Part shown: one piece after another, positions 1 through 64,000 of the stretch
Layout: the number at the start of each line of letters is the position of its first letter
Numbering within the stretch: position 1 is the stretch's first letter
DNA from: an uncultured Geobacteraceae bacterium
GTDB taxonomy: Bacteria > Desulfobacterota > Desulfuromonadia > Geobacterales > Pseudopelobacteraceae
Length of the DNA stretch: 64,000 nucleotides
Assembly (NCBI GenBank): GCA_903875605.1
Contig: CAIQWT010000043.1
Coordinates: 1 to 64,000, forward strand
Direction: 5' to 3'
Program-made: the position numbers and the translations under genes
The notes under the pieces: generated by a model
What the model was told of the DNA's origin: nothing
Seen by the model: only the letters and a program-made list of their open reading frames with translations
Databases searched by the model: none

Positions 1-357
1 CTGCATTACACGCTTGGCAAAAGAAGACCTGTCTTCACGAAGCGCAACCGGAATAACTTTGCCATGAAAGACGACCCGAACACCCTGCTGTTTTAAGCGA
101 GAGAAAAGAGAATATGCTTGCTTGCCATAGTCCAGAAAGACTAGATTGCCTTTTCCAAAAGTGCACCCGCTTACACACTGAAGAGCGTCAACACCGCATG
201 CGTCATTTTCGACAACAGCGACAAGCTCCTCATCATCCGAACGGATCACACCTATCGCTGACATAGCCGCACCAGCGAGACGATAACCTATTGCCAAACC
301 GGGACAGGAATGCCCGTGAAAAGCTATGATGTCGGAATATTCCAAAAAAGGCCCCAT
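1..357 (-). CDS. FmdE-family protein, C-terminus cut by window edge
   Basis: Translating the minus strand from the ATG at 357 gives 119 residues that stay open to base 1, so the C-terminus lies outside the window. An HGHSCPG motif (residues 14-20), followed by a GYR, and a later ENDACGVDA / GCTFGKGN pair are typical of the FmdE/FwdE domain, first seen in a subunit of formylmethanofuran dehydrogenase. In non-methanogens these stand-alone proteins have no settled function; the His and Cys residues probably bind a metal. The gene lies 18 bases downstream of the SPASM-only gene and is the last visible member of the GeoRSP gene run. A purine-rich AAGGA lies about 12 bases before the start. Confidence 0.8.
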   Translation of the reverse strand, partial: MGPFLEYSDIIAFHGHSCPGLAIGYRLAGAAMSAIGVIRSDDEELVAVVENDACGVDALQCVSGCTFGKGNLVFLDYGKQAYSLFSRLKQQGVRVVFHGKVIPVALREDRSSFAKRVMQ

Positions 358-375
358 TTCTAATTAACATCCTTA

Positions 376-1239
376 TCATCGACAGGCATCATCTACATCA
401 TCAAACGAGCCGTACTTAACTAGCGACCTTCCGCGACAACCACCACGGCATACAGCAATCTCAAGGCAACTGTTACAGGCAATCGGGCTCTTTGTTATTT
501 TTTTGCGAAGCTCTCTCTTTGCAGGTGAAGTGATTATATCTTTAAGTGATGTTGACCTAATATTTCCAAGCAGTTCTGGTAAAGTTGGGCATGGAAAGAC
601 ATCCCCCACAGGAGAAATGGATATCATCGTATTGGCAGCCTGACATCCTGCCTGGGGAAATGGAATACCAGGATTAAATGCTCGCCAGAGAAACGGATCG
701 TGTATTGTAAGACGCAAATCTGACGTCCCACCAATTACAGCAAGATTGTTTTCTAGAATCCTCTGTTCAACTTTGGTTAGCAGAAAAGGTTCTTCACCCA
801 AGTAGAGTCGCTGCATCGGCAGTACAAGGCGATTTATCTCCTGGTTTCGACATAGCAAGACAACATCTGGAAGTGCATGCCAGTTATCACTGCTGACAAA
901 AAAAGCTAGCCCCAATTTCGGTATAAGCGGGATAGATAGTAATGACAGTGGAGAGTTAATAGCAACAAGTAGCTCTTTAATCCCAAACTCATCCATAGAG
1001 GTGCTATCAAGGCTAACCAGACCGGAATACGGCATGGTCAGTGACACAGAAACACCAGACCCTTTAAACGCTCCCAGTACAGCTAGAGCACCTTCACTCA
1101 GCACTGGAGAAGGGTCATACAGCTGGAGCATAAGCGGACGGCACTCCAGTATTTGATCACAGCAACTCAACAGGAGACTGTCATTAGGCGTGTTGGAAGT
1201 AAGATCCCAATAGACAGTAATAGGTAGTGCCAGTTCCAT
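376..1239 (-). CDS. GeoRSP-type SPASM-domain protein lacking the radical SAM motif
   Basis: A 287-residue protein whose last 90 residues carry a full SPASM cysteine pattern: C-x12-G-x4-C, then C-x2-C-x5-C-x3-C and a final Cys next to the C-terminus. The N-terminal two thirds resembles a degenerate radical SAM barrel and has no CxxxCxxC, so it should bind auxiliary iron-sulfur clusters but not start S-adenosylmethionine radical chemistry. Its place directly after the radical SAM/SPASM gene (25-base gap) fits the SPASM protein of the GeoRSP system as I recall the TIGRFAM definition. It probably works as a partner or electron relay of that enzyme. The start is supported by AAGGAA about 7 bases upstream. 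Confidence 0.85.
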   Translation of the reverse strand: MELALPITVYWDLTSNTPNDSLLLSCCDQILECRPLMLQLYDPSPVLSEGALAVLGAFKGSGVSVSLTMPYSGLVSLDSTSMDEFGIKELLVAINSPLSLLSIPLIPKLGLAFFVSSDNWHALPDVVLLCRNQEINRLVLPMQRLYLGEEPFLLTKVEQRILENNLAVIGGTSDLRLTIHDPFLWRAFNPGIPFPQAGCQAANTMISISPVGDVFPCPTLPELLGNIRSTSLKDIITSPAKRELRKKITKSPIACNSCLEIAVCRGGCRGRSLVKYGSFDDVDDACR

Positions 1240-1264
1240 TCTGAAATTCCTTAAAGCACAGCCG

Positions 1265-2281
1265 CTAACACTTAGACTGTGCTTCGCTTCCCCAGCAATG
1301 TGGATCAGGACTGTTCATATCGCCGGTAAGAGCAAGTGCCCGCGCAGTGCAACCACCAAGACAATCATCGTATTTACTACAACCGCTGCACTTACCTGTA
1401 GGCTGTTTGTTGCGCATCTTATCCAGCACTGCAGAGTCTTTCCAGACCTGTTGCAAATCATCGTGTACGATGTTACCAATGACTATCGGAATGAATCCAC
1501 AGGGAGTCATATCACCATTTGACTTGATGTTCAGTGATAACTTGCCGCAGACACTTCCCTTCACTAAAGTGCCGGCATCTCGTGCATCAAGAAGTGCTAT
1601 AATAGGATCGTCAAGTGAAATATCGAGGTTCTTTACGGCATGTTTAGCAGCAATGGCATCACGATAAAAGATCTTCCACTCTTCAGGTGACAAGTCAAGC
1701 TCATCCTTATTTGACATTCCAAGACCGGAACATTTGAAGTTGTGAAAATTGAGTTGGCCAACACCATGCTCCAAAGCAAGAGCCACCAGATCATTAATGG
1801 CTGAACTATTAATACGGCAAATCACTGTGGAAACAGATGTTGCAATACCTACCGACTTCAAATGTGCCAAAGCAGTTAATGCTCGGACATGACTCCCAAC
1901 AACTCCACGAAATTTATCGTGGACGTCAGGCAAGTGACTGTCAATACTGATGCCTACCTTAGTAAAGCCAGCTTTCTTTAGAGCAACGGCTTTGTCATAA
2001 TCAATCAACCATCCGTTGCTGTTCATTGAAACGCGCAAACCAAGCCCGCTGGAAAAAGCAGCAATGTCGAGAAGATTTGGATGAAGAAGCGGTTCTCCTC
2101 CGCCAAAATTAACGGAAAAGACTCCGGCTTTTGCTACTTTATCAATACAGACATAGAGCACATCCCGAGGCAATTCTTCGTGAGTGTCCTCTCGACTGTA
2201 ACAGTGACTGCAGGCAAAGTTACAACTGTTGTTGATGGCCCAGTTGACGGTGAGCGGAGCTTTAAGCTGTAAGTTACTCAT
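1265..2281 (-). CDS. GeoRSP-type radical SAM/SPASM peptide-modifying enzyme
   Basis: A 338-residue radical SAM protein. Cys20, Cys24 and Cys27 form the CxxxCxxC [4Fe-4S] site, followed by the GGGEP motif that contacts SAM. The C-terminal 85 residues form a SPASM domain with the C-x2-C-x5-C-x3-C series for auxiliary clusters. SPASM enzymes of this kind usually modify ribosomal peptides, for example by thioether or C-C bond formation. The gene overlaps the upstream PqqD-like gene by 8 bases, the usual layout for a peptide-binding chaperone and its enzyme. The family assignment to GeoRSP rests on the gene trio; the substrate is unknown and no precursor gene is seen nearby. Confidence 0.9.
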   Translation of the reverse strand: MSNLQLKAPLTVNWAINNSCNFACSHCYSREDTHEELPRDVLYVCIDKVAKAGVFSVNFGGGEPLLHPNLLDIAAFSSGLGLRVSMNSNGWLIDYDKAVALKKAGFTKVGISIDSHLPDVHDKFRGVVGSHVRALTALAHLKSVGIATSVSTVICRINSSAINDLVALALEHGVGQLNFHNFKCSGLGMSNKDELDLSPEEWKIFYRDAIAAKHAVKNLDISLDDPIIALLDARDAGTLVKGSVCGKLSLNIKSNGDMTPCGFIPIVIGNIVHDDLQQVWKDSAVLDKMRNKQPTGKCSGCSKYDDCLGGCTARALALTGDMNSPDPHCWGSEAQSKC

Positions 2282-2561
2282 ACCTGATAAACCCCTTTTG
2301 TGACAGACTTTCGAGGAAGGCCAGAATATCGCTCCGCAACAGGTCCTCTTCTACTTCATATTCAAGTATCAGGGACGCAACGATATCATCCACTGTCCGG
2401 TCATCACACAGCTCCCATAGTTCAATGCCGAATTCGTTCAGAGAAAGCATCGATCCACCGGAAAAAAGAATAGCTGCTACTGCCTCCTCCTGAGAAGCGT
2501 CGTCACTGCCACCTGATTCCCGGCGCCACAGGACATCCGGATTACGAAAAACTCTTAGCAT
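2274..2561 (-). CDS. PqqD-family peptide chaperone (RRE domain), GeoRSP type
   Basis: A 95-residue PqqD-like protein. The order of beta strands and helices (a region ending LSLNEFG, then a helix-rich half ending in a GF-type motif) matches the RiPP recognition element that binds leader peptides and hands them to radical SAM enzymes. It overlaps the radical SAM/SPASM gene by 8 bases, so the two are probably translationally coupled. AGGTGA upstream of the ATG serves as ribosome site. Its presence argues that the substrate is a gene-encoded peptide or protein, although no candidate precursor lies next to it. Confidence 0.85.
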   Translation of the reverse strand: MLRVFRNPDVLWRRESGGSDDASQEEAVAAILFSGGSMLSLNEFGIELWELCDDRTVDDIVASLILEYEVEEDLLRSDILAFLESLSQKGFIRYE

Positions 2562-2566
2562 GTTGT

Positions 2567-2887
2567 TTAGTCACCTTTCGCTGTTATGGAGACAATTACG
2601 AGGTTTTCAGCTGAAGCATTACGAATACCGTGATCCTCGAATGCTGGGACGACTACAACCTGACCAACTGCAATTTTCTGCGCCTCTTTTCCAGACAGGA
2701 GTTCTCCCTGGCCTTCAATAACCGTCCAAATGTGACTGCCATGATGAGTGTGGGTAACAATTTCCTGACCCGGTTTCATGCAGATCATGCTTATACGACT
2801 GTGATCGTCAGTCCAGATTGTTTCCTGATAGCGCTTGGCATCATCGAACTGCTTCAGTTTTTGTACATCCAGAATTTGTGATTTCAT
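2567..2887 (-). CDS. Small single-domain cupin
   Basis: A cupin of about 106 residues starting at the ATG at 2887, which has a strong AAGGAAGGAAA ribosome site; a start at 2935 would add a Lys/His-rich stretch without support. The double cupin motif is visible: an H-x-H-x(3)-H cluster (THTHHGSH) with a downstream Glu, then a second motif ending PAFEDHG that supplies the last His. Such proteins bind one metal ion and act as small oxygenases, isomerases or sensors. It lies 5 bases upstream of the PqqD-like gene and 53 bases downstream of the permease. Its specific role is not predictable from sequence. Confidence 0.8.
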   Translation of the reverse strand: MKSQILDVQKLKQFDDAKRYQETIWTDDHSRISMICMKPGQEIVTHTHHGSHIWTVIEGQGELLSGKEAQKIAVGQVVVVPAFEDHGIRNASAENLVIVSITAKGD

Positions 2888-2940
2888 TTGTGTTTCCTTC
2901 CTTTTTTTGTGATGTGGGTCTCTGCTACAAGCCATGTGAT

Positions 2941-4860
2941 TTATGCTTTATGAACAATTTTGAGTAACCTTCCGAGTAGTTCTGACGCTGATGAAAATAG
3001 TTGTGATGACGTGCCCACAACAATTCTTGGTGCATTGTCCGTACTACCTGAAAACTGGATACCATAGCGCAAAGACAGTAAGTTAACCGGTGCATCTTTG
3101 GCAGGATCTGTCAGCCTGCTTTCCTGGGATATCAATACACCTTTACCAAGTTCATTAAAGTGGGAAATGAGTTTAATTTCATTGTTAGTAAGCTGCCTTT
3201 TATCTCCGATACCCGGAAAAAACAACCAAAGCTGCCCTACGTTATCAAGTAATGATTCAGAAAGTTGTGTTGTTTTTGCACGATCATTACAACTAACGTT
3301 GTAGTTGGACATTTGTAGGACATTTGCAATTCCTTCAGCAAAAACAGCCTTATCTTTATCCCCACCACTGCCAACCGTATATATCAAAATATTCCTGCCT
3401 GCAGGGGTACTGCTGCTTTGCTCAAGCCAGGCGGCAATGTTGGTGACATAGTGCCGGTCATCCTCTATTCCAGCGACCGCGGCTAAAAAACGACTAAAAC
3501 CAGCATCAAAGACAATGCCGCCATGGCTGGCAAGATCGTTAGAATATGTAGCAATTATATTTCTGCCTGCCGGGTCAAGGGCAATTCGTACGTTATTGCC
3601 CTCTTTTTTAATTACAGAGGAATGCCCTCCAGCTAGGGATGATACGCTCTTGAATAGTTGGTTACCTGTATCCACACCCGGCACGAAAACCAACCATTGG
3701 AATAGCGATGCTATTAGAATCGTGCCGGCAAGGCACACAAACATGTAAAGTGCAAAGACCCTTTTTTTGAAGATCGTCCAGAAGAGAATCATTGTGGGAA
3801 TGGCCGTTACCGGACCACCAATCATGAACGCCAAGGCAGCACCACCATCAAGCGTACCATGCAGAGAGTTTTTAATATGAGAAAGAATACTTGAAGCACT
3901 AATCTGATGAAGGAACATTGGAACGGATGCCAAGGTAATCCAGACAATATTCAAAGGATCCTTTTGGCCAAAAAAACGAAAAATCCATTCATTGGGAATG
4001 TAGCGCTCAACAATGGCTCCTATGGAGACACCTACCAGAATGTACTTACCTACCATCCAGAACATTTCTGATGATTTTGCCAGGAAGATGAGGAACTTGT
4101 TGTTAGTTCTGACTGCCACCCTATTGCCGAATTTAACTTTACAGTCACAACGCAGATGTTCAATAGGATAGTCTTCATCATGAAAATCACCAGGAACAAC
4201 AGCGCCTTCAATGAACAATCCACCTCTATCAAATCCTCTCTTACAGAGAATATGTGTAATGCCACCGGCAAAAAAACCCATAGCAAGAGCGGATATAGTC
4301 CTTATTACCGTCCATTCCGGACCAAGATCATTTAATGTAATCAGATATGTTGAAGGGCTCAAAAGTGCGGAAGTCACCATCAATGACATTACAGGTGCAA
4401 GTGGCAACCCGGCAAAAAGTAGACTGACTGCTGTGGTAATGGTGCCACAGGCACAAAGCGGAGTAATAATGCCTACAAATGATGCCACTATGATACTCAC
4501 AGCTCCATATTTCCTCAAAGAGGCCTGAAGCTTAACAGCAATCTTAAAAGTGCGCAGATACCCAGCCAGAAAAATGCCCACTACAAAATAAGGAAAAACA
4601 TCGCGCAACTCAGCAATAATTCCATGACTATTAAACAGAAGATCCCATACTTCATACCAGACAAGCATGGGTAAAGGTGCAGAAAAGCCCTTTGCAGCAC
4701 CTGAACCACTGCTCAGCCCATAAGCCCATACATGCCAAACAATTAAACTTAAGGAGGCAATTATCATAAGCAGCAGAGTACGATTTGCTTTCCTTACATG
4801 GCCACCATGTAATTGACAATCATTCTTGCTGCCAGAAAAGAAAAAATCACCTAGACCCAT
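2941..4860 (-). CDS. SO_0444/ArsP-like permease fused to a GATase-like C-terminal domain
   Basis: A 639-residue protein. Residues ~25-400 form a membrane permease of the COG0701 (DUF318) type with about nine to ten hydrophobic segments and a conserved PLCACGT motif within a membrane segment; relatives export arsenicals or other thiophilic compounds. A cytoplasmic loop carries a CDCK motif. After residue ~420 comes a soluble domain of ~215 residues with a strand-helix pattern and a LFFPGIGD segment resembling class I glutamine-amidotransferase-like (DUF4350-type) folds. I do not know this fusion as a standard architecture. AGGAG lies 5 bases before the ATG. The gene overlaps the upstream ResB-like gene by 14 bases. 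Confidence 0.75.
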   Translation of the reverse strand: MGLGDFFFSGSKNDCQLHGGHVRKANRTLLLMIIASLSLIVWHVWAYGLSSGSGAAKGFSAPLPMLVWYEVWDLLFNSHGIIAELRDVFPYFVVGIFLAGYLRTFKIAVKLQASLRKYGAVSIIVASFVGIITPLCACGTITTAVSLLFAGLPLAPVMSLMVTSALLSPSTYLITLNDLGPEWTVIRTISALAMGFFAGGITHILCKRGFDRGGLFIEGAVVPGDFHDEDYPIEHLRCDCKVKFGNRVAVRTNNKFLIFLAKSSEMFWMVGKYILVGVSIGAIVERYIPNEWIFRFFGQKDPLNIVWITLASVPMFLHQISASSILSHIKNSLHGTLDGGAALAFMIGGPVTAIPTMILFWTIFKKRVFALYMFVCLAGTILIASLFQWLVFVPGVDTGNQLFKSVSSLAGGHSSVIKKEGNNVRIALDPAGRNIIATYSNDLASHGGIVFDAGFSRFLAAVAGIEDDRHYVTNIAAWLEQSSSTPAGRNILIYTVGSGGDKDKAVFAEGIANVLQMSNYNVSCNDRAKTTQLSESLLDNVGQLWLFFPGIGDKRQLTNNEIKLISHFNELGKGVLISQESRLTDPAKDAPVNLLSLRYGIQFSGSTDNAPRIVVGTSSQLFSSASELLGRLLKIVHKA

Positions 4861-5767
4861 ACCATCTCCTGAATGTAGTTAAAACAGCTCCCAGAGCCAC
4901 TATCGTCATCCCTAAAAATACGTACCATCTGCCGGGATCACGCACAATTTGAATTCCAGCATATGGCACACCTTTTTCGTCATATTCATTTCGTGTGTTA
5001 TAAAAATACAGTCCTCCCCATTGGAATGGCTTGTTTACTTCTGATGTCCCCTTAGCGATTATTTCGTTATTACGGACAAGTATTAAATCAACCCATTCAC
5101 GCAACAGCAGGGGGGTCTGAAAGGCAACAAGCTTGAATTGATATGGAAAATCCACGGGGAGATCGGAAGGCCCTGATGTTGTGTATGAACCTATCCGGCG
5201 GTCGCGCTCATAAATTATCAGCTTTAGGTTTTCTGCGGGCATTTCCAATTCATCCGCTACAATACGATAAGGTGGCAATGAGAAGCTCTCGCCCGTCTTG
5301 ATCTCATGAAGCCCATCTTTTTGGCCGTTTTTTAGCACACCAATCTTCACAGGAGCCGGCGTAAATTTCCTGTTTATTTTATTCACTACCAGTCCAAAAC
5401 CCAGGCTGGAGTCCTGCTTAACATCCCATCGGTAAAACTGTTCGGCCAGTCTATTTTCGTAAACAAAACTAGTCGCCACAAAACCGAAGGAGGCGACGAC
5501 GCTCCCAGCAAGGGTAAGAACAACACCGCCATGTAGAATCAGAACCGGCCCCGAAATTGCCTTAAACCGTTTAATTGAGCAAAACAGGAGATTAATTGCA
5601 AGGGCAGCAAGTAGCGAAACAAAAAGAGGGCTAGAATAAATCGCACGACTTTTTGTAAAAGTCCCCGGAATAGCGACAAGAGAAATCGCAATAAAAAGAC
5701 CAATAGCCAACTCAGTCGAAGCAATAAACCGGTATATTTTTTTAACCCGCTCTTCAACTTTCAACAA
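4847..5767 (-). CDS. ResB-like cytochrome c biogenesis protein
   Basis: A 306-residue membrane protein: two or three N-terminal transmembrane helices (~15-110), a large extracytoplasmic beta-rich domain (~115-275) and one C-terminal helix. This matches a short ResB, the partner of ResC/CcsA in System II haem delivery. The region with the phrase WGGLYFYNT is typical of ResB periplasmic domains. No ResC/CcsA gene lies beside it, so it may serve a local redox protein and not general cytochrome assembly. The start codon is one of two tandem TTGs preceded by GGAAGG. It overlaps the permease gene by 14 bases, suggesting coupled synthesis. Confidence 0.75.
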   Translation of the reverse strand: MLKVEERVKKIYRFIASTELAIGLFIAISLVAIPGTFTKSRAIYSSPLFVSLLAALAINLLFCSIKRFKAISGPVLILHGGVVLTLAGSVVASFGFVATSFVYENRLAEQFYRWDVKQDSSLGFGLVVNKINRKFTPAPVKIGVLKNGQKDGLHEIKTGESFSLPPYRIVADELEMPAENLKLIIYERDRRIGSYTTSGPSDLPVDFPYQFKLVAFQTPLLLREWVDLILVRNNEIIAKGTSEVNKPFQWGGLYFYNTRNEYDEKGVPYAGIQIVRDPGRWYVFLGMTIVALGAVLTTFRRWYGSR

Positions 5768-5777
5768 TACCTTCCCA

Positions 5778-6335
5778 CTAAATAAGCTTTTTGCCCTTCA
5801 AAAAATCTTTCGCAATCTTTTTCGTTTTATCGTCAGATTCTACTGATTTAAGCAGCTTTGAATATGTGTCGTTTGAGAGTACACCTGCAAGTTTGTTAAG
5901 CAATTTGGGTAATGCTGGATAATTACTCAAGGTATCACCGGTCAAAACCGGAGCAAACTGAGGTGTTCCCCCAAATGAATTAAGCCATGTAAGGTTCATA
6001 CTTTTGCGATATTCGCTCTTAATAGCATCAATTCCCATTACCGAGGCTGATCCTTTGGTTTTACCCAATATTTCCAGAGCTCTGTCGGTGTTTTCAATGA
6101 TGATATTGACTTTGCCTGATTTAACTGCTTCATACAGAACCTTGGAGTCTTTATAAACTTCTATCTTTACACTCGAACCGGTTCTTTCAGTTATCATTAG
6201 TGACGCCATTTCAGCAATAAGCCTTTCATTAGCACTTGATATGCCCAAGTGAATTGTCTTGCCGACACATGCTACAGACTCATGAACCGTCATGAGAAAC
6301 GCCGCCATAATAACAAAGCACGCAATTCTTTTCAT
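5778..6335 (-). CDS. Short OpuAC-like extracytoplasmic binding protein
   Basis: A 185-residue exported protein with a signal peptide ending near residue 22 (VACVG). The mature part begins with a strand plus helix (IHLGISSANERLIAEM) and a VKSGKVNIIIEN segment, as in the glycine-betaine/choline-binding OpuAC fold. It is shorter than usual (~270-300), so it may be one lobe or a scavenged domain. No ABC permease or ATPase gene is adjacent, which argues against a standard transporter. GGGGTGA lies 4 bases before the ATG. It sits 10 bases upstream of the ResB-like gene. Confidence 0.6.
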   Translation of the reverse strand: MKRIACFVIMAAFLMTVHESVACVGKTIHLGISSANERLIAEMASLMITERTGSSVKIEVYKDSKVLYEAVKSGKVNIIIENTDRALEILGKTKGSASVMGIDAIKSEYRKSMNLTWLNSFGGTPQFAPVLTGDTLSNYPALPKLLNKLAGVLSNDTYSKLLKSVESDDKTKKIAKDFLKGKKLI

Positions 6336-6394
6336 TTAATCACCCCGTAAACTGTTTTACATCTGAGTATATTGTTTACTAATACAAGCAACAA

Positions 6395-7105
6395 TTAGTG
6401 TACTGTTAAATCAACGTCCATAGCAATATCTATTTTCCCGTTACTGTATACTAACGGTTCGACAGTTTCCTCATGTTTAATCGGTGGGAACTCACGTGAT
6501 ACCCTGACATAATATGTAGCGCCTAGTGGTAGGTAGATCTCATACCGACCATCATTACCGGTCCACGCTGAAATAAATTCAGGGAGTTCCCTAAGCTCTT
6601 TTGACCTGTTGGCAAATACATATACCTGCGCAACCGGTGCGCCAAAAACATCCAATACTCGACCTTTTAGAAGCTGAGAATCTGTCGCACCGGCCCTTTT
6701 CTTCTGCCCAAGCTCACGGATATCTGCGACCACAAAATCAGCTGTAGCCCCGCCAGTGGTCATATCTATTTCAAGCGGTTCCCCTGAGTGCCTGTCACCA
6801 GGCATAAGCGGGCCATATTTTCCATCAGTCTTGTAGCGTGCAACTACCCAGTACTTTCCAGGCGGTGCATAGATTTGCAATTGGCCGGCACGATCAGAAT
6901 TTGTTGAAATAAAATCAGCAGGACGTCGCACATTAGGACTGTCGTAAAGAAATAGTTTGGAGCCTTCCATGGGACGTCCTTCGATATCAACTGTTTTGGC
7001 TTTTAACAGATATGTATCCAGAGCAAAACCGGTCGACACTATGGTCAGCATGAGAAAAAAGACTACAAAACCCACTAAACATTTTTGTGAATGTGTACTT
7101 ATCAC
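6395..7105 (-). CDS. Exported protein with two carboxypeptidase-regulatory-like domains
   Basis: A 236-residue protein with an N-terminal signal or anchor segment (~8-28), then two transthyretin-like / carboxypeptidase D regulatory-like domains (~35-125 and ~145-232). Each shows the pattern of a strand with DxxGxP, a G-x-Y strand and a tyrosine-rich closing strand (GRYEIYLP). Such domains are extracytoplasmic beta sandwiches used for adhesion or sugar binding. The GTG start overlaps the stop of the beta-helix gene (GTGA), so the two are translationally coupled. A related protein is encoded on the other side of that gene. Confidence 0.75.
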   Translation of the reverse strand: MISTHSQKCLVGFVVFFLMLTIVSTGFALDTYLLKAKTVDIEGRPMEGSKLFLYDSPNVRRPADFISTNSDRAGQLQIYAPPGKYWVVARYKTDGKYGPLMPGDRHSGEPLEIDMTTGGATADFVVADIRELGQKKRAGATDSQLLKGRVLDVFGAPVAQVYVFANRSKELRELPEFISAWTGNDGRYEIYLPLGATYYVRVSREFPPIKHEETVEPLVYSNGKIDIAMDVDLTVH

Positions 7106-9579
7106 TTCAAAGGCCTCTTAACGGAGCCCGCCGGTTCTATGAGAACAGGTTCGAACAGAACTTTTCCAATTCCTGGCTCGTCTTTATCATCAAAAATTGC
7201 TGTTGAAGGGTCAAGCCCCCCCCACCAATTCCTTTGGGCATTAATATCCTCATTATTGAAATCCCCCACCCTGATACCATAACTGCTATTGTCAAGTATG
7301 TTGTTGTCGGCAATAGCAAGACCGCCACCCTTCTCTCTGATAAAAATACCGATTTCATTTTTTCTGATAGTGTTTTCTCTGATGACAGCATTCCCTATAT
7401 AGGCCCTGACACCAATCACATTGTTTTCGAAAGTGCTGTTCCTGATTTCAGCGGGGCCGCTCCTAAACCTCATTCCACCGTAGTTATTGGCAAAATAGCT
7501 GTCCGCTACAACCAGGTTGGTAAAATGGCTATGCAACCCCCATGTTGCATATTCAAAGATGCAGTTGGAAATGATGCTTCCGGTTGCGTATTCAAGTTGA
7601 ATTTCATCCCAGTCTCCTGCACCCTTCTTACTATTCGAAGTAAACGTTACTTTTTCCTTTTCTAGCCCTTTTGCAATCAGACGCCCCTTAACCAACATGC
7701 CGGCACCATCAGAAAATTCAACCGTAGTTGCTGGTGCTACGATCAATTTTACCCCGGAAAGAACCGAGGCGGATTGTATTATCGCAATGTGACCGCGCCA
7801 GGTAACATCGGTAGATACTGTTTGTAGAGGCCATTTAAATCGAAACGGCTGTTCACTCACCTTACTACATGCAACTTTACCCCTGGCGGCGTCTGCTCGT
7901 TTGTCAAAAACAACCTTTGCAGGGTCGTCGCCACCCCACCAATTCTCCTGAGCACTAACATCCTGCGGGCCTTCAAGATCAATTGCATATAAACGGTTTT
8001 TTGCAATATTATTTCCCGCTATTTCACCATCAAATGACTGAATGCCAATCCCTCGCTCGCCATTATCAGTGATCTGGTTGTCCTTGATGCTGGCACGCGA
8101 TTCTTGAATATTCATGCCATTAAACCCGTTGCCAGCGATAAAATTACCCACTACAACTAAGTTATCAGCATTCTTGAGAGAAAGACCAACTTCAAGATTA
8201 TTGGTGATCGTATTTTTGCTGTAATCTCCATAGAACATATCTGCAACCATCAGGCCGAAGCGGTTACCATCAATAAGGTTTTCCTGTAGTGACGAAACAC
8301 CTTCACGTATGCGTAACCCTTCCTTACCGTTAGCAGTAATCTGATTGCCACGAGCAGTCAAATTAGTTCTGAAAAAATTTGCACCCATGTTATTTGCTGA
8401 GATGACATTGTCAGTCAGGGTGACATCAGAGTCGCGCCCCTGTAGGCCACTCTTGTTATTGAAAATATTATTACCTTTTAGTAGAACCAGAGACTCTTGA
8501 AACTGTACACCACGATAATTGTTTGTTACCTGAGAGTTGAACAGTCCTACATGTGAAAAGTGAAAGTGCAGCCCACGATAAGCATCCTCGATACGGCAGT
8601 ATTCAATGAGGTTCTGCGTCCCGGCACTGTTCATTATATTTATGGAATCCCAGTCTCCCATCCTTTTGACCTTCTCGGCAGATCTGAAAATTATCGGGTT
8701 TTCAGCAGTACCTTTAGCAATCAGTCGCCCCTGAATCAAAAGACCGTTTTCACCAATCCCAAAACCGGCAGTATCCTTTTTCAAAAATTCAACAATTGTT
8801 CCTGGCAATATAAAAAGCCTGCTTCCTTCAGGGACCCTTATTAAACCTGCAACTTCAATCCGCCCCTGCCAGATAGTGTCCCCTCTGAAGACCTCGTCCT
8901 GATAGTGCCTACTAACCGGTATTTCGGTTCCTGTTGTAAAAGAAACTGGAGGAGTAACTTCCTTCACAGATGCTGTATAGCTGTCTTTTTTTCTGTTTCC
9001 GGCAACCACTGTTGCCTTTAAAACAGGGTGCGAACCCTGTAAAGTAAATACCCCATAATCGTTTTCGGTAATTTGTGATTTTTCTATCCGAGCTGAAACC
9101 TTATTGCCCTGAGTCACTACCCCATAGCGATTATCTTTAAGAACTGACATCGTGAGATTTAGCGTGCCGTCCAGAACGAGAAAAGCCGTTTCGGCTTCCA
9201 TAACTTGAACAGATGAAACATTAGCAGCACCTTGATCGATAATTATTCCTGCCCAGCTTCCTCGTTTTTTATCATCCCCAGAAAAGCTAACCGGTGATTT
9301 TTCAGTCCCTTCAATATTCAGAGTGCCGCGTATGGTTATTTCGGTTAAAGGCGATATGTATTCAGGGTCAGTTTTGGTACTCTCAGCAGAGGTTACGCGA
9401 ACTATTGTCCCGGGGCGAATTGTAAGAGTTATCCCCTTAGGTACGAGGATGTCTTCTAGCACCCTGACTTCCCCCTCCCACGTAACATCCTTGGTGAAAA
9501 CTTCAGAGAACGCTATAGAAGGAGCCGCCAAAATCACAAGCAGTAAGAACCAAAATATGTGCATCCGTTTAGAGGTCAT
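7102..9579 (-). CDS. NosD-like right-handed parallel beta-helix protein
   Basis: About 825 residues, with a signal peptide (ends near AFSE) and three repeats of a block that opens with an xTWxGxIxV strand and a PGTxVEF segment, then runs into short repeats rich in Asn and Gly (NNxIxxNxxGI). This is the NosD/CASH parallel beta-helix pattern found in periplasmic carbohydrate-binding proteins and in the NosD copper-site maturation factor. A NWWGG motif occurs twice at block ends. No nitrous oxide reductase genes are present, so a Nos role is unlikely. Starts at 9588 (GTG) and 9579 (ATG) are possible; I prefer the ATG. Confidence 0.8.
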   Translation of the reverse strand: MTSKRMHIFWFLLLVILAAPSIAFSEVFTKDVTWEGEVRVLEDILVPKGITLTIRPGTIVRVTSAESTKTDPEYISPLTEITIRGTLNIEGTEKSPVSFSGDDKKRGSWAGIIIDQGAANVSSVQVMEAETAFLVLDGTLNLTMSVLKDNRYGVVTQGNKVSARIEKSQITENDYGVFTLQGSHPVLKATVVAGNRKKDSYTASVKEVTPPVSFTTGTEIPVSRHYQDEVFRGDTIWQGRIEVAGLIRVPEGSRLFILPGTIVEFLKKDTAGFGIGENGLLIQGRLIAKGTAENPIIFRSAEKVKRMGDWDSINIMNSAGTQNLIEYCRIEDAYRGLHFHFSHVGLFNSQVTNNYRGVQFQESLVLLKGNNIFNNKSGLQGRDSDVTLTDNVISANNMGANFFRTNLTARGNQITANGKEGLRIREGVSSLQENLIDGNRFGLMVADMFYGDYSKNTITNNLEVGLSLKNADNLVVVGNFIAGNGFNGMNIQESRASIKDNQITDNGERGIGIQSFDGEIAGNNIAKNRLYAIDLEGPQDVSAQENWWGGDDPAKVVFDKRADAARGKVACSKVSEQPFRFKWPLQTVSTDVTWRGHIAIIQSASVLSGVKLIVAPATTVEFSDGAGMLVKGRLIAKGLEKEKVTFTSNSKKGAGDWDEIQLEYATGSIISNCIFEYATWGLHSHFTNLVVADSYFANNYGGMRFRSGPAEIRNSTFENNVIGVRAYIGNAVIRENTIRKNEIGIFIREKGGGLAIADNNILDNSSYGIRVGDFNNEDINAQRNWWGGLDPSTAIFDDKDEPGIGKVLFEPVLIEPAGSVKRPLK

Positions 9580-9645
9580 TGATCTCACTTAAAAAATCAG
9601 TTTTTATAACCACGCACCAACGATAACCAATCAAGCTTTTGGAGG

Positions 9646-10443
9646 TTAATTACCGTCCGGCCTTTGAATCGACTTAACCTTGATATCAATCCCTTTTATC
9701 CTCTTGCCCGCAGTTAAAATTACGGGTGTCGGGTCGTCACCTCCGAACGTCCCCATAAGCTGTCCATTTTGAGGTTTACCACCACCATAAGCATCACGGG
9801 CTTTCAAAAAGAAAGTACCATCTCCGTCTACCTTCAAGACATAAATCCCGGATTTATCGGTTTTTTCAGACGCAAAAACCGGCTTACTCCCACGATCCGG
9901 AGAATTAAACGCAAAAACAAAAGCGTTAGGGACAGGTGTGCCGTCTTCCAGAGTAATTATTCCTTCAACCGTCGTAATTTTGTTTTTTAAATCTCGGCGG
10001 GGCTTACGATAAACGTGCCCTTTTTGAGCCCCTAAATCGACAGTTGCACCCTCTTTTACTGTAACAATTAATGGCTTGCCATCCTTGCCTCTGACAAGAA
10101 CAATGGAATCACCCTCCACGGGTGGGCCTGGCGCTAGTTTTGAAGATTCCCTTCCAATAGCCCCGACGTAATAGTCTCCTTCCTGTAGTTCCGCAGTAAA
10201 CGTACCATCAGAGTCGATGGGAACAATGGCCTCAGGAACTCTCCAGTAGCGATCCGGCAACGGTGCAGGCCCTTGTTGTCTAATGTAAAACAGCGCTACT
10301 GCATTCTGCATCGGCTTTCCAGAAGCCAATAATGCTCTGCCACTTACAAAGCCCTTTCCTTCGGCATCTGCATAAACATTGACTGACATAGCAGTTAGCA
10401 GCAATGCAATAACCATGTATTTAAATATCACTGTGTTCACCAC
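9646..10443 (-). CDS. Exported protein with two carboxypeptidase-regulatory-like domains
   Basis: A 265-residue protein with a signal peptide ending in VYADA near residue 27 and two beta-sandwich domains of the CarboxypepD_reg type (~30-135 and ~155-255), the second containing an EDGTPVPNAFV strand. It resembles the protein encoded at 6395-7105, and the two flank the NosD-like gene, so the three probably form one extracytoplasmic assembly. Tandem GTG codons and an ATG at 10416 are possible starts; no clear ribosome site decides. The 119-base gap upstream holds a 9-bp inverted repeat. Confidence 0.7.
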   Translation of the reverse strand: MVNTVIFKYMVIALLLTAMSVNVYADAEGKGFVSGRALLASGKPMQNAVALFYIRQQGPAPLPDRYWRVPEAIVPIDSDGTFTAELQEGDYYVGAIGRESSKLAPGPPVEGDSIVLVRGKDGKPLIVTVKEGATVDLGAQKGHVYRKPRRDLKNKITTVEGIITLEDGTPVPNAFVFAFNSPDRGSKPVFASEKTDKSGIYVLKVDGDGTFFLKARDAYGGGKPQNGQLMGTFGGDDPTPVILTAGKRIKGIDIKVKSIQRPDGN

Positions 10444-10465
10444 ACAAATTTATTGACCTTCGAAT

Positions 10466-10513
10466 AAAGCATGTGCTCCGATCATATTTCCACGCTAATT
10501 GTTAACATGCTTT
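10466..10513. promoter_or_regulatory. 9-bp perfect inverted repeat in an intergenic gap
   Basis: AAAGCATGT at 10466-10474 is repeated in reverse complement at 10505-10513 with a 30-base spacer. It lies between the degenerate sulfatase-like gene and the next gene on the minus strand. There is no T-run after the stem, so it is a poor terminator; it could be an operator or chance. Confidence 0.3.
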
Positions 10514-10562
10514 GGTTTGCACTATTATAAATCTGAAAGCGTCCACAGACTCAACCGCATTT

Positions 10563-12203
10563 TTAAGGGTACGGGATAATATAACGCTTATCGTACTTTT
10601 TATAAACAGCCTTCTGTTTCTCCGTAGAAGCGTCCCATTCAAGCAGCTTGCTCTTCATTCGATTAACGATCTCAGGCCGTTCACTGACAAGATTTTTCAT
10701 TTCTCCCGGATCATTTTTCAGGTTATACAGCTCCATTTCTTCCACTGGTTGTACCTTGTCAGTGATAAAACGCCACCAGGAAACCTTTTCAAGAAGATCA
10801 CGGTTTTTTCGAAGGATCAGCTTCCAGTCGTTACTCCGCACCGAAATATCACCCGGAGGGTAACCGAGTTTATCAAAACTGTTCTGCAGCAGCAGTTGAT
10901 ATTCTTTAAGTTTGGCATCTTCCGCAGGTGCAAACTGACCACCGTTTGCATTCTGCAATTCCAGATACCACTTACTAAGGGTATATTCCCACCAAGGCAA
11001 ACGATCGATGAAGACGTATTCGCTCCCCGAAGCACCTGCTTCACCTCTGACAAGCGGGAGCAGACTACTACCCTGCGCATCGTGCGGTACAGGGATATCC
11101 AGATAGTTCAGAACCGTTGGCATAACATCCAGTCCCTGTACCTGCTGAGTAACGCGCTTGCCGCCTGACTCACCATTTGGAAAACGTATCATGAGCGCGT
11201 TCTTTATAACCGGTTCAGTTACATCATAATGAAAGAAGAGTCCCTGCTCACCCAGATCATCTCCGTGCATTGATTGCAGGACAATCAGCGTTTTTTCTGT
11301 AAGTTGCAGCGAATCAAGGAGCTTAATCAGTTCACCGACAAAGAGGTCGGTATAGTAAACACCGGCATCATAACGCCCTTTCACGTAGCTGACATCATCG
11401 TCGGTAAGATGGTAAACCGGCTTGAATCCCCAATAATAATCATTGTGGTAAACCCGTGAAAAGATATCGTAGGAAGGATCATCACTCAAGTCGCTCGCGC
11501 CTGTATTTCCGGGAAGATTCTTCCAGAAAGGTGTGTAACCAGGGAGGTCGTACATAGTTTTATAGGGTGCAGGTACTGCAGCGGCGTAGGGCATATGGAT
11601 CAACCCACTGCCAATCCAGAGGAAAAATTTCTTGTCTTTATTATTTTTCAACCACTGAAAAGCGTCGGTAGGCACCGTCCGGATACTGCCACCCTGTGGG
11701 CCTCTCGCTGTGCGACCATAATAGTCAAACGAGCGTGAAAACACATCACCAGGATTTATCATCGTACCGGATTCAGCGTCAAAACGCATGAAAAACTCCG
11801 GGGAGCTAAGAGTGGCCGCCGTGGTATAACCGTAATATTTGAGTATTTCCGGCAAAGTCCTTGAAGTAACCGCATCTTTTGTAACCTCAAAAGAAACCAT
11901 GCCATTCACGCGAGGATACTGGGAGGTGAGTACGCTCATCTGGGCAACTGGTGTCAAATTGGCCTGGGAGATAGCATTTTCAAAAAGCACCGATTTTTTG
12001 GCCAGACTGTCGATATTCCGGCTCGTATCCCTCTTGTAGCCGTAGACACCTAGATGATCGGCACGCAAGCACTGCAATGAGATCAGAATCACATTGGTTT
12101 GCTCATGGTGCGGTTGCTGCTCATTCGCAACAGGATCTGCGCCATAGGCGCAGATTGCAGCGCCTAATAGACACGAAAGTAGTATCACACTACCCTTTAT
12201 CAT
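10563..12203 (-). CDS. Sulfatase-fold protein, probably catalytically degenerate
   Basis: A 546-residue protein of the alkaline phosphatase/sulfatase superfamily with a signal peptide (residues 1-21). The start is the ATG at 12203, which overlaps the stop of the previous gene (ATGA). Key positions differ from active members: the first metal Asp of the LxSxDxLR strand is Gln44, the nucleophile position (formylglycine Cys/Ser) is Thr84, the Arg that follows is absent, and the S-D-H-G metal motif reads S-M-H-G (312-314). The overall fold, including a late His (325), is kept. It may bind substrate or support the neighbouring paralogue without hydrolysing esters. Confidence 0.8.
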   Translation of the reverse strand: MIKGSVILLSCLLGAAICAYGADPVANEQQPHHEQTNVILISLQCLRADHLGVYGYKRDTSRNIDSLAKKSVLFENAISQANLTPVAQMSVLTSQYPRVNGMVSFEVTKDAVTSRTLPEILKYYGYTTAATLSSPEFFMRFDAESGTMINPGDVFSRSFDYYGRTARGPQGGSIRTVPTDAFQWLKNNKDKKFFLWIGSGLIHMPYAAAVPAPYKTMYDLPGYTPFWKNLPGNTGASDLSDDPSYDIFSRVYHNDYYWGFKPVYHLTDDDVSYVKGRYDAGVYYTDLFVGELIKLLDSLQLTEKTLIVLQSMHGDDLGEQGLFFHYDVTEPVIKNALMIRFPNGESGGKRVTQQVQGLDVMPTVLNYLDIPVPHDAQGSSLLPLVRGEAGASGSEYVFIDRLPWWEYTLSKWYLELQNANGGQFAPAEDAKLKEYQLLLQNSFDKLGYPPGDISVRSNDWKLILRKNRDLLEKVSWWRFITDKVQPVEEMELYNLKNDPGEMKNLVSERPEIVNRMKSKLLEWDASTEKQKAVYKKYDKRYIIPYP

Positions 12204-13693
12204 TTTTTGACTGCCGGCTTGGCCTGTGAATCGTAGACCGGATTGAGACCTGTTTCCCAACGGCGGGCAGTAAGGTCATGACCAATGGATTTGAAATGGG
12301 CGAACAGCCGCTGTTCCAGCTCATAAGCCTTCCTTGGCTCCTTTTCTGCTAGATTCACTTTTTCACCTGGATCTTTTTTGACATTGTATAGTTCGCGTCC
12401 CTTATTCTCCATGGTGTAGATCAGTTTCCAGCCATCAACGGTCTGAATACCACGCTTGAATGTGTAGAGGCGGTAATCTGTCTCGAAGAAGACATCTTTG
12501 GCAACCTTACTCCCCTTCAACGCCGGGGTCAGACTCGCACCGCGGATCTGATTTTTGGCTTTTTCAGGCATCTGAACATCCAGTAGATCCAGAATAGTCG
12601 GCATCACATCGATACTGCTGACCTGATCATTGATAACCCTGCCGGCCTTCTGTCCAGGCAACTTGATGACCAACGGTACATGGATCAACTCGTCATAAAG
12701 ACTGAATCCATGGTCGAACCTCTTGTGCTCATGGAATTCCGTACCGTGATCGGATGTCAGCACAAAAAGGGTCTTGTCCATTAGTCCCGTTTTTTCAAAA
12801 TCTACCAGAAATTTTTTGAAGAGAGCGTCCGTACGCTGAATTTTCTCGTCATAGATCGCACGCCAGAAGCGGATGTCCTCTTCGCGTAGAGTAGTCTCTC
12901 CTTTTTCAAGACCCTCCTCGCGGAGTGCCTCCTGTTCCTCTTTAGAACCGGTATATCGCTTATCATAGCCCTTGTCGACGAAACGATAATCGAAGCCCCC
13001 TTCCGGGATACCCTGACCATGAATGTCATACCCGTGCAGAAACATGAAAAATTTCTTTTTGCCGTTATCCTTTAACCACTCCTGCGCCTTGGGGATACTG
13101 ACCCCCATGCTACCGAACTTCCCTTTTTCGTAGAAATAAGTATCAAAACCCTGGTCATAACCAAAAAAACCGTTCACACCAGCATTTCCGGTAAACCCCC
13201 CGGTGGCATAGCCATTGTTTTTTAACACTTCGGCAAGTGTCATCAGATCTGGAGATAGCTTTTTGAGATTGGAAAGAACATTATTCGGAGGATTGAAAAC
13301 AGCAAACTTATTAGTTAGGCGGTGTTCCGAAGGGTAGACTCCGGTGAACCAGGTCATTGAGGCAGGCACGGTCCACGAGGCCGTGGATATCGTGTTGGCA
13401 AAAGAGAAGCCCTCTTTGGCAATAGCATCAATGGTAGGAGTCACGTCCCTGGCATATCCCAGTGATCCAACATGCGCAGCCTGCAAGGCATCGAAGCTGA
13501 CGAATATCACATTGTAATCTTTATATTTCATTGGTATCTGCGACAGGTCAATCGCCTCCGCTTTACCCAGCATAAAACCTGGCATCGCCATGGTTGCTGC
13601 TACTAAACCGGCACCTACAGCGGTTTTCTTGATGAATTCCCTGCGATTTATCAACTTACAATCAAATTCATTCTGATTCTCATTGTGTGACAT
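12200..13693 (-). CDS. Tat-exported sulfatase-like hydrolase with Thr in the nucleophile position
   Basis: A 497-residue member of the sulfatase superfamily. The N-terminus has a twin-arginine signal (RREF at 17-20, then a hydrophobic stretch and an AEA cut site near 47), indicating folded export. Metal ligands appear intact: Asp68, Asp315-His316 in TSDHG and His328 in FDHG. At the nucleophile position there is Thr108 in W-T-V-P-A-S where formylglycine sulfatases have C/S-x-P-x-R. Thr is the nucleophile of the phosphoglycerol and phosphoethanolamine transferases of this superfamily, so the true reaction may be on a phosphodiester. AAGGAG lies 10 bases before the ATG. It overlaps the degenerate paralogue by 4 bases. 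Confidence 0.85.
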   Translation of the reverse strand: MSHNENQNEFDCKLINRREFIKKTAVGAGLVAATMAMPGFMLGKAEAIDLSQIPMKYKDYNVIFVSFDALQAAHVGSLGYARDVTPTIDAIAKEGFSFANTISTASWTVPASMTWFTGVYPSEHRLTNKFAVFNPPNNVLSNLKKLSPDLMTLAEVLKNNGYATGGFTGNAGVNGFFGYDQGFDTYFYEKGKFGSMGVSIPKAQEWLKDNGKKKFFMFLHGYDIHGQGIPEGGFDYRFVDKGYDKRYTGSKEEQEALREEGLEKGETTLREEDIRFWRAIYDEKIQRTDALFKKFLVDFEKTGLMDKTLFVLTSDHGTEFHEHKRFDHGFSLYDELIHVPLVIKLPGQKAGRVINDQVSSIDVMPTILDLLDVQMPEKAKNQIRGASLTPALKGSKVAKDVFFETDYRLYTFKRGIQTVDGWKLIYTMENKGRELYNVKKDPGEKVNLAEKEPRKAYELEQRLFAHFKSIGHDLTARRWETGLNPVYDSQAKPAVKK

Positions 13694-13729
13694 CTCGGAA
13701 TATCTCCTTTATGGCTTAGTTCACGTGAC

Positions 13730-13776
13730 AACGCCCCGAAAGGCACGTTAAAAAGCGGACTCCCTTTCTGGGCGTT
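13730..13776. terminator. Strong GC-rich stem-loop without T-run
   Basis: Bases 13730-13743 pair with 13763-13776 over 14 positions with a single mismatch (AACGCCC...GGGCGTT outer arms), leaving a 19-base loop. It sits between the metallo-hydrolase gene and the Tat sulfatase-like gene. There is no T-tract on either side, so it may be a processing or attenuating hairpin that lowers expression of the genes downstream, or a factor-dependent terminator. Confidence 0.45.
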
Positions 13777-13845
13777 TAAATATAATTGCATAAAATCGTG
13801 TTGTTACATATGACAAGAAACTACTCCATGCAATTGTTATTCCCC

Positions 13846-14805
13846 TCAATACACATCTAGATCACGACCAACAACTACTTTCCCCGGGTAAGACTTCATC
13901 TCCTGCAGCAGATCATCGGGTGACGAAGCAAATGGGCGCCTCTGGGGACGCAGCGTGATTGAATTGTGCGTCAGTATCAGTAAGCCCGGCTTTGCCTTTG
14001 TTGCCAATGGCACCAGCTGTGTAGTAGTTGTATGATACTTTTCCGAATAAGCTCCGATATCGTAACCCTGCGTATTGGGGCGCATGGGGTTATTAAGAAA
14101 CTTCTCCGTCAACGCTTCGTGAATAAGCACATCACAGCCTCGACAGGCGTCGATGGTGGCCTGGGTCGGAGTGGTATCACCGGTAATGACGATACTGCGG
14201 TCAGCAGTATCAAAACGATAGCCGTACGTTTCGTCCCAATCACCATGCCTGGTAGGAAAAGCAGTTACTGTTACATTGGCATCCTTGTACACAACACCGG
14301 CTTTAATTTCGTGCGCTTTAACGCGCCAGCCGTCGGGAGACGCATGTTCCATTCCGGCGGTACGGATATCGATATCCTCCCGGTAAGCGGCAAGAATATG
14401 TTCCGTCATGGATTTAAGTCCCTTGGGACCATAAACTTCAAGGGGCTGCCGGCGCCCCATCACCCATGGAGTGAGGATCAGGTCGGGATAACCGGCTGTG
14501 TGGTCTGAATGCAAATGTGTAAGAAAGACGACCCGCAGATTGCTCGGCTCCAACGCGGCAATCCCCCTGTCAAGCTGGGCGGCGGCAGCCCGGCGTACAA
14601 CCCCCGGACCGAAGTCAACCAGATAGGCACTGCCACCCACTACAACCGCTGTGGCGGGGCCTGACCGGTCCGGGTCGGGCTGAGGATTGCCGGTTCCGAG
14701 TAATACAACTCTGGTTGTAGGAAATTCCGCACCTGCCGCAACTACCGTTAAAGGAGTCGCCAGTAAAATTGCCATTAATGAGATAAAAACATGAGCCACT
14801 ACCAT
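13846..14805 (-). CDS. Exported metallo-beta-lactamase-fold hydrolase (RNase Z/AtsA-like group)
   Basis: A 319-residue protein from the ATG at 14805, preceded by GGAAGAG; an in-frame GTG at 14823 is less likely. A signal peptide covers residues 1-26. HLHSDH at 97-102 supplies three metal-binding His and the catalytic Asp; ITGDTTPT gives the bridging Asp and a late LTHN the last His. The arrangement matches the RNase Z-like branch, which also holds AtsA-type arylsulfatases and phosphodiesterases. Because it is exported, RNA processing is unlikely and a small ester or phosphodiester is a better guess. The start overlaps the end of the cytochrome gene by 7 bases. Confidence 0.85.
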   Translation of the reverse strand: MVVAHVFISLMAILLATPLTVVAAGAEFPTTRVVLLGTGNPQPDPDRSGPATAVVVGGSAYLVDFGPGVVRRAAAAQLDRGIAALEPSNLRVVFLTHLHSDHTAGYPDLILTPWVMGRRQPLEVYGPKGLKSMTEHILAAYREDIDIRTAGMEHASPDGWRVKAHEIKAGVVYKDANVTVTAFPTRHGDWDETYGYRFDTADRSIVITGDTTPTQATIDACRGCDVLIHEALTEKFLNNPMRPNTQGYDIGAYSEKYHTTTTQLVPLATKAKPGLLILTHNSITLRPQRRPFASSPDDLLQEMKSYPGKVVVGRDLDVY

Positions 14806-16640
14806 TGCGTGACACTCTTCCACTCTACTGGAGATGCTTCTGGCGGGCCACCTGCCCTACCGGCTCTCCTGACATGACATCCTACCACGGCTTCCTTGGC
14901 TGTTTTCTTTGTTCCTGAGGCAGATGATGACTGAGAGACAACACTGTTACCGCTACCGTTTTTTCCAGAGACCCATGGGGCCGCTCCGCTGTCGCGGAGC
15001 CCGGAAGGGCCGGATTCCAGGCAGTTGGTTTGCATCAAGCGCGGCAAGCCTGAATTGTGGGTCTGATGACATTTGGAACAGGGGAAAGAGTGTTCCCTAT
15101 TAGCACCCCACCCCTTAACGGCACGGTGTACGAGATCGTTTCGGTTACCGGTGAAACTTTCTTTACGATGACACTTCAGACAGAGGCCACCAAACTGGGC
15201 GTCGTTTTCATGGATATGCTTCCCTTCGCCAAAGGTATTACGGTCAGTATTGAAGCTGATCGCAGCCTTAGCATCAACCTGACTCCCCTTTAGCTCCCCT
15301 TTTTCCCATGTCATAGCCATTTGTGTGGCCTTTCCAGAATAGGCACCTTTTGTGGGCATGGTTGATGGCGGAGCATCTTCCCGATAAGGAGAGGTCAGCC
15401 AGGTACCCTTTAAAAGGGGAATTGCATAAGGCATAAGATTACCAAGCGAGGGACTGATTCCATGGGGATCGTGGCAAGGAGTGCAAAGTCCACCGATATG
15501 TCCGTGTGTTGAGTAGTTTAAAAACTTTCCACTTTTTAAATGACCTCCAACAATACTGGAACGGGTTTGGCGACCGGTAAAACGGGTCGTAGACCCCTTG
15601 GCTCCAGGGCCGAACCGCAGAGTGTCCTTATATCCCATTATCGGCTGAACAGCCCCAAAGGAGGATTTATAGCCCCATGGAGTGACGCCGGCCTGTGCGG
15701 TTTCATGGCAGTCAAAACAAAGACCTGCACCGGCATTGTAAGGGTTCTGACTCGCACTATCAGGGTTAGTGGATGGCTGATAGGTAACCCGATACCCTCC
15801 AAAACCGGCCTGAGTTTCTTTGAGAATTGCACCATCTTGCTTTCCACCAATAGTTCTATATGAGGACGTTATGCCGGTCACACTGGAACCATGAGAGTTG
15901 TGACAGTCAAAACATTCAACATTATTTGCTCCCTGCCCTCCACGCGTAATGGGAATATCACCGTCATAACCTGCTGCAGATGTCCATCCCCCTTGATTGG
16001 CTGAGGCATTACCATGAGCCGAAAAGGCCTTGGAAACTCTTTGTTTGCGGTTGCTTTGTGAAGTTGAATATTTACCCCAGGCAGCAGTTTCCTTCTGACT
16101 GTAGCGGGCTGTTACGCTCATACCATCCCAGGCGTACTGACGAGGCGTATTTGCATCACCGGTAAAGGGACGGATTTCATTATTCTGTTCATTATGGCAG
16201 GAAAGGCAATGAAACGTTATCTTAGAAATTTCAGAACGCTCACGCGGCGTGTTGATGTAAGACGACTGGAACAATATCGCAGAACTTTGTGGCGTAAAGA
16301 TTGTAGGCCGCTTACCAGAGCTCCAGAGCACCAAATTAACAGGCGCCCCCTTTGCCTTGTTGACAGCGTGGTAACGTTCGTCGACAAGACCTTCCTGTGT
16401 GGCTTCCCAGTGACAGGAGTAACAATGTCTGGAGGTTAACTCGACACCCTGGACATGATGGGATCGTCCTTTCATCTGAGAAGCAACATCAGTTCTGCCA
16501 TTAAGACTCTTCGAGTGGCATTCTACACATTCCTGAGCATCTGCCGGGAGTGTTATCAATAAAAGTAATATTATTGGAAAGACAAATGCTCCTATCACGT
16601 TTAGCTTCCCAGGAGCATGTTCACGCTCGGAAGTATTCAC
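14799..16640 (-). CDS. Octahaem c-type cytochrome, periplasmic
   Basis: A 613-residue exported protein with a signal peptide ending near ADA (residue ~36) and eight CxxCH haem sites: CVECH, CYSCH, CLSCH, CFDCH twice, CTPCH, CLKCH and CSKCH. Haems 1-3 are in the first 160 residues and the rest are widely spaced, unlike the compact octahaem nitrite or hydroxylamine enzymes. Near the C-terminus a CH pair ([10 protein letters not shown]) lacks the first Cys of a haem motif and follows a Gly/Ser-rich linker. The GTG start overlaps the stop of the nickel-regulator gene (GTGA), an unusual coupling of regulator and cytochrome. Likely role: periplasmic electron transfer; partner unknown. Confidence 0.85.
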
Positions 16641-17053
16641 AAATCCTCTCCCGTCGTAGTCATGACCAATTTGCCATGCTTAACCCCTTTAACACAGATC
16701 AACTCATTGGCTATCTTCTTGATATCTTTAACTACGCCGCGAATAATCAAAACCTCTAGACAGTTGTGGGCATCCAGGTGCACATGCAGGGACGAGATAA
16801 TCTGATCATGGTGAGTATGCTGGTGTTCCGTCAGTTTATCGGAGAGATCTCGAACATGGTGATTATATACAAGAGTAACCGTACCAACAGCTACCTGATC
16901 CTCGGAGCCAAGACGCTCCTCAACAAGTGAAGCCCTAATAAGGTCACGGATTGCTTCGGAACGATTCATATAGCTTTTCTGTTCGATCAACTCGTCAAAA
17001 TTTGCCAGTAATTTTTCATCCAGCGAAATCCCGAATCTTACAGTATTTCCCAT
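16637..17053 (-). CDS. nikR: NikR-type nickel-responsive transcriptional regulator
   Basis: A 138-residue protein with an N-terminal ribbon-helix-helix DNA-binding domain ([11 protein letters not shown] ... [12 protein letters not shown], residues 6-40) and a C-terminal ACT-like nickel domain. His79, His90, His92 and Cys98 have exactly the spacing of the square-planar nickel ligands of E. coli NikR (76, 87, 89, 95). When loaded with nickel the family represses uptake genes. The divergent nickel/cobalt transporter is the obvious target. TAGGAG lies 6 bases before the ATG. Its stop overlaps the start of an octahaem cytochrome gene, so the cytochrome and genes beyond it may share its transcript. 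Confidence 0.95.
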
Positions 17054-17171
17054 ACCAGACTCCTATCGTCTAATAATTTTACTAATTTCACATAGTATCT
17101 GATTCAAGCCGATAAATAAATATTTTCTGATTGATGCACATACGATTATCGCAACAGAAGACAAAACCAGG

Positions 17172-17237
17172 GTAGCACGAATATGACATAATAGTGCTTG
17201 ACACTATTTTTCCAGTATTGTATCAGAATCGTGCTAC
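17172..17237. promoter_or_regulatory. Inverted repeat around the transporter promoter, candidate NikR site
   Basis: GTAGCACGA (17172-17180) and its exact reverse complement TCGTGCTAC (17229-17237) bracket the promoter of the divergent transporter operon with a 48-base spacer. Inside lies ATAGTG-N5-CACTAT (17191-17207) over the -35 box. The spacer is longer than in known single NikR operators, so these may be two half-occupied sites that act together. The position between nikR and a nickel transporter supports regulation; the exact binding mode is inferred. Confidence 0.5.
17198..17226 (+). promoter_or_regulatory. Sigma70-like promoter of the nickel/cobalt transporter operon
   Basis: TTGACA at 17198-17203 and TATCAG at 17221-17226 are separated by 17 bases. 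The expected start site is near 17233, inside the right arm of the inverted repeat, about 45 bases before the first gene. Confidence 0.6.
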
Positions 17238-17278
17238 GTTTTTTATAATTTAGTCTAAATTCCAATGGAAATTTAATC

Positions 17279-18373
17279 ATGCATATGGCAGATGCACTTC
17301 TATCACCGGCAGTTGGCGGGATAATGTGGGTAGCTTCAGCTGGGACAATCGCCTACTGTTCCAGCAAAGTTCGCAAGGAAATGGATAACAGCAAGATCCC
17401 ACTTATGGGGGTTCTGGGTGCTTTTATTTTTGCCGCCCAGATGATCAATTTCTCCATACCGGTAACCGGTTCCAGCGGGCATCTGGGCGGAGGTCTCATA
17501 TTAACTATTTTACTCGGACCGCATGCGGCATTTCTTTCCATTGCTTCCGTGTTGGTAGTACAGGCTTTGTTTTTTGCCGATGGCGGATTACTGGCGCTGG
17601 GATGTAACATCTTCAACCTCGGTTTTTTCCCGGCATTCATAGCCTTTCCTCTTATTTACAAAAAAATAATCTGTAACCAGGCAACGCCGACCAGAATATC
17701 AACTGCCTCGATAATAGCTGCCATTTTCGGGCTACAATTGGGAGCTTTTGGTGTTGTCCTGGAAACTGTTTCTTCAGGAGTATCCTCTCTCCCCTTCTCA
17801 ACGTTTGTCGCCATGATGCAACCGATACACCTGGCCATCGGTATGGTTGAGGGTGTGGTTACTGCCTCAGTTGTGACTTTTGTCTATAAAGCTCGACCCG
17901 AAATTATGCAAAGCGCCATGGAGTCTCGTCAGATAGGTAACCACCCGATAAAAAATGTTGTCATAGCTTTTTTGGTAGCAGCCCTTATAACAGGAGGATT
18001 TGTTTCCTGGTTTGCTTCAAAAGATCCGGACGGATTGGAATGGGCCATTACCAAAGTAACCGGCCAGGAAGAGTTATATGGGCAAGGGCATGGACTGCAC
18101 GCGACGTTAACTGCATTACAGAAAAGAATTGCCTTCCTGCCGGATTATTCTTTCAGAAAAAAGGATGAAGCAAGGATGGAAGCACCAGTAGCAGAGACAG
18201 TACATACTATTCAAACAGCCCAAACTGAGCAGAATACTAAAAGCCATGACAAAAAACTCGGAACCAGCGTCGCAGGGGTAGTTGGTGGATTAATGACCTT
18301 GGGTCTCACTTTTTTGATCGGTTTAATTTTGAAACGTGTGAACAAAACAACTGCGGCCAAGGATGCCATCTAA
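17279..18373 (+). CDS. Fused CbiM/NikM-NikN component of a nickel/cobalt ECF transporter
   Basis: A 364-residue membrane protein. The N-terminal Met-His-Met (MHMADALL) is the metal-binding end of the CbiM/NikM substrate subunit, followed by seven or so membrane segments. After residue ~220 a NikN-like part begins with a membrane helix, a DPDGLEW motif, a periplasmic loop and a last helix (~335-355). NikM-NikN fusions with a following Q and O gene are common for nickel. The gene starts the plus-strand operon and is divergent from nikR. Its stop overlaps the next start by one base (TAATG). Confidence 0.9.
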   Translation: MHMADALLSPAVGGIMWVASAGTIAYCSSKVRKEMDNSKIPLMGVLGAFIFAAQMINFSIPVTGSSGHLGGGLILTILLGPHAAFLSIASVLVVQALFFADGGLLALGCNIFNLGFFPAFIAFPLIYKKIICNQATPTRISTASIIAAIFGLQLGAFGVVLETVSSGVSSLPFSTFVAMMQPIHLAIGMVEGVVTASVVTFVYKARPEIMQSAMESRQIGNHPIKNVVIAFLVAALITGGFVSWFASKDPDGLEWAITKVTGQEELYGQGHGLHATLTALQKRIAFLPDYSFRKKDEARMEAPVAETVHTIQTAQTEQNTKSHDKKLGTSVAGVVGGLMTLGLTFLIGLILKRVNKTTAAKDAI

Positions 18374-19185
18374 TGGCTTCAATTCATAATGCTGTACTTG
18401 ATTTAAAAAAACTGGATTTGCTGGCAAACGGAAATTCAACTATACACCGATTGGACGCCCGCGCTAAGGTTCTGGTGACATTGGTTTTTACCCTTTGCGT
18501 TGTCTCATACAACAGATATGAACTGACTGCATTGTTTCCCTTCTTCATCTTTCCGATTGTGATAATTTCTCTGGCAGGTCTCCCGCCTCTTTTCATCCTC
18601 AAAAAAATCGCCCTGCTCTGTCCGTTCGTACTGGCTGTCGGAATATTTAATCCGGTTTTTGACAGAACTATACTCCTTCAACTCGGCCCACTAGGTATCT
18701 CAGGCGGCTGGATCTCTTTTGCCTCCATCCTGGCCCGCTCCGCCCTTACGGTCGGCGCCGCTTTTATTCTAGTTGGAGTGACAGGATTCACCGCAGTATG
18801 TCAGGCACTTGAGCGGTTGGGTATGCCACAGGTTTTTGCCGTGCAATTGCTGTTTCTATATCGTTACATCTTTGTACTGACAGAAGAATCCGGCAGAGCC
18901 TCCAGGGCACGAGAACTACGCTCTTGCGGGAAAAAAGGCTTGGAAATGAGCAGCTTTGCTTCCATGACAGGTCACCTGCTATTAAGGACCTGGCAGAGGG
19001 CGGAGCGTATTCATATGGCAATGTTGGCCCGCGGTTTTACCGGAGAATTCCACGCCAGTCGCACATCATGTTTTGGCGCGCCTGAAATCAGGTTCATTCT
19101 GATATGGACCGCACTTTTTATTTTTCTGCGGTTTCAGAATGTTTCATTACTTCTCGGATCCTGTATTACGAGGCTAATTCAATGA
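18373..19185 (+). CDS. CbiQ/NikQ transmembrane component of the ECF transporter
   Basis: A 270-residue membrane protein of the EcfT family with four to five hydrophobic helices (~40-150 and ~240-260). The cytoplasmic coupling region carries the two Ala-Arg-Gly type signatures: one in SRARELRSCG (~residue 177) and one in MLARGFTGE (~residue 217), which contact the ATPase. It links the metal-binding subunit to the ATPase encoded next. Start and stop overlap both neighbours (TAATG and ATGA), so the three proteins should be made in fixed ratio. Confidence 0.9.
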   Translation: MASIHNAVLDLKKLDLLANGNSTIHRLDARAKVLVTLVFTLCVVSYNRYELTALFPFFIFPIVIISLAGLPPLFILKKIALLCPFVLAVGIFNPVFDRTILLQLGPLGISGGWISFASILARSALTVGAAFILVGVTGFTAVCQALERLGMPQVFAVQLLFLYRYIFVLTEESGRASRARELRSCGKKGLEMSSFASMTGHLLLRTWQRAERIHMAMLARGFTGEFHASRTSCFGAPEIRFILIWTALFIFLRFQNVSLLLGSCITRLIQ

Positions 19186-19946
19186 GTCACCATATTGTTG
19201 AGGTAAGAAACCTGCGGCACGTCTATTCAGACGGCACAGTTGCCATCAAGGACGTGTCTTTCATAATCACCCACGGTGAATCAGTTGGCATCATTGGAGC
19301 CAATGGCGCTGGCAAATCTACCCTGCTGCAGCACCTCAACGGCAGTCTTGAACCGACTGGTGGCTCTATACATATTGGCCATACTCCACTTTCCAAGGGG
19401 ACCTTACCTGACATTAGACGAACCGTCGGCATGGTATTCCAGGACCCGGATGATCAACTTTTTATGCCGACAGTTTTTGACGATGTTGCCTTTGGGCCAC
19501 TTAATCTGGGATTTACACCTTCGGATGTGGAACAGAGGGTGACGGAGGTACTGGAACTGGTTGGCGCTGGCCACCTACGTGACAAGCCTCCATATCATCT
19601 TTCCGGCGGTGAAAAGAGACGTGTAGCTATTGCTACCGTCCTTTCCATGTCACCTGACATCCTGGTTATGGATGAACCGACTAACGGCATTGACCCGTTT
19701 GCGCGCCGACAACTGATTAAACTTATGAAGGATTTTAAACACACAAGAATAGTTACCAGCCACGATCTGGACATGGTACTAGAGCTATGCGGAAGGGTTA
19801 TTGTACTGCATGAAGGTGAGGTATGGGCTGATGGCACTCCACTGGAGATATTTGGAAACAGCGAACTTCTGGCACAGTGTCGCCTGGAGAAACCACTCTC
19901 CATGCAGGACTGCCCGATATGCGGGGCGAAGAGAATTCCAGCTTAA
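19182..19946 (+). CDS. CbiO/NikO ATPase of the nickel/cobalt ECF transporter
   Basis: A 254-residue ABC ATPase from the ATG at 19182, which overlaps the CbiQ stop; a longer frame from 19104 would lie within cbiQ. Walker A GANGAGKST (39-47), the Q-loop FQDPDDQLF typical of metal ECF ATPases, signature LSGGEKRR (~140), Walker B LVMDEPT and the switch His (TSHDLD) are all present. The C-terminus has a CPICG pair of cysteines that could bind metal. It energises uptake of nickel or cobalt; the neighbouring nikR favours nickel. Confidence 0.92.
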   Translation: MSHHIVEVRNLRHVYSDGTVAIKDVSFIITHGESVGIIGANGAGKSTLLQHLNGSLEPTGGSIHIGHTPLSKGTLPDIRRTVGMVFQDPDDQLFMPTVFDDVAFGPLNLGFTPSDVEQRVTEVLELVGAGHLRDKPPYHLSGGEKRRVAIATVLSMSPDILVMDEPTNGIDPFARRQLIKLMKDFKHTRIVTSHDLDMVLELCGRVIVLHEGEVWADGTPLEIFGNSELLAQCRLEKPLSMQDCPICGAKRIPA

Positions 19947-19965
19947 GTTTAATGATGTTTATGCT

Positions 19966-20976
19966 TTATTTTTTCCCTGATAATAGCTGTGCCAGTTGAG
20001 TATGCCCCTTTACTGTAGCAATATCCAATGCAGTCTTGCCAAAATCCGTTTTAATCTCAGTGTTTGCCTTATTCATAATTAAAAGTTTTGCTACATCAAT
20101 ATTGTTTTCTACTGCACAGATGATCAATGCAGTTATTCCCTGTTTATTGCTTGCATCCAGATCAGCACCAGCATTGATTAAAATCTTTGCAATGTCTGAA
20201 TGGCCATTCGCAACAGCAAACATTAGCGCAGTATCCCCATCTTTATGCTTCATATTAACATTAGCCTTAAAGCCGATCAATAGCCTCACTATCTCAGAAT
20301 CGCCGTTGATAGCAGCCTTCATAAGGGGAGTGGTATTTGCAATGTCAGAATTGTTAACATATGCTCCTTTTTCAAGCAGATGTTTTACCACGCTGATATT
20401 CCCGGAAGAAGTTCCATGCCACAAAGCGTTCCTGATATCCCCGTTCAAATAATTTATCCAGGCGCCCTCCTTGACCAACAGTTTAACCATCTCAAGATTA
20501 CCATTCAGAGCTGCAGATGCGAGAGGAGTCCAATCATCTGTTTCCCCTCCTGCTACAATAGGCATTTTGTATGATATATTTATATCAGCTTTATTTTTTA
20601 GCTGAGTCCTTACCTTCGCAATGTCATTTAAGACCGCCGCATCAAATAGTTCTCTGTTTTTTGTAGGTTTTTCCTCATCTCGCACCACTTGGTCGCCAAC
20701 TGTTTCGATTTCATAAATTATGTCCCGAAGAACATTATTTTCTCTGCAGCTGTCATAATAAGCTGAATATATCGACGATCTTTCGCCAAATTGAATTGTA
20801 ATTTTTTTAGTGCCGCCCTGAGCACATTTCACTTTTTTACCATTGTTGCTGTAAACCTGCGACATATCTCCACCAAGGTCATCAAGCATTTCCTGTAACT
20901 TTACCATTGAGTTATCTGCGTGAGCCTGCACAGCAAACAAAGTAACCACGCCAATAACAGCACATTTAATTTTCAT
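19966..20976 (-). CDS. Exported ankyrin-repeat protein
   Basis: A 336-residue protein with a signal peptide (cut near AHA-DN, residue 21), a unique N-terminal domain (~22-105) with two cysteines that may form a disulfide, and about seven ankyrin repeats to the end, recognisable by TPLMKAAINGDSEIVRLL-like units. Ankyrin repeats bind other proteins; in the periplasm of related bacteria they often accompany redox or protease systems. The gene converges on the transporter operon with only 19 bases between stops. No neighbour indicates its partner. Confidence 0.85.
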   Translation of the reverse strand: MKIKCAVIGVVTLFAVQAHADNSMVKLQEMLDDLGGDMSQVYSNNGKKVKCAQGGTKKITIQFGERSSIYSAYYDSCRENNVLRDIIYEIETVGDQVVRDEEKPTKNRELFDAAVLNDIAKVRTQLKNKADINISYKMPIVAGGETDDWTPLASAALNGNLEMVKLLVKEGAWINYLNGDIRNALWHGTSSGNISVVKHLLEKGAYVNNSDIANTTPLMKAAINGDSEIVRLLIGFKANVNMKHKDGDTALMFAVANGHSDIAKILINAGADLDASNKQGITALIICAVENNIDVAKLLIMNKANTEIKTDFGKTALDIATVKGHTQLAQLLSGKK

Positions 20977-21065
20977 AACAATCCCGGTTCACCTTAAAAT
21001 TTAATGGTACGTTTCGAAACCAAGCTAACAAGCAGGCGAGCGACTTTACTTGCTACATACTCTTC

Positions 21066-21094
21066 TTGACAGAAAAGCTTGCGCAAACTATAAC
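21066..21094 (+). promoter_or_regulatory. Sigma70-like promoter upstream of the lipoprotein gene
   Basis: TTGACA (21066-21071) and TATAAC (21089-21094) with an ideal 17-base spacer, about 100 bases before the lipoprotein start. The leader also holds a TGACGTCA palindrome near 21118. The divergent ankyrin gene must use another promoter in the same 216-base gap; I see no clear one. Confidence 0.7.
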
Positions 21095-21193
21095 CACATT
21101 TAAGACAGTGACGTCAAATAATTATTGTTTTACGCCTGACGTTGCAAAGCATTGTTTCAAACATCCACATTATAAGGAGTAGTAGTCAGTTCT

Positions 21194-21811
21194 ATGAAAA
21201 AGTTTTTTATCGGTAGTACATTAATTTTAGTTTCTGCTGTGGCTTTAACCTTAAGTGGCTGCAGTGAACAAGGTGCATCCAAGCAGGAACTAATTGCCAT
21301 TTATAATGATTTTGCAAAAAAGAGCCCTCCTGCCCTCGGTGAAGGCATTTATCCGCTTACAGCTAATTTCAGTACGATAGACAAAGGAAAAGAAGGCAAA
21401 GCGCAGTCATTAGTTGATGTCGGTTTTTTAAATTCCGTCCGTAAGAAATCTACTTCCAAATCAAGCCATGATTCTGTTACGGACAATATAGTAACATACG
21501 ACCTTACTGAAGAGGGCAAGAAGCAGTACATTAGTAATGTCAATGGATTCGCCTGGGGATATAACTCAGCCTTATCCGCTTCGAATTTAAAGATAGTAAC
21601 TGCAAGTGGGCAAAAAACGGCTTTCGTAACACTTAAAACAAAAATCATTAACATTCCAGAGTGGGCAAAACAGCCCGTTATTCTGGCAAATTACCCTATT
21701 GTAAAAGAGACGCTTGACAAAAATGAATTTTATTTCAATGCCGTATATAAGCTTGATAATGGCAAATGGTCATTAATTGAGGTGGTTCAAGCGCCTCAGC
21801 CGATGCAATAA
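21194..21811 (+). CDS. Small lipoprotein of unknown function
   Basis: A 205-residue protein with a lipoprotein signal peptide (LSGC, acylated Cys23). The mature part is a single alpha/beta domain with no motif I recognise; it lacks cysteines beyond the lipid anchor. An AAGGAG lies 14 bases before the ATG, rather far, but no other in-frame start exists. A clear promoter precedes it and no gene follows closely for 209 bases, so it appears monocistronic. It probably sits on the periplasmic face of the inner or outer membrane. Confidence 0.75.
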   Translation: MKKFFIGSTLILVSAVALTLSGCSEQGASKQELIAIYNDFAKKSPPALGEGIYPLTANFSTIDKGKEGKAQSLVDVGFLNSVRKKSTSKSSHDSVTDNIVTYDLTEEGKKQYISNVNGFAWGYNSALSASNLKIVTASGQKTAFVTLKTKIINIPEWAKQPVILANYPIVKETLDKNEFYFNAVYKLDNGKWSLIEVVQAPQPMQ

Positions 21812-22020
21812 ACATTAACCAGATGATATTTTGAGTATTTTGCCGCAACACATTATTCAAAACGCTAAAAGAATTGTACCCGCGCTTTTCAAGCTATCAT
21901 TGACTTTAACAGCTTGGCTCACCATCATGTCCGCGAGAACCGATCGTTCCTTTGCTGATCTCCATTTTTAAGTCAATTCGTCTCTGTATCAATAAATTAC
22001 ATGTAAATATGGGCTCTTGA

Positions 22021-25000
22021 ATGAGAAAATCCGTTGTATTTTTTATCTACCTTATTTTTTTCTTTTCGGGCTTTGCTGCACTTACCTATGAAATCGTCTG
22101 GACACGTTATTTAGGCTTGATTTTTGGTGGGTCCCACCTTGCTGTCGCTACCGTACTTTCCGTTTTCATGGCCGGTCTTGCTTTGGGAAGCTACTTTATC
22201 GGCAAGAAAATTGATAATTATATATATCTGTTGAGACTTTTTGGACTATTAGAGATCGGAACAGCGTGCTCAGCACTCATCTTCTTAATTCTTATTCGTA
22301 TTTATCCATTTTTTTATATCAAAGTTGCCCAATTTATTCCTGATTCACCACTTTATCTTTCCGTTATCCGCATTACATTTGCCACACTGGCACTGATTGT
22401 CCCAACCGCATTGATGGGTGCAACATTACCGGTACTAACAACTTATGCCACGCGGGTGATGAGTGGTCCAGGCACCCGTCTGTCTTTCCTCTATGGCTGC
22501 AATACCTTGGGAGCTGTTTCAGGAGCCGCCGCCACAGGGTTCTTCATGCTTCGCAATTTTTCCATGCGAAATACTCTAGTTAGCGCTGTCATTATAAACA
22601 TTGTCGTCGGAATTATTGCACTCATAATGGAACGGCTGGTTACTGGAGAAGAGAAAGTCGATACGCTTAAAGCACCAGAACCTGAGACGCGTGAACTATA
22701 CCATGAAAATGAATATTCAATGCCTTGCCAGTTGGTACTTTGGGGCATAGGAGTAAGTGGTTTTTGCGCAATGGGATATGAAATCCTCTGGAGCAGGATT
22801 ATGAGTATTGCCATTGGTGCCAGCACCTACGGATTTACGATTCTGCTGATGGCATTTCTTTCCGGCATAGGATTTGGAAGCTCCGCATTCGGTTTTATGC
22901 GCAGGACTTCCGGAACTTTGTTCGGAGTGTCTTTTTTCTCCTTAAGAAATTCAATCATTTTTTTCGGATTAGTTCAGGTAGTAATTGGTGTCACTGCGCT
23001 TCTGGCGTCCACTCTTTTTCGTAACATTCCGGAATATGTGTCCTTACTGCATGCTTATTTTATTGGCTTTCCTTTCGTCTTTGATCAGTTTCAAATCATC
23101 CAACTGGCTAATTTCTTTCTTGCCTTTTCCATTATGTTCATCCCGGCATTTTTCATGGGTGTTGCGTTTCCTTTGGCCGGAGATATCCACTGCAGATACA
23201 GAATGCAGGTTGGTCGGGCGGTCGGAGAGGTACTCTTTTCCAACACCATCGGGGCAATCCTGGGAGCAGTTTGCAGCGGATTTATTCTCATTTATTTTAT
23301 GGGGATTCAGCGTTCAATACAAATAATAGTACTGATTAATATCAGCTACGGCCTATACATAATTATAAGCATCAGAAAAGGGAAAGTTTTAAAATACCTA
23401 ACGGGACTTGCCGCGATATCAGCATTTATGGTTCCGTTTGTGACACCTAACATCTGGAGGCTTTGGGACCCGAAACTTTACGCAATCTACCAATCCAATA
23501 AACCCGAAGAGTTCGGCACCTCCGAGGAAATAAAAGAAATACTTGATAACACAGACGTCAGATACTATGCAGAAGGCGCTCAATCCATTGTTAGCTCGGT
23601 TCAATCAGCCGACACCCTCTATTTTATTACGAACGGCAGAGTCGAGGCATCTAATGCCCACCAGGACATGCAGTGTCAATATACCCTTGGACATCTACCA
23701 ATGTTACTCCACAAAAACCCCCGTAAAGTTTTCGTTCTGGGTACGGGAAGCGGCATGACTCTGGGAGCAGTATCTGTTCACCCGAGTGTCGAAGAGATAA
23801 CTCTCGCCGAAATTGAACCTGGAGTTCTAGGGGTTGCAAAGACATTCGGCGTTGACAACCATTATATTCTCAACAAACCCAATCCAAAGCTAAAAATAGT
23901 TTTTAACGATGGCCGGAATCAATTGCTCACCACCAGCGAAAAGTTTGACGTTATAACAGCGGACCCGGTTCATCCTTGGTTCAGTGGCGCAGGCTATTTG
24001 TACTCAACAGAATATTTCCATCTTGCAGCACAAAAACTAAACCCTGGCGGCATAATGTGTCAGTGGCTACCACTCTATGAACTTACTGCCGAGGACTTAA
24101 AATCTGTTGTAAAAACAATTATGGCCAATTTCACCTATTCAATGATTTGGGTCACTCACTACGATGCAGAAATAATAGCCAGCAATTCCCCGATTATTAT
24201 CAATGAGGAAGAGCTGGGGAAGAGAATTAGCAATCTGAATATTATCGGTGATCTGCGTCAGGTGAAAATGGGTTCTGTTTCAGATTTACTCAGTTATTTT
24301 GTAATGGGAACCAAGATGGCAAATACTTACAGTCGCGTAGGACGACTAAATACTGATGACAACCTTTATCTGGAGTTTTCCGCCCCTCGTAGCATCGGAC
24401 TGGAATATCTCAGAGAAGCAAATCTGGCAGATATTTTGAAACACAGAGAAAAGATCACCCCCTATTTACAGGAACCAAAAAGCGAAGCGGGCAGGATTCA
24501 GCAGAAAAGTCAGTGGAACGTTAATTACCAGGCGGCACTTCTTGATGACAAGGTTCACATTCTCAGCGTTGCAGGAAAAAGCAAGACCTACGAATATTCT
24601 GAGTTAACTGAAGAGCTGGAAAATAGGTATCCACGTTATGCACCATGGCGTTTCACCAAGGAAGAATCAGGAGACGAGAAGGGAGGAACCCCACGTATAT
24701 TAAAGGAGATTGATTTTCAACTTCTAGGTGAAAACGGTACTCCGGTTAAAGCACAGTTTTCAGTGATTATAGTGCGTAAGAATGATAACTGGGCCAGGGT
24801 TTTTTTTGTTGATGATATATCGCGCACCGTCTTTGGAAAGCTGCGTGTACGTGGACGTGGTAAAGATCGTTTTATTGAAAAGTTCGTTTCAGAGATTACC
24901 AGTGATGTTCAGTCAGCTTACGCAGCAGAGTCAGCAAAGGCCTTGGCCATTGGGAATAAATATCCTTCACTTTTAGCACTTTTTCCCACCATAAAAACGT

Positions 25001-25029
25001 TAGTTGAATCAAAAATAGATGCTGATTAA
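22021..25029 (+). CDS. Large membrane protein with a spermidine-synthase-like methyltransferase-fold domain
   Basis: A 1002-residue protein. The first ~490 residues hold about twelve to fourteen hydrophobic segments in two related halves (each with a YEI-W-R/S-R motif after the first helix). Residues ~530-770 form a spermidine-synthase-type Rossmann fold with GTGSGMT near 573 and an ADPVHPW catalytic loop near 647. The last ~160 residues are an extra soluble domain I cannot name. Such membrane-fused SpeE homologues are widespread, and it is unclear whether they make polyamines. No ribosome site is obvious before the ATG. It is followed after 62 bases by a glycosyltransferase gene on the same strand. 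Confidence 0.8.
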   Translation: MRKSVVFFIYLIFFFSGFAALTYEIVWTRYLGLIFGGSHLAVATVLSVFMAGLALGSYFIGKKIDNYIYLLRLFGLLEIGTACSALIFLILIRIYPFFYIKVAQFIPDSPLYLSVIRITFATLALIVPTALMGATLPVLTTYATRVMSGPGTRLSFLYGCNTLGAVSGAAATGFFMLRNFSMRNTLVSAVIINIVVGIIALIMERLVTGEEKVDTLKAPEPETRELYHENEYSMPCQLVLWGIGVSGFCAMGYEILWSRIMSIAIGASTYGFTILLMAFLSGIGFGSSAFGFMRRTSGTLFGVSFFSLRNSIIFFGLVQVVIGVTALLASTLFRNIPEYVSLLHAYFIGFPFVFDQFQIIQLANFFLAFSIMFIPAFFMGVAFPLAGDIHCRYRMQVGRAVGEVLFSNTIGAILGAVCSGFILIYFMGIQRSIQIIVLINISYGLYIIISIRKGKVLKYLTGLAAISAFMVPFVTPNIWRLWDPKLYAIYQSNKPEEFGTSEEIKEILDNTDVRYYAEGAQSIVSSVQSADTLYFITNGRVEASNAHQDMQCQYTLGHLPMLLHKNPRKVFVLGTGSGMTLGAVSVHPSVEEITLAEIEPGVLGVAKTFGVDNHYILNKPNPKLKIVFNDGRNQLLTTSEKFDVITADPVHPWFSGAGYLYSTEYFHLAAQKLNPGGIMCQWLPLYELTAEDLKSVVKTIMANFTYSMIWVTHYDAEIIASNSPIIINEEELGKRISNLNIIGDLRQVKMGSVSDLLSYFVMGTKMANTYSRVGRLNTDDNLYLEFSAPRSIGLEYLREANLADILKHREKITPYLQEPKSEAGRIQQKSQWNVNYQAALLDDKVHILSVAGKSKTYEYSELTEELENRYPRYAPWRFTKEESGDEKGGTPRILKEIDFQLLGENGTPVKAQFSVIIVRKNDNWARVFFVDDISRTVFGKLRVRGRGKDRFIEKFVSEITSDVQSAYAAESAKALAIGNKYPSLLALFPTIKTLVESKIDAD

Positions 25030-25091
25030 TGCAATTGACTGTAGCTAATAACAATTAGACCATAAGGTTTTTTTTTGTTACTCTCCCCGTC

Positions 25092-26708
25092 ATGAGAAAT
25101 AGCCTTTCCACTGTTAAAATAACCACCAGGTACCTGCTTTTATCCCTCTTACTAATAGTCATTGCCACATCACTGTATGTACGCATCAGGCTTATTTGCA
25201 CCCCTCTGGAAAGGGATGAGGGTGAATATGCCTACATCGCACAGCTCATCCTTAAGGGGATGCGACCTTATACACACGCATATACAATGAAACTTCCGGG
25301 CGCTGCAATTGTTTACGCCCTATTCATGTCAATATTCGGACAGAACATATCGAGCATCCGCATAGGACTGATTCTTGTCAACGCCGCATGCACAGGACTT
25401 TTGTACCTGCTCGGAAGACGGTTATTCTCAACTGAAACAGCGATATTAGCGGCCGTATTCTACTCTTTACTCTCCCTAAGCCAATCTGTTATGGGCATTT
25501 TTGCCCATGCAACTCACTTCATCGTCCTTTTTTCCCTGTCTGGATTCATTATTCTGAGACACGGGCTAGTAAAGCGGCAGGCCCAGACCATTTTTATAGG
25601 TGGAATATGTTTCGGCATCTCATTTCTGATGAAGCAGCATGCCATTGTACTAATTCCCTTTGCCCTGTTACTGCAAATCTGGCCGCAAAGAAAAGATAAT
25701 AAGATATTATTACTCAGGGACTGCTTTATTTTCCTGATCGGGTCGACGGTTCCCTATATCTCTGTCACACTCTGGCTCTACAATATCGGAGTATTTGGCA
25801 ACTTCTGGTTCTGGACTGTCAAGTACGCCATTGAATATGCTAACGGCCTATCAATCGCAGAAGGATTCAATGAGTTTGTCAGTCAGATTACCACCATAAT
25901 CAAACCGAATCTTCTTGTATGGCTCCTTGCGACTGCAGGTATTATAGTTATCTGCCGTGAGAGAAAATTTCGTGACGAACGATTGTTCCTCATCGGCTAC
26001 CTGGCTATTTCATTTATCATGATCTGTCCCGGACTCTACTTCCGACCTCATTATTTCGTGTTACTTCTTCCACCCATTGCCTTGCTGGCGGCATTTGCTA
26101 CTACATCAGCCATACAGACCCTTGCCAGGACAGTTCAGCCAAAATGGGCAACTGCCACATTAATCCTGTTTCTGATTATCACACCTTCTGCCTATTATTT
26201 TATCCTAGAAAACGACTATAATTTTAATTTTACTCCTTTGGAAGTAAGCCGTGGGATCTATGGCACTAATCCCTTTCCCGAAGCAATGGAGATTGCCTCA
26301 TACATCCGTAAGCAGACAACTGAAAAAGATCGTATTGCCATTTTAGGCTCAGAGCCGGAAATACTCTTCTATGCAAACAGGCTTTCGGCCACCGGCCATA
26401 TTTATATGTACGGCCTTATGGAGGAACACAAGTATGCGGGAGAAATGCAGCGTCAACTCATTAATGATATTGAGTCAACAGCACCTACATTTATCGTAGT
26501 TGTACATAATTCAACATCGTGGCTTTTACGACCTAATTCCCTGAATAAGGTGCTTGACTGGGGAGACAGCTACATTCCCTTGAGGTATGATGAGGTTGGC
26601 ATTGTGGATATTTTTGGAGACAAGCCGACTCGATATCTGTGGGGAGAAGAGATGACAGGATATGAACCCGAGTCGGAATCATTTGTTTCGATCTTCAGGC
26701 GTAGATGA
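25092..26708 (+). CDS. GT39-like (ArnT/PMT-type) membrane glycosyltransferase
   Basis: A 538-residue protein with about eleven to twelve transmembrane helices. The first extracytoplasmic loop has ERDEGEY with Asp42-Glu43, the acidic pair used by GT-C enzymes such as ArnT and protein O-mannosyltransferases to activate the acceptor. A later HYFVLLLPP helix and a C-terminal soluble domain (~390-538) complete the usual architecture. It should transfer a sugar from a polyprenyl-phosphate donor on the periplasmic side. It lies 62 bases after the spermidine-synthase-like gene and converges on the next gene with 13 bases between stops. Confidence 0.85.
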   Translation: MRNSLSTVKITTRYLLLSLLLIVIATSLYVRIRLICTPLERDEGEYAYIAQLILKGMRPYTHAYTMKLPGAAIVYALFMSIFGQNISSIRIGLILVNAACTGLLYLLGRRLFSTETAILAAVFYSLLSLSQSVMGIFAHATHFIVLFSLSGFIILRHGLVKRQAQTIFIGGICFGISFLMKQHAIVLIPFALLLQIWPQRKDNKILLLRDCFIFLIGSTVPYISVTLWLYNIGVFGNFWFWTVKYAIEYANGLSIAEGFNEFVSQITTIIKPNLLVWLLATAGIIVICRERKFRDERLFLIGYLAISFIMICPGLYFRPHYFVLLLPPIALLAAFATTSAIQTLARTVQPKWATATLILFLIITPSAYYFILENDYNFNFTPLEVSRGIYGTNPFPEAMEIASYIRKQTTEKDRIAILGSEPEILFYANRLSATGHIYMYGLMEEHKYAGEMQRQLINDIESTAPTFIVVVHNSTSWLLRPNSLNKVLDWGDSYIPLRYDEVGIVDIFGDKPTRYLWGEEMTGYEPESESFVSIFRRR

Positions 26709-26721
26709 CAAAGCTCTGAAG

Positions 26722-28617
26722 TTAACGCTGCTGCGGAAAATATTTATTCACTAGATCGGCAAATCTGGCATCAGGCATCATCGGCATCAGCTCCTCATCA
26801 GCCATTATCCCGGCATAATTGCTGTAGCCCCTTTGAAGTGCAGACTCAAGCCACACTATTGACGCACCGGTGTTCCCGGCAATAGCTTCAACACGTGCAA
26901 GCTCATAGGCATTAAGGGCGTTGTTACTCCATTGTATTCCCTCAATACGTTGATATGAGCTCCTCGCATCGTCAATTCTTCCCAGTAAAACCATAAGGTT
27001 GCCTATTTTTTGGTGTACTTGAACAGCTTCCGGTTGCAATGAGAGAGCTTTCCTGTAGCGACTTTCCGCATCCGAATACTCAAAACGGTGCAAAGCAAGA
27101 TCTCCGAATGCAGTCCATCCCATCACATTGTTTGGACTTCGTTTCAGCAACTCCCTAAGAATCGTGTCGGCATTAGCATAATCGAACAGTTCAATGTACG
27201 CCATACCGAGGTTATAACGGCTCATTTCACCAGACGGATTCAGTTTAATGGCACGCTGGTAAGCAACAATGGCCTCGCCACGTCTTGGTGTTGCCGCATA
27301 CTGGAGAGATTCACCCATACCTTCCCAAGCTAAATAACTGTCAGGAGTTTTCTTGACCGTATCACTCCAGAGAGTCGCTGCATTCCGCCATACTTTGCTT
27401 CTTTGCATAGAGGCACCAGACAAAAGGAGCAGAAGCGTAGCAATAACAGACAAGGTGAATACATGGATCCACTTGTTACTAAACTGATTGATGAACTTAA
27501 TGGCGTAGGCTGTTAAAGCGGCAACTCCTATCATCGGAAAATAGAGATAGCGATCATTCATAAGGGTTACCAGAGGCACTATCTGGGACACCGGAAGTAT
27601 GGCTACGATCGTAAATAACGGCCAAAAAGCAAGGCGACGGTCATAAGAGCAGATTCTGTATAATAAAAAAGTGATTCCACCAAGGATAAGAGCAGCAGTC
27701 AGTACGGAAAAATCAAAACTATTGTGAATTGCCGGTTCATAAAGAGCGCTGAGACCTGTCGGCCAGACAATCATACGGAGGTAACTGCAGAAGACAGGAA
27801 GCATCGTGAAAAAAGTCGCGATTGCACTACCACCATGAAAACCGGCACGTCCGCCACCGGCGCCCCACTCAGTATAATCGGGAGTCTGACTGAGGAGGGC
27901 AAGCACAGCGGCTACGATAGCTACAAGCAGATACGGCACCTTGTCAACATACCTTATTCGAGCCGGGGCTGAAGTATAGAAGTAGTCAAATAGAAAAATC
28001 ACTACCGGAAAAATGACAGCAACTGACTTGGAAAGAAGCGCCAGCAATAATGCCAGCAGGGAGGTCAAATAATAAATGCGTCTCTTGGCAGTGCCCTCAT
28101 CCCTGTAAGCAAGGTAAAACTCCCAAGCAATGAGAAAAAATAGCATCGCTAAAAGATTCTTTCGTTGGGATATCCAGGCAACGGTTTCCACTTGAACAGG
28201 ATGCATCATAAAAAACGCCGCACCGCACCATGCAGCCAGGCGACTCTTGACCAACCTGAACAAGAGTCGGTACAAGAGCAAACCGTTGAGGATGTGCAGC
28301 AACAGGTTAGTAAGCAGGAAACCACCAGCCCACAACCCCCATATGACGTGGTCGAGCATATAGGAGAGCAATTGAACCGGAGCGTAGTTGCCAACATAAT
28401 ATTTGGAGAATACCGCCTGAATTCGAGGCCATGAAATACCCAGGACATCCGGATTCTCCAAAATATACCTGTTATCATCCCAGTTACTTAGAAAATCATG
28501 ACTGAGAATACTGCCATAAACGGTCAAGCTAGCAAAGATTAGCATGAGAGCTGGCAACAGGTGAGTACGACACTCCTTGAATTTAATCATTAAACAACTA
28601 ATCATAGCGAATCTCAT
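26722..28617 (-). CDS. TMTC-like GT-C membrane glycosyltransferase with TPR tail
   Basis: A 631-residue protein: about ten membrane helices (~20-420), then four to five tetratricopeptide repeats (~425-600). Asp47-Asp48 in the NWDDNRYI loop and the HPVQVETVAWI-x-QRKN motif are shared with eukaryotic TMTC O-mannosyltransferases and their bacterial relatives. The family uses polyprenyl-phosphate sugars; the bacterial acceptors are unknown. Three close relatives lie at 48707, 51938 and 56584. The start is uncertain (ATG codons at 28617, 28605 and 28590, none with a good ribosome site). Confidence 0.8.
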   Translation of the reverse strand: MRFAMISCLMIKFKECRTHLLPALMLIFASLTVYGSILSHDFLSNWDDNRYILENPDVLGISWPRIQAVFSKYYVGNYAPVQLLSYMLDHVIWGLWAGGFLLTNLLLHILNGLLLYRLLFRLVKSRLAAWCGAAFFMMHPVQVETVAWISQRKNLLAMLFFLIAWEFYLAYRDEGTAKRRIYYLTSLLALLLALLSKSVAVIFPVVIFLFDYFYTSAPARIRYVDKVPYLLVAIVAAVLALLSQTPDYTEWGAGGGRAGFHGGSAIATFFTMLPVFCSYLRMIVWPTGLSALYEPAIHNSFDFSVLTAALILGGITFLLYRICSYDRRLAFWPLFTIVAILPVSQIVPLVTLMNDRYLYFPMIGVAALTAYAIKFINQFSNKWIHVFTLSVIATLLLLLSGASMQRSKVWRNAATLWSDTVKKTPDSYLAWEGMGESLQYAATPRRGEAIVAYQRAIKLNPSGEMSRYNLGMAYIELFDYANADTILRELLKRSPNNVMGWTAFGDLALHRFEYSDAESRYRKALSLQPEAVQVHQKIGNLMVLLGRIDDARSSYQRIEGIQWSNNALNAYELARVEAIAGNTGASIVWLESALQRGYSNYAGIMADEELMPMMPDARFADLVNKYFPQQR

Positions 28618-28695
28618 TTTTTAGTTTAGGTGTATCGCACTAGGAGTTTGTCGGCTTTGAGGACATGACAGATCGGTAGCTTTCTCGTATCAAAG

Positions 28696-30786
28696 TTAGC
28701 ACCACTTTACTACTACTCCCTTGAAGCGCAACCACAGCCAGGCCGCACAGAGCAGCACCATGAAGCCGCTTGCGACAAAGAGACCTGCAATGAAATAAGG
28801 ATCACTGTAGGTAATTCTGAGCAGATGGTGGCCAGATGGTACGGTGACAGCCATTTGGCTATCCCCAGTTTCGGCTAGTTCAGCTTTTTTACCGTCAATA
28901 GTAGCCTGGAAGAACCGGTTGTGCAGTACGTTAACAATAAGCTGTCCCTCGGTTTCCCGTTCGGTACTGATTCTGATTGAGCTCGGGGTAAAGTTGTGAC
29001 TAACGCCTATCTCACGTGCTCTGTCCACCCAGTAAACAAGTGGCATTGCCGCCGGATCACGCAGCACTACCCGGTTGTCATCCCGGTAGACCGGCTCTAA
29101 AGCACCGAAGGTGTCATACCGGACATTTCTTGCCAAGACATACCACTTCACCCCCCATTTCCGGAAATGTGCCAGATCAGTCACGGCAGGGTTAAAAGGC
29201 ATATCTCGGTCTACATAAAGATATGCACTGTAATTCAAATCGTTTGCTGTATGCAGATTTTTTTCCGACACCAACAATTCATATCCGGCGAAATGATACA
29301 GATCGAAGAGAGTAGCGTAATCAAAGCCAAGTAAAGGAGTGATTTTGTTGTGATTGGCCTCTTCTAGACTGTTTTCATAAACTATGGTCGCTATTCTACC
29401 ACTGTTCAGCTTTGCAGCAAGAGGTTCTAAATAGGGGGGATTTTTCGCTTGCACTGCAAAAACCCCTTGCGGGGCAGCAAGGTAGAGTGACAGAAAATTG
29501 ACAATATGAATCAGAAAAAAGATCGACAGCACTAGCGTTACTCTACCACTAGAGCCTTTAATCCTCTTAGACCAGACGTCAAAACCGAACGATGCGGTGG
29601 CAATGAGAAAAAAACTTGTAAAAAAAGCCAGTTTGAAAGGCCAGCGCTGCCGGTTGTAAAAAGGGAGGGAATAAAACAGCCTAGTAATTACAGTATCACT
29701 CGCCCAAAGATACGCGAAGAGACTAAGTGCCATGAAAACTAGCACCAGCTTCCTGTTGACACTACGTTGCCAGAATGCAGCAAAACAGAACACCAATGTC
29801 AGCCAGCCGATGTGGGAGATAAATGGTAAAGGTTGCGGCGCCCAGTCAGCGGCCTTAATGGCAGATAAGGGGTTGAAGAGTCCATGTAACCAGGAGGACA
29901 ATGAGTAACTGGCCAATGAATACTGCTCCCATAACAAAGGCGCCTTCCTGTTTGCCGACATTCCAATCTGATAAAGGGCCGGCAGAAGAAGCGGGGCAGC
30001 AAGCAACAGCACACACAGATAATTAATCACCTGTTTCACAAGAAAAGTTATGAACCCGCAGTGAACCGACGGGAAAACATCATGACCCTCTTCTTTTGTG
30101 TTCTCTTTTCCGGAAACAAAATAGAGGAGTGAAACAGTGATCAGGTCGAAGGTTACCGTGTATATAAAATAAGGAGGATAACCTATATATAGATCCAAAA
30201 CCCGCAAGACAACAAGGATGCTGAAGCTACGGATTTCGAATTTCCCGGCCTGCCGTAAGGAAAAGAGCAATATCCAGGGTAGAAAGCCTGCATAGCTGAC
30301 CATTTGAATCCATATATGCCCGGTGGCTATTACAAAACCGCAGAATGCCCAGGCAAGCGCTCCGAAGCAACAGCTCCACTCATTGAGTCCGAAATAGCGC
30401 ATAAGCCGGTAAAACCCGAGAGCTGCAAGGAGCAAGTGGAAGCCGGCGATAAACTCCATTGTCCCGAAATAGTGCCCCAGAAACAGCTTGCTTATGCAGA
30501 GGGCGACATAATTGGGGGGGTAAAGCGCCGCCGACTGGATGCAAGCAAAAACCGGAGTTCCGAGGAATTGATGGAAATTGAACAGGGGAAACTCCCCGGC
30601 AAGCAGGGAGCGTATATTATGAACATAATAGGGAAGATTCTGTTGCAGGTTGTCGTCATGGAGGAAGAAATAAGGGTGCTGTATCTCAATGACAGCCAGC
30701 ATACAGATAGTCAGAAGTGCGAGCAGAAGGGGGGCACGATTACGTACCAGTCCCGCAGTAAAATACGTTTTAATAATCTGCATCAC
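28696..30786 (-). CDS. YfhO-like GT-C membrane protein, copy 1 of 3
   Basis: A 696-residue polytopic protein of the YfhO family: about twelve to thirteen helices, an LHDDN motif (Asp44-Asp45) in the first outer loop, a large C-terminal extracytoplasmic beta domain and a last helix. In Bacillus and Listeria, YfhO-type proteins move GlcNAc from a lipid carrier, made by the partner CsbB, onto lipoteichoic acid. Here the acceptor must differ because the organism appears Gram-negative. It is very similar in DNA and protein to the next gene (30839-32941), which points to a tandem duplication. GGAG precedes a GTG start; ATG 30783 is also possible. Confidence 0.8.
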   Translation of the reverse strand: MMQIIKTYFTAGLVRNRAPLLLALLTICMLAVIEIQHPYFFLHDDNLQQNLPYYVHNIRSLLAGEFPLFNFHQFLGTPVFACIQSAALYPPNYVALCISKLFLGHYFGTMEFIAGFHLLLAALGFYRLMRYFGLNEWSCCFGALAWAFCGFVIATGHIWIQMVSYAGFLPWILLFSLRQAGKFEIRSFSILVVLRVLDLYIGYPPYFIYTVTFDLITVSLLYFVSGKENTKEEGHDVFPSVHCGFITFLVKQVINYLCVLLLAAPLLLPALYQIGMSANRKAPLLWEQYSLASYSLSSWLHGLFNPLSAIKAADWAPQPLPFISHIGWLTLVFCFAAFWQRSVNRKLVLVFMALSLFAYLWASDTVITRLFYSLPFYNRQRWPFKLAFFTSFFLIATASFGFDVWSKRIKGSSGRVTLVLSIFFLIHIVNFLSLYLAAPQGVFAVQAKNPPYLEPLAAKLNSGRIATIVYENSLEEANHNKITPLLGFDYATLFDLYHFAGYELLVSEKNLHTANDLNYSAYLYVDRDMPFNPAVTDLAHFRKWGVKWYVLARNVRYDTFGALEPVYRDDNRVVLRDPAAMPLVYWVDRAREIGVSHNFTPSSIRISTERETEGQLIVNVLHNRFFQATIDGKKAELAETGDSQMAVTVPSGHHLLRITYSDPYFIAGLFVASGFMVLLCAAWLWLRFKGVVVKWC

Positions 30787-30838
30787 TGCTTTTGCTCCAT
30801 TTTCTTTGCTGCCACCAGATAAGCCCTGTGGAATGTAC

Positions 30839-32941
30839 TCATGATTCTGTATCGGTTAAAGTTGGCTTCACCCATCTGCCGAGGTTGCCCCTAAATCCAT
30901 ACAGGATAAATACAACCACCAAAAAAAGAGACGCAATGTAGAGACCTGTAACAAAATAGGGATCAACATATGCGATCTCGACAACATGTCTTCCGGGTGG
31001 AATCGGGATTAGTATCTGCATATCTGCGGTCTCGGTTATTTTTTCGCTCCGGCCGTCAACCGTAGCCACGAAAAAGGGGTTGTACAGCACGTTCACGAGG
31101 AGTTGCCCGGAGTTTTTACGTTCTGTCGCAACATTTATTCTGTTCGTAGAAAAGAGATAGTCTGAGCCCCCCGCACTAGGATCATCCTGCCAGAAGACAA
31201 AGGGTTTTGCTGCGGCATCATACAGCACCGTTCGATGCTCGTCCTGGGAAACCGTCTTCAAAAGATTAGATCCCTCGAAACGGACTTTGTTATCCAATAT
31301 GTACCACTTTACCCCCCACTTCCTAAAATACTTCAGGTCGTCGGCTGGCGGGTTAAAGGGTGTATCACTGTCTACATAGAAATCTGCGCTGAAATACAGA
31401 CCCAAAGCTGCCGTAGAATTTTTCTCCGACAGTAGTTGTTCATATCCGGCAAAATGATACAGCCCAAAGATTGTGGCGTAATTAAAACCAAGTAAAGGGA
31501 AGGTGAAACTGTGCGTTACCGGTTTGCCCTCATCCCTAGCATCTCTCGGGACAACGGTCACTATTCTGCCAGTTTTCATCGTCTCCTGCAATTGCTCAGC
31601 ATAAGGTACATATTCAAAATTATTTGAAAATACCCGTTGCGGCGTTGAGCTGTAGAGCACCAGAAAATTTCCAGAATGCAGCAGTAATAAAATCACTAGC
31701 ATTGCCCTGTTTCTAACAGAAGAACCTTTGATCCTTTGATACCAGGCATCAAAGCCAAACGACGCCACTACAACAAGAAAAAAACTCGTAAAGAAGGCCA
31801 ACTTGAACGGCCAGCGCTGCCGGTTGTAAAATGGAAGATAATAAAACAATCTCGTCACGAAAGTGTCATTTGCCCAGAGAAACGCAAAGAGAGCAAGCCC
31901 GAGAAAGACCAGGACCAGCCTCCGGTTGACACTTTTCTGCCAGACCGTAGCCACGCAGAACAAAAGGGTCAGCCAGCCGATGTGGGAAAGGAATTGCTGC
32001 TCGCTCCAGTAATCACACTTCATATCGGACAAAGGCGTAAAAAGCCCGTTCAGCCAGTAAGACAACTTGTAGCTGTACAGCGAATATTCCTCCCAGTTAA
32101 GGGGAGCCTTTCTTTTTGTGTTCAACCCAATCTGATACATGGCAGGAAGAAGAAGCGGGGCAGCCAACAAAGCTACGCACAGGTAATTTATCCCCTGCTT
32201 GATCAAAAAAAACATGAAACCGCCACGATCCGGTCTGTAGACGGTGCCATACTTGCGGCTTAAAGGGTGAGTATTTGCAAAGACGAAATAAAGGAGTAAC
32301 ATCGCGAGAATATCGAAGGTAACTGTATAGATAAAATAGGGAGGATAGCCGATAAAAAGAGCCAACACCCTCAGAATAACCAGAATAGTAAAGCTGCTGA
32401 GTTCAAACCGCCCCAACAATCGCAAGGAGAAAAGAAGTATCCACGGAAAATAGGCCGCATAACCCACTACCTGAATCCATGAGTTGCCTGCAGTCATAAC
32501 AAATCCGCAGAATGCCCAGGCAATTGCCCCGAAGCAACAGCTCCATTCATTGAGTCCGAAAGAGCGCATCAGCCAAAAGAAACCGAGGACGGCGAGGAGC
32601 AGATGGAAGCCGGCGATAAACTCCATGGTCCCGAAATAATGCCCAAGAAACAGCTTACTCAGACAGAGGGCACCATAATTGGGTAGATAAAGCGCTGCTG
32701 ACTGAATGCAGGAAAAAACAGGCGTCCCGAGAAATTGGTGGAAATTGAACAGGGGAAATTCACCGGCAAGAACTGCACGAAGGTTATGGATATAGTACGG
32801 AAGGTTCTGATGCACGTTATCGTCATGCAGGAAGAAATAGGGGTGCTGTAACTCAATAACAGCAAGCATGCCGATGGTCAGCAGTGCAAGATAAAAAGGT
32901 GCTCGATAACGTCCACACCAAGAGTAAACAAGTTGTGTCAC
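30839..32941 (-). CDS. YfhO-like GT-C membrane protein, copy 2 of 3
   Basis: A 700-residue paralogue of the neighbouring YfhO-like proteins with the same helix layout. Asp40-Asp41 in the LHDDN loop, the CIQSAALYLPNY segment and the HIGWLTLLFC helix are shared. The GTG start overlaps the stop of the upstream GT2 gene (GTGA), so this copy and that enzyme form a CsbB-YfhO-type pair: the GT2 should charge the polyprenyl carrier inside, and this protein should use the flipped product outside. It is followed after 52 bases by copy 1, which has no GT2 gene directly before it. Confidence 0.8.
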   Translation of the reverse strand: MTQLVYSWCGRYRAPFYLALLTIGMLAVIELQHPYFFLHDDNVHQNLPYYIHNLRAVLAGEFPLFNFHQFLGTPVFSCIQSAALYLPNYGALCLSKLFLGHYFGTMEFIAGFHLLLAVLGFFWLMRSFGLNEWSCCFGAIAWAFCGFVMTAGNSWIQVVGYAAYFPWILLFSLRLLGRFELSSFTILVILRVLALFIGYPPYFIYTVTFDILAMLLLYFVFANTHPLSRKYGTVYRPDRGGFMFFLIKQGINYLCVALLAAPLLLPAMYQIGLNTKRKAPLNWEEYSLYSYKLSYWLNGLFTPLSDMKCDYWSEQQFLSHIGWLTLLFCVATVWQKSVNRRLVLVFLGLALFAFLWANDTFVTRLFYYLPFYNRQRWPFKLAFFTSFFLVVVASFGFDAWYQRIKGSSVRNRAMLVILLLLHSGNFLVLYSSTPQRVFSNNFEYVPYAEQLQETMKTGRIVTVVPRDARDEGKPVTHSFTFPLLGFNYATIFGLYHFAGYEQLLSEKNSTAALGLYFSADFYVDSDTPFNPPADDLKYFRKWGVKWYILDNKVRFEGSNLLKTVSQDEHRTVLYDAAAKPFVFWQDDPSAGGSDYLFSTNRINVATERKNSGQLLVNVLYNPFFVATVDGRSEKITETADMQILIPIPPGRHVVEIAYVDPYFVTGLYIASLFLVVVFILYGFRGNLGRWVKPTLTDTES

Positions 32942-33720
32942 TGCACTGTTCCAGAACCTTTACGGCTTCTCTCCACAAGGGTAATGAGCTCTCCAAAGGT
33001 TTCAAAGACATGCCGAAACTTTACGGAAGAGACGCCATGGCGGCGGCTGTAACCTGTCACCCCCAACTCCTTGACATGACACCCGCGGGTCAGCGCAAGA
33101 AAAGCCAGCTCGGTATCGATAAAAAACCCGCGGGACCGAAGATGTATCGAGTCGACAAATGATCGCCTGAGAATTTTAAACGGACAGTTAACATCTTGCA
33201 GCCGTATGCCGAGCAGCATCCGAATCAGGAGCGCATACCCTCTCGAGAAAAGACGGCGTGACATTGAATCGCCACGTATTTTCCGGAAGCCGAAAATCAG
33301 ATCATACCGAGCGGTCTGGGCAAGAAAGCCGGGGAGTTCCTTGATGTCCATTTGCAAATCAGCGTCGGTAAATAGAATCCACGCCATCTTTGCCTGTTTG
33401 AAACCGGATTGCAAGGCAGCCCCTTTCCCTTGATTGGTCCCATGAAACACCGGACGGATTTTTGCATTCTGGCCGGCCATCTCGCGCAATATCCCTGGAG
33501 TCCCGTCACTGCTGCCATCATCGATGACAATCACCTCATAATCTGTCACCACAGCGGAGGCGCTGGCAAGAATCGCAGCGATCGCTTCCCTGATGTTTTT
33601 CTCCTCGTTATAAGCCGGGACAACAATGGATAAAGTAATGACGGCGTGCAATTCATCAACGCTTGCTGTTAACAAGCCGTTTCCTTCAGAAAACTTATTA
33701 GGACTCAATGCAACCATCAT
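32938..33720 (-). CDS. CsbB/DPM1-like GT2 glycosyltransferase
   Basis: A GT2 enzyme of 260 residues from the ATG at 33720, which overlaps the stop of the upstream YfhO-like gene; a start at 33789 would run 70 bases into it. Visible motifs: VVPAYNEEKN, the DDGSSDGT nucleotide loop and the DADLQ metal site. It lacks C-terminal membrane helices, as in soluble dolichyl-phosphate mannose synthases. Expected reaction: transfer of a sugar from a nucleotide donor to polyprenyl phosphate at the inner face of the membrane. It is a paralogue of the enzyme at 35777-36526. Confidence 0.85.
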   Translation of the reverse strand: MMVALSPNKFSEGNGLLTASVDELHAVITLSIVVPAYNEEKNIREAIAAILASASAVVTDYEVIVIDDGSSDGTPGILREMAGQNAKIRPVFHGTNQGKGAALQSGFKQAKMAWILFTDADLQMDIKELPGFLAQTARYDLIFGFRKIRGDSMSRRLFSRGYALLIRMLLGIRLQDVNCPFKILRRSFVDSIHLRSRGFFIDTELAFLALTRGCHVKELGVTGYSRRHGVSSVKFRHVFETFGELITLVERSRKGSGTVQ

Positions 33721-35780
33721 TTGCTTATTTTCCCCATTTTGCAGCGAAACGATACTAACCCCATCAAAACAGACAGCATGAAGCCGCATGCAATATAAAG
33801 ACCGGCGATGAAGTAGGGATCGCTGTAGGTAATCTTGAGCAGATGACGACCCGCCGGCACATTAACAGTCATCTGATTGTCAACAGTTTCGGCTATATAA
33901 ATCTTTTCCCCGTCAATGGTTGCCCGAAAAAAGGGGTTATGCAGTACGTTCACGAGGAGTTGCCCCCCGGTTGCACTCTCGGCCACAATGTTAACGGAGT
34001 TGGTGGAGAATGTATGAATCACTTCGCCGGCACCGGGATCATTAAGCCAGAAGACAAAGGGCTTTGCCGCTGTATCACGCAACACTGAGCGCTCAGCATC
34101 GCTAGAAACCAGCAACAGCTCACCCGGTGCGCCCAGGGAAATCTTCTTCTCCAGAATATACCACTGCACGCCCCACTTCCTGAAGTACGCCAAATCCTCT
34201 GCCGAAGGGCTGAAGGCGGTGTCTGTGTCAATGAACATATCCGCACTGCTATTCAAATTCATCGAAGTATGCAGATTTTTTGCAGAGATCAGTATTTCGT
34301 AACCGGCAAAATGATATAAACCCAAAAGAGTGGCATAGTCAAACCCGAGCAGTTGTATCTGCTTATCTTCATCAGGTGTTCTTTTATCAACCACAGTAAC
34401 TATTCTGCCGCGTAGCAGCATCTCGTGCAACGGCTCTGCATAAGGAACATTCTTAATTTTTCTTGTTTCATATGGTGTTGCTATATGCACTGCCAATAAA
34501 TTACTTACATGGAAAATTAGTATTAAAGCACCGACAGAATACTTCATATATTGCGACACTTTTAGCTTAGATATCCAGAAGTTAAAACCGTAAGATGCCG
34601 TTACAATAAGAAAAAAACTTGTAAAAAACAGTAATTTAAATGGGAATCGTTGACGGTTGTAGATCGGAAAATGATAAAATATTTTTGTCACAAAGGTATC
34701 GTGTGCCCAGAGGAACGAAAATAGAGCAAGAACGAGAAAAACAGCAAGCCGTCTTCTTTCTGATCTAACCAACATCAACGCCACGCCACAAAAAACGATC
34801 GTGAGCCAGCCAATATGAGAGGTCAGAAGGAATTCCCCTGCAGAGCGATAGCTAGCAGAGGAAAACGGCATGATTAGTCCATTTAACCAATCTATCATTT
34901 TAATGCTCGCCTGGGAGTACTCCTCCCATGACAATGGCATGTTTCTGCCTGCAGACTGCTGTATTTGATGAAGCGCAGGCAAAAGCAACGGGGCGGCAAC
35001 AAGTAATGTGCAGAGATAACTGGCTATCTGTCTGAAAATAAAAGACATATATCCACAGCGTACGACAGGTAAACAGGTAACATCTTGTCGTATCAACTCC
35101 CCTTTTTGTGCCACTGTAAAATAGATAAGGGCGGAGGTAACAGCTTCGAATGTTATTGTGTAGATGAAATATGGTGGATTCCCCAAGAAAAGGGCACCTA
35201 CCCTCAGAATAACCAGAATTAAAAAACTAATGGGCTCGAATTTACCAATCTGGCGCAGAGAATATAGAAGTGTCCATGGGAAATAGGCTGCATAACCCAC
35301 GACCTGAATCCAGCCATCACCAACATTAATAACGGAACCACAGAAAGCCCATGAAATAGCGCCAAAACAGCAGCTTAATTTATTGAGGCCCAAAAACTGT
35401 AGGAGATGATAAATGCCAAGAGCGGCGAACAGTAGATGCGGTATGGCAATGAACTCCATAGTTCCGTAATAGTGGCCCAATAGCAACCAACTGCAATAAA
35501 GTGCCAGATAATTAGGGATATACAAAGCTGCAGACTGTATACATGAAAAAACCGGCGTACCTAAAAACTGGTGAAAATTGAAGAGAGGAAATTCTCCGGA
35601 CATAAGAGAGCGAGCATTGTGAACGTAATAAGACAGATTTTGGTCGAGGTTGTCCGCTTTAAGAAAATAAAATGGATGCGAAATCTCCATGATGGTAGCC
35701 ATGCACAATACAAGAAGAGAAAGAAATATCGGTGCCATATTCCGCCTAAACCATATTATAAAAGAGCCGTTTTTAATCAT
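33717..35780 (-). CDS. YfhO-like GT-C membrane protein, copy 3 of 3
   Basis: A 687-residue paralogue of the two preceding copies, more diverged. In the first loop the pair Asp-Asp is replaced by Ala42-Asp43 (LKADN), so only one acidic residue remains; whether this alters activity is unknown. The C-terminal domain has the same HPFFRATIDG segment. The ATG overlaps the stop of the upstream GT2 gene (ATGA) and its own stop overlaps the next GT2 start (ATGATG), making a chain GT2-YfhO-GT2-YfhO of coupled genes. Confidence 0.8.
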   Translation of the reverse strand: MIKNGSFIIWFRRNMAPIFLSLLVLCMATIMEISHPFYFLKADNLDQNLSYYVHNARSLMSGEFPLFNFHQFLGTPVFSCIQSAALYIPNYLALYCSWLLLGHYYGTMEFIAIPHLLFAALGIYHLLQFLGLNKLSCCFGAISWAFCGSVINVGDGWIQVVGYAAYFPWTLLYSLRQIGKFEPISFLILVILRVGALFLGNPPYFIYTITFEAVTSALIYFTVAQKGELIRQDVTCLPVVRCGYMSFIFRQIASYLCTLLVAAPLLLPALHQIQQSAGRNMPLSWEEYSQASIKMIDWLNGLIMPFSSASYRSAGEFLLTSHIGWLTIVFCGVALMLVRSERRRLAVFLVLALFSFLWAHDTFVTKIFYHFPIYNRQRFPFKLLFFTSFFLIVTASYGFNFWISKLKVSQYMKYSVGALILIFHVSNLLAVHIATPYETRKIKNVPYAEPLHEMLLRGRIVTVVDKRTPDEDKQIQLLGFDYATLLGLYHFAGYEILISAKNLHTSMNLNSSADMFIDTDTAFSPSAEDLAYFRKWGVQWYILEKKISLGAPGELLLVSSDAERSVLRDTAAKPFVFWLNDPGAGEVIHTFSTNSVNIVAESATGGQLLVNVLHNPFFRATIDGEKIYIAETVDNQMTVNVPAGRHLLKITYSDPYFIAGLYIACGFMLSVLMGLVSFRCKMGKISK

Positions 35781-36526
35781 GCCTCATTGCCACTCTTTGT
35801 AGACAATTTATGCAGGAACCTCAGAAGCTCTCTTACCGTTTCAAAAACGTGACTTAGCTTTACCGAAGAAACACCACTCTGACGCCGGCAGCTATTTACA
35901 CGGAATTCACCAATGCGGCACCCATGAGCCATAGCCAGGCAAACAAGTTCGGTATCAACAAAAAAACCTCGTGAAACCAGATGTATTGAATCTATAAATG
36001 AGCGTTTGAATAGCTTGAATGGGCAGTGGGCATCTCGCAGCCGGACACCGAATAGTTTCCTGATCAGAAGGTTGTACGACTTAGAGATAATACGGCGAGA
36101 CCAAGGGTCAACGCGGTTCTCCCGGCAGCCAACCAGCAGTTCATACTGCCCTATTTGTTCGATAAAGAGTGGAAGTACTTTCATTTCGATCTGTAGATCA
36201 GCATCAGTGAAAAGGATCCACTCCATCTGCGCCTGCCTGAACCCGGTAGTTAAAGCAGCACCTTTACCCAGATTATCCGGATGAATAATTACTCGAACTT
36301 TATCATTTTGGTTAGCCAGCTCATTCAGAATTTCGGCCGACGAATCGCCACTGCCGTCATCTATAATAATCACTTCGTAATCCGCAAGATTACATTTTGA
36401 CACTTCTGTGATGATTGACTCCAAAGCGGCCCGAATGTTTTTCCCCTCATTATAAGCCGGAATAACAACTGATAGCGTAAGAGTTTCTGAAACAGCGTTA
36501 CTTTGGGTTATTGATTCGTTCAACAC
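35777..36526 (-). CDS. CsbB/DPM1-like GT2 glycosyltransferase
   Basis: A GT2 enzyme of about 249 residues with VIPAYNEGKN, DDGSGDSS and DADLQ motifs, closely matching the paralogue at 32938-33720. The start is unclear: a TTG at 36604 would add a hydrophobic segment absent from the paralogue, while the GTG at 36526 (with AGGA 7 bases upstream) gives a similar length; I chose the GTG. It should make a polyprenyl-phosphate sugar used by the YfhO-like protein encoded immediately downstream. Confidence 0.75.
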   Translation of the reverse strand: MLNESITQSNAVSETLTLSVVIPAYNEGKNIRAALESIITEVSKCNLADYEVIIIDDGSGDSSAEILNELANQNDKVRVIIHPDNLGKGAALTTGFRQAQMEWILFTDADLQIEMKVLPLFIEQIGQYELLVGCRENRVDPWSRRIISKSYNLLIRKLFGVRLRDAHCPFKLFKRSFIDSIHLVSRGFFVDTELVCLAMAHGCRIGEFRVNSCRRQSGVSSVKLSHVFETVRELLRFLHKLSTKSGNEA

Positions 36527-36628
36527 ATCGGATTCCTGATATATTTTTTGATAAATATGAACTATTTCAACAACTATAATCAAACAAACAATAATTGGTA
36601 ACAATCATTTTACGGGGAAAATATATTA

Positions 36629-37537
36629 TTACTCATTTGAATCACCATGTACGAGAATCTCCACTGAGGTATGCCCAAAAGCTTGAAAACGATCTGTCTT
36701 CAATTTGATGTCGCATGGGTTGCAGAAGCCGTAATAGTCGCATCGCCTGAATTCATCGGTCAAAACAAACTCCGGATCCAGGATGTTCCCAATAGGAACC
36801 CTGCCTTCATAAAGATCACCGTGGCATCTGTAGATGCCTCCGTCAGGCCCGATAATCAGTTCGGTCGTCCTACAACTAACAAGCGGACCCTTGTCTCTAA
36901 TCAAGGCGCCATGGTAGCTGAAACGGCCATACATTACGCCATCATATTCACCAAGAAACTCTTTAGTGCGAAAGTCAATTCCCAAACCAAGGCAGTAATC
37001 CCGCGCTCTGAGAATTTCTAATTCCCATTTAGGGTGCAACACGCCCCAAATGCCGATGCTGTAGCCTGCCTCAAGAAATGACAACACCTTGGCCGCCAGC
37101 TTTTTTATATCCATAACTTCAGGGTGGTAGCTCACCCGTATGGAAGCATAGGGTGCGTCTCTTTTGAGCCGTCCAGGAACAATATTTTCCATGAATTGCC
37201 CCAAATCAACTTCCAGATTGGTGAGGATGTCAATAGCAAGACCTGGGCGGATACCGTTGACTATCGAAAAAAAATCATGATGCAGTGTCGGTTCACCCCC
37301 CTGCAGAGTAACGGGTAAATCATGACTGGAAACTATCCGGTTTATTCCCCTTAGCCACTCATCTCCATCTAGCACTCTACGCTTGAAATTCAGCTCACCA
37401 AAGCGGTTAATGCAGTAACTGCAGTAAAGATTACAGTCAAGTGTGATAAACATAGCAATATAGTTGTAACTGTCCGGCAGGACAATCTGCTTAAGCGTAC
37501 CGGAACACAAACTCTCTAAATTTTCCTGAGATGTCAT
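36629..37537 (-). CDS. Radical SAM protein with C-terminal cluster-binding region
   Basis: About 302 residues from the ATG at 37537 (a TTG at 37567 is an alternative). Cys35, Cys39 and Cys42 form the CxxxCxxC site and LQGGEPT follows. The C-terminal part has CRTTELIIGPDGGIYRC and a CDYYGFCNPC set, which suggests a SPASM- or twitch-like auxiliary cluster. Enzymes of this type modify peptides, sugars or lipids. It ends a run of sugar-related genes and precedes the GT2/YfhO modules, so a role on a sugar or glycolipid is plausible. The substrate cannot be told from sequence. Confidence 0.8.
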   Translation of the reverse strand: MTSQENLESLCSGTLKQIVLPDSYNYIAMFITLDCNLYCSYCINRFGELNFKRRVLDGDEWLRGINRIVSSHDLPVTLQGGEPTLHHDFFSIVNGIRPGLAIDILTNLEVDLGQFMENIVPGRLKRDAPYASIRVSYHPEVMDIKKLAAKVLSFLEAGYSIGIWGVLHPKWELEILRARDYCLGLGIDFRTKEFLGEYDGVMYGRFSYHGALIRDKGPLVSCRTTELIIGPDGGIYRCHGDLYEGRVPIGNILDPEFVLTDEFRRCDYYGFCNPCDIKLKTDRFQAFGHTSVEILVHGDSNE

Positions 37538-37573
37538 AGGCAAAAAAAATCCATAGCGAAAAGACAAGGGCTG

Positions 37574-38422
37574 TTAACCATTCCCTCTCCAGATCCTGCG
37601 CAACACGAGCCCAAAAAGAAAATGCGCGGCCGAAACGATATTTCTCAAGGTCAGTGAACTGGAACTGCCATGTTGTCGCTCTCCGCAGACTGTTGGGATT
37701 TCCACATAAGTTTTGCCCTGATCCAGGAGCCTGGTAATAAGATCTGCCTGAAAATCAAAACCTTGCGAATTAATGTGCCAACGCATCACGTCGTAGCGCA
37801 AATGCACCGAACAGCCATTATAGTAATTGATCTTGTACCCGCTGATTCCATTTACAAGACCTGTGAACAGCAGCGACAGCAACCTTCGGAAGAGGGTCCT
37901 GTTAGGACTTTGAATATGGGTCGGGATCAATATGTCTGCCTCCCCCAAGTGGCACAAGATGGATGTAATCTGAGCACTGTCTTCCACATTGTCACCATTA
38001 ATAAGCCGGTAGTGCTTTCCCCTCCCGAGAAAAGCCGCCTCAATAAAATTCTGGGCAAGTCCGCGGTTTTTTTTAAGCACCTCCAGATGCAGCGGGTAAT
38101 CAGGATGCACATTCATATATTCCTGAATCAACGGCACTGACCTATCCCTAGAGGCATCATCAACTATGATAACCTCCCAAGACAACTCAAGCCTGGCCAT
38201 AGCCTTTGCAACTTCATCGAGTGTATCAATGATATTGTCTTCTTCATTGTAACAGGCTACAAAAAGCGTAATGTCCATTTCTGACTCGCCCTGCTCGCGG
38301 ATACGCGCTGCATAAGTGCTGTAGAGATTTGAACTGTTGGCCGCAACAAATTCACCATCATTCATATTTTTCAGCAGACGTATTTTTTTTTCCAAATTGA
38401 TAATTACTCCGTTTCTGAACAA
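37574..38422 (-). CDS. GT2 glycosyltransferase
   Basis: A GT2 enzyme of up to 282 residues. Core motifs: FVACYNEEDN, VDDASRD and a GDN in place of the usual DxD (INGDNVED), an unusual metal site. A hydrophobic segment near residues 185-200 and a C-terminal amphipathic end suggest membrane association. The start is uncertain: TTG at 38422 overlaps the epimerase gene by 19 bases, a TTG at 38395 has GGAG upstream, and ATG 38365 is also possible. It lies in the same operon as an epimerase and two radical SAM genes. Confidence 0.75.
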   Translation of the reverse strand: MFRNGVIINLEKKIRLLKNMNDGEFVAANSSNLYSTYAARIREQGESEMDITLFVACYNEEDNIIDTLDEVAKAMARLELSWEVIIVDDASRDRSVPLIQEYMNVHPDYPLHLEVLKKNRGLAQNFIEAAFLGRGKHYRLINGDNVEDSAQITSILCHLGEADILIPTHIQSPNRTLFRRLLSLLFTGLVNGISGYKINYYNGCSVHLRYDVMRWHINSQGFDFQADLITRLLDQGKTYVEIPTVCGERQHGSSSSLTLRNIVSAAHFLFGLVLRRIWRGNG

Positions 38423-39294
38423 ACGGAATGCCTGCAGGCTTCGTTTGCATATTTTATTATATTTGCTAAAACATCAGCCGGTCCATAATTAAAATAATTA
38501 ATGGCCAATTCATTGCCTATAACAAATGAATTGGCGGACAATCCATTGTTAATTATCTTTGAACAAGAACCTGTAACCTTAATTATCTCAATTACAGCGT
38601 CTTTTATGGTGACAGAATTTTTCGAGGCAACTGGAAAGGCATTGAACCCATAAAAACCATTAGATATAAGCGTGAGTAAAAATTGTAGAAGATCGTCCGT
38701 ATGGACTACATTATTAAACCATCCATTTTCATTAACAATGCCTATCTCTTCCCCACAGACAGCCTGTGCAAGCACTTTGGCAATCCATCCTTTTTTTGCA
38801 CCGGGCCCGACTATACCGCATAGCCTCAGCGAAACGGATGGCAAAATATTTTGACAATCCTGCAACATACATTCACACAGATATTTTGAAACGCCGTAGA
38901 TTGTCGGATTGATTCTGTCTGTTTTCTCATCCACGAATTTACTCTTAACTTCTCCGTAAATATCAATGCTGGAAGTAAAGACGATTCCTTTAACACCCGC
39001 TCTCTTTGCGCAAAGGATAACGTTTCCCATCATTGCCAAGTTTATATCGATAAATTCTTGTAATGACATCTCTTGAAAATTATGCACCGCAGCACAGTGC
39101 ACGATATAATCAGCATCGCCTACCAGAGGAATCTCTCTGGCCAAATCATTTTTCAGCCAAAGCACACCGTTCTCGCACATTTCCGGTGGTTTATTCCGGT
39201 AAAGAGCGATAATGGTGTGATTACCATTCGCTTGCAGTCCTTCCGCAATAATCCGTCCAACGAAACCACTCGCACCAGTGACAATAATTTTCAT
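38404..39294 (-). CDS. NAD-dependent sugar epimerase/dehydratase (extended SDR)
   Basis: A 296-residue extended short-chain dehydrogenase. TGASGFVG at residues 6-13 binds NAD(P), a HCAAVHNF segment follows, and the YGVSK motif with the catalytic Tyr and Lys is near 133-137, with Ser at the SS-D-I-Y-G strand. Members interconvert or dehydrate nucleotide sugars. GAGGA lies 9 bases before the ATG. It sits between a radical SAM gene and a GT2 gene, consistent with making a modified sugar donor for this island. The exact nucleotide sugar is not predictable. Confidence 0.85.
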   Translation of the reverse strand: MKIIVTGASGFVGRIIAEGLQANGNHTIIALYRNKPPEMCENGVLWLKNDLAREIPLVGDADYIVHCAAVHNFQEMSLQEFIDINLAMMGNVILCAKRAGVKGIVFTSSIDIYGEVKSKFVDEKTDRINPTIYGVSKYLCECMLQDCQNILPSVSLRLCGIVGPGAKKGWIAKVLAQAVCGEEIGIVNENGWFNNVVHTDDLLQFLLTLISNGFYGFNAFPVASKNSVTIKDAVIEIIKVTGSCSKIINNGLSANSFVIGNELAINYFNYGPADVLANIIKYANEACRHSVCSETE

Positions 39295-39312
39295 TGTACA
39301 AAATCCTCTTCA

Positions 39313-40383
39313 TTACACAAATTCCAAATGTTCCCTGTCAGCGTCAAGATACTCCAAAATTTGTCGATTACTAGGATCAACGACGCAATGATGATTACAC
39401 ACTTTAGAAGGATCAATATCGAAAAAACCGCCTTTTTCTCTGTGCCAAAAATCCTTGAAACGTATATCCCGGATTGAGCCAAGTAGACCATCTTTTTGGT
39501 TGTAGGCCTTATCATGGCATGAATATACATTTTGATCGGCACCTATAACAGGTGATATCTGCAGATACGGGCACCAACGATAACCCTTTGCAAATGACTC
39601 CAATTGGGTATGAAACGAGTCGAAAATTTCAAACCCTGCACCTTTGAATTCTGCCATGGCGTTGGCAATCTGTTCTTTCACTACTGAAAACAACGGCTGG
39701 TGGTACAGATTATTTTCGCTTCCGCTGTTACTTACAATACAAGGGGCGACCTTAACACTGTCAAGACCAGCATCATACAGACTACGTATCAAATCATAGA
39801 TGTGGCCACAATTGTTCTTGTCAACCACTATACAGGCACCAAGTTGACAGGAATCACCTAGCTTCTTGAAGTTAGAGATATTCGTCATTACCCGACTGAA
39901 TTCATCATCGGGGCATCTGCGATAAGCCGCATAACTGGCACCATCCCATCCATCCATAGAGATTCTGAGCCAAGTGGCATGACCGGCAAAAATATCCGCC
40001 AGCTTACCGCTCAACCTGGCACCATTTGTCAGTGCCGCAAAACGGACGCCCTTTTCGACCAATTGCTCAACAGTCTCAAGCAGATACGGATAACAGAAAG
40101 GATCACCACCGCCGCTAAAAGTGACCGCCCGTACTCCCATTTCAGCAATATCTTCAACAATTTCGAGCATTTTATCCCGAGGGATATAATCCTCTAAATC
40201 CATATCCTGGCCAAGCTGCAGCCCTTTGGCCCGATAAGCACAGTAGGAGCAGTTGTGATTACAGATATTTGTCGGTTTTATTCTGATATTGATCGGTGGT
40301 AAAATTATATCGGACTGTCGCGAGAGCGACTCCAGCTTTTCCCTAAAGTGGAATATCTTCATCCTAGTATACAGCAATCCCAT
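39313..40383 (-). CDS. Radical SAM/SPASM protein
   Basis: A 356-residue radical SAM protein: Cys41, Cys45 and Cys48 (CNHNCSYC), a SGGGDP SAM loop, and a C-terminal region with CPYL, CHDK and CNHHC cysteines that resembles SPASM. A GGAG sits 6 bases before the ATG at 40383. It follows a methyltransferase gene by 23 bases and precedes the epimerase by 18, within one operon. Related enzymes epimerise, dehydrogenate or cross-link substrates; which of these applies is unknown. Confidence 0.8.
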   Translation of the reverse strand: MGLLYTRMKIFHFREKLESLSRQSDIILPPINIRIKPTNICNHNCSYCAYRAKGLQLGQDMDLEDYIPRDKMLEIVEDIAEMGVRAVTFSGGGDPFCYPYLLETVEQLVEKGVRFAALTNGARLSGKLADIFAGHATWLRISMDGWDGASYAAYRRCPDDEFSRVMTNISNFKKLGDSCQLGACIVVDKNNCGHIYDLIRSLYDAGLDSVKVAPCIVSNSGSENNLYHQPLFSVVKEQIANAMAEFKGAGFEIFDSFHTQLESFAKGYRWCPYLQISPVIGADQNVYSCHDKAYNQKDGLLGSIRDIRFKDFWHREKGGFFDIDPSKVCNHHCVVDPSNRQILEYLDADREHLEFV

Positions 40384-40406
40384 CCCGCTCTCCCTGACTG
40401 GTAATC

Positions 40407-41069
40407 CTATTGAAAATAGATAAACTCATAATCGCCGCTGTAGCCGAATTCTCCAAAGAGCCAGATCCATTCTTCCGGGGACAAGAACGCAGCGCAGGTT
40501 AAGGCCCAGCACTGTAGATTAAACAGTTCCTGCTCAGTGCGATACCCTTCAACTACTAGATACTTTTCCCTCCCTACCCTCTCCATTTCCTGCAGAGCCA
40601 GCTTCAAATCCGGTAGATGTAAGTTGTGCAGGGTGGTCATGGAAATCACTAGGTCGAATTCCTGGTCAGCAAAAGGATAGGGATCCTGGGCGCGCTGGAT
40701 AAAGAGTTGATCGCGAATCTCTTCCTTGGAATTAGCAATGGCATAGGCAGAAATATCAAAACCGCTGATTCTGGCAGTTGGTAGAAGTTGCTGTAGCTCA
40801 TAAAGCAGAAATCCTTTACCACAACCTACGTCGAGTATCGTTGCATCCGGACTCAGGCGGTAAGTATCAACAAGCCTCTCTGCGACCGATTTCCATCTAC
40901 CGTCGTATCGGTAGCCACCATATCCGTAGCGGCGATCGCCATCCCAATAATCACTATCGTATCGGCGCGCAACCTGCACACATTCTACTTTGGCATCCAA
41001 CATTCTGGCCAAATAATCGCGTGAAGTACTATTGTGAAGAGTACTGATTATGTTTTTTAAAGATCCCAC
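40407..41069 (-). CDS. Class I SAM-dependent methyltransferase
   Basis: A 220-residue protein with the Rossmann motif I DVGCGKGFLL (near residue 80) and motif LVISMTTLHNL for the post-II region. The GTG start has AGAGGA five bases upstream and is 2 bases from the stop of the transketolase gene, so the two are tightly coupled. The N-terminus is Tyr/Asp/Gly-rich (RRYDSDYWDGDRRYGYGG), which is unusual and may form a flexible lid. Likely acts on a sugar or small molecule in the same pathway. Confidence 0.85.
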   Translation of the reverse strand: MGSLKNIISTLHNSTSRDYLARMLDAKVECVQVARRYDSDYWDGDRRYGYGGYRYDGRWKSVAERLVDTYRLSPDATILDVGCGKGFLLYELQQLLPTARISGFDISAYAIANSKEEIRDQLFIQRAQDPYPFADQEFDLVISMTTLHNLHLPDLKLALQEMERVGREKYLVVEGYRTEQELFNLQCWALTCAAFLSPEEWIWLFGEFGYSGDYEFIYFQ

Positions 41070-41071
41070 CG

Positions 41072-41989
41072 CTATCCTCTCTGCAATGTTTCAATTGTAT
41101 GTACGATATCCAGGGCGGAAATACCAAAGGACGACCGCAGTCCTTCAGTTGTACCGATTTCGTGAATAAAATGAGGGGCGATCCCCATAAGAGAAAGCCC
41201 CCACTTGACTGAATGCTCCGATTTGAGACGAGCAAGCATACTGCCCAGACCGCAATTGACAAAATGCTCTTCCACGCATACAACCTGCGTCACATTGGCC
41301 AGAAGCTCTAGTATTGAAACACTATCAAGGGGCTGCAAAGTTGGAATCGAAACTAGAAGTGGCACAATACCTTTAGCCAGAAGCTGATCGGCTGCTACCA
41401 TAACTTCATTAGCAATGGAACCATAAAACACAATTGCCGTATCAACGCCATCCCTTGCAATATTGGGAGTTGTAATGTCAACTATATCATTACGACAAAA
41501 GATTGGTTCTCCACGTTTTGCCAACCTAATATAAACCGGCTTATTACTATTCAGCGCATAAACCGCCGCTGCGCTTGCCTCAACCGGATCCATAGGCGAA
41601 ATTGTCACAAGATTGGGTAGCGTTTGAACTACTCCTAAATCTTCAACCGAGTAGTGGCTCATCCCCATTGGGGCGTAAGTAATACCGCTGCCTGTACCAA
41701 TCAGTACCACTGGTAATTCCTGATAACAGATGTCATTACGAACCTGCTCATAACAACGGTAGAGAACAAAAGGGATAATGTTATAAACAAAAACCTTATA
41801 GCCTGTCAGAGCCAAACCGGCTGCAAAGCTGATGGTGTTCTGTTCTGCTATGCCCATGTTTCTAAAACGATCCGGATACTCCTCCTGAAACCGGTCGAAA
41901 ACCCCAAGCCCGCCATCTCCACTGAGAATAAAGATATCGTCGCGCATTCGGCATGCATCTAATATGGTATTGATAAACGAATTTCTCAT
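41072..41989 (-). CDS. Transketolase, C-terminal (pyrimidine-binding) subunit
   Basis: A 305-residue split-transketolase half: the pyrimidine-binding domain with the GIAEQN catalytic Glu (residues ~44-49) and the C-terminal domain. It must pair with the TPP-diphosphate-binding half encoded at 43757-44545 to form an active enzyme that moves a two-carbon unit between sugars. Stand-alone pairs like this often serve secondary-metabolite or modified-sugar pathways and not the pentose phosphate pathway. The two halves are separated by a glycosyltransferase gene, an unusual arrangement. Confidence 0.9.
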   Translation of the reverse strand: MRNSFINTILDACRMRDDIFILSGDGGLGVFDRFQEEYPDRFRNMGIAEQNTISFAAGLALTGYKVFVYNIIPFVLYRCYEQVRNDICYQELPVVLIGTGSGITYAPMGMSHYSVEDLGVVQTLPNLVTISPMDPVEASAAAVYALNSNKPVYIRLAKRGEPIFCRNDIVDITTPNIARDGVDTAIVFYGSIANEVMVAADQLLAKGIVPLLVSIPTLQPLDSVSILELLANVTQVVCVEEHFVNCGLGSMLARLKSEHSVKWGLSLMGIAPHFIHEIGTTEGLRSSFGISALDIVHTIETLQRG

Positions 41990-42065
41990 CAGAATAGTTT
42001 TTCTTTCCCGTTACATATATTAAAAACAAAATAGCGTGTGCGTAACTTCAGCTTCTGAAATCTTA

Positions 42066-43649
42066 TCAAAATTTATAGATATATATAGAATATCCAGCAC
42101 GTGCAATCGGAGTAGCGTATCGTAGCCATGGTGTGCCCACAAGTGCTGTAACACTGATTGCATAAATACCTGGGAATGGATTTTCAATTTCTTGAAATGA
42201 AACACGTGTTGCATATACACCATAAGAGGTAGGATCTGCAGTCCCATTATAAACAAGCTTTATGGTACCAATCTCTGGATGATTTTTCTGCCAAGTTGCA
42301 AGTGCAGGCAAATCCTGCCCAGTATCGCTATCGTCACCAGTCAATAAATAAGGTCCGCGACTAGGCCCTCCTACGGCAATATTAAAATATGAAAGATGGT
42401 GCGGATATATAAATATTATTTCTGCTAACAGCCACAAAACTAACAACAAAGACGCATATCTTATCATTTTACTATCTACAATTACGACCCTTGCCGCAAA
42501 AAGATATAGAAATGGAAGGGCTGGCAAAATTCTTCTTACACCAAAATTACCTTTATCAAAACAAGAGACTCCAACTATTATCGCCGGAGGAATTAACAAT
42601 ACAAACGTATGCTTTCGATATCGGGAGTCTTGAAAAGAAAGAATAACAGCAGCTAATATAAATAAAAGGGTTGGGACTGGTGTCTTTATAAAAAAGGCAA
42701 CTATATAATAATACCATCTGGTTTTATCTGATATTTCACCAAAAAAATACCAGGTTGGTGAAGACTCCAGATCTGAATATAAGTATTTAAGCCCCGCGAA
42801 ATAATTTAAAGGATTAAAATTATATGCTAACGAAACGACAAACATAGCGAATAACATAATAATGCCTGTTTGTAACAGGCGAGTCTTTATTGGATATTTT
42901 TTATCTGCTTCAAAATATTTTACTACAGCTAGTACTATATATATGGGCGCCAATAAAAGAGATGTATATTTAGCAAGAAAAGCTATACCTGTCACAAGTC
43001 CACATAAACAAATATACTTTTTTATTGGCTTATGAAGAAATTTCCAATACAGCAAAACAGAAACAAACACAAAGGTCGTACAACCTATATCCTCAGTCGC
43101 TACTTTTGATTGTGCTATTATATTTGGACAGAACGCAGCTAATGCGGTAGCGAGTAATGCCGGAACGTCTCCGTAAAGCTCTCTTCCCCAAAAAAATATA
43201 GCTATAACAAGACCCGTACCAATAATCATTACTGGTAAGCGACACCATGTTGAAATTTTCACGGGGTCATTTTCATTGCTATAAATAAATCTAAACCCGT
43301 ACTCTGCTTGAGGATTTTTTGATGTAGTTAGTTCTGCATAATTTGGCTGAGAAGCCTTTATATCCATAAACAAAAGAGGGAGCGCTTCAATCGATCTCAT
43401 AAATGGTGGGTGTGATTGATTAAAACCATAATTATACGTCATTAGATAGTTGTATCCAGAAGCAATGTAACTTGGTTCATCCCACGTCAATGACATATTC
43501 CTGCTAGCAAAAAAGACTTGAATAAAAAATGTGCATGAAAGCAGTAAAACAATCAATAACGCAATATATGACCGTGTCGCCTTGATCTTAGGGACGACGC
43601 CATGCAAAACAAGATTGGTACCGACTTTCAAGGGTGAAATTATAAACAT
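42066..43649 (-). CDS. GT39-like membrane glycosyltransferase, located between transketolase halves
   Basis: A 527-residue protein with about eleven helices, WDEPSY (Asp57-Glu58) in the first outer loop and an SHPPF motif, typical of the ArnT/PMT GT-C group. A soluble C-terminal region (~430-527) carries a GDDSDTGQDLPAL segment common to a subset of these enzymes. The DNA is visibly more AT-rich than its neighbours, and the gene has larger gaps on both sides (107 and 76 bases) than other genes of the operon, hinting that it was inserted between the transketolase halves. GGTGGA lies 6 bases before the ATG. Confidence 0.85.
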   Translation of the reverse strand: MFIISPLKVGTNLVLHGVVPKIKATRSYIALLIVLLLSCTFFIQVFFASRNMSLTWDEPSYIASGYNYLMTYNYGFNQSHPPFMRSIEALPLLFMDIKASQPNYAELTTSKNPQAEYGFRFIYSNENDPVKISTWCRLPVMIIGTGLVIAIFFWGRELYGDVPALLATALAAFCPNIIAQSKVATEDIGCTTFVFVSVLLYWKFLHKPIKKYICLCGLVTGIAFLAKYTSLLLAPIYIVLAVVKYFEADKKYPIKTRLLQTGIIMLFAMFVVSLAYNFNPLNYFAGLKYLYSDLESSPTWYFFGEISDKTRWYYYIVAFFIKTPVPTLLFILAAVILSFQDSRYRKHTFVLLIPPAIIVGVSCFDKGNFGVRRILPALPFLYLFAARVVIVDSKMIRYASLLLVLWLLAEIIFIYPHHLSYFNIAVGGPSRGPYLLTGDDSDTGQDLPALATWQKNHPEIGTIKLVYNGTADPTSYGVYATRVSFQEIENPFPGIYAISVTALVGTPWLRYATPIARAGYSIYIYKF

Positions 43650-43756
43650 CTGTCATCCACCATGTGTTATTTTGGCATCGATAAATATGATATTCATGAT
43701 TGCTTTGAATGTATTAATCATAATACCACTCACCAATATTAATATAATGTATTTTA

Positions 43757-44545
43757 TTACAGCTCCTTTAATGCAGCTTCTCTATGTTGGTCTGTAACAA
43801 TATAATAGTGCCAGACTAGCTCATTTTCCATAAATGAAACGCCTTTACCCTTAACCGTCCGAGCAACAACAATCTTTGGTTTGCCACAGCTGTCTTCGGC
43901 AAGTGCGGAAAGAATGGCGTCGTGGTCATGGCCGTCCGCCTCACAAACATGCCAACCAAATGCTTGCCACTTTTCGACTACTGGTTCAAATGAGCAGATT
44001 TCAGTGGGGCGGCCATACCCCTGAAGGTCGTTGCAGTCCATAATGGCAGTAAAATTGTCAAGCCCCATGCGAGGAGCAAATAAAGCACCTTCCCAGATAG
44101 ATCCTTCCTGAGATTCACCGTCACCGATCATCACATAGACACGGCGATCTGTTCGCTGCTGTTTAAACCCATAAGCCATACCCAGGCCAATGCTGAAACC
44201 GTGGCCAAGCGAACCGGCCGAACACTCAATCCCACGACCGGTGGTTTTATCAAGGTGAGCAGGAAGTCGTCCGCCTGCACGGCAGTATGTCTCAAGTACC
44301 CCCTCTGGCATAATCTCTCTGGCTACCAACGTAGCATAGAGCACCATGGAAGCATGGGCCTTACTGAGAATAAAAACATCTCGTCTCTCCCATGGTTCTA
44401 GACGTAGCACACTGAAATAGAGCGATGCCAAGATATCTACACAGGAAAGGGCAGACCCAACATGAGGACTACTGGAACGATGCGCCATCTCTATGATATC
44501 TCGCCTTATACTGCGTGCCTTATCTTCTAACTGTTCCGCAATCAC
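43757..44545 (-). CDS. Transketolase, N-terminal (TPP-binding) subunit
   Basis: A 262-residue protein with the TPP and Mg2+ motif GDGESQEGSIWE ... CNDLQGYG (residues ~118-155) and the SPHVGSALSCVD start typical of split transketolases. It lacks the pyrimidine-binding half, which is encoded at 41072-41989. The GTG start has AGAGG upstream. It lies 10 bases after a radical SAM gene. Likely role: two-carbon transfer that builds or splits a sugar for the island's product. Confidence 0.9.
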   Translation of the reverse strand: MIAEQLEDKARSIRRDIIEMAHRSSSPHVGSALSCVDILASLYFSVLRLEPWERRDVFILSKAHASMVLYATLVAREIMPEGVLETYCRAGGRLPAHLDKTTGRGIECSAGSLGHGFSIGLGMAYGFKQQRTDRRVYVMIGDGESQEGSIWEGALFAPRMGLDNFTAIMDCNDLQGYGRPTEICSFEPVVEKWQAFGWHVCEADGHDHDAILSALAEDSCGKPKIVVARTVKGKGVSFMENELVWHYYIVTDQHREAALKEL

Positions 44546-44555
44546 TAGTTACCTC

Positions 44556-45632
44556 TCAAATGAAATTTACATGTCCATTGGGATGTGTCAGTTCCCAGAG
44601 GTAAAGATTTATTTCATCCATACGGCAATTCATACGACAGCCTTCCGGGTCAAGTTCAGAGGCAATCATTTTCAGCGATGACCTTCTCCGCTCCCCCCTC
44701 CAGATCCTGCTGAAATCTTCCTCTAAAACATTCCCATAGAGAAAACGCTCATCTCCAAGATATGAACTACAGCCCCACACATTACCCGCTGCATCAATAT
44801 AAGACCAGAATGGCAACGCCATACAGCGCCCGTAGCCCCGCTCTGCCCGCTGCATCTTGTTAATGGTATTTGTGCGAAAAATCACTGTGAAGGTATCATC
44901 GTTAAAACAGTTGAGGCTCTCTGCCAGATTCAGCCAGGGAGAGTAATCGATTCCCTCATACAAACGGGCATGGCTTTTATGATGCTGAGAATATGGTTTT
45001 ATTACCAGGTATCTCGCTCCGGCATCTTTTGAACGCCGAGCCAACATCTCCATCTCTGCTGCATTTTCAGGCAGCAACACAGCCTGGACACCAAGAGTGC
45101 ATTTCAACCTATTTTCCGCAATAAGACGCGATGCGGACCTGATGTTAGCAAACACTGTGTTATAATCTTCCGGTTTCGTACGATGAATGGCGGCATAGCC
45201 TTCGGGTGAGCCAGAGTTGACACTTACTTTAATCCAACTCATGTGCGGGAGAATCTGGCTTGCCAGATCTGGTGAGAGAAATACACCATTAGTCGTCATA
45301 GCAACGTCGATTCCGGCAGATCGGGTTTGCACTACTATCTGCCCGATATCACGGTGCAAAAGCGGCTCTCCCTCACCGCCATACATAATACTGGCAACAC
45401 CAAGGGAACCGAGCTCTTTCAGGCGTTGCAAGAGAATACCGGTATCCAAAAAATGTGCTTTATATCCGACGAAATCAACAGCACAGAACTTACAGCGGTG
45501 ATTGCAGATTCCGGCAGGAGATATCTCCATATAAACGGGATAAATCAAAGTGCCGTTAAGCCATTGAACAACTCGACGGGGATGAAAGATGAGCTTGTGA
45601 CTGTCAATTCTAAAGGTACTGGCTGGAGGCAT
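44556..45632 (-). CDS. Radical SAM/SPASM protein
   Basis: A 358-residue radical SAM protein with Cys43, Cys47 and Cys50 (CNHRCKFC) and a YGGEGEP SAM loop. The C-terminal part has CMALP, CSSYL and C-R-M-N-C positions matching a SPASM/twitch region. It resembles the radical SAM protein at 39313 in overall layout (long N-terminal lead before the cluster, NH-rich cluster motif). Just downstream, 10 bases away, is the transketolase N-terminal half. Its substrate is unknown; neighbours suggest a sugar-derived molecule. Confidence 0.8.
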   Translation of the reverse strand: MPPASTFRIDSHKLIFHPRRVVQWLNGTLIYPVYMEISPAGICNHRCKFCAVDFVGYKAHFLDTGILLQRLKELGSLGVASIMYGGEGEPLLHRDIGQIVVQTRSAGIDVAMTTNGVFLSPDLASQILPHMSWIKVSVNSGSPEGYAAIHRTKPEDYNTVFANIRSASRLIAENRLKCTLGVQAVLLPENAAEMEMLARRSKDAGARYLVIKPYSQHHKSHARLYEGIDYSPWLNLAESLNCFNDDTFTVIFRTNTINKMQRAERGYGRCMALPFWSYIDAAGNVWGCSSYLGDERFLYGNVLEEDFSRIWRGERRRSSLKMIASELDPEGCRMNCRMDEINLYLWELTHPNGHVNFI

Positions 45633-45664
45633 CTTGTTAAAATAGCATCATTGCAAAGTGTCCG

Positions 45665-46603
45665 TCAATGACTGTCTCCCTGACTCAAGAGACGCTCTAC
45701 TGCCCCCATGACGGTTGAAACAGCAATAAATTCCATACAGTGGGATTCATTAGAACAGTTTGGCTCCAAACAGGGTATACATCGCCGGTCAAGGTCAGGA
45801 TACAGAGCTTCTCCCCTGCCATAAAAGCAGGTTTCATTTGGATTGGTCGGTCCATACAAAACAACTATTTTTTTCCGCAGTGCAAGCGCAATGTGCAGCC
45901 CCAGACTATCATTCGTTACCAGAAGACGACATGAATTGATCCAGTCCATGTATGCATAAAGATTGTCCATACCTTGTTGCATCGAAAAGCTGTATTTACC
46001 GGCCATTAATTGTTTGAGTTCATCCCATTTCCCAGCTGGCCAGGATTTGTTTTTCCATTTGGAGCCGACAGCCCAGTTGAGCCCTACATCAAATGTTTCT
46101 TTTGATTCAGGTCGATAGCCGAGGATGTACTCTTGACCCTCCCACTTAGCACCAACAATTTGCAAAAGAGACTCCTGCCAGCTTCCCTGGTAGGTTCTTT
46201 TGTAGTCATCATCCTTACATAAAGAAAAAACTTTTTCACAACCATCGTAAGCTTCAGCAACCCCATGCATCTCATCAAATCTGAAACCGTAACGCCTCCA
46301 GGCGGAAATGGAGTCAGCAAGGGCACAAACGCCCGGTACTTTCTCCAGATTGATGACCGTATCAAATCGTTCCCGCTGTAACTGCAGAACTGAAGAAAGA
46401 TCATAGGTCAATATACGATTTATATATGGGTTACCTTCCAGTAACGGATATGCCTGTTCATCGACAAGCCATGTTACATTGTCGTCAGCAAAAGGATAAA
46501 GAACAACCGATGTACGGAGCACATCTCCCAGACTGGTTACTTTTCCGATTCCGGCGTCAATGGTTTCGGAGTAGCCAAGTTTTATTATCAGAACTTTCGC
46601 CAT
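45665..46603 (-). CDS. GT9 (heptosyltransferase-like) glycosyltransferase
   Basis: A 312-residue GT-B enzyme of the ADP-heptose:LPS heptosyltransferase family. TNDSLGLHIALALRK and the YGPTNPNET loop form the donor site; the N-terminal domain opens with KLGYSETIDAG instead of the usual KxRxLGD, so the acceptor may differ from LPS core. Two CxxC-like Cys near the end (RRCIPCLEPNC) are shared with many GT9 members. It lies 16 bases after the B12-type radical SAM gene and 32 before another radical SAM gene, in one operon. Confidence 0.85.
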   Translation of the reverse strand: MAKVLIIKLGYSETIDAGIGKVTSLGDVLRTSVVLYPFADDNVTWLVDEQAYPLLEGNPYINRILTYDLSSVLQLQRERFDTVINLEKVPGVCALADSISAWRRYGFRFDEMHGVAEAYDGCEKVFSLCKDDDYKRTYQGSWQESLLQIVGAKWEGQEYILGYRPESKETFDVGLNWAVGSKWKNKSWPAGKWDELKQLMAGKYSFSMQQGMDNLYAYMDWINSCRLLVTNDSLGLHIALALRKKIVVLYGPTNPNETCFYGRGEALYPDLDRRCIPCLEPNCSNESHCMEFIAVSTVMGAVERLLSQGDSH

Positions 46604-46619
46604 TTATTTACCAATCCAT

Positions 46620-48635
46620 TCAAAGAACGCTTTCTATTGTAGAAACAGCTCTAAAGTATTCACATATTTTCGGATTTTTTGCTATTACCGTGGCATAACC
46701 ATGAAGCCCAGATTTCAATAATGATTCCGTTTCTGCAATAAATTGCTTGTGTTTATCCGTATGGGAAAAGAGAAACTGCGTCTCACCGCTAGCCCTGTAA
46801 GCCCATGGTATTTTATTCAGTCCCAACTTGCCTAACCCCAAAAAATCATAGTGAAAGAGACCGCTACGTTCCTCATGAATCATCAACAGATCATTTTTTC
46901 TCAGCAGATCAAAACGCATCAACTGGTCAAGATAATCAACGGCACGGGGAGACAAATGTCCAGACGACCGTAACAGATCTGTAGCGACACCATACGCCAG
47001 AGCAATAAGTTCGTCCATTTTTTCAAAGAGGGCTACCGCTTTATAGGCTAGCTGCTCGTTTCTACCTAGCTCCCCGTTTGCATATCGTTCAAGAACGCCC
47101 GGCTGCTGAAGAAATACTGTCAACTCTTCGCGAGTTCCCCACAGCTCCTGAGTATCCTTCAAAAAACCTGAATAAAGATTTGCAAGCGCTGGAACAGCCC
47201 AAACACACGCGTTAAGCTGCATAATAAAAGAAGAAATAGTTATATCCAGATATTTCAAAAAAGCATGGAGTTCTGAGAAAACTCCGTTATTATAAAATAT
47301 TTCAACCGTCAGATCAAAACAGCGACAGCCAAGATAATCTTGAAAAGACATGGTATTATTGGAAACGCAAATTTCATCAACTTCAGGGGCACAAAATGAT
47401 TGCCCAAAAATCGAATAGGTATTGACCGTATTGTGTATTACCCTAAACCTTGTCTGTAATCCGAACTTCTTACGACTCACTGCTGAAGCCACTTCTGCCC
47501 CAGGAAGCATAATTAGCTGATGAGAGCGAACTACATGGATTCCTGCATCAATCAGATCTGCAGCCGACTTACAGTGGGCAACCAGTGTATCACCGGGGAG
47601 GGCGACAATAATCTCGGAAAAACTGTGTGTTTTGTCAAGATCAAGCTCTGTAGCCGATTCAATCAACTCTTTGAGAGAAACATTTCGACGCTTTATATTA
47701 TCCAGCACCACAATATCAGATGATTGAATCGCAGCACTGAACATGCCACCTTTAATCGTTGCAACAGTTTTGAGTACCCGCTCCTTGTTATTCTTACCGG
47801 AAATACTGACAACAAATTCCGGCCAGCCGTGTTCTTTCTGAACAGTTGCCAGTGCTAAAGCGGAATTTATATCTTCCGAGTACATTCCAAAATTGGAGTC
47901 TGCCAAAAACAGTGTAGATGACTTGGCAAGTGATCCAATATATTCTAAGTCGCTCTTAATTCTGGCATTACTATAATGTTTAGTGGCATTGAAATACGCG
48001 TCACCCTCCTGACAATAGGTGCATCCAAAAGGACAACCGCGAACTGTCTGAATAACGGCCGCATGCCCCTCTTCAAGAAACTGGTCACATAGTCCTGATA
48101 CATAAGGAGATGGCAGTTGGTCAAGAGAATCAATGCGCTGCAGCGGAACCCCGGCTATTAAGACTCCATCCTGACAATAATGGCATCCTGGCAAATGATT
48201 TCCGTGAGTCTTCAACGCTTCGACGTTAAAGTCGAAATCCTTCAATGCCTTATACAGTTGCACAAATGCGTTTTCACCTTCTCGATACACAAAGAAATCT
48301 ACTTCGGGATGTTTTTCCAGAAAACTTTGCTGACTGGTGACATCAACCGGATAATGAGGGCCGCCAAAAACAATTATGCACTTTGGGTATTTTTTTTTAA
48401 TACGTAAAGCAAATGACAATGAGACTTCTGCATTCCATACAAACATAGAAAAGCAGATCATTCCGGGTTCGCAATCTTCAAAAAGAGACGCAAGATCTGT
48501 CGGTTTTTTAACTAATCGGACAGAGATTTCCTCACCGATCTCTGCAATTGCATTCGCCGCAACAAGTGCTATTCCATAGGGAACGGAGTTACATGTGTGA
48601 CCTGTATGTGTTAAATCGGCAAAATAAATTTTCAT
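46620..48635 (-). CDS. B12-binding-domain radical SAM protein
   Basis: About 671 residues from the ATG at 48635 (GGAG 4 bases upstream). Residues 1-150 resemble a cobalamin-binding Rossmann domain (VFGGPHYP), the radical SAM core has Cys201, Cys205 and Cys208 (CPFGCTYC), and a long C-terminal part (~420-671) is of unknown fold. Class B enzymes of this sort methylate unreactive carbon or phosphorus, or do ring rearrangements with cobalamin. It is the first gene of the radical SAM, GT9 and transketolase run. No protein or carbohydrate motif reveals the substrate. Confidence 0.8.
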   Translation of the reverse strand: MKIYFADLTHTGHTCNSVPYGIALVAANAIAEIGEEISVRLVKKPTDLASLFEDCEPGMICFSMFVWNAEVSLSFALRIKKKYPKCIIVFGGPHYPVDVTSQQSFLEKHPEVDFFVYREGENAFVQLYKALKDFDFNVEALKTHGNHLPGCHYCQDGVLIAGVPLQRIDSLDQLPSPYVSGLCDQFLEEGHAAVIQTVRGCPFGCTYCQEGDAYFNATKHYSNARIKSDLEYIGSLAKSSTLFLADSNFGMYSEDINSALALATVQKEHGWPEFVVSISGKNNKERVLKTVATIKGGMFSAAIQSSDIVVLDNIKRRNVSLKELIESATELDLDKTHSFSEIIVALPGDTLVAHCKSAADLIDAGIHVVRSHQLIMLPGAEVASAVSRKKFGLQTRFRVIHNTVNTYSIFGQSFCAPEVDEICVSNNTMSFQDYLGCRCFDLTVEIFYNNGVFSELHAFLKYLDITISSFIMQLNACVWAVPALANLYSGFLKDTQELWGTREELTVFLQQPGVLERYANGELGRNEQLAYKAVALFEKMDELIALAYGVATDLLRSSGHLSPRAVDYLDQLMRFDLLRKNDLLMIHEERSGLFHYDFLGLGKLGLNKIPWAYRASGETQFLFSHTDKHKQFIAETESLLKSGLHGYATVIAKNPKICEYFRAVSTIESVL

Positions 48636-48706
48636 CTGACTCCAATAACATCTGTAACTACCTATATTCACAACCTAAGCCTGTATCAGCGGATATCAGG
48701 AGAAAA

Positions 48707-50383
48707 TCATTCAATCCAATAAATTGGCCCATTAACAGAACCGGCCCGTTTAAAATCTTCACCTGCGCTCACTACTCTACCTAACTTATTCATCAAAATC
48801 CCGCGATAATAAAAATAAAGCGGATGCGGATATAATGAAATTGCAGTATTGAAGTCCACCAAAGCATTTTCATAATATCCGGCTTTCATCAAGGAATCTC
48901 CGCGAAACGCATACACATTATACATTGTAGGACCGTTGAGACCGGCGGATAGGCTGATACATGTGGTAAAATCGTTAACGGCTTCGATGTAATAACCGTT
49001 TTCTGCAAGAGCTTCCCCGTGAAAAAAGTACGCTTTTTCAAATAGTGGTTGATGATCAATAACTTTTGACCATAGGGTATTTGAATTTTTCCAGTCACCA
49101 ATAAGCTGATAGGTAGTAATTGAATAAAACCCCAGCAGCGCCAGCACAAACCCGGCAAAAATTTTGCTAGCGGATTTTTGTAATGATTCTAACTTCTGAT
49201 ATCCATCGATAACCATGGCTGAGATGATTACAACCGGCAAGAGCGATGCAAGATATGTGTAACGAGGTGCCAACATTACCTGGTAACCATCGGCAAAGAA
49301 ATGAAGAGCAGGAAAAAGTGTGATCACGAAGGAGAGAATTATTGCAACAATCCAAGGAAACTTTTTTCGCCCCAAACATGTAATGCCTAACAATGAAACA
49401 TAAACGAGAGCAGACTTTAAAATATAAATTTCGGGGATTGGCCTTGGCAAGTGATAATAGGGAAGAATATCTACAGGAAACAGCATTAGATTAAAATATT
49501 CAAGAATTGAATTGCCTGCTGCAACCAACCGTACCGTAAAGGGAAGGTCTGAGAGGGAATTGTACCCACCCTGAACGACTCTGCCGATTATGCTTGCGGC
49601 AATAATCGGCAGAGCAAGGACAACATAAGGTAATTTTTCTATTATCAGAGTCATCCATTTATTTTTCCCAAATCGATCCAATGGGAACCAATCCATTATT
49701 AACAAAGTGAGTGGGATAAATATACTACCCGGTTTTGCAGTCAATGAGACCAGAAAAAGAGTCACTGAGCCAATATAGAGCCCATTTTTGGACCAGCCAG
49801 ACGCCGCTGCTTCTTTCCTCTCCACATATTGCAGATAACAATAAATTGATGCAAAAGTGAACAAACCATTCAGAACATCTTTTCTTTCGGTAATCCACAC
49901 TACTGATTCCACTCTTGCTGGATGGATTCCAAATAAAAGGGCGGCAAGTAACAGCATCACATAATACAAAAGATTTGACTCCAACAAGGCATACCTTTTA
50001 AGTGGACTCATTCTGTAAATTCTGTCCGCTATAAACACCACAAAGCCTGTATTAATAGCATGAAGGATCAAATTGGTAAGATGATATCCTAATGGATTAA
50101 GACCCCAGAAATAATAGTCCAACGCATACGATATCCATAACAATGGTACCCAAAAATTCAAAGGAACTGTTGTGAATGCCCAATACCAGAAATCTTTGTT
50201 AAAGTGTCTAATTACTGGATTATTGATTACATATTCCGGGTCCTCATAGTTTACAAAACCACAGGAGAGCGCCCGCATATAGACTATTATGCATACCACA
50301 CTAGCCAGTATAGCGATCAGAAACAGAACTTTACTCTTCAAGTGTATTCCTTCAATTTCATCAATCATTTTCATTTTTGCCAT
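48707..50383 (-). CDS. TMTC-like GT-C glycosyltransferase with short TPR tail
   Basis: A 558-residue membrane protein with about ten helices and two to three TPR units at the end (~430-545). The first outer loop reads NYEDPEYV (Glu47-Asp48) where relatives have Asp-Asp, and the family motif HPARVESVVWI-x-ERKD is present. Close paralogues lie at 51938 and 56584. Several ATGs near the start (50383, 50374, 50368) leave the exact N-terminus open. Likely transfers sugar from polyprenyl phosphate to an extracytoplasmic acceptor, with the TPR tail binding a partner. Confidence 0.8.
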   Translation of the reverse strand: MAKMKMIDEIEGIHLKSKVLFLIAILASVVCIIVYMRALSCGFVNYEDPEYVINNPVIRHFNKDFWYWAFTTVPLNFWVPLLWISYALDYYFWGLNPLGYHLTNLILHAINTGFVVFIADRIYRMSPLKRYALLESNLLYYVMLLLAALLFGIHPARVESVVWITERKDVLNGLFTFASIYCYLQYVERKEAAASGWSKNGLYIGSVTLFLVSLTAKPGSIFIPLTLLIMDWFPLDRFGKNKWMTLIIEKLPYVVLALPIIAASIIGRVVQGGYNSLSDLPFTVRLVAAGNSILEYFNLMLFPVDILPYYHLPRPIPEIYILKSALVYVSLLGITCLGRKKFPWIVAIILSFVITLFPALHFFADGYQVMLAPRYTYLASLLPVVIISAMVIDGYQKLESLQKSASKIFAGFVLALLGFYSITTYQLIGDWKNSNTLWSKVIDHQPLFEKAYFFHGEALAENGYYIEAVNDFTTCISLSAGLNGPTMYNVYAFRGDSLMKAGYYENALVDFNTAISLYPHPLYFYYRGILMNKLGRVVSAGEDFKRAGSVNGPIYWIE

Positions 50384-50406
50384 TCACCAACTGTGCCAAG
50401 GACTTG

Positions 50407-51897
50407 CTATGGCATTAGAGTAGATCCCTTTAGTCGTTTCGGATAAATGGTAAACATTTTCCGTATAACCGGGTTCTCTAACATTGCTGTCGCGTTTTCT
50501 GCAAATCCTGCTTTATTACAAAACTCGATCAAAGAATACATCGCCTGAGCCGTTTCACTATTTTCCACCTGAGCATATATATTTTTTTTCAGAGCAGTCA
50601 TTGCCGTGTTAAGCGCCTTGAGAGCGGCCGCAGGATCGTTGAGGAAAATGTGAGTTTCTGCAACCAGAAATTGAGTGGGAAAAGCCCCTTGCAAAAACGC
50701 GTCTTTCTCATACACTAGAAGAGCCTCTCGAAGTTTACCGGTCTTCCTGAGACAGTGCCCAAATTGGAACAGCCCGTTCGACATCTGAGGATTATTTGCC
50801 ACCCCAGCTCTGAAAAACTTCTCCGCAACGGTATAGTTGCCTTTTGTGTAATACATAATTCCCATAAATGGCAACGCAGTTGAATATAATCTGTCAATCC
50901 GGCAGCATTCAATGGCCGCCAGGTACGACTTTTCAGAATTTCCCAGCAACAGATGAGCATACGCCTTATACAGGAACAGAGCCGCTGTCGGATATGCGAC
51001 CAGATGCCCGTCTACAAGCTGCAGCATCCCTTCGCCATCCACAGAGCGATAATCGTTTTCAATCTGCTGAAGCAAGGTAAGTAGTTCAGTTGGTGGAGTG
51101 CGGATCATTTCCGGGTTACCAAGTATTTTGACTACGGCATCACCAAGCCACCGATGATGAGGTTGCAGGTAATAGTCACCGTTAACCGAATAACTGACAA
51201 CAGCATCCTGAATTTGGTATTTTTTGCGGTAAAGCGCTTCAAACGTATGAGAAAATGCCGTCAAATAACTTACGCGGTAGGCATCAGAAAATGCTGGGAA
51301 AAAATCCATGCAAAAACTTAACAGCAGGGGAGAAGATATATCTGGAAGCGACTCAATGCCACAGATGGTTACCTTTATACCTCTAAAGATACCACAGAAT
51401 CGGTTGTCGAGCAGGTGAAATGTACGAATATCCTCGTCACTGAAATGTATAATTTCTAAAAAGCCGCGCAGAAACACTTCTGCATTTTCTCGTGAAAAGC
51501 AGTCAAAGGGCACAACCCAGTAAGCTTCCCTGAACACTCCAAGACGAGCACCGGCATAAATCCAGTTGCCGATACCATACAGACTTCCATCGCCTCCCTT
51601 ACCGGCATTTGCAAAGCTTTGCCATTCTTTTTTCCGGTATATCTGCCGTAACTCTTCAATCTTGCCATCGGCAATAAAGCGAAAATCATCGTGTTTATCA
51701 ATATTGACCAGTATAGCATCGGCAACTCCCTGCTTTGCCCAATGCATCAGAGCATCGCCATGATCTTCTATGACCAGAGGAGCCTGGACAGCCTCTTTCC
51801 CGAATACCGGAGCATGTTTCAGACATCCAGGCAGATACGCCAAAGCTACCAATTCGAGCAGTAACAGATTAAATTGTCGTCTGGTTATGTTATCCAT
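50407..51897 (-). CDS. TPR-repeat Tat-type lipoprotein candidate
   Basis: About 496 residues from the ATG at 51897 (51909 is also possible). The N-terminus has TRRQFN (Arg6-Arg7), a hydrophobic stretch and Cys25 in a LPGC lipobox-like site, which suggests a Tat-exported lipoprotein, though Glu15 within the hydrophobic part is odd. Residues ~40-290 form an alpha/beta domain I do not recognise that includes a DAILVNIDKHDD segment; residues ~300-450 hold three to four TPR-like units. It lies between two TMTC-like genes on the same strand, so it could be their acceptor or a scaffold. Confidence 0.65.
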   Translation of the reverse strand: MDNITRRQFNLLLLELVALAYLPGCLKHAPVFGKEAVQAPLVIEDHGDALMHWAKQGVADAILVNIDKHDDFRFIADGKIEELRQIYRKKEWQSFANAGKGGDGSLYGIGNWIYAGARLGVFREAYWVVPFDCFSRENAEVFLRGFLEIIHFSDEDIRTFHLLDNRFCGIFRGIKVTICGIESLPDISSPLLLSFCMDFFPAFSDAYRVSYLTAFSHTFEALYRKKYQIQDAVVSYSVNGDYYLQPHHRWLGDAVVKILGNPEMIRTPPTELLTLLQQIENDYRSVDGEGMLQLVDGHLVAYPTAALFLYKAYAHLLLGNSEKSYLAAIECCRIDRLYSTALPFMGIMYYTKGNYTVAEKFFRAGVANNPQMSNGLFQFGHCLRKTGKLREALLVYEKDAFLQGAFPTQFLVAETHIFLNDPAAALKALNTAMTALKKNIYAQVENSETAQAMYSLIEFCNKAGFAENATAMLENPVIRKMFTIYPKRLKGSTLMP

Positions 51898-51937
51898 TTC
51901 ACTTATCATTTATTCTTTTACCCGCGTCATACGTAGT

Positions 51938-53563
51938 TCAAATGCCCTTATCAAACCATCCGATTTGCCCTGGATTTGGGCCGGCCCTCCGGAAATCATC
52001 GTCAGCATCCTTCGCCCTGCCTAAAGCCCGTAAGGCCAACCCACGGTGGAAAAAATAAGCCGGATGTGGCAACCCGGCAATAGCCTTGGTAAAGTCAATA
52101 ACCGCTAGATCGTTATGATCGGCACACTGTAGCGATTCCGCGCGATAGGCATACAAATTATACTCATATGGTTTCAGGGTTGTGGTGACTCGTTCTATTG
52201 CTGAATTAAAGTCTGCCACAGCGGCATCATAGCGGCCAATAAGGTGGTAATATCTCCCCCGTTCCTTGTAACTGATCGCAAGCGGTTCAATATCGATAAC
52301 TCGCGTCCAGTAAGTTTCAGTTGATTCCCAAACCGCCAGTTGGCGGGCGGTGGTAAACATGAAAAAAAATACAACAGGAACTGCGACAAGAAGAATAAGA
52401 ACTTCACGGCGAGTACCAACAAGTGAGGCTCTATCCACAAGGAAAATGGTAAAAAAGATCACAATTGACAATGAGGGAAGATAGGTAAACCTGTCGGCAT
52501 ACGACTGGTCGCCGTTCTGAAAAAAAGCAAGCACCGGCAAAAGCGGTAGTATGAAGAAAAGGAGACACGCTTTATAACGAGTCGATATCCCGGCAAACAA
52601 GATCCACGCGGCGGCGATTACAACAAGAAATGCTTTCATTGTATAAACGACGGGAACAGGATCCGGTATAATATTAAATGGGCTGAGCCCGGCGGGGTAG
52701 AGTAGCAGGCGACAGTACTCCCAAATAGCATTGCCGGACACTGCCAACCGTTGAGTGAATGGGAAAGATTCATATGTCACCAGATACTGATTCTGTGAGG
52801 CAATCGAGAGGGTAAAAACGGTTACCAGAACCGCAGCAACAAAGTAAGGCACCTTTTCTAACAGAACAGTCCGCACATTTTTACGGTCAAATCGCCCCAG
52901 AGGAGACCAGTCCAATACCAGCAACATTACTGGAAGTACCACACTGGTTGATTTTGCCATCAGCGAGGATACAAAACAGAGTAGTGAAAGCTGATAGTAT
53001 AGTGCTGCACGGCTCTTTCCAGAAGTATTACCCTTCTGTTCCACAAAGAGCAGGTAAAAGAGAATCGAAGCGAAGCAGAAGATGCCGTTAAGCACATCTT
53101 TTCTTTCGGTAATCCAGGCAACTGACTCGACTCGTAGCGGATGTGTCCCGAAACATAAGCCGGCAACAAGAAGAATTCCTGGATAAAAATATCCAGGCCG
53201 AATGGCTCTTTCCCCATCTTCACCCCTTACCTTGCAGGCTTGATCTGCAATAAAGACCACTAGCGCCGAATTTACAGCATGCAATAGAATATTGGTCAGA
53301 TGATACCCAAATGGGTTCAGTTTCCAGAAATGGTAGTCAACGGCAAAAGACAACCACGTTAGCGGCATCCACCATCCCACATGAGAGCGACTGAAAGCAG
53401 AAAGGACCGTATCCAGGTTCAAACTGGTGATGAGAGGGTTATTCTGAACATAGGCAGGATCATCAATGTGAACAAAACCGTACTTCAGCACAGGGAGATA
53501 GAGCAATATTGTGACAATTGCCGCTGCGAATGCCACGATTGAGACAGGTAATGTTCTAATCAT
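51938..53563 (-). CDS. TMTC-like GT-C glycosyltransferase with TPR tail
   Basis: A 541-residue membrane protein with about ten helices, Asp34-Asp35 in the HIDDPAYV loop, the HPLRVESVAWI-x-ERKD motif and two to three TPR units at the C-terminus. It is a close paralogue of the proteins at 48707 and 56584. The ATG at 53563 has a weak AAGG upstream. It is divergent from the plus-strand GT2/asparagine-synthetase pair across a 137-base gap. Predicted role: extracytoplasmic glycosyl transfer from a polyprenyl-phosphate donor. Confidence 0.8.
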   Translation of the reverse strand: MIRTLPVSIVAFAAAIVTILLYLPVLKYGFVHIDDPAYVQNNPLITSLNLDTVLSAFSRSHVGWWMPLTWLSFAVDYHFWKLNPFGYHLTNILLHAVNSALVVFIADQACKVRGEDGERAIRPGYFYPGILLVAGLCFGTHPLRVESVAWITERKDVLNGIFCFASILFYLLFVEQKGNTSGKSRAALYYQLSLLCFVSSLMAKSTSVVLPVMLLVLDWSPLGRFDRKNVRTVLLEKVPYFVAAVLVTVFTLSIASQNQYLVTYESFPFTQRLAVSGNAIWEYCRLLLYPAGLSPFNIIPDPVPVVYTMKAFLVVIAAAWILFAGISTRYKACLLFFILPLLPVLAFFQNGDQSYADRFTYLPSLSIVIFFTIFLVDRASLVGTRREVLILLVAVPVVFFFMFTTARQLAVWESTETYWTRVIDIEPLAISYKERGRYYHLIGRYDAAVADFNSAIERVTTTLKPYEYNLYAYRAESLQCADHNDLAVIDFTKAIAGLPHPAYFFHRGLALRALGRAKDADDDFRRAGPNPGQIGWFDKGI

Positions 53564-53635
53564 TTATCAGGAACCTTGCATATAAAACAGTTAGTTGAAA
53601 TGAACATAGCGATGCCGAGCGTTTTCTGCTACAGA

Positions 53636-53664
53636 TTGTATTACACAGTTAAATAAGGTATAAA
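53636..53664 (+). promoter_or_regulatory. Candidate sigma70 promoter for the GT2/asparagine-synthetase pair
   Basis: TTGTAT (53636-53641) and TATAAA (53659-53664) are 17 bases apart, about 37 bases before the TTG start at 53701. The gap is shared with the divergent TMTC-like gene. Confidence 0.5.
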
Positions 53665-53700
53665 GGTTTTTTTTCAATTCCTTTACAAAAAGGACACTGC

Positions 53701-54636
53701 TTGAAGAAACAATGTACCGAAGAACGGCTTCATGAACTCAGCCTTGTGATCCCTGCATATAATGAAGAGGCTGCCATCGGTGATATTGTTTCTCGTGCAG
53801 TCACGACACTATCGCGATGCGCAGACGCATGGGAGATCATTGTCGTCTCCGACTGTTCAACTGACAACACCGCCATTCTTGCCGCCGCCGCGGGGGGGAT
53901 TGTGATTGAGCACCATATCAACAAAGGCTATGGCAACGCCCTAAAGACCGGTATCCTCAATGCACGGTACAAAACGGTAGCCATAATTGATGCCGACGGG
54001 AGTTACGCCCCGGAAGACATTTTTATTTTGGTGCAACAAGCTGCAAGGTTTGACATGATTGTTGGTCAGAGAAGTGGCGTCCATTTTACTGGAGGTCTAC
54101 TCAAACGAGCCGGTAGGCGTCTCCAACTTTTTCTTGTGGAATTCACCACCGGCACAAAAGTCCCCGATGTAAATTCAGGATTACGCATTTTCCCAAGGGA
54201 TGCCGCTCTCGGCTTCTTTGATGCCCTCTGCGGAGGATTCTCCTTCACTACAAGCATTACATTGGCGATGATGATGTGCGGTTACACCATCAAATTTGTG
54301 CCGGCAACCTACACGGCCCGCACCGGTACAAGTCATGTCAACTACTACCGTGACACTCTACGGTCACTCCAGATTATCACTCATGCCATCCTCAAATACA
54401 ACCCGATCAAGGCATTTCTTCCTATCAGTTTTTTTCTGCTTTTACTGTTACTCATTTTAGCCCCCCTCACCCTTACAGCCGCCCTGCTCAACCACCCGCT
54501 TCTCGCTCTGGGCTTGGGACTCACGGCGGTGGCAAGCCTAATGACTTCGCTGATAATCTTTGCTCTCGGACTTGTAGCAACGACTATCTTTGTTGTTAAA
54601 CATTCCGTCGGCGCGCCTGACACTCATAAAAGATAA
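53701..54636 (+). CDS. GT2 glycosyltransferase with C-terminal membrane helices
   Basis: A 311-residue GT2 enzyme: VIPAYNEEAA, VVSDCSTDNT and DADGSY motifs in the catalytic domain (~1-225), then two long hydrophobic helices (~238-265 and ~270-300). This layout matches polyprenyl-phosphate sugar transferases of the GtrB group. A TTG start is preceded by AAAGGA; the nearby ATG at 53712 is out of frame. Its stop overlaps the start of the asparagine-synthetase gene by one base (TAATG), so the two are coupled. It may charge lipid carrier for the TMTC-like enzymes. Confidence 0.85.
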   Translation: MKKQCTEERLHELSLVIPAYNEEAAIGDIVSRAVTTLSRCADAWEIIVVSDCSTDNTAILAAAAGGIVIEHHINKGYGNALKTGILNARYKTVAIIDADGSYAPEDIFILVQQAARFDMIVGQRSGVHFTGGLLKRAGRRLQLFLVEFTTGTKVPDVNSGLRIFPRDAALGFFDALCGGFSFTTSITLAMMMCGYTIKFVPATYTARTGTSHVNYYRDTLRSLQIITHAILKYNPIKAFLPISFFLLLLLLILAPLTLTAALLNHPLLALGLGLTAVASLMTSLIIFALGLVATTIFVVKHSVGAPDTHKR

Positions 54637-56591
54637 TGTGCGGTATCTGCGGTATTTTTTCAAACAGGACTGGGGCTGCTGAGCCGGAAGTCGCATTAAT
54701 GAACCAAATCCAGCGCCTGCGCGGTCCTGATGATTCCGGGATCAGCAGCATACGATCAGGCGATTACACCTGCGTCCTTGGGCACACCCGGCTTGCCATC
54801 ATTGACCGTATCGGCGGCACCCAACCCATGACGTTGGCGGAAAGCGGCGTATCGCTTGTCTGCAACGGAGAAATCTATAATCACCTTCAGCTGCGTAGCG
54901 ATCTGGAGAGCATTGGTTGTATTTTCCGCAGTCGAAGTGACACGGAGGTTTTGCTGCACGGTTATCACGCTTGGGGCATAGAAGGACTATTGAAACGAAT
55001 CGACGGCATGTTTGCTTTTGCCGTGGCCGATCCGCGACAAAGACAGATCATCCTGGCGCGCGACCCCGCCGGCCAGAAACCGCTCTACTTCACCGAAGAC
55101 AAAGGCAAATCATTTTTTGCCTTCGCTTCAACATTAAGCGCCCTTACATCACTCTCATGGTTTGATCGCCAGCTTGATCAGGAAGCAGCGGAGCTGTTCC
55201 TCAATCTTCGCGTTATTCCGGCTCCGTACAGCATTTATAGCAATACCCGCAAACTCCAGCCCGGCAGTTACCTGGTACATAATGGCACTACCACGAGCAT
55301 CCTTGAATACTGGTCACCCTTCGGCATTCCCGTACGCAACGAGACCGTATCGCAAAGCTCACTGCTTGAAGAGTACCGCGAAATTCTTTCATCATCACTT
55401 GCGGAAACGCTGGTTGCTGACGAACCGGTATCCATTCTTCTCTCCTCCGGTATCGATTCAGCCTCCCTTGCTTGTGAACTCTCCAGACTTCCGGAAAAAA
55501 ACAAAATAACCGCTTTCACCGTTTCTTTTGCTGAAAAAGGCTATGACGAATCACAAGCGGCAACATCCATTGCCAAGCATCTATCGCTTCACCATCAGCT
55601 GCTCCGATTTGACGAAAAAGGCTTTGAAGAACAGCTGGAAACGCTCGGGGGAATTGTCGACGAACCGTTCGGGGATCCGGGTATATTGCCTGCCCTGCAG
55701 TTATCCGGAGCCGTTGCAGACAGCAGCCGGGTAGCCATCACCGGAGATGGTGCTGATGAACTCTTCGGAGGCTATCCTACCTTTGGAATTCTGCCGCTAT
55801 GGCCTTTAATCAAAAAAAGCCCCAACCTGTTTCGTCTGGCCGGTAACACCATCGGACAGTTTTTGCCTCTCTCGAAAAGTGCCTACTCCCTGGACAAGAA
55901 GATACAAAAGCTTTCTCAGGGGTTGGGATATCCAGACAGCATGGCCTTCGCCCGCTGGCTATGTATATTCTCGCCCGAAGAGACATCTACGCTGCTTAAG
56001 CAGAGCACGCCGGGACTTTTCCAGGCTTTTATCTCCAGCCGGCTAATGGGAATGAGCGGTGACGACCCGACAGACACAATGTGCCGCTCCTATTTTCGCC
56101 TCTTTTTGCCGGGGGTGTTAGAAAAGATGGACAGGGCGTCGATGCATTATTCATTGGAAACCCGCGCCCCCTTCCTGCAGCGCAGAATGATGGAATTCGC
56201 CTTTTCCCTGCCACCACGCTTCAAGGTGCGCCATGGAACCACCAAATACCTGATGAGAACGTCTCTGAAAGCGTATCTCCCCCATCAAATTTCATACGGC
56301 ACTAAAAAAGGTTTTCAACCGCCACTGGCAACCGCCTTTGCTGGGGCATGGGGTGCCGGAATATCCGGCATATTGGCCAATGCCTGTGATAATTTCGGTA
56401 TTGACCTTCAAAAGATCATGACCTTGCTTGAGGACCACCGGGCATTACGCCAGGACCACTCACAGCGGCTATGGCTTATTTATCAGCTGGGGCTCTTTCT
56501 GCAGAACAGCCGAAATAAATCCTCCCCAACCATTTTCCACCGGCGTAATCACAGCTTCAGCCCCATACCCACAGTCAGCTACTTCAATTAA
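54636..56591 (+). CDS. Glutamine-hydrolysing asparagine synthetase-like amidotransferase
   Basis: A 651-residue AsnB-type protein. Met1-Cys2-Gly-Ile-Cys-Gly puts the catalytic Cys at position 2 of the glutaminase domain, with RLAIID and NGEIYN segments; the synthetase domain has LLSSGIDSA for ATP and a GDGADELFGG motif. In polysaccharide islands such proteins often amidate sugar acids and do not make free asparagine, which is the likelier role here. Its last 8 bases overlap the end of the convergent TMTC-like gene. Confidence 0.85.
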   Translation: MCGICGIFSNRTGAAEPEVALMNQIQRLRGPDDSGISSIRSGDYTCVLGHTRLAIIDRIGGTQPMTLAESGVSLVCNGEIYNHLQLRSDLESIGCIFRSRSDTEVLLHGYHAWGIEGLLKRIDGMFAFAVADPRQRQIILARDPAGQKPLYFTEDKGKSFFAFASTLSALTSLSWFDRQLDQEAAELFLNLRVIPAPYSIYSNTRKLQPGSYLVHNGTTTSILEYWSPFGIPVRNETVSQSSLLEEYREILSSSLAETLVADEPVSILLSSGIDSASLACELSRLPEKNKITAFTVSFAEKGYDESQAATSIAKHLSLHHQLLRFDEKGFEEQLETLGGIVDEPFGDPGILPALQLSGAVADSSRVAITGDGADELFGGYPTFGILPLWPLIKKSPNLFRLAGNTIGQFLPLSKSAYSLDKKIQKLSQGLGYPDSMAFARWLCIFSPEETSTLLKQSTPGLFQAFISSRLMGMSGDDPTDTMCRSYFRLFLPGVLEKMDRASMHYSLETRAPFLQRRMMEFAFSLPPRFKVRHGTTKYLMRTSLKAYLPHQISYGTKKGFQPPLATAFAGAWGAGISGILANACDNFGIDLQKIMTLLEDHRALRQDHSQRLWLIYQLGLFLQNSRNKSSPTIFHRRNHSFSPIPTVSYFN

Positions 56592-58230
56592 CGGCAGAAC
56601 CTTTCGGAAACCAATGCATCTTCCCGGCAGCTCGTCCCGCCAGCAGTGAATCCTGCTCAGCATCCCTTTGTTTGCCCATTTTATTTAACGCAATGGCGCG
56701 ATGATAGTAATAGAGTTTGTGGGGAAACAGTGAGATCGCGGCGCTGAAGTCTTCCACAGCCTCTTCATAACGTTCCGCAAGAATTAGGGCTTCACCCCTG
56801 AAAGCATACAAATTGTATATTTCAGATAGTTGCTGCGACGTGGCTATAATAATACAGGAAGTATAATCCTCTACAGCTGAGGCATAACTACCCGAGTCGG
56901 TATAGTACAACGCACGATAAAAATACGCCCGGTCAAAGGGTTCATATTCGATGACTCTGGACCACATTGTGCCTGAGTTTATCCAAACACTGATCATATT
57001 CTGCGTCATGCCGGCGTAAAACAGCAGCAAGACAATGACCGATGCAGCAGCAACTCTCCTGCCCACGGCTGTCTTCGCCCGAGAATAGTAGTTGGTTATC
57101 AGCAACGCCACCAGGATACCCGGTAAAATGGAAGGCAGGTAGGTATAACGGGCAGCAAGTGCAAGGGAGGCCCCATTGCCGAGAAAAGGCAGAACCGGTA
57201 TAATCGGCAGAATGAACGAGATCAATGCGGCAATAATCCATGGCCTTTTTCTTCCCCAATAGACTGAGCAAACCAGAACCATCAGCACGACAACGGTTTC
57301 CAGAATATAAACCTTCGGTATTGCCATGGGAAGGTTGTAAAATGGCAAAAGATGGATCGGGAAGAGCATCAGCGCAAAATATTTAAACAGGGCATTTCCT
57401 GAGACAACTATCCTAACAAAAAGCGGAAAATAGCTGAGTGAGTGGAAGGTTTCTTCTTTGGCATACCAGACAATGGACGCCGGGATTATAGCCAACGAAA
57501 AAATTACAAATGGTAGTTTTTCCAACAACACCGACTGTAATCGACTTTTCTGCAGACGCGCCAAAGGGTACCAGTCGAGAACCAGCAGCATGAACGGGAG
57601 AACAATGCTGGTAGGTTTGGACATTAACGACATGAGAAACAATATAAATGCAGGAATATATCCCCGATAGATCGCCGTCCTCCCCTCACCGTCATCCCAC
57701 CCTCTCACGTAGCGCAGGTAGCAAATAATAGAAGATAGGGTAAAAAAACCGTTCAGTACATCTTTGCGCTCCGTAACCCATGCTACCGACTCAACCCGGA
57801 GTGGATGGAGCGCAAAGAAGAGACCTGATAACAGCAATGTTGCCGCATACAGAGACCGTTTACGGGGTACAAACTCCTGGACAGAGCTTGCACCTTGCAA
57901 AAGTCTGTTGGCAAGGTAGACGACCAGACCACCATTAACTGCGTGAATAAGTATATTGGTCAGATGATAACCAAAGGGGTTAAGCCCCCAGAAAAAATAA
58001 TCAATAGCGAATGAAATCCAGGTAATGGGAATGTAAAAATCGAAAGGGAGCGTTGTAAATATCAACCGCAGGAAATTACTGTCCAAGGAGCGGATTAACT
58101 CATTATTCAACACATAATCCGTATCATCCCAATTAACAAACTGGCATGACAAGGCACGCAGGTACACTAGCAGAGAAATCAGACCAACTGTCAGGGCAAT
58201 TTTATTTACAGATATGTTATTGTCGTTCAT
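56584..58230 (-). CDS. TMTC-like GT-C glycosyltransferase with TPR tail
   Basis: A 548-residue membrane protein from the ATG at 58230, preceded by AGGGG; an upstream TTG at 58245 is less likely. About ten helices, Asp35-Asp36 in NWDDTDYV, the HPLRVESVAWV-x-ERKD motif and two to three C-terminal TPR units (~425-530). Very similar to the proteins at 48707 and 51938, so the three probably arose by duplication within the island. The gene converges on the asparagine-synthetase gene with overlapping ends. Confidence 0.8.
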   Translation of the reverse strand: MNDNNISVNKIALTVGLISLLVYLRALSCQFVNWDDTDYVLNNELIRSLDSNFLRLIFTTLPFDFYIPITWISFAIDYFFWGLNPFGYHLTNILIHAVNGGLVVYLANRLLQGASSVQEFVPRKRSLYAATLLLSGLFFALHPLRVESVAWVTERKDVLNGFFTLSSIICYLRYVRGWDDGEGRTAIYRGYIPAFILFLMSLMSKPTSIVLPFMLLVLDWYPLARLQKSRLQSVLLEKLPFVIFSLAIIPASIVWYAKEETFHSLSYFPLFVRIVVSGNALFKYFALMLFPIHLLPFYNLPMAIPKVYILETVVVLMVLVCSVYWGRKRPWIIAALISFILPIIPVLPFLGNGASLALAARYTYLPSILPGILVALLITNYYSRAKTAVGRRVAAASVIVLLLFYAGMTQNMISVWINSGTMWSRVIEYEPFDRAYFYRALYYTDSGSYASAVEDYTSCIIIATSQQLSEIYNLYAFRGEALILAERYEEAVEDFSAAISLFPHKLYYYHRAIALNKMGKQRDAEQDSLLAGRAAGKMHWFPKGSAVN

Positions 58231-58251
58231 AATTTGCCCCTGCAAATAGTT

Positions 58252-59328
58252 TCATTTGGAATCGGATAATGACGTGATAATCACTTGTTCCAATGCGGTA
58301 TCCGAGATCATGTGGCGTTGCGCAGTTTCATCAATATAAACCTTGAACGAACCTGAACCGGCTTTCTTTAACGCGGCTCTGACCTTCTTTTCGTATTCCT
58401 TTACGGCTGCCTTGAATGGAATTCCAACTTTGACTGTATCGTGTTGACGCTCGCCAAAGGCGACATCATCGTAACGGTTCAATACCTGAATTTGTTTCCT
58501 GCGCACTCCGAAGGCTCCCATCACGTATATGTCAGGATAGCCGGCCCGTCTATAAAAACTGTCCAGAAACTGTTCCCTATCATGATTGTATCCTTCATAG
58601 CGCAGATAAAGCGGCACAGTACCTGCTACAGCTATGCTCAGCCTTATTCTTGGATCAATGGCAGCATATATCGTGGTCGTCCAACCTCCACCTGAAAGCC
58701 CGACCATGCTGACATCAGCATAGCGATCTGAACCCTTCAGCAGATAGTTGAGACTTACCGCCGTTGTTTCGAAAAAAAACTTCATCGGACTGCCAGACGT
58801 TGCCAGGGAAAACATCTCTTCATGGCCTCCGTTACAATCTTCAATAGTTGTATGCGGCATATAAACCGCAAGCACTGAAAACCCCTTCACAAGGAGCACG
58901 TTCAGAGTCCTTCGCATTCCAATATCCGGCTCCCCAGGAACGCCATCATTGAAGGTACAATTATCGGTATGGCCGAGATGTAAGACAACTAGACGGTTAT
59001 TCATCCTTTTAGGGATAAAATGGTGCGCTAACCCCCTAATACCGTATTCCATGGGGATATGAAGGGTATCCACCCGTTCCAAATTTTTGAGGCCACTGAC
59101 GGGACTGGTACGATTTTTTTCTACGGCCTGAGGCACGCCATTGCGCGGAAATCCGGATGCACCCCAAACGTAGCGAATGAGCTCTTTACGCTTATTCAGG
59201 ACAGCTGCCGGCGTCACTAGTGTAACAGTGCGATCATCAACCAGCGCATAGGCGACATCTAAAAATGCCGGGAACAGCAAAATAAACATCCCTGACACTA
59301 TGTACGTAAAGCTCCTGCAAAAGGCCAT
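58252..59328 (-). CDS. Exported alpha/beta hydrolase
   Basis: A 358-residue protein from the ATG at 59328 (GAGGA 7 bases upstream; ATG 59334 is too close to it). A signal peptide ends near residue 28. The nucleophile elbow is GLSGGG with Ser212; a late RHMIS provides a candidate His. This matches serine esterases or peptidases of the alpha/beta fold. It follows a radical SAM gene by 29 bases and precedes a TMTC-like gene by 21. A role in trimming or deacylating the envelope product is possible but not shown. Confidence 0.8.
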   Translation of the reverse strand: MAFCRSFTYIVSGMFILLFPAFLDVAYALVDDRTVTLVTPAAVLNKRKELIRYVWGASGFPRNGVPQAVEKNRTSPVSGLKNLERVDTLHIPMEYGIRGLAHHFIPKRMNNRLVVLHLGHTDNCTFNDGVPGEPDIGMRRTLNVLLVKGFSVLAVYMPHTTIEDCNGGHEEMFSLATSGSPMKFFFETTAVSLNYLLKGSDRYADVSMVGLSGGGWTTTIYAAIDPRIRLSIAVAGTVPLYLRYEGYNHDREQFLDSFYRRAGYPDIYVMGAFGVRRKQIQVLNRYDDVAFGERQHDTVKVGIPFKAAVKEYEKKVRAALKKAGSGSFKVYIDETAQRHMISDTALEQVIITSLSDSK

Positions 59329-59357
59329 GAGCATTTCCTCTGCCTCACTATAGTTAA

Positions 59358-60827
59358 TTACCTGAACAGCTTAATTGCTCCCTGCATTTTTGCGGAAAAT
59401 TCATGCCAGCTGCACGTTGCAATCAGGCTACGCCAGATGTAACGCGGGCGCAGATAGAAACGGCGGTACGACTCTTTCTGCAGCCGCAAAAGTTCCGGCA
59501 ACGACAGAAATTCCTCCCAATGATCAACGGAGAAGTCTGCCCGTGGCGCGGCGGCAAACTGCCGCCAGCGTTCGGGATCAATAAGGCCGCGACGCGCCGC
59601 ATCGGCAAACAATTCCGTGTTGGGAAAGAGCGAGAGGATGGAAAACTGTGCGTAGTCAGGATCCAGCTCCAGTAAAAAGTCCACATTCCGCCGCACGTGG
59701 TCCGCAGACGTTTCAAAGGGGAGCCCGATCATGAAGTCAGCAATCGTCAGGATACCCAGTTCCCGACACCATGCAAAAACCTTTCGAGCCTGATCGATTG
59801 TGGTGTTTTTCCTGAGCAGAGCAAGCCCCTCATCACTACCGGTCTCCACGCCAAATGAGATCATTCGGCATCCGGCCGCCTTAGCCCGTACAAGCGATTC
59901 GCGAGTTACGTTGTTCACACGGCCCCGGAAATCCCAATGCAAGCGGTATCCACGGCGAGTCAGCTCATCACAAAATGCGACTACCCGTTCGGGCGTGATA
60001 TTAAAAAGGTCATCGTAAAAATGAACCTCTGTATATCCGGCCTCCAGACACCCCCTGATTTCGTCAGTTACTGAGATAATGGAACGCTGTCGGTACTTTT
60101 TGAAGGGAACATCACAATAGCTGCAACGGCATGGGCAACCACGGCTACTGATCATGGTGGCAAGCCGATCCGATACACCGACAATACTCCGGTATTTCAA
60201 ATGTTGGATCACGCTGCGATCCGGGGACGACAACAGGTCGAGGTTTTTTATATATGCTGGCGGCACTATAACCGAAGTGAGAAAACGCGGATCGTTTGCA
60301 CAATGCCGTTGGCGCTTGATCGACTCCTTGGTATAGACACCGAGAATCCCAGTAAAATCAGCGCCGTATGCCACGGCATGTGTCAGGGCTACAAATGCTT
60401 CTTCACCTTCACCAACAATGATGGAGTCAAACTCGGGAAGCTCTGCTGACTCAAAGGGGAATGCGATAGGATGGTGACCACCGAGACAGATATGGGCCTG
60501 TGGAAACGGCTCTCGGATCGTGCGTGCCGCCAGACATACGTCGAACATGGAGATGGTAAAGCTGGTGATGCCAACCAAATCAGGTTTGATCGCCAAAATT
60601 TTCAGCGCCAAATCCTGGTGTCCCACTTTTTCGGCAATGCAATCCAGAAACAGAACTTCATGCTCTGGCGCATTCTCCTTGAGTGCCGCCAGAATATAGA
60701 GGAGTCCCAGCGGCGGGAACAGCCCAAAGTCCTCCGTTTCCAGCAGGCCATGGTCCGAGGGATTATCTGGGTCCACATACTCTCTGGCAGTGTGTTCCGC
60801 CGGGGGGTTAAGGAGCAAGATGCGCAT
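59358..60827 (-). CDS. B12-binding-domain radical SAM protein (BchE/HpnP-like class)
   Basis: 489 residues from the ATG at 60827. The N-terminal half resembles a cobalamin-binding domain (MRILLLNPP, then LGGHHP near residue 116), followed by Cys231, Cys235 and Cys238 (CPCRCSYC) and the rest of the radical SAM barrel with SFGVETGSD. Class B members include methyltransferases and cyclases such as those acting on hopanoids or porphyrins. The start codon overlaps the stop of a 29-residue reading frame (TGATG). A longer start at 60845 would lie within that frame and has no support. Confidence 0.85.
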   Translation of the reverse strand: MRILLLNPPAEHTAREYVDPDNPSDHGLLETEDFGLFPPLGLLYILAALKENAPEHEVLFLDCIAEKVGHQDLALKILAIKPDLVGITSFTISMFDVCLAARTIREPFPQAHICLGGHHPIAFPFESAELPEFDSIIVGEGEEAFVALTHAVAYGADFTGILGVYTKESIKRQRHCANDPRFLTSVIVPPAYIKNLDLLSSPDRSVIQHLKYRSIVGVSDRLATMISSRGCPCRCSYCDVPFKKYRQRSIISVTDEIRGCLEAGYTEVHFYDDLFNITPERVVAFCDELTRRGYRLHWDFRGRVNNVTRESLVRAKAAGCRMISFGVETGSDEGLALLRKNTTIDQARKVFAWCRELGILTIADFMIGLPFETSADHVRRNVDFLLELDPDYAQFSILSLFPNTELFADAARRGLIDPERWRQFAAAPRADFSVDHWEEFLSLPELLRLQKESYRRFYLRPRYIWRSLIATCSWHEFSAKMQGAIKLFR

Positions 60828-60916
60828 CACCAATCCCCCAAGCAAAGAGTAAGGTCGGAACGGTCGAGAAGCGTTACTAGTTCAGGGCGGTCAAAGCGAT
60901 TATTACGCTCAATCAT
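60827..60916 (-). CDS. Possible 29-residue small protein, coupled on both sides
   Basis: A reading frame of 29 codons whose ATG overlaps the SGNH-hydrolase stop (ATGA) and whose TGA overlaps the radical SAM start (TGATG). The predicted peptide begins MIERNNRFDRPEL and ends in LGDW, with three Asp-Arg pairs. It bridges the only gap between the two genes, so translation of the pair could pass through it. It could be a real small protein or only a coupling leader; no family is recognised. Confidence 0.3.
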   Translation of the reverse strand: MIERNNRFDRPELVTLLDRSDLTLCLGDW

Positions 60917-61926
60917 TTCCTGCCCAACTTATCCAGGCAAGGCTGCAGCAAGAGACCCTTTAGCGCATTGGCCACTACCTCATGCCCTTTTTCATTGTAG
61001 TGAAATTCATCATACCACTTGATCGTTCGTTTCATTTTGCTAAATTCGTCATTAAGATCAATCCACAGCACTCCCTCACGCATCGCAATTTTTCTGGTTA
61101 TTGCGTTGAACACCCTCATTCTGTCGGCGTTAGCCGTACTAGCATCGGGTGGTATAATCACAGGCATAATGACAACCTGAGTTCCGCTTTTTTTTGCAAT
61201 CCTTACCAGTTGTGTATAAAATTTTTCGTATTGCACCTGCGCTTGTAAATAAGGGTCTTCCACATTAGTTATTATCATTCGGTACCACATTGACTCCAAG
61301 GCGTTGTACAGACGCAATCGTCTCGCAACATTATCGCGCAAAAAGTGCAGTGTGTGGCTTTCAATTGGAACATTTCGCATCGTGAACTCAAGATCAAGCT
61401 CAAGGTCAGGATTTTCATTCCAACCAAAGGTCACAAGCATGAAGTCCCATCTTGCAAGGGGCTTGAGATAGTTTAAATACAGCTCCAGACCCTGATAAAC
61501 TGTGTATGAAGGTATACCGGCATTAACGGCATCAACACGGGCACCACTAGCCTGCTTCATCAGCTCAAAATTCAGACTGTGCTGCAGTTGCCTGGCGTAC
61601 GTGCGTTCCGCATCATCGACAAGCCACCCAAATGCGCAGGAATCCCCTAATGACAGAATTTTTATTGTAGCTTTAGAATCCGGTTCTTCACCACGGAGAC
61701 CAAGGGAATTCAACCGGACCGGTCCTTCCGAAAAAAATGGTTTCATACGGAATCCCGTATACTTATCGGGCTGCATAAGCTTTACACTCTTCGTCCAAAA
61801 TTGCGATTCTCGTATGAACGGTTGGCCTATGCCAAATATGGCAAGAAAAATCTCAGCTGCAACGAGTAACAATAACAATGGAATCAATGAGAATATTATA
61901 GTTTTAAAGACCAATTTAAATCGCAT
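60913..61926 (-). CDS. Membrane-anchored SGNH/GDSL hydrolase
   Basis: 337 residues from the ATG at 61926; a longer frame to 62010 would overlap the methyltransferase gene more. An N-terminal membrane helix (~8-30) is followed by a periplasmic domain with LGDS (Ser96), a NAGIPSYT block, GWNEN (Asn of the oxyanion hole) and DEFHYN with the catalytic Asp and His near 310. Such anchored SGNH proteins add or remove O-acyl groups on glycans. The start overlaps the methyltransferase stop by 11 bases. Confidence 0.85.
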   Translation of the reverse strand: MRFKLVFKTIIFSLIPLLLLLVAAEIFLAIFGIGQPFIRESQFWTKSVKLMQPDKYTGFRMKPFFSEGPVRLNSLGLRGEEPDSKATIKILSLGDSCAFGWLVDDAERTYARQLQHSLNFELMKQASGARVDAVNAGIPSYTVYQGLELYLNYLKPLARWDFMLVTFGWNENPDLELDLEFTMRNVPIESHTLHFLRDNVARRLRLYNALESMWYRMIITNVEDPYLQAQVQYEKFYTQLVRIAKKSGTQVVIMPVIIPPDASTANADRMRVFNAITRKIAMREGVLWIDLNDEFSKMKRTIKWYDEFHYNEKGHEVVANALKGLLLQPCLDKLGRK

Positions 61927-62704
61927 CACCCTCCTCATCAGACACAAGTATTTTGAACTCTGAGTCAGTTGTATTGTACTTATGGCCAAGAACCTGGACA
62001 GATAAACCAAATGGAATCCCCACCAACCCGGCCAGATATGCCTCTATGCTAAACCAGCCGATGACAAGCGAATTCAGCGGCCCCCATGTTTCGTGCAGCT
62101 CTTCCCCAGGCTCTCCCCTAACACCAAACAGAGACTTGCAGCGGCGCAACAACCAGACAAGGGGGAGCAGTAGAGCATAAGCGTAAGTGGCGCGGACGAC
62201 TTCAAGCCCAGCAATACGCATAACGTTTACCAGTTCCACTTTGGTAAATCTCCTGACTCCGTGAGCCGTCAGGTCATGATCAGAAGAACAGGAGGTGTAT
62301 GCGGAATCAATTATGAGAAGAGTCCCTCCAGGCTTGATTACCCGTGTCAATTCCCGTACAACATCCGCCACGTCTGCAACATTTCTATGGTAAAGAACTT
62401 CACACGCTACAACCAGAGAAAAAGTACCATCATCAAAGGGGAGAGAATTGAGCTCTCCCTGAATAAGCGTTCCGGCAAAGTGGCTACTAGCCATGGCAAG
62501 CGCCGGAGCGTAACTATCTACCCCTGTAACCTTGCCGTACCGTCCCAAATAATGCAGCATGGAACCGGGCCCACAGCCAGCATCCAGAACCTTACCATCC
62601 TTAGGCAATTCTCGTAGGAGGACATCGAGGAAGCGCTCTCTACTCCGATACCACCAGTGGGTTTTCTGGAGTTGGAATATCCTCTCGTAAAGCAAGGGCT
62701 CCAC
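61916..62704 (-). CDS. Class I SAM-dependent methyltransferase, membrane-associated
   Basis: A 262-residue protein with motif I LDAGCGPGSML (~residue 40) and a VVACEVLYHRN loop. Hydrophobic stretches near 170-183 and 210-230 suggest attachment to the membrane and a lipid-linked substrate. The GTG start follows AGGAGG by 8 bases. It is one base downstream of a GT2 gene and overlaps the SGNH gene, forming a tight run with the aminotransferase upstream. Confidence 0.8.
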   Translation of the reverse strand: MEPLLYERIFQLQKTHWWYRSRERFLDVLLRELPKDGKVLDAGCGPGSMLHYLGRYGKVTGVDSYAPALAMASSHFAGTLIQGELNSLPFDDGTFSLVVACEVLYHRNVADVADVVRELTRVIKPGGTLLIIDSAYTSCSSDHDLTAHGVRRFTKVELVNVMRIAGLEVVRATYAYALLLPLVWLLRRCKSLFGVRGEPGEELHETWGPLNSLVIGWFSIEAYLAGLVGIPFGLSVQVLGHKYNTTDSEFKILVSDEEGDAI

Positions 62705-62705
62705 C

Positions 62706-63485
62706 TTAGCGCCCTCCTGCTTGAAGTTTTCTCAGAGTTAGGATCGTTGATACGTACTTGCGCCCGCGCTTTAAGTAATGGAGTAGATTGGTACCGGTCT
62801 TGGAAATGCCACTCCGGCGGGCCTGCATAACGTAAGGTAACTCAGAAACCTTGTAGCGTTTGTCGATAAGTATTTTGTAGATCAAGTCGATAAAGTATTC
62901 GCCGTAATCACCGCTAAGACGGAGATCGCTGAACACCGCACGCCTGACTGCAATAAAGCCACTGGTGTAGTCAGTAAATGAAAGGTCGAGAAGATGGCAT
63001 AGAGTATAATTAAGACACCTGCTCAACAAGAGATGAAGCCATGATCCATCTCCAGAACGGTTCTCGCCACCACCTTCTAGATATCGGGAATTAACCACCG
63101 CATCAAAGCCGTCATTAATTTTCCATAGTAATTGTGGAATCCGATCCGGCGGCTGTGAAAAATCGCAATCAAACCAGACAATGACATCATTTTGGGCTAA
63201 CGCTATAGCATCATTTAGTGATGCAGTGAGGCCATGGTTCTCCATTCTGCGAAGGACCCTAACGACAGCACCTACACAGACCGTTTCACCTGCGATCTTC
63301 CATGTCAGGTCAGGCGAATCGTCATCAACAACAATCACCTCGATGTCGCTGATGCCGCAACTTTTAACATGTGCCACAGCCTCCTGCATAAGATCGGCAA
63401 TATTACCTGCCTCATTGTAGGTCGGCATAACAAGTGAAACGCTAAGCTTACACTCTGTTTTTACGAAAAGATCGTCAGATGACAT
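62706..63485 (-). CDS. DPM1-like GT2 glycosyltransferase
   Basis: A 259-residue GT2 enzyme with VMPTYNEAGN, VVDDDSPDLT and WFDCDFSQPPD (DxD-like metal site) motifs and no membrane helices, close to dolichyl-phosphate mannose synthases. It should load a sugar onto polyprenyl phosphate. AAGG lies about 10 bases before the ATG. Only 2 bases separate it from the upstream aminotransferase gene and one base from the methyltransferase gene. Confidence 0.85.
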   Translation of the reverse strand: MSSDDLFVKTECKLSVSLVMPTYNEAGNIADLMQEAVAHVKSCGISDIEVIVVDDDSPDLTWKIAGETVCVGAVVRVLRRMENHGLTASLNDAIALAQNDVIVWFDCDFSQPPDRIPQLLWKINDGFDAVVNSRYLEGGGENRSGDGSWLHLLLSRCLNYTLCHLLDLSFTDYTSGFIAVRRAVFSDLRLSGDYGEYFIDLIYKILIDKRYKVSELPYVMQARRSGISKTGTNLLHYLKRGRKYVSTILTLRKLQAGGR

Positions 63486-63487
63486 TT

Positions 63488-64000
63488 TTACAAAACCTTT
63501 CCAATCTCTTCGATAACAACCTCAGCGACTGTATAGATATTCTCATCCCGCAATCCAAGACCGCTCGGGAGATAGAAACCTCGTCTTGCCAACCGCTCCG
63601 CTACCGGATATCTGTAGCTATTTTCCTTCAGGATTCCCATGCGCCTGAAAACAGGCTGCTCATGCATCGGCCAGAAGAATGGTCTTGTGCCTATACCCCT
63701 TCCAGCAAGCTTCTGCATCATCGCGGCAGCATCCGATTCCACTTCATCGCCAAGAACCAATCCGTAGACCCAGTATATGTTGTCTGCGTACTCCGTCCGT
63801 GGTAAAGGGAGCTGCAAATATTTACAGCCATCAAAGAGCTCATCGTATCGCTCCCCCATTCTCCGCTTACGGGTTACAAACAGATCAAGCCGCTCCAGTT
63901 GGGCAACACCCACCGCTGCCTGCAGATTAGACATTCTAAAGTTGTATCCCAGTTCCTCATGAACGAAACGTCGGCCTGATTGAAAGCAGAGATTGCGCAG
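63488..64000 (-). CDS. DegT/DnrJ/EryC1-type aminotransferase, N-terminus cut by window edge
   Basis: The frame is open to base 64000, so only the C-terminal 170 residues are seen. The EELGYNFRMSNLQAAVG motif and the later GIGTRPFFWPMHEQP segment identify the DegT/DnrJ/EryC1/StrS family of PLP-dependent sugar aminotransferases; the PLP lysine lies outside the window. These enzymes put an amino group on a keto-sugar nucleotide. Position upstream of GT2 and methyltransferase genes fits donor synthesis for the island. Confidence 0.9.
   Translation of the reverse strand: MRNLCFQSGRRFVHEELGYNFRMSNLQAAVGVAQLERLDLFVTRKRRMGERYDELFDGCKYLQLPLPRTEYADNIYWVYGLVLGDEVESDAAAMMQKLAGRGIGTRPFFWPMHEQPVFRRMGILKENSYRYPVAERLARRGFYLPSGLGLRDENIYTVAEVVIEEIGKVL

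Follow-up and report, generated by a model that had tools for sequence, protein, structure and literature searches.

What could a run of radical SAM, transketolase and glycosyltransferase genes make, if its members act together at all? The question arises in an uncultured Geobacteraceae bacterium (GenBank assembly GCA_903875605.1), in positions 1 to 64,000 of contig CAIQWT010000043.1, the 64,000-nucleotide stretch that we call the window. The original prediction was a single sugar pathway of ketol transfer, radical chemistry and methylation.

Gene content and conservation of the locus

Open reading frame calls combined with Pfam and NCBIfam searches gave eleven full-length frames at 36629-48671, all on the minus strand and separated by 2 to 107 bp, apart from a single 19-bp overlap (Table 1), in agreement with the gene set originally described as lying on one strand with short gaps. 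Of the limits first given, 36629 to 48635, the start stood; 48635 falls on an ATG within the B12 radical SAM gene, whose longest frame begins at a GTG at 48671. Because same-strand genes extend past both ends, 36629-48671 need not be the limits of a transcript. Three upstream flanking genes, which we take to be TMTC-like from their motifs, have homologues that also flank the cassette in L056-L058, L181, L193, L195, L196, L198, and L201, and perhaps belong to the same transcription unit. No nucleotidyltransferase family was matched among the eleven genes by Pfam or NCBIfam, so the sugar would be activated elsewhere or be already bound.

Table 1. Genes of the run and its flanks in the window
Feature	Position	Strand	Family evidence
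Upstream flank, TMTC-like (presumed)/TPR, three genes	48707-50383, 50407-51909, 51938-53563	-	Pfam: TPR only
B12 radical SAM protein, 683 aa	46620-48671	-	Pfam B12-binding and Radical_SAM
GT9, 312 aa	45665-46603	-	Pfam PF01075 Glyco_transf_9
rSAM_B, radical SAM/SPASM protein, 358 aa	44556-45632	-	Pfam Radical_SAM and SPASM
TK-N, 262 aa (core)	43757-44545	-	PF00456 Transketolase_N
GT39/PMT_2 membrane transferase, 527 aa	42066-43649	-	PF13231
TK-C, 305 aa (core)	41072-41989	-	PF02779 Transket_pyr and PF02780 Transketolase_C
MT, class I SAM methyltransferase, 220 aa	40407-41069	-	PF13847
rSAM_A, radical SAM protein, 356 aa	39313-40383	-	PF04055
NAD(P)-dependent epimerase/SDR, 296 aa	38404-39294	-	PF01370
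GT2, 282 aa	37574-38422	-	PF00535
rSAM_C, small radical SAM protein, 312 aa	36629-37567	-	PF04055
Downstream flank, GT2	35777-36604	-	PF00535
Downstream flank, YfhO-like membrane protein	33717-35780	-	PF09586

The same genes, without the GT39 gene, are found in identical order and with approximately 50 to 86% identity in another Geobacteraceae genome (MAG Cfx3-08, locus L056), and this conservation of set and order indicates that the run is more than a chance assembly. For ten genes compared with this relative (the GT39 gene has no partner there and was left out), dN/dS was 0.03 to 0.19 in eight, rough values since dS was 2.6 or more in seven of the eight, and dS was saturated in the other two.

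The GT39 gene is a local insertion: it interrupts the transketolase pair in this genome, and no match between TK-N and TK-C was found in the loci of the compared relatives. In L060, an unrelated-looking 403-aa frame lies between the two transketolase genes. The B12 radical SAM, SDR, and GT2 genes are accessory and vary between loci. Homologues of the GT2 protein (58 to 70%) are found in L056, L057, and L058, and an SDR homologue (41 to 50%) keeps its place in L056 and L057; an RmlD-type SDR occupies that place in L043/L071, L041/L069, and L037/L058. The SDR is a candidate ketoreductase or epimerase. The GT9 protein passes the heptosyltransferase family model PF01075 (49.9 bits, cutoff 22) but scores below the cutoffs of the curated heptosyltransferase II, I, and III models (47, 41.3, and 28.4 bits against 134.6, 185.3, and 170.2).

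A co-assorting core and exchange of its ThDP enzyme

Neighborhood comparison showed that the core genes do not assort independently in other genomes. A core recurs in seven phyla, consisting of rSAM_B, TK-N, and TK-C, of rSAM_C with GT9, and of either MT with rSAM_A or RmlD with a further radical SAM protein, rSAM_D1. Among 31 named transketolase loci, several of them cut by contig ends, rSAM_B is present in 22, GT9 in 18, and rSAM_C in 16. The late genes come as alternating pairs. rSAM_A is found in 16 of the 31 loci, with MT beside it every time (16/16), and rSAM_D1 and RmlD jointly in 10, RmlD accompanying rSAM_D1 in all 10; rSAM_A and rSAM_D1 never share a locus (0/31). GT9 accompanies rSAM_C in 11 of the 12 rSAM_C loci among 23 long transketolase loci. 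As the loci share ancestry, Fisher tests on these pairing counts overstate independence. On a quick tree, well-supported branches force at least three changes between the late pairs, which have thus been swapped repeatedly.

rSAM_A has carriers in 5 of 76 genomes of the family and 5 of 395 of the phylum, and seven of its eight distinct loci adjoin transketolase genes; the exception, L172 in genome G371, has no transketolase or MT gene nearby. The MT is well conserved (mean column identity of 74% over 17 sequences). It occurs without rSAM_A in L077, and a family search added G038, G069, and a short contig of G047. The idea of one pathway is supported by the co-assortment of the core genes, to which neither the local GT39 gene nor the variable B12 radical SAM, SDR, and GT2 genes belong.

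A second census was started from rSAM_C, not from transketolase. In the family, 14 of 76 genomes carry rSAM_C; in the phylum, 13 of 395 do. A gene for a ThDP enzyme lies near rSAM_C in 20 of the 24 loci examined (of 25 distinct ones): a split transketolase in 7, a pair resembling the alpha and beta subunits of pyruvate dehydrogenase E1 in 12 (L173-L175, L177, L193-L196, L198, L200, and L201, plus L199 with the beta gene only), and an acetolactate-synthase-like enzyme in 1. The E1-like pairs adjoin rSAM_C and mostly rSAM_B and GT9 as well (11 of 12 loci for each of the latter two). In L202 the acetolactate-synthase-like enzyme replaces transketolase and E1, and L074 has one in addition to its transketolase. 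By chance, about 0.03 Transket_pyr genes would be expected per 20 kb, given five in this organism's own 3.58-Mb genome, an estimate that leaves out acetolactate synthases. rSAM_C is a marker that occurs with all three ThDP classes, and the exchange of transketolase for other ThDP enzymes at its loci is new here. No ThDP gene was seen near rSAM_C in G373, G026:C93, G060, and G069; a short contig (9 kb) could explain the first, not the other three.

Split transketolase and radical SAM proteins

The transketolase is encoded by two genes, one for the ThDP-binding chain (TK-N) and one for the pyrimidine-binding and C-terminal chain (TK-C). Their best PDB matches are the chains of a split transketolase (TK-N, 6yak N chain, 1.8e-62; TK-C, 6yaj, 8.5e-42). 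By alignment, TK-N retains the equivalents of H26, H66, H100, D155, and N185, and TK-C those of E411 and H473, so that the ThDP-activating Glu and the catalytic His are conserved. The acceptor site is changed: in 30 of 30 module transketolases, Gly stands at the equivalents of S385 and H461, and the D469 equivalent is never Asp. The H461/D469 pair is also missing in 40 of 47 other transketolase rows, and the alteration is therefore not specific to the module. Since the module enzyme lacks the acceptor-site His461 and Asp469 of Escherichia coli TktA and the Carboxydothermus enzyme, we did not file it as a canonical sugar-phosphate transketolase. The 30 module TK-C rows form one clade (SH-aLRT of 100, quick tree), and the genome carries a separate full-length transketolase with canonical residues (L001). 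In G033, the second transketolase gene encodes only about 160 to 197 aa.

The nearest phmmer matches of rSAM_B were BlsE and DesII, which also topped a profile search whose query alignment mixed rSAM_B, rSAM_A, and rSAM_D sequences. The CxxxCxxC cysteines (C43, C47, and C50) and C270, C332, and C336 are invariant in 20 rSAM_B sequences, and C288 nearly so; in five rSAM_A sequences, C41, C45, C48, C271, C289, C329, and C333 are invariant. The C-terminal cysteines of both proteins would bind auxiliary clusters. With the rSAM_B model (mean pLDDT of 89.1), Foldseek placed DesII first (5.5e-18), and in fold comparison DesII (Z 25.8, rmsd 3.9, 332 aligned), SkfB (Z 25.4, rmsd 3.5, 289 aligned), and BlsE (Z 25.1, rmsd 3.9, 298 aligned) were tied, with BtrN at Z 19.6 (rmsd 2.9, 230 aligned). 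For the rSAM_C AlphaFold model (mean pLDDT of 86.5), the closest Foldseek matches were SPASM enzymes of the peptide type, with SpeY also among the matches, weakly; its VIA rows were tied (SuiB, Z 15.2; SkfB, 14.8; DesII, 14.7). Peptides are frequent substrates of SPASM enzymes. SkfB is a peptide enzyme and BtrN a cyclitol-acting radical SAM dehydrogenase, and DesII, BlsE, BtrN, and SpeY in general act on sugars or cyclitols.

The B12 radical SAM protein resembles TokK (7kdx, 9.2e-40) and CysS (9n1b, 8.2e-29) in phmmer and scores 163.7 bits against the KedN5 family NF033712, under the cutoff of 700. From its architecture and these similarities, we regard it as TokK-like and did not file it as a KedN5 member. 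It is an accessory protein and a candidate C-methyltransferase, with homologues in L056 (65%) and in L064 and L066 (35 to 37%).

Proposed pathway, alternatives and known systems

The cassette is shared between very different, mostly oxygen-avoiding bacteria, and on balance we favor the reading that it is mobile and builds an unusual surface-glycan sugar with an extra two-carbon unit, without oxygen. In the order that we infer, GT9 and GT2 would transfer a sugar, which may be a heptose, to an acceptor bound to lipid or glycan or to its vicinity, and rSAM_C and rSAM_B would turn a hydroxyl into a ketone or aldehyde by oxidation or dehydration. The split transketolase would then attach a hydroxyacetyl unit at this carbonyl, either branching the sugar or lengthening its chain; in the sister loci, the E1-like pair or the acetolactate-synthase-like enzyme would attach an acetyl unit instead. 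MT and rSAM_A here, or RmlD and rSAM_D1 elsewhere, would tailor the product together with SDR reduction, perhaps with C-methylation by the B12 radical SAM protein at this locus, and GT-C membrane transferases would deliver the sugar. More tentatively, the route may be modular as well as oxygen independent, with radical SAM enzymes in place of NAD-dependent 4,6-dehydratases forming the carbonyl, possibly on a glycan-attached sugar, and any of the three ThDP carboligase classes adding the carbon unit; the split transketolase would then accept a ketone or a glycan aldehyde, a type of enzyme that has so far been only a proposal. Because three ThDP families tied to branching interchange beside the same radical SAM genes, a branched or chain-extended deoxy or keto sugar is the best-supported product among the branched, deoxy, and carbocyclic ones first envisaged.

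The carbocyclic option, a ring closed by radical and ketol chemistry, found no support of this kind; rSAM_B counts BtrN among its structural relatives, but none of the eleven genes matched a sugar-cyclase family of the inositol-phosphate or 2-deoxy-scyllo-inosose synthase type, and we consider a carbocycle or cyclitol very improbable. Another role, which we think unlikely, is heptose supply: transketolase would provide a ketose phosphate, from which GmhA-like and HldE-like enzymes form an ADP-activated heptose for GT9, and the radical SAM proteins would only decorate it. The family of GT9 fits this, as do HldE-like genes accompanied by GmhA-like genes, GSU2086-family genes, or both near the transketolase in L068, L075, L079, L080, L111, L170, and L171. 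Also in its favor, none of the 23 named loci with at least 8 kb upstream combines HldE with GT9 (GT9 only in 13, HldE only in 5, neither in 5). However, the genome has its separate canonical transketolase, and the module enzyme has lost the S385 and H461 equivalents. Moreover, E1-like and acetolactate-synthase-like enzymes, which are not known to produce heptulose phosphates, take the place of transketolase beside the same radical SAM genes. The swap itself would say nothing about carbon-carbon bonding if the E1-type pairs fed O- or N-acetylation and transketolase served something unrelated. In L177, the E1-like pair adjoins a 374-aa protein in which a lipoyl-type domain is fused to a NeuD-type acetyltransferase, an arrangement that hints at acetyl transfer to a sugar more than at carbon-carbon bonding. 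But this fusion was seen in 1 of 12 E1 loci, none having been noticed in the others by inspection alone; these are followed by GT2 and B12 radical SAM or rSAM_D genes. Transketolase yields no acetyl group and a third ThDP class stands in L202, and we regard acetyl supply as improbable.

Two further readings deny a joint sugar pathway altogether. Radical SAM, ThDP, and glycosyltransferase genes might simply shuffle through exchange of surface-sugar loci, as the variable B12 radical SAM, SDR, GT2, and GT39 genes, the repeated exchange of the late pairs, and lone genes in L172 (rSAM_A) and L180/L181 (rSAM_C) would suggest; the invariable pairing of MT with rSAM_A and of RmlD with rSAM_D1 and the frequency of ThDP genes beside rSAM_C make this a poor prospect. 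Or the radical SAM substrates could be peptides or lipids, with sugar genes as mere neighbors. The nearest folds include SuiB and SkfB, but sugar-acting DesII and BlsE lead both the profile search and, in that order, the rSAM_B Foldseek list, and GT9 goes with rSAM_C in nearly all E1 and long transketolase loci, so that we find this most improbable.

If the preferred reading, a glycan sugar extended by two carbons, is true, it explains a class of uncharacterized radical SAM genes that lie in the glycan loci of organisms such as Geobacter relatives and anammox bacteria, and the cassette becomes a source of candidate enzymes with which tertiary-alcohol branched sugars could be made in the absence of oxygen. 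It would also supply a set of split transketolases for testing hydroxyacetyl addition to sugar ketones, described as pending in a 2025 review (PMC12247030).

That review ties three ThDP superfamilies to sugar branching, YerE-like, E1-like (AviB1/AviB2), and, as a proposal, split transketolase (PMC12247030; see also PMC4753412, PMC4425429, and PMC10338323). For the last it counts 13 putative cases, all in Streptomycetes and by its account none characterized in vitro. The Streptomyces miharamycin/amipurimycin enzyme, proposed to transfer hydroxyacetyl to a keto sugar, is, like ours, a two-gene transketolase in a sugar pathway (PMC12247030); unlike it, the enzymes here are found in other phyla and in glycan loci, with radical SAM partners and exchange of the ThDP class. 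The domain split is that of the Carboxydothermus hydrogenoformans enzyme (6yak/6yaj; PMC7661550), which by alignment keeps the acceptor His and Asp that the module enzymes lack. AviB1/AviB2 and Pau11/Pau12 are, as in our E1-type loci, E1 alpha/beta-like pairs in sugar clusters, and in that route the ketosugar is said to join the chain before C2 addition, with ketoreduction later (PMC4425429, PMC4753412); those are antibiotic clusters, whereas the pairs here lie beside rSAM_C. YerE-like enzymes of yersiniose and its relatives, from the ThDP decarboxylase superfamily, branch a deoxy-keto sugar of lipopolysaccharide, and the YerE substrate is a CDP-4-keto sugar (PMC12247030), whereas the eleven genes include no sugar-nucleotide-forming family; in the census, this type replaces transketolase or E1 only in L202. 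Among radical SAM enzymes, DesII, BlsE, and BtrN share the fold and the C-terminal cysteines of rSAM_B, which has about 22% identity or less to solved structures.

Gene content of the operon

The genes listed in the original prediction, which had proposed a novel sugar pathway from radical SAM, split transketolase (TK) and glycosyltransferase genes in one operon, were all confirmed in the window. The source genome comprises 3.58 Mb in 109 contigs, and the nearest named relatives of its split TK, encoded by the genes TK-N and TK-C, are in Geobacteraceae and Desulfuromonadaceae MAGs. Three of the radical SAM proteins are called rSAM_A, rSAM_B, and rSAM_C here, and the SAM methyltransferase is called MT. 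The run of genes extends past both ends of the operon, with TMTC-like/TPR genes on one side and GT2/YfhO genes on the other.

Genes of the operon, in 5' to 3' order along the minus strand
Gene	Position	Strand
B12 radical SAM protein	48671-46620	minus
GT9	46603-45665	minus
rSAM_B	45632-44556	minus
TK-N	44545-43757	minus
GT39	43649-42066	minus
TK-C	41989-41072	minus
MT (methyltransferase)	41069-40407	minus
rSAM_A	40383-39313	minus
SDR	39294-38404	minus
GT2	38422-37574	minus
rSAM_C	37567-36629	minus

Profile searches place rSAM_B and its paralogues closest to DesII and BlsE, and these two are also the nearest folds to rSAM_B, where the peptide enzyme SkfB has a tied Z score. The smaller enzyme rSAM_C has five invariant cysteines in its C-terminal part and weaker structural matches, to SPASM enzymes and the dehydrogenase SpeY by Foldseek; in a separate structural comparison, SuiB, SkfB, and DesII are tied. 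The B12 radical SAM enzyme is TokK/CysS-like and falls far below the KedN5 cutoff. MT is strongly conserved, with a mean column identity of 74% over 17 sequences.

Elsewhere in the window, three YfhO-like membrane proteins form a local duplication series at 28696-36604, two being 54% identical to the third and two having a GT2 gene ahead of them. Two more radical SAM-like proteins with C-terminal cysteines were recognized from their translations at 376-2281, close to a cupin and a permease-like gene. In the flanking block at 53701-63934, GT2, asparagine synthase, and another B12 radical SAM protein (59358-60845) were matched, and a methyltransferase, a GT2, and an aminotransferase were assigned by reading; a similar run of methyltransferase, GT2, aminotransferase, and B12 radical SAM genes is found in the locus L036.

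Distribution of the cassette across genomes

Of 76 genomes from the family, nine, the source genome among them, matched TK-C at 55 to 100% identity, and a scan of a species-level genome collection gave 64 TK loci. Neighbors were scored in 31 of these (L056 to L085 and L111), several of which reach a contig end. They include rSAM_B (22/31), GT9 (18/31), and rSAM_C (16/31), mostly ahead of the TK pair, with rSAM_C behind it in some loci. Downstream of the pair, either MT and rSAM_A (16 loci) or an RmlD-type SDR and the radical SAM paralogue rSAM_D1 (10 loci) are found, and rSAM_A and rSAM_D1 were never seen together in the 31 loci. MT is present in all 16 rSAM_A loci and RmlD in all 10 rSAM_D1 loci; the exceptions to the pairing are MT without rSAM_A in L077 and RmlD beside rSAM_A in two loci. 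In the called ORFs of the other 33 loci, whose TKs are more distant, there was no match to rSAM_A, rSAM_B, rSAM_C, GT9, or MT at an E value of 1e-8. Chance clustering of the operon genes was rejected on the recurrence of the same parts across loci and on the neighbor counts. L056 has the window's operon with its gene order kept and GT39 missing, and GT39 was ruled out as a core member since no GT39 match lies between the TK genes in the relatives' loci compared.

In a quick tree, the TK-C sequences of the module form a single clade (30 rows; SH-aLRT, 100), outside which L083 and L084 fall, at about 40% identity, and within which the tailoring pairs were swapped at least three times. The module rows span seven phyla, Thermodesulfobacteriota, Planctomycetota (including Brocadia, Sedimentisphaerales, and others), Nitrospirota, Nitrospinota, Campylobacterota, Myxococcota, and Pseudomonadota. 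Cultured carriers of the cassette include Citrifermentans bremense R1 (L061) and Geotalea toluenoxydans (L070). With rSAM_A as query, five genomes were hit among the 76 of the family and five among the 395 of the phylum, giving eight distinct loci; seven adjoin a TK pair (a distant TK in L170 and L171), and in L172, from genome G371, rSAM_A stands alone. Of the same 76 genomes, 13 have rSAM_B and 8 have MT, the latter also beside a distant TK (G038), without TK (G069), and on a 3.5-kb contig (G047). One further genome, G029, carries the TK, MT, rSAM_A, SDR, and GT2 half in L036/L057 and the rSAM_C, rSAM_B, GT9, and E1 set on another contig (L174), as if the window's operon were split.

Among 23 loci with at least 8 kb of upstream sequence, GT9 (13 loci) and HldE (5 loci) never co-occur, so the cassette has two alternative front ends. 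The HldE front also has GmhA-like genes and often genes of the GSU2086 family, which is deoxyhypusine-synthase-like and for which we know of no function. HldE-like genes with GmhA-like and/or GSU2086-family genes lie near TK in L068, L075, L079, L080, L111, L170, and L171, where GT9 and rSAM_C gave no match. The GT9 or HldE/GmhA genes that most loci carry suggest that the pathway starts from a heptose.

The best matches of TK-N and TK-C are the corresponding chains of the split TK from Carboxydothermus, and the catalytic residues are retained in the module TK. The acceptor site of Escherichia coli TK is lined by S385, H461, D469, R520, and R358, according to PMC10787763. In a comparison limited to tblastn matches of at least 180 residues (which leaves out, e.g., L085, L119, L171, and L176), all 30 module TKs have Gly at the equivalents of S385 and H461 and a residue other than Asp at that of D469, unlike the Carboxydothermus enzyme and the source genome's own full-length TK (L001), which both keep His and Asp. 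Such a site fits an acceptor that differs from the usual sugar phosphates; the change also occurs in 40 of 47 other TK rows of the sample and is thus not specific to the module. The second TK gene at L171:6208-6690 (+) and L176:6730-7323 (-) encodes only about 160 to 197 amino acids matching the pyrimidine-binding part, followed directly by the next gene; they may represent a short form of TK or be disrupted.

Exchange of ThDP enzymes beside rSAM_C

A census started from rSAM_C has no bias toward TK. It found rSAM_C in 14 of the 76 genomes from the family and in 13 of the 395 from the phylum, which, with two genomes common to both searches, makes 25 loci, and 24 were examined (all except that on contig C551 of G047). 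A split TK was found in seven (G000, G011, G012, G033, with a short second gene, G035, G046, and G391) and a pyruvate-dehydrogenase-E1-like pair in 12 (G010, G019, G029, G032, G192, G291, G313, G315, G333, G375, G429, and G448), with only the beta gene before the contig end in G315. One locus, L202 of G142, has an acetolactate-synthase-like enzyme beside rSAM_C and an rSAM_D-like gene; its gene (11753-13394, minus strand) is spread over two overlapping frames, perhaps by a frameshift or an assembly error. The fetched stretches of the other four loci, L181 (G026, contig C93), L180 (G060), L178 (G069), and that of G373 on a 9-kb contig, show no ThDP gene. The chance expectation is roughly 0.03 per 20 kb, a rough density from the five Transket_pyr genes in the 3.58 Mb of the source genome alone. 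Two loci, L199 and L203, are GC-rich and their ORFs were misread by the caller, and their genes were recovered by tblastn. Two ThDP systems in one locus were also seen, as an E1-type gene near a split TK (L069 and L176), and L074 has TK plus an acetolactate-synthase-like gene.

Type IV pilin-like genes lie within about 10 kb of the E1-type cassette in L193, L194, L195, L196, and L198, by N_methyl matches in L193, L195, and L198 and by reading in L194 and L196. Regulator-like genes are near these cassettes too, some with large TPR/TMTC-like membrane proteins; the five loci are candidate pilin glycosylation islands. No pilin was recognized among the listed ORFs of the window; elsewhere in the source genome, exact matches to the pilin motif lie on two other contigs, C50 and C70.

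Proposed chemistry and comparison with known systems

The genes form a conserved modular cassette of radical SAM and ThDP enzymes, probably for a rare surface sugar that is C2-branched or extended. The original prediction of a sugar pathway is partly supported; the carbocyclic product that it had also considered is very unlikely, as no sugar-cyclase family is among the matches of the eleven genes. The carbonyl on the sugar would come from the radical SAM enzymes rather than from an NAD-dependent dehydratase, and TK would form a carbon-carbon bond on the sugar, the C2 unit becoming a branch or a chain extension. Iterative, polyketide synthase-like C2 elongation by condensation, reduction, dehydration, and C-methylation was considered, with no evidence for iteration.

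Against this reading stand the four rSAM_C loci without a visible ThDP gene and the solitary rSAM_A of L172. TK may instead serve heptose supply in the loci with GmhA and HldE. In L177, the E1-like pair may serve acetylation: at 14741-15862 (+), adjoining the alpha/beta pair and rSAM_C, rSAM_B, and GT9, a gene encodes a 374-amino-acid fusion of a lipoyl-type domain and a NeuD-type sugar acetyltransferase, which could possibly pass an acetyl group directly to a sugar. For a sugar carbon-carbon bond made by TK, the main new evidence is that the three ThDP families occur as alternatives beside one radical SAM set; the same three superfamilies are linked to sugar branching in PMC12247030, which lists YerE-like decarboxylases, E1-like enzymes (alpha-keto acid dehydrogenase 2), and, as a proposal, split-gene transketolases.

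No nucleotidyltransferase family was matched among the eleven operon genes. For avilamycin, the keto sugar is reported to be on the chain already when the C2 unit is added (PMC4425429), and the missing nucleotidyltransferases would agree with a similar C2 addition on an attached sugar. We found no paper linking radical SAM enzymes to a two-carbon branched-chain sugar in open-licence PMC texts, and the one paper there that matched transketolase, radical SAM, and O-antigen clusters together concerns the Cronobacter pan-genome. Sugar branching by split-gene transketolases is itself a proposal, for which 13 putative cases are listed, none from outside the Streptomycetes (PMC12247030); the split TK here would act in this so far only proposed role.
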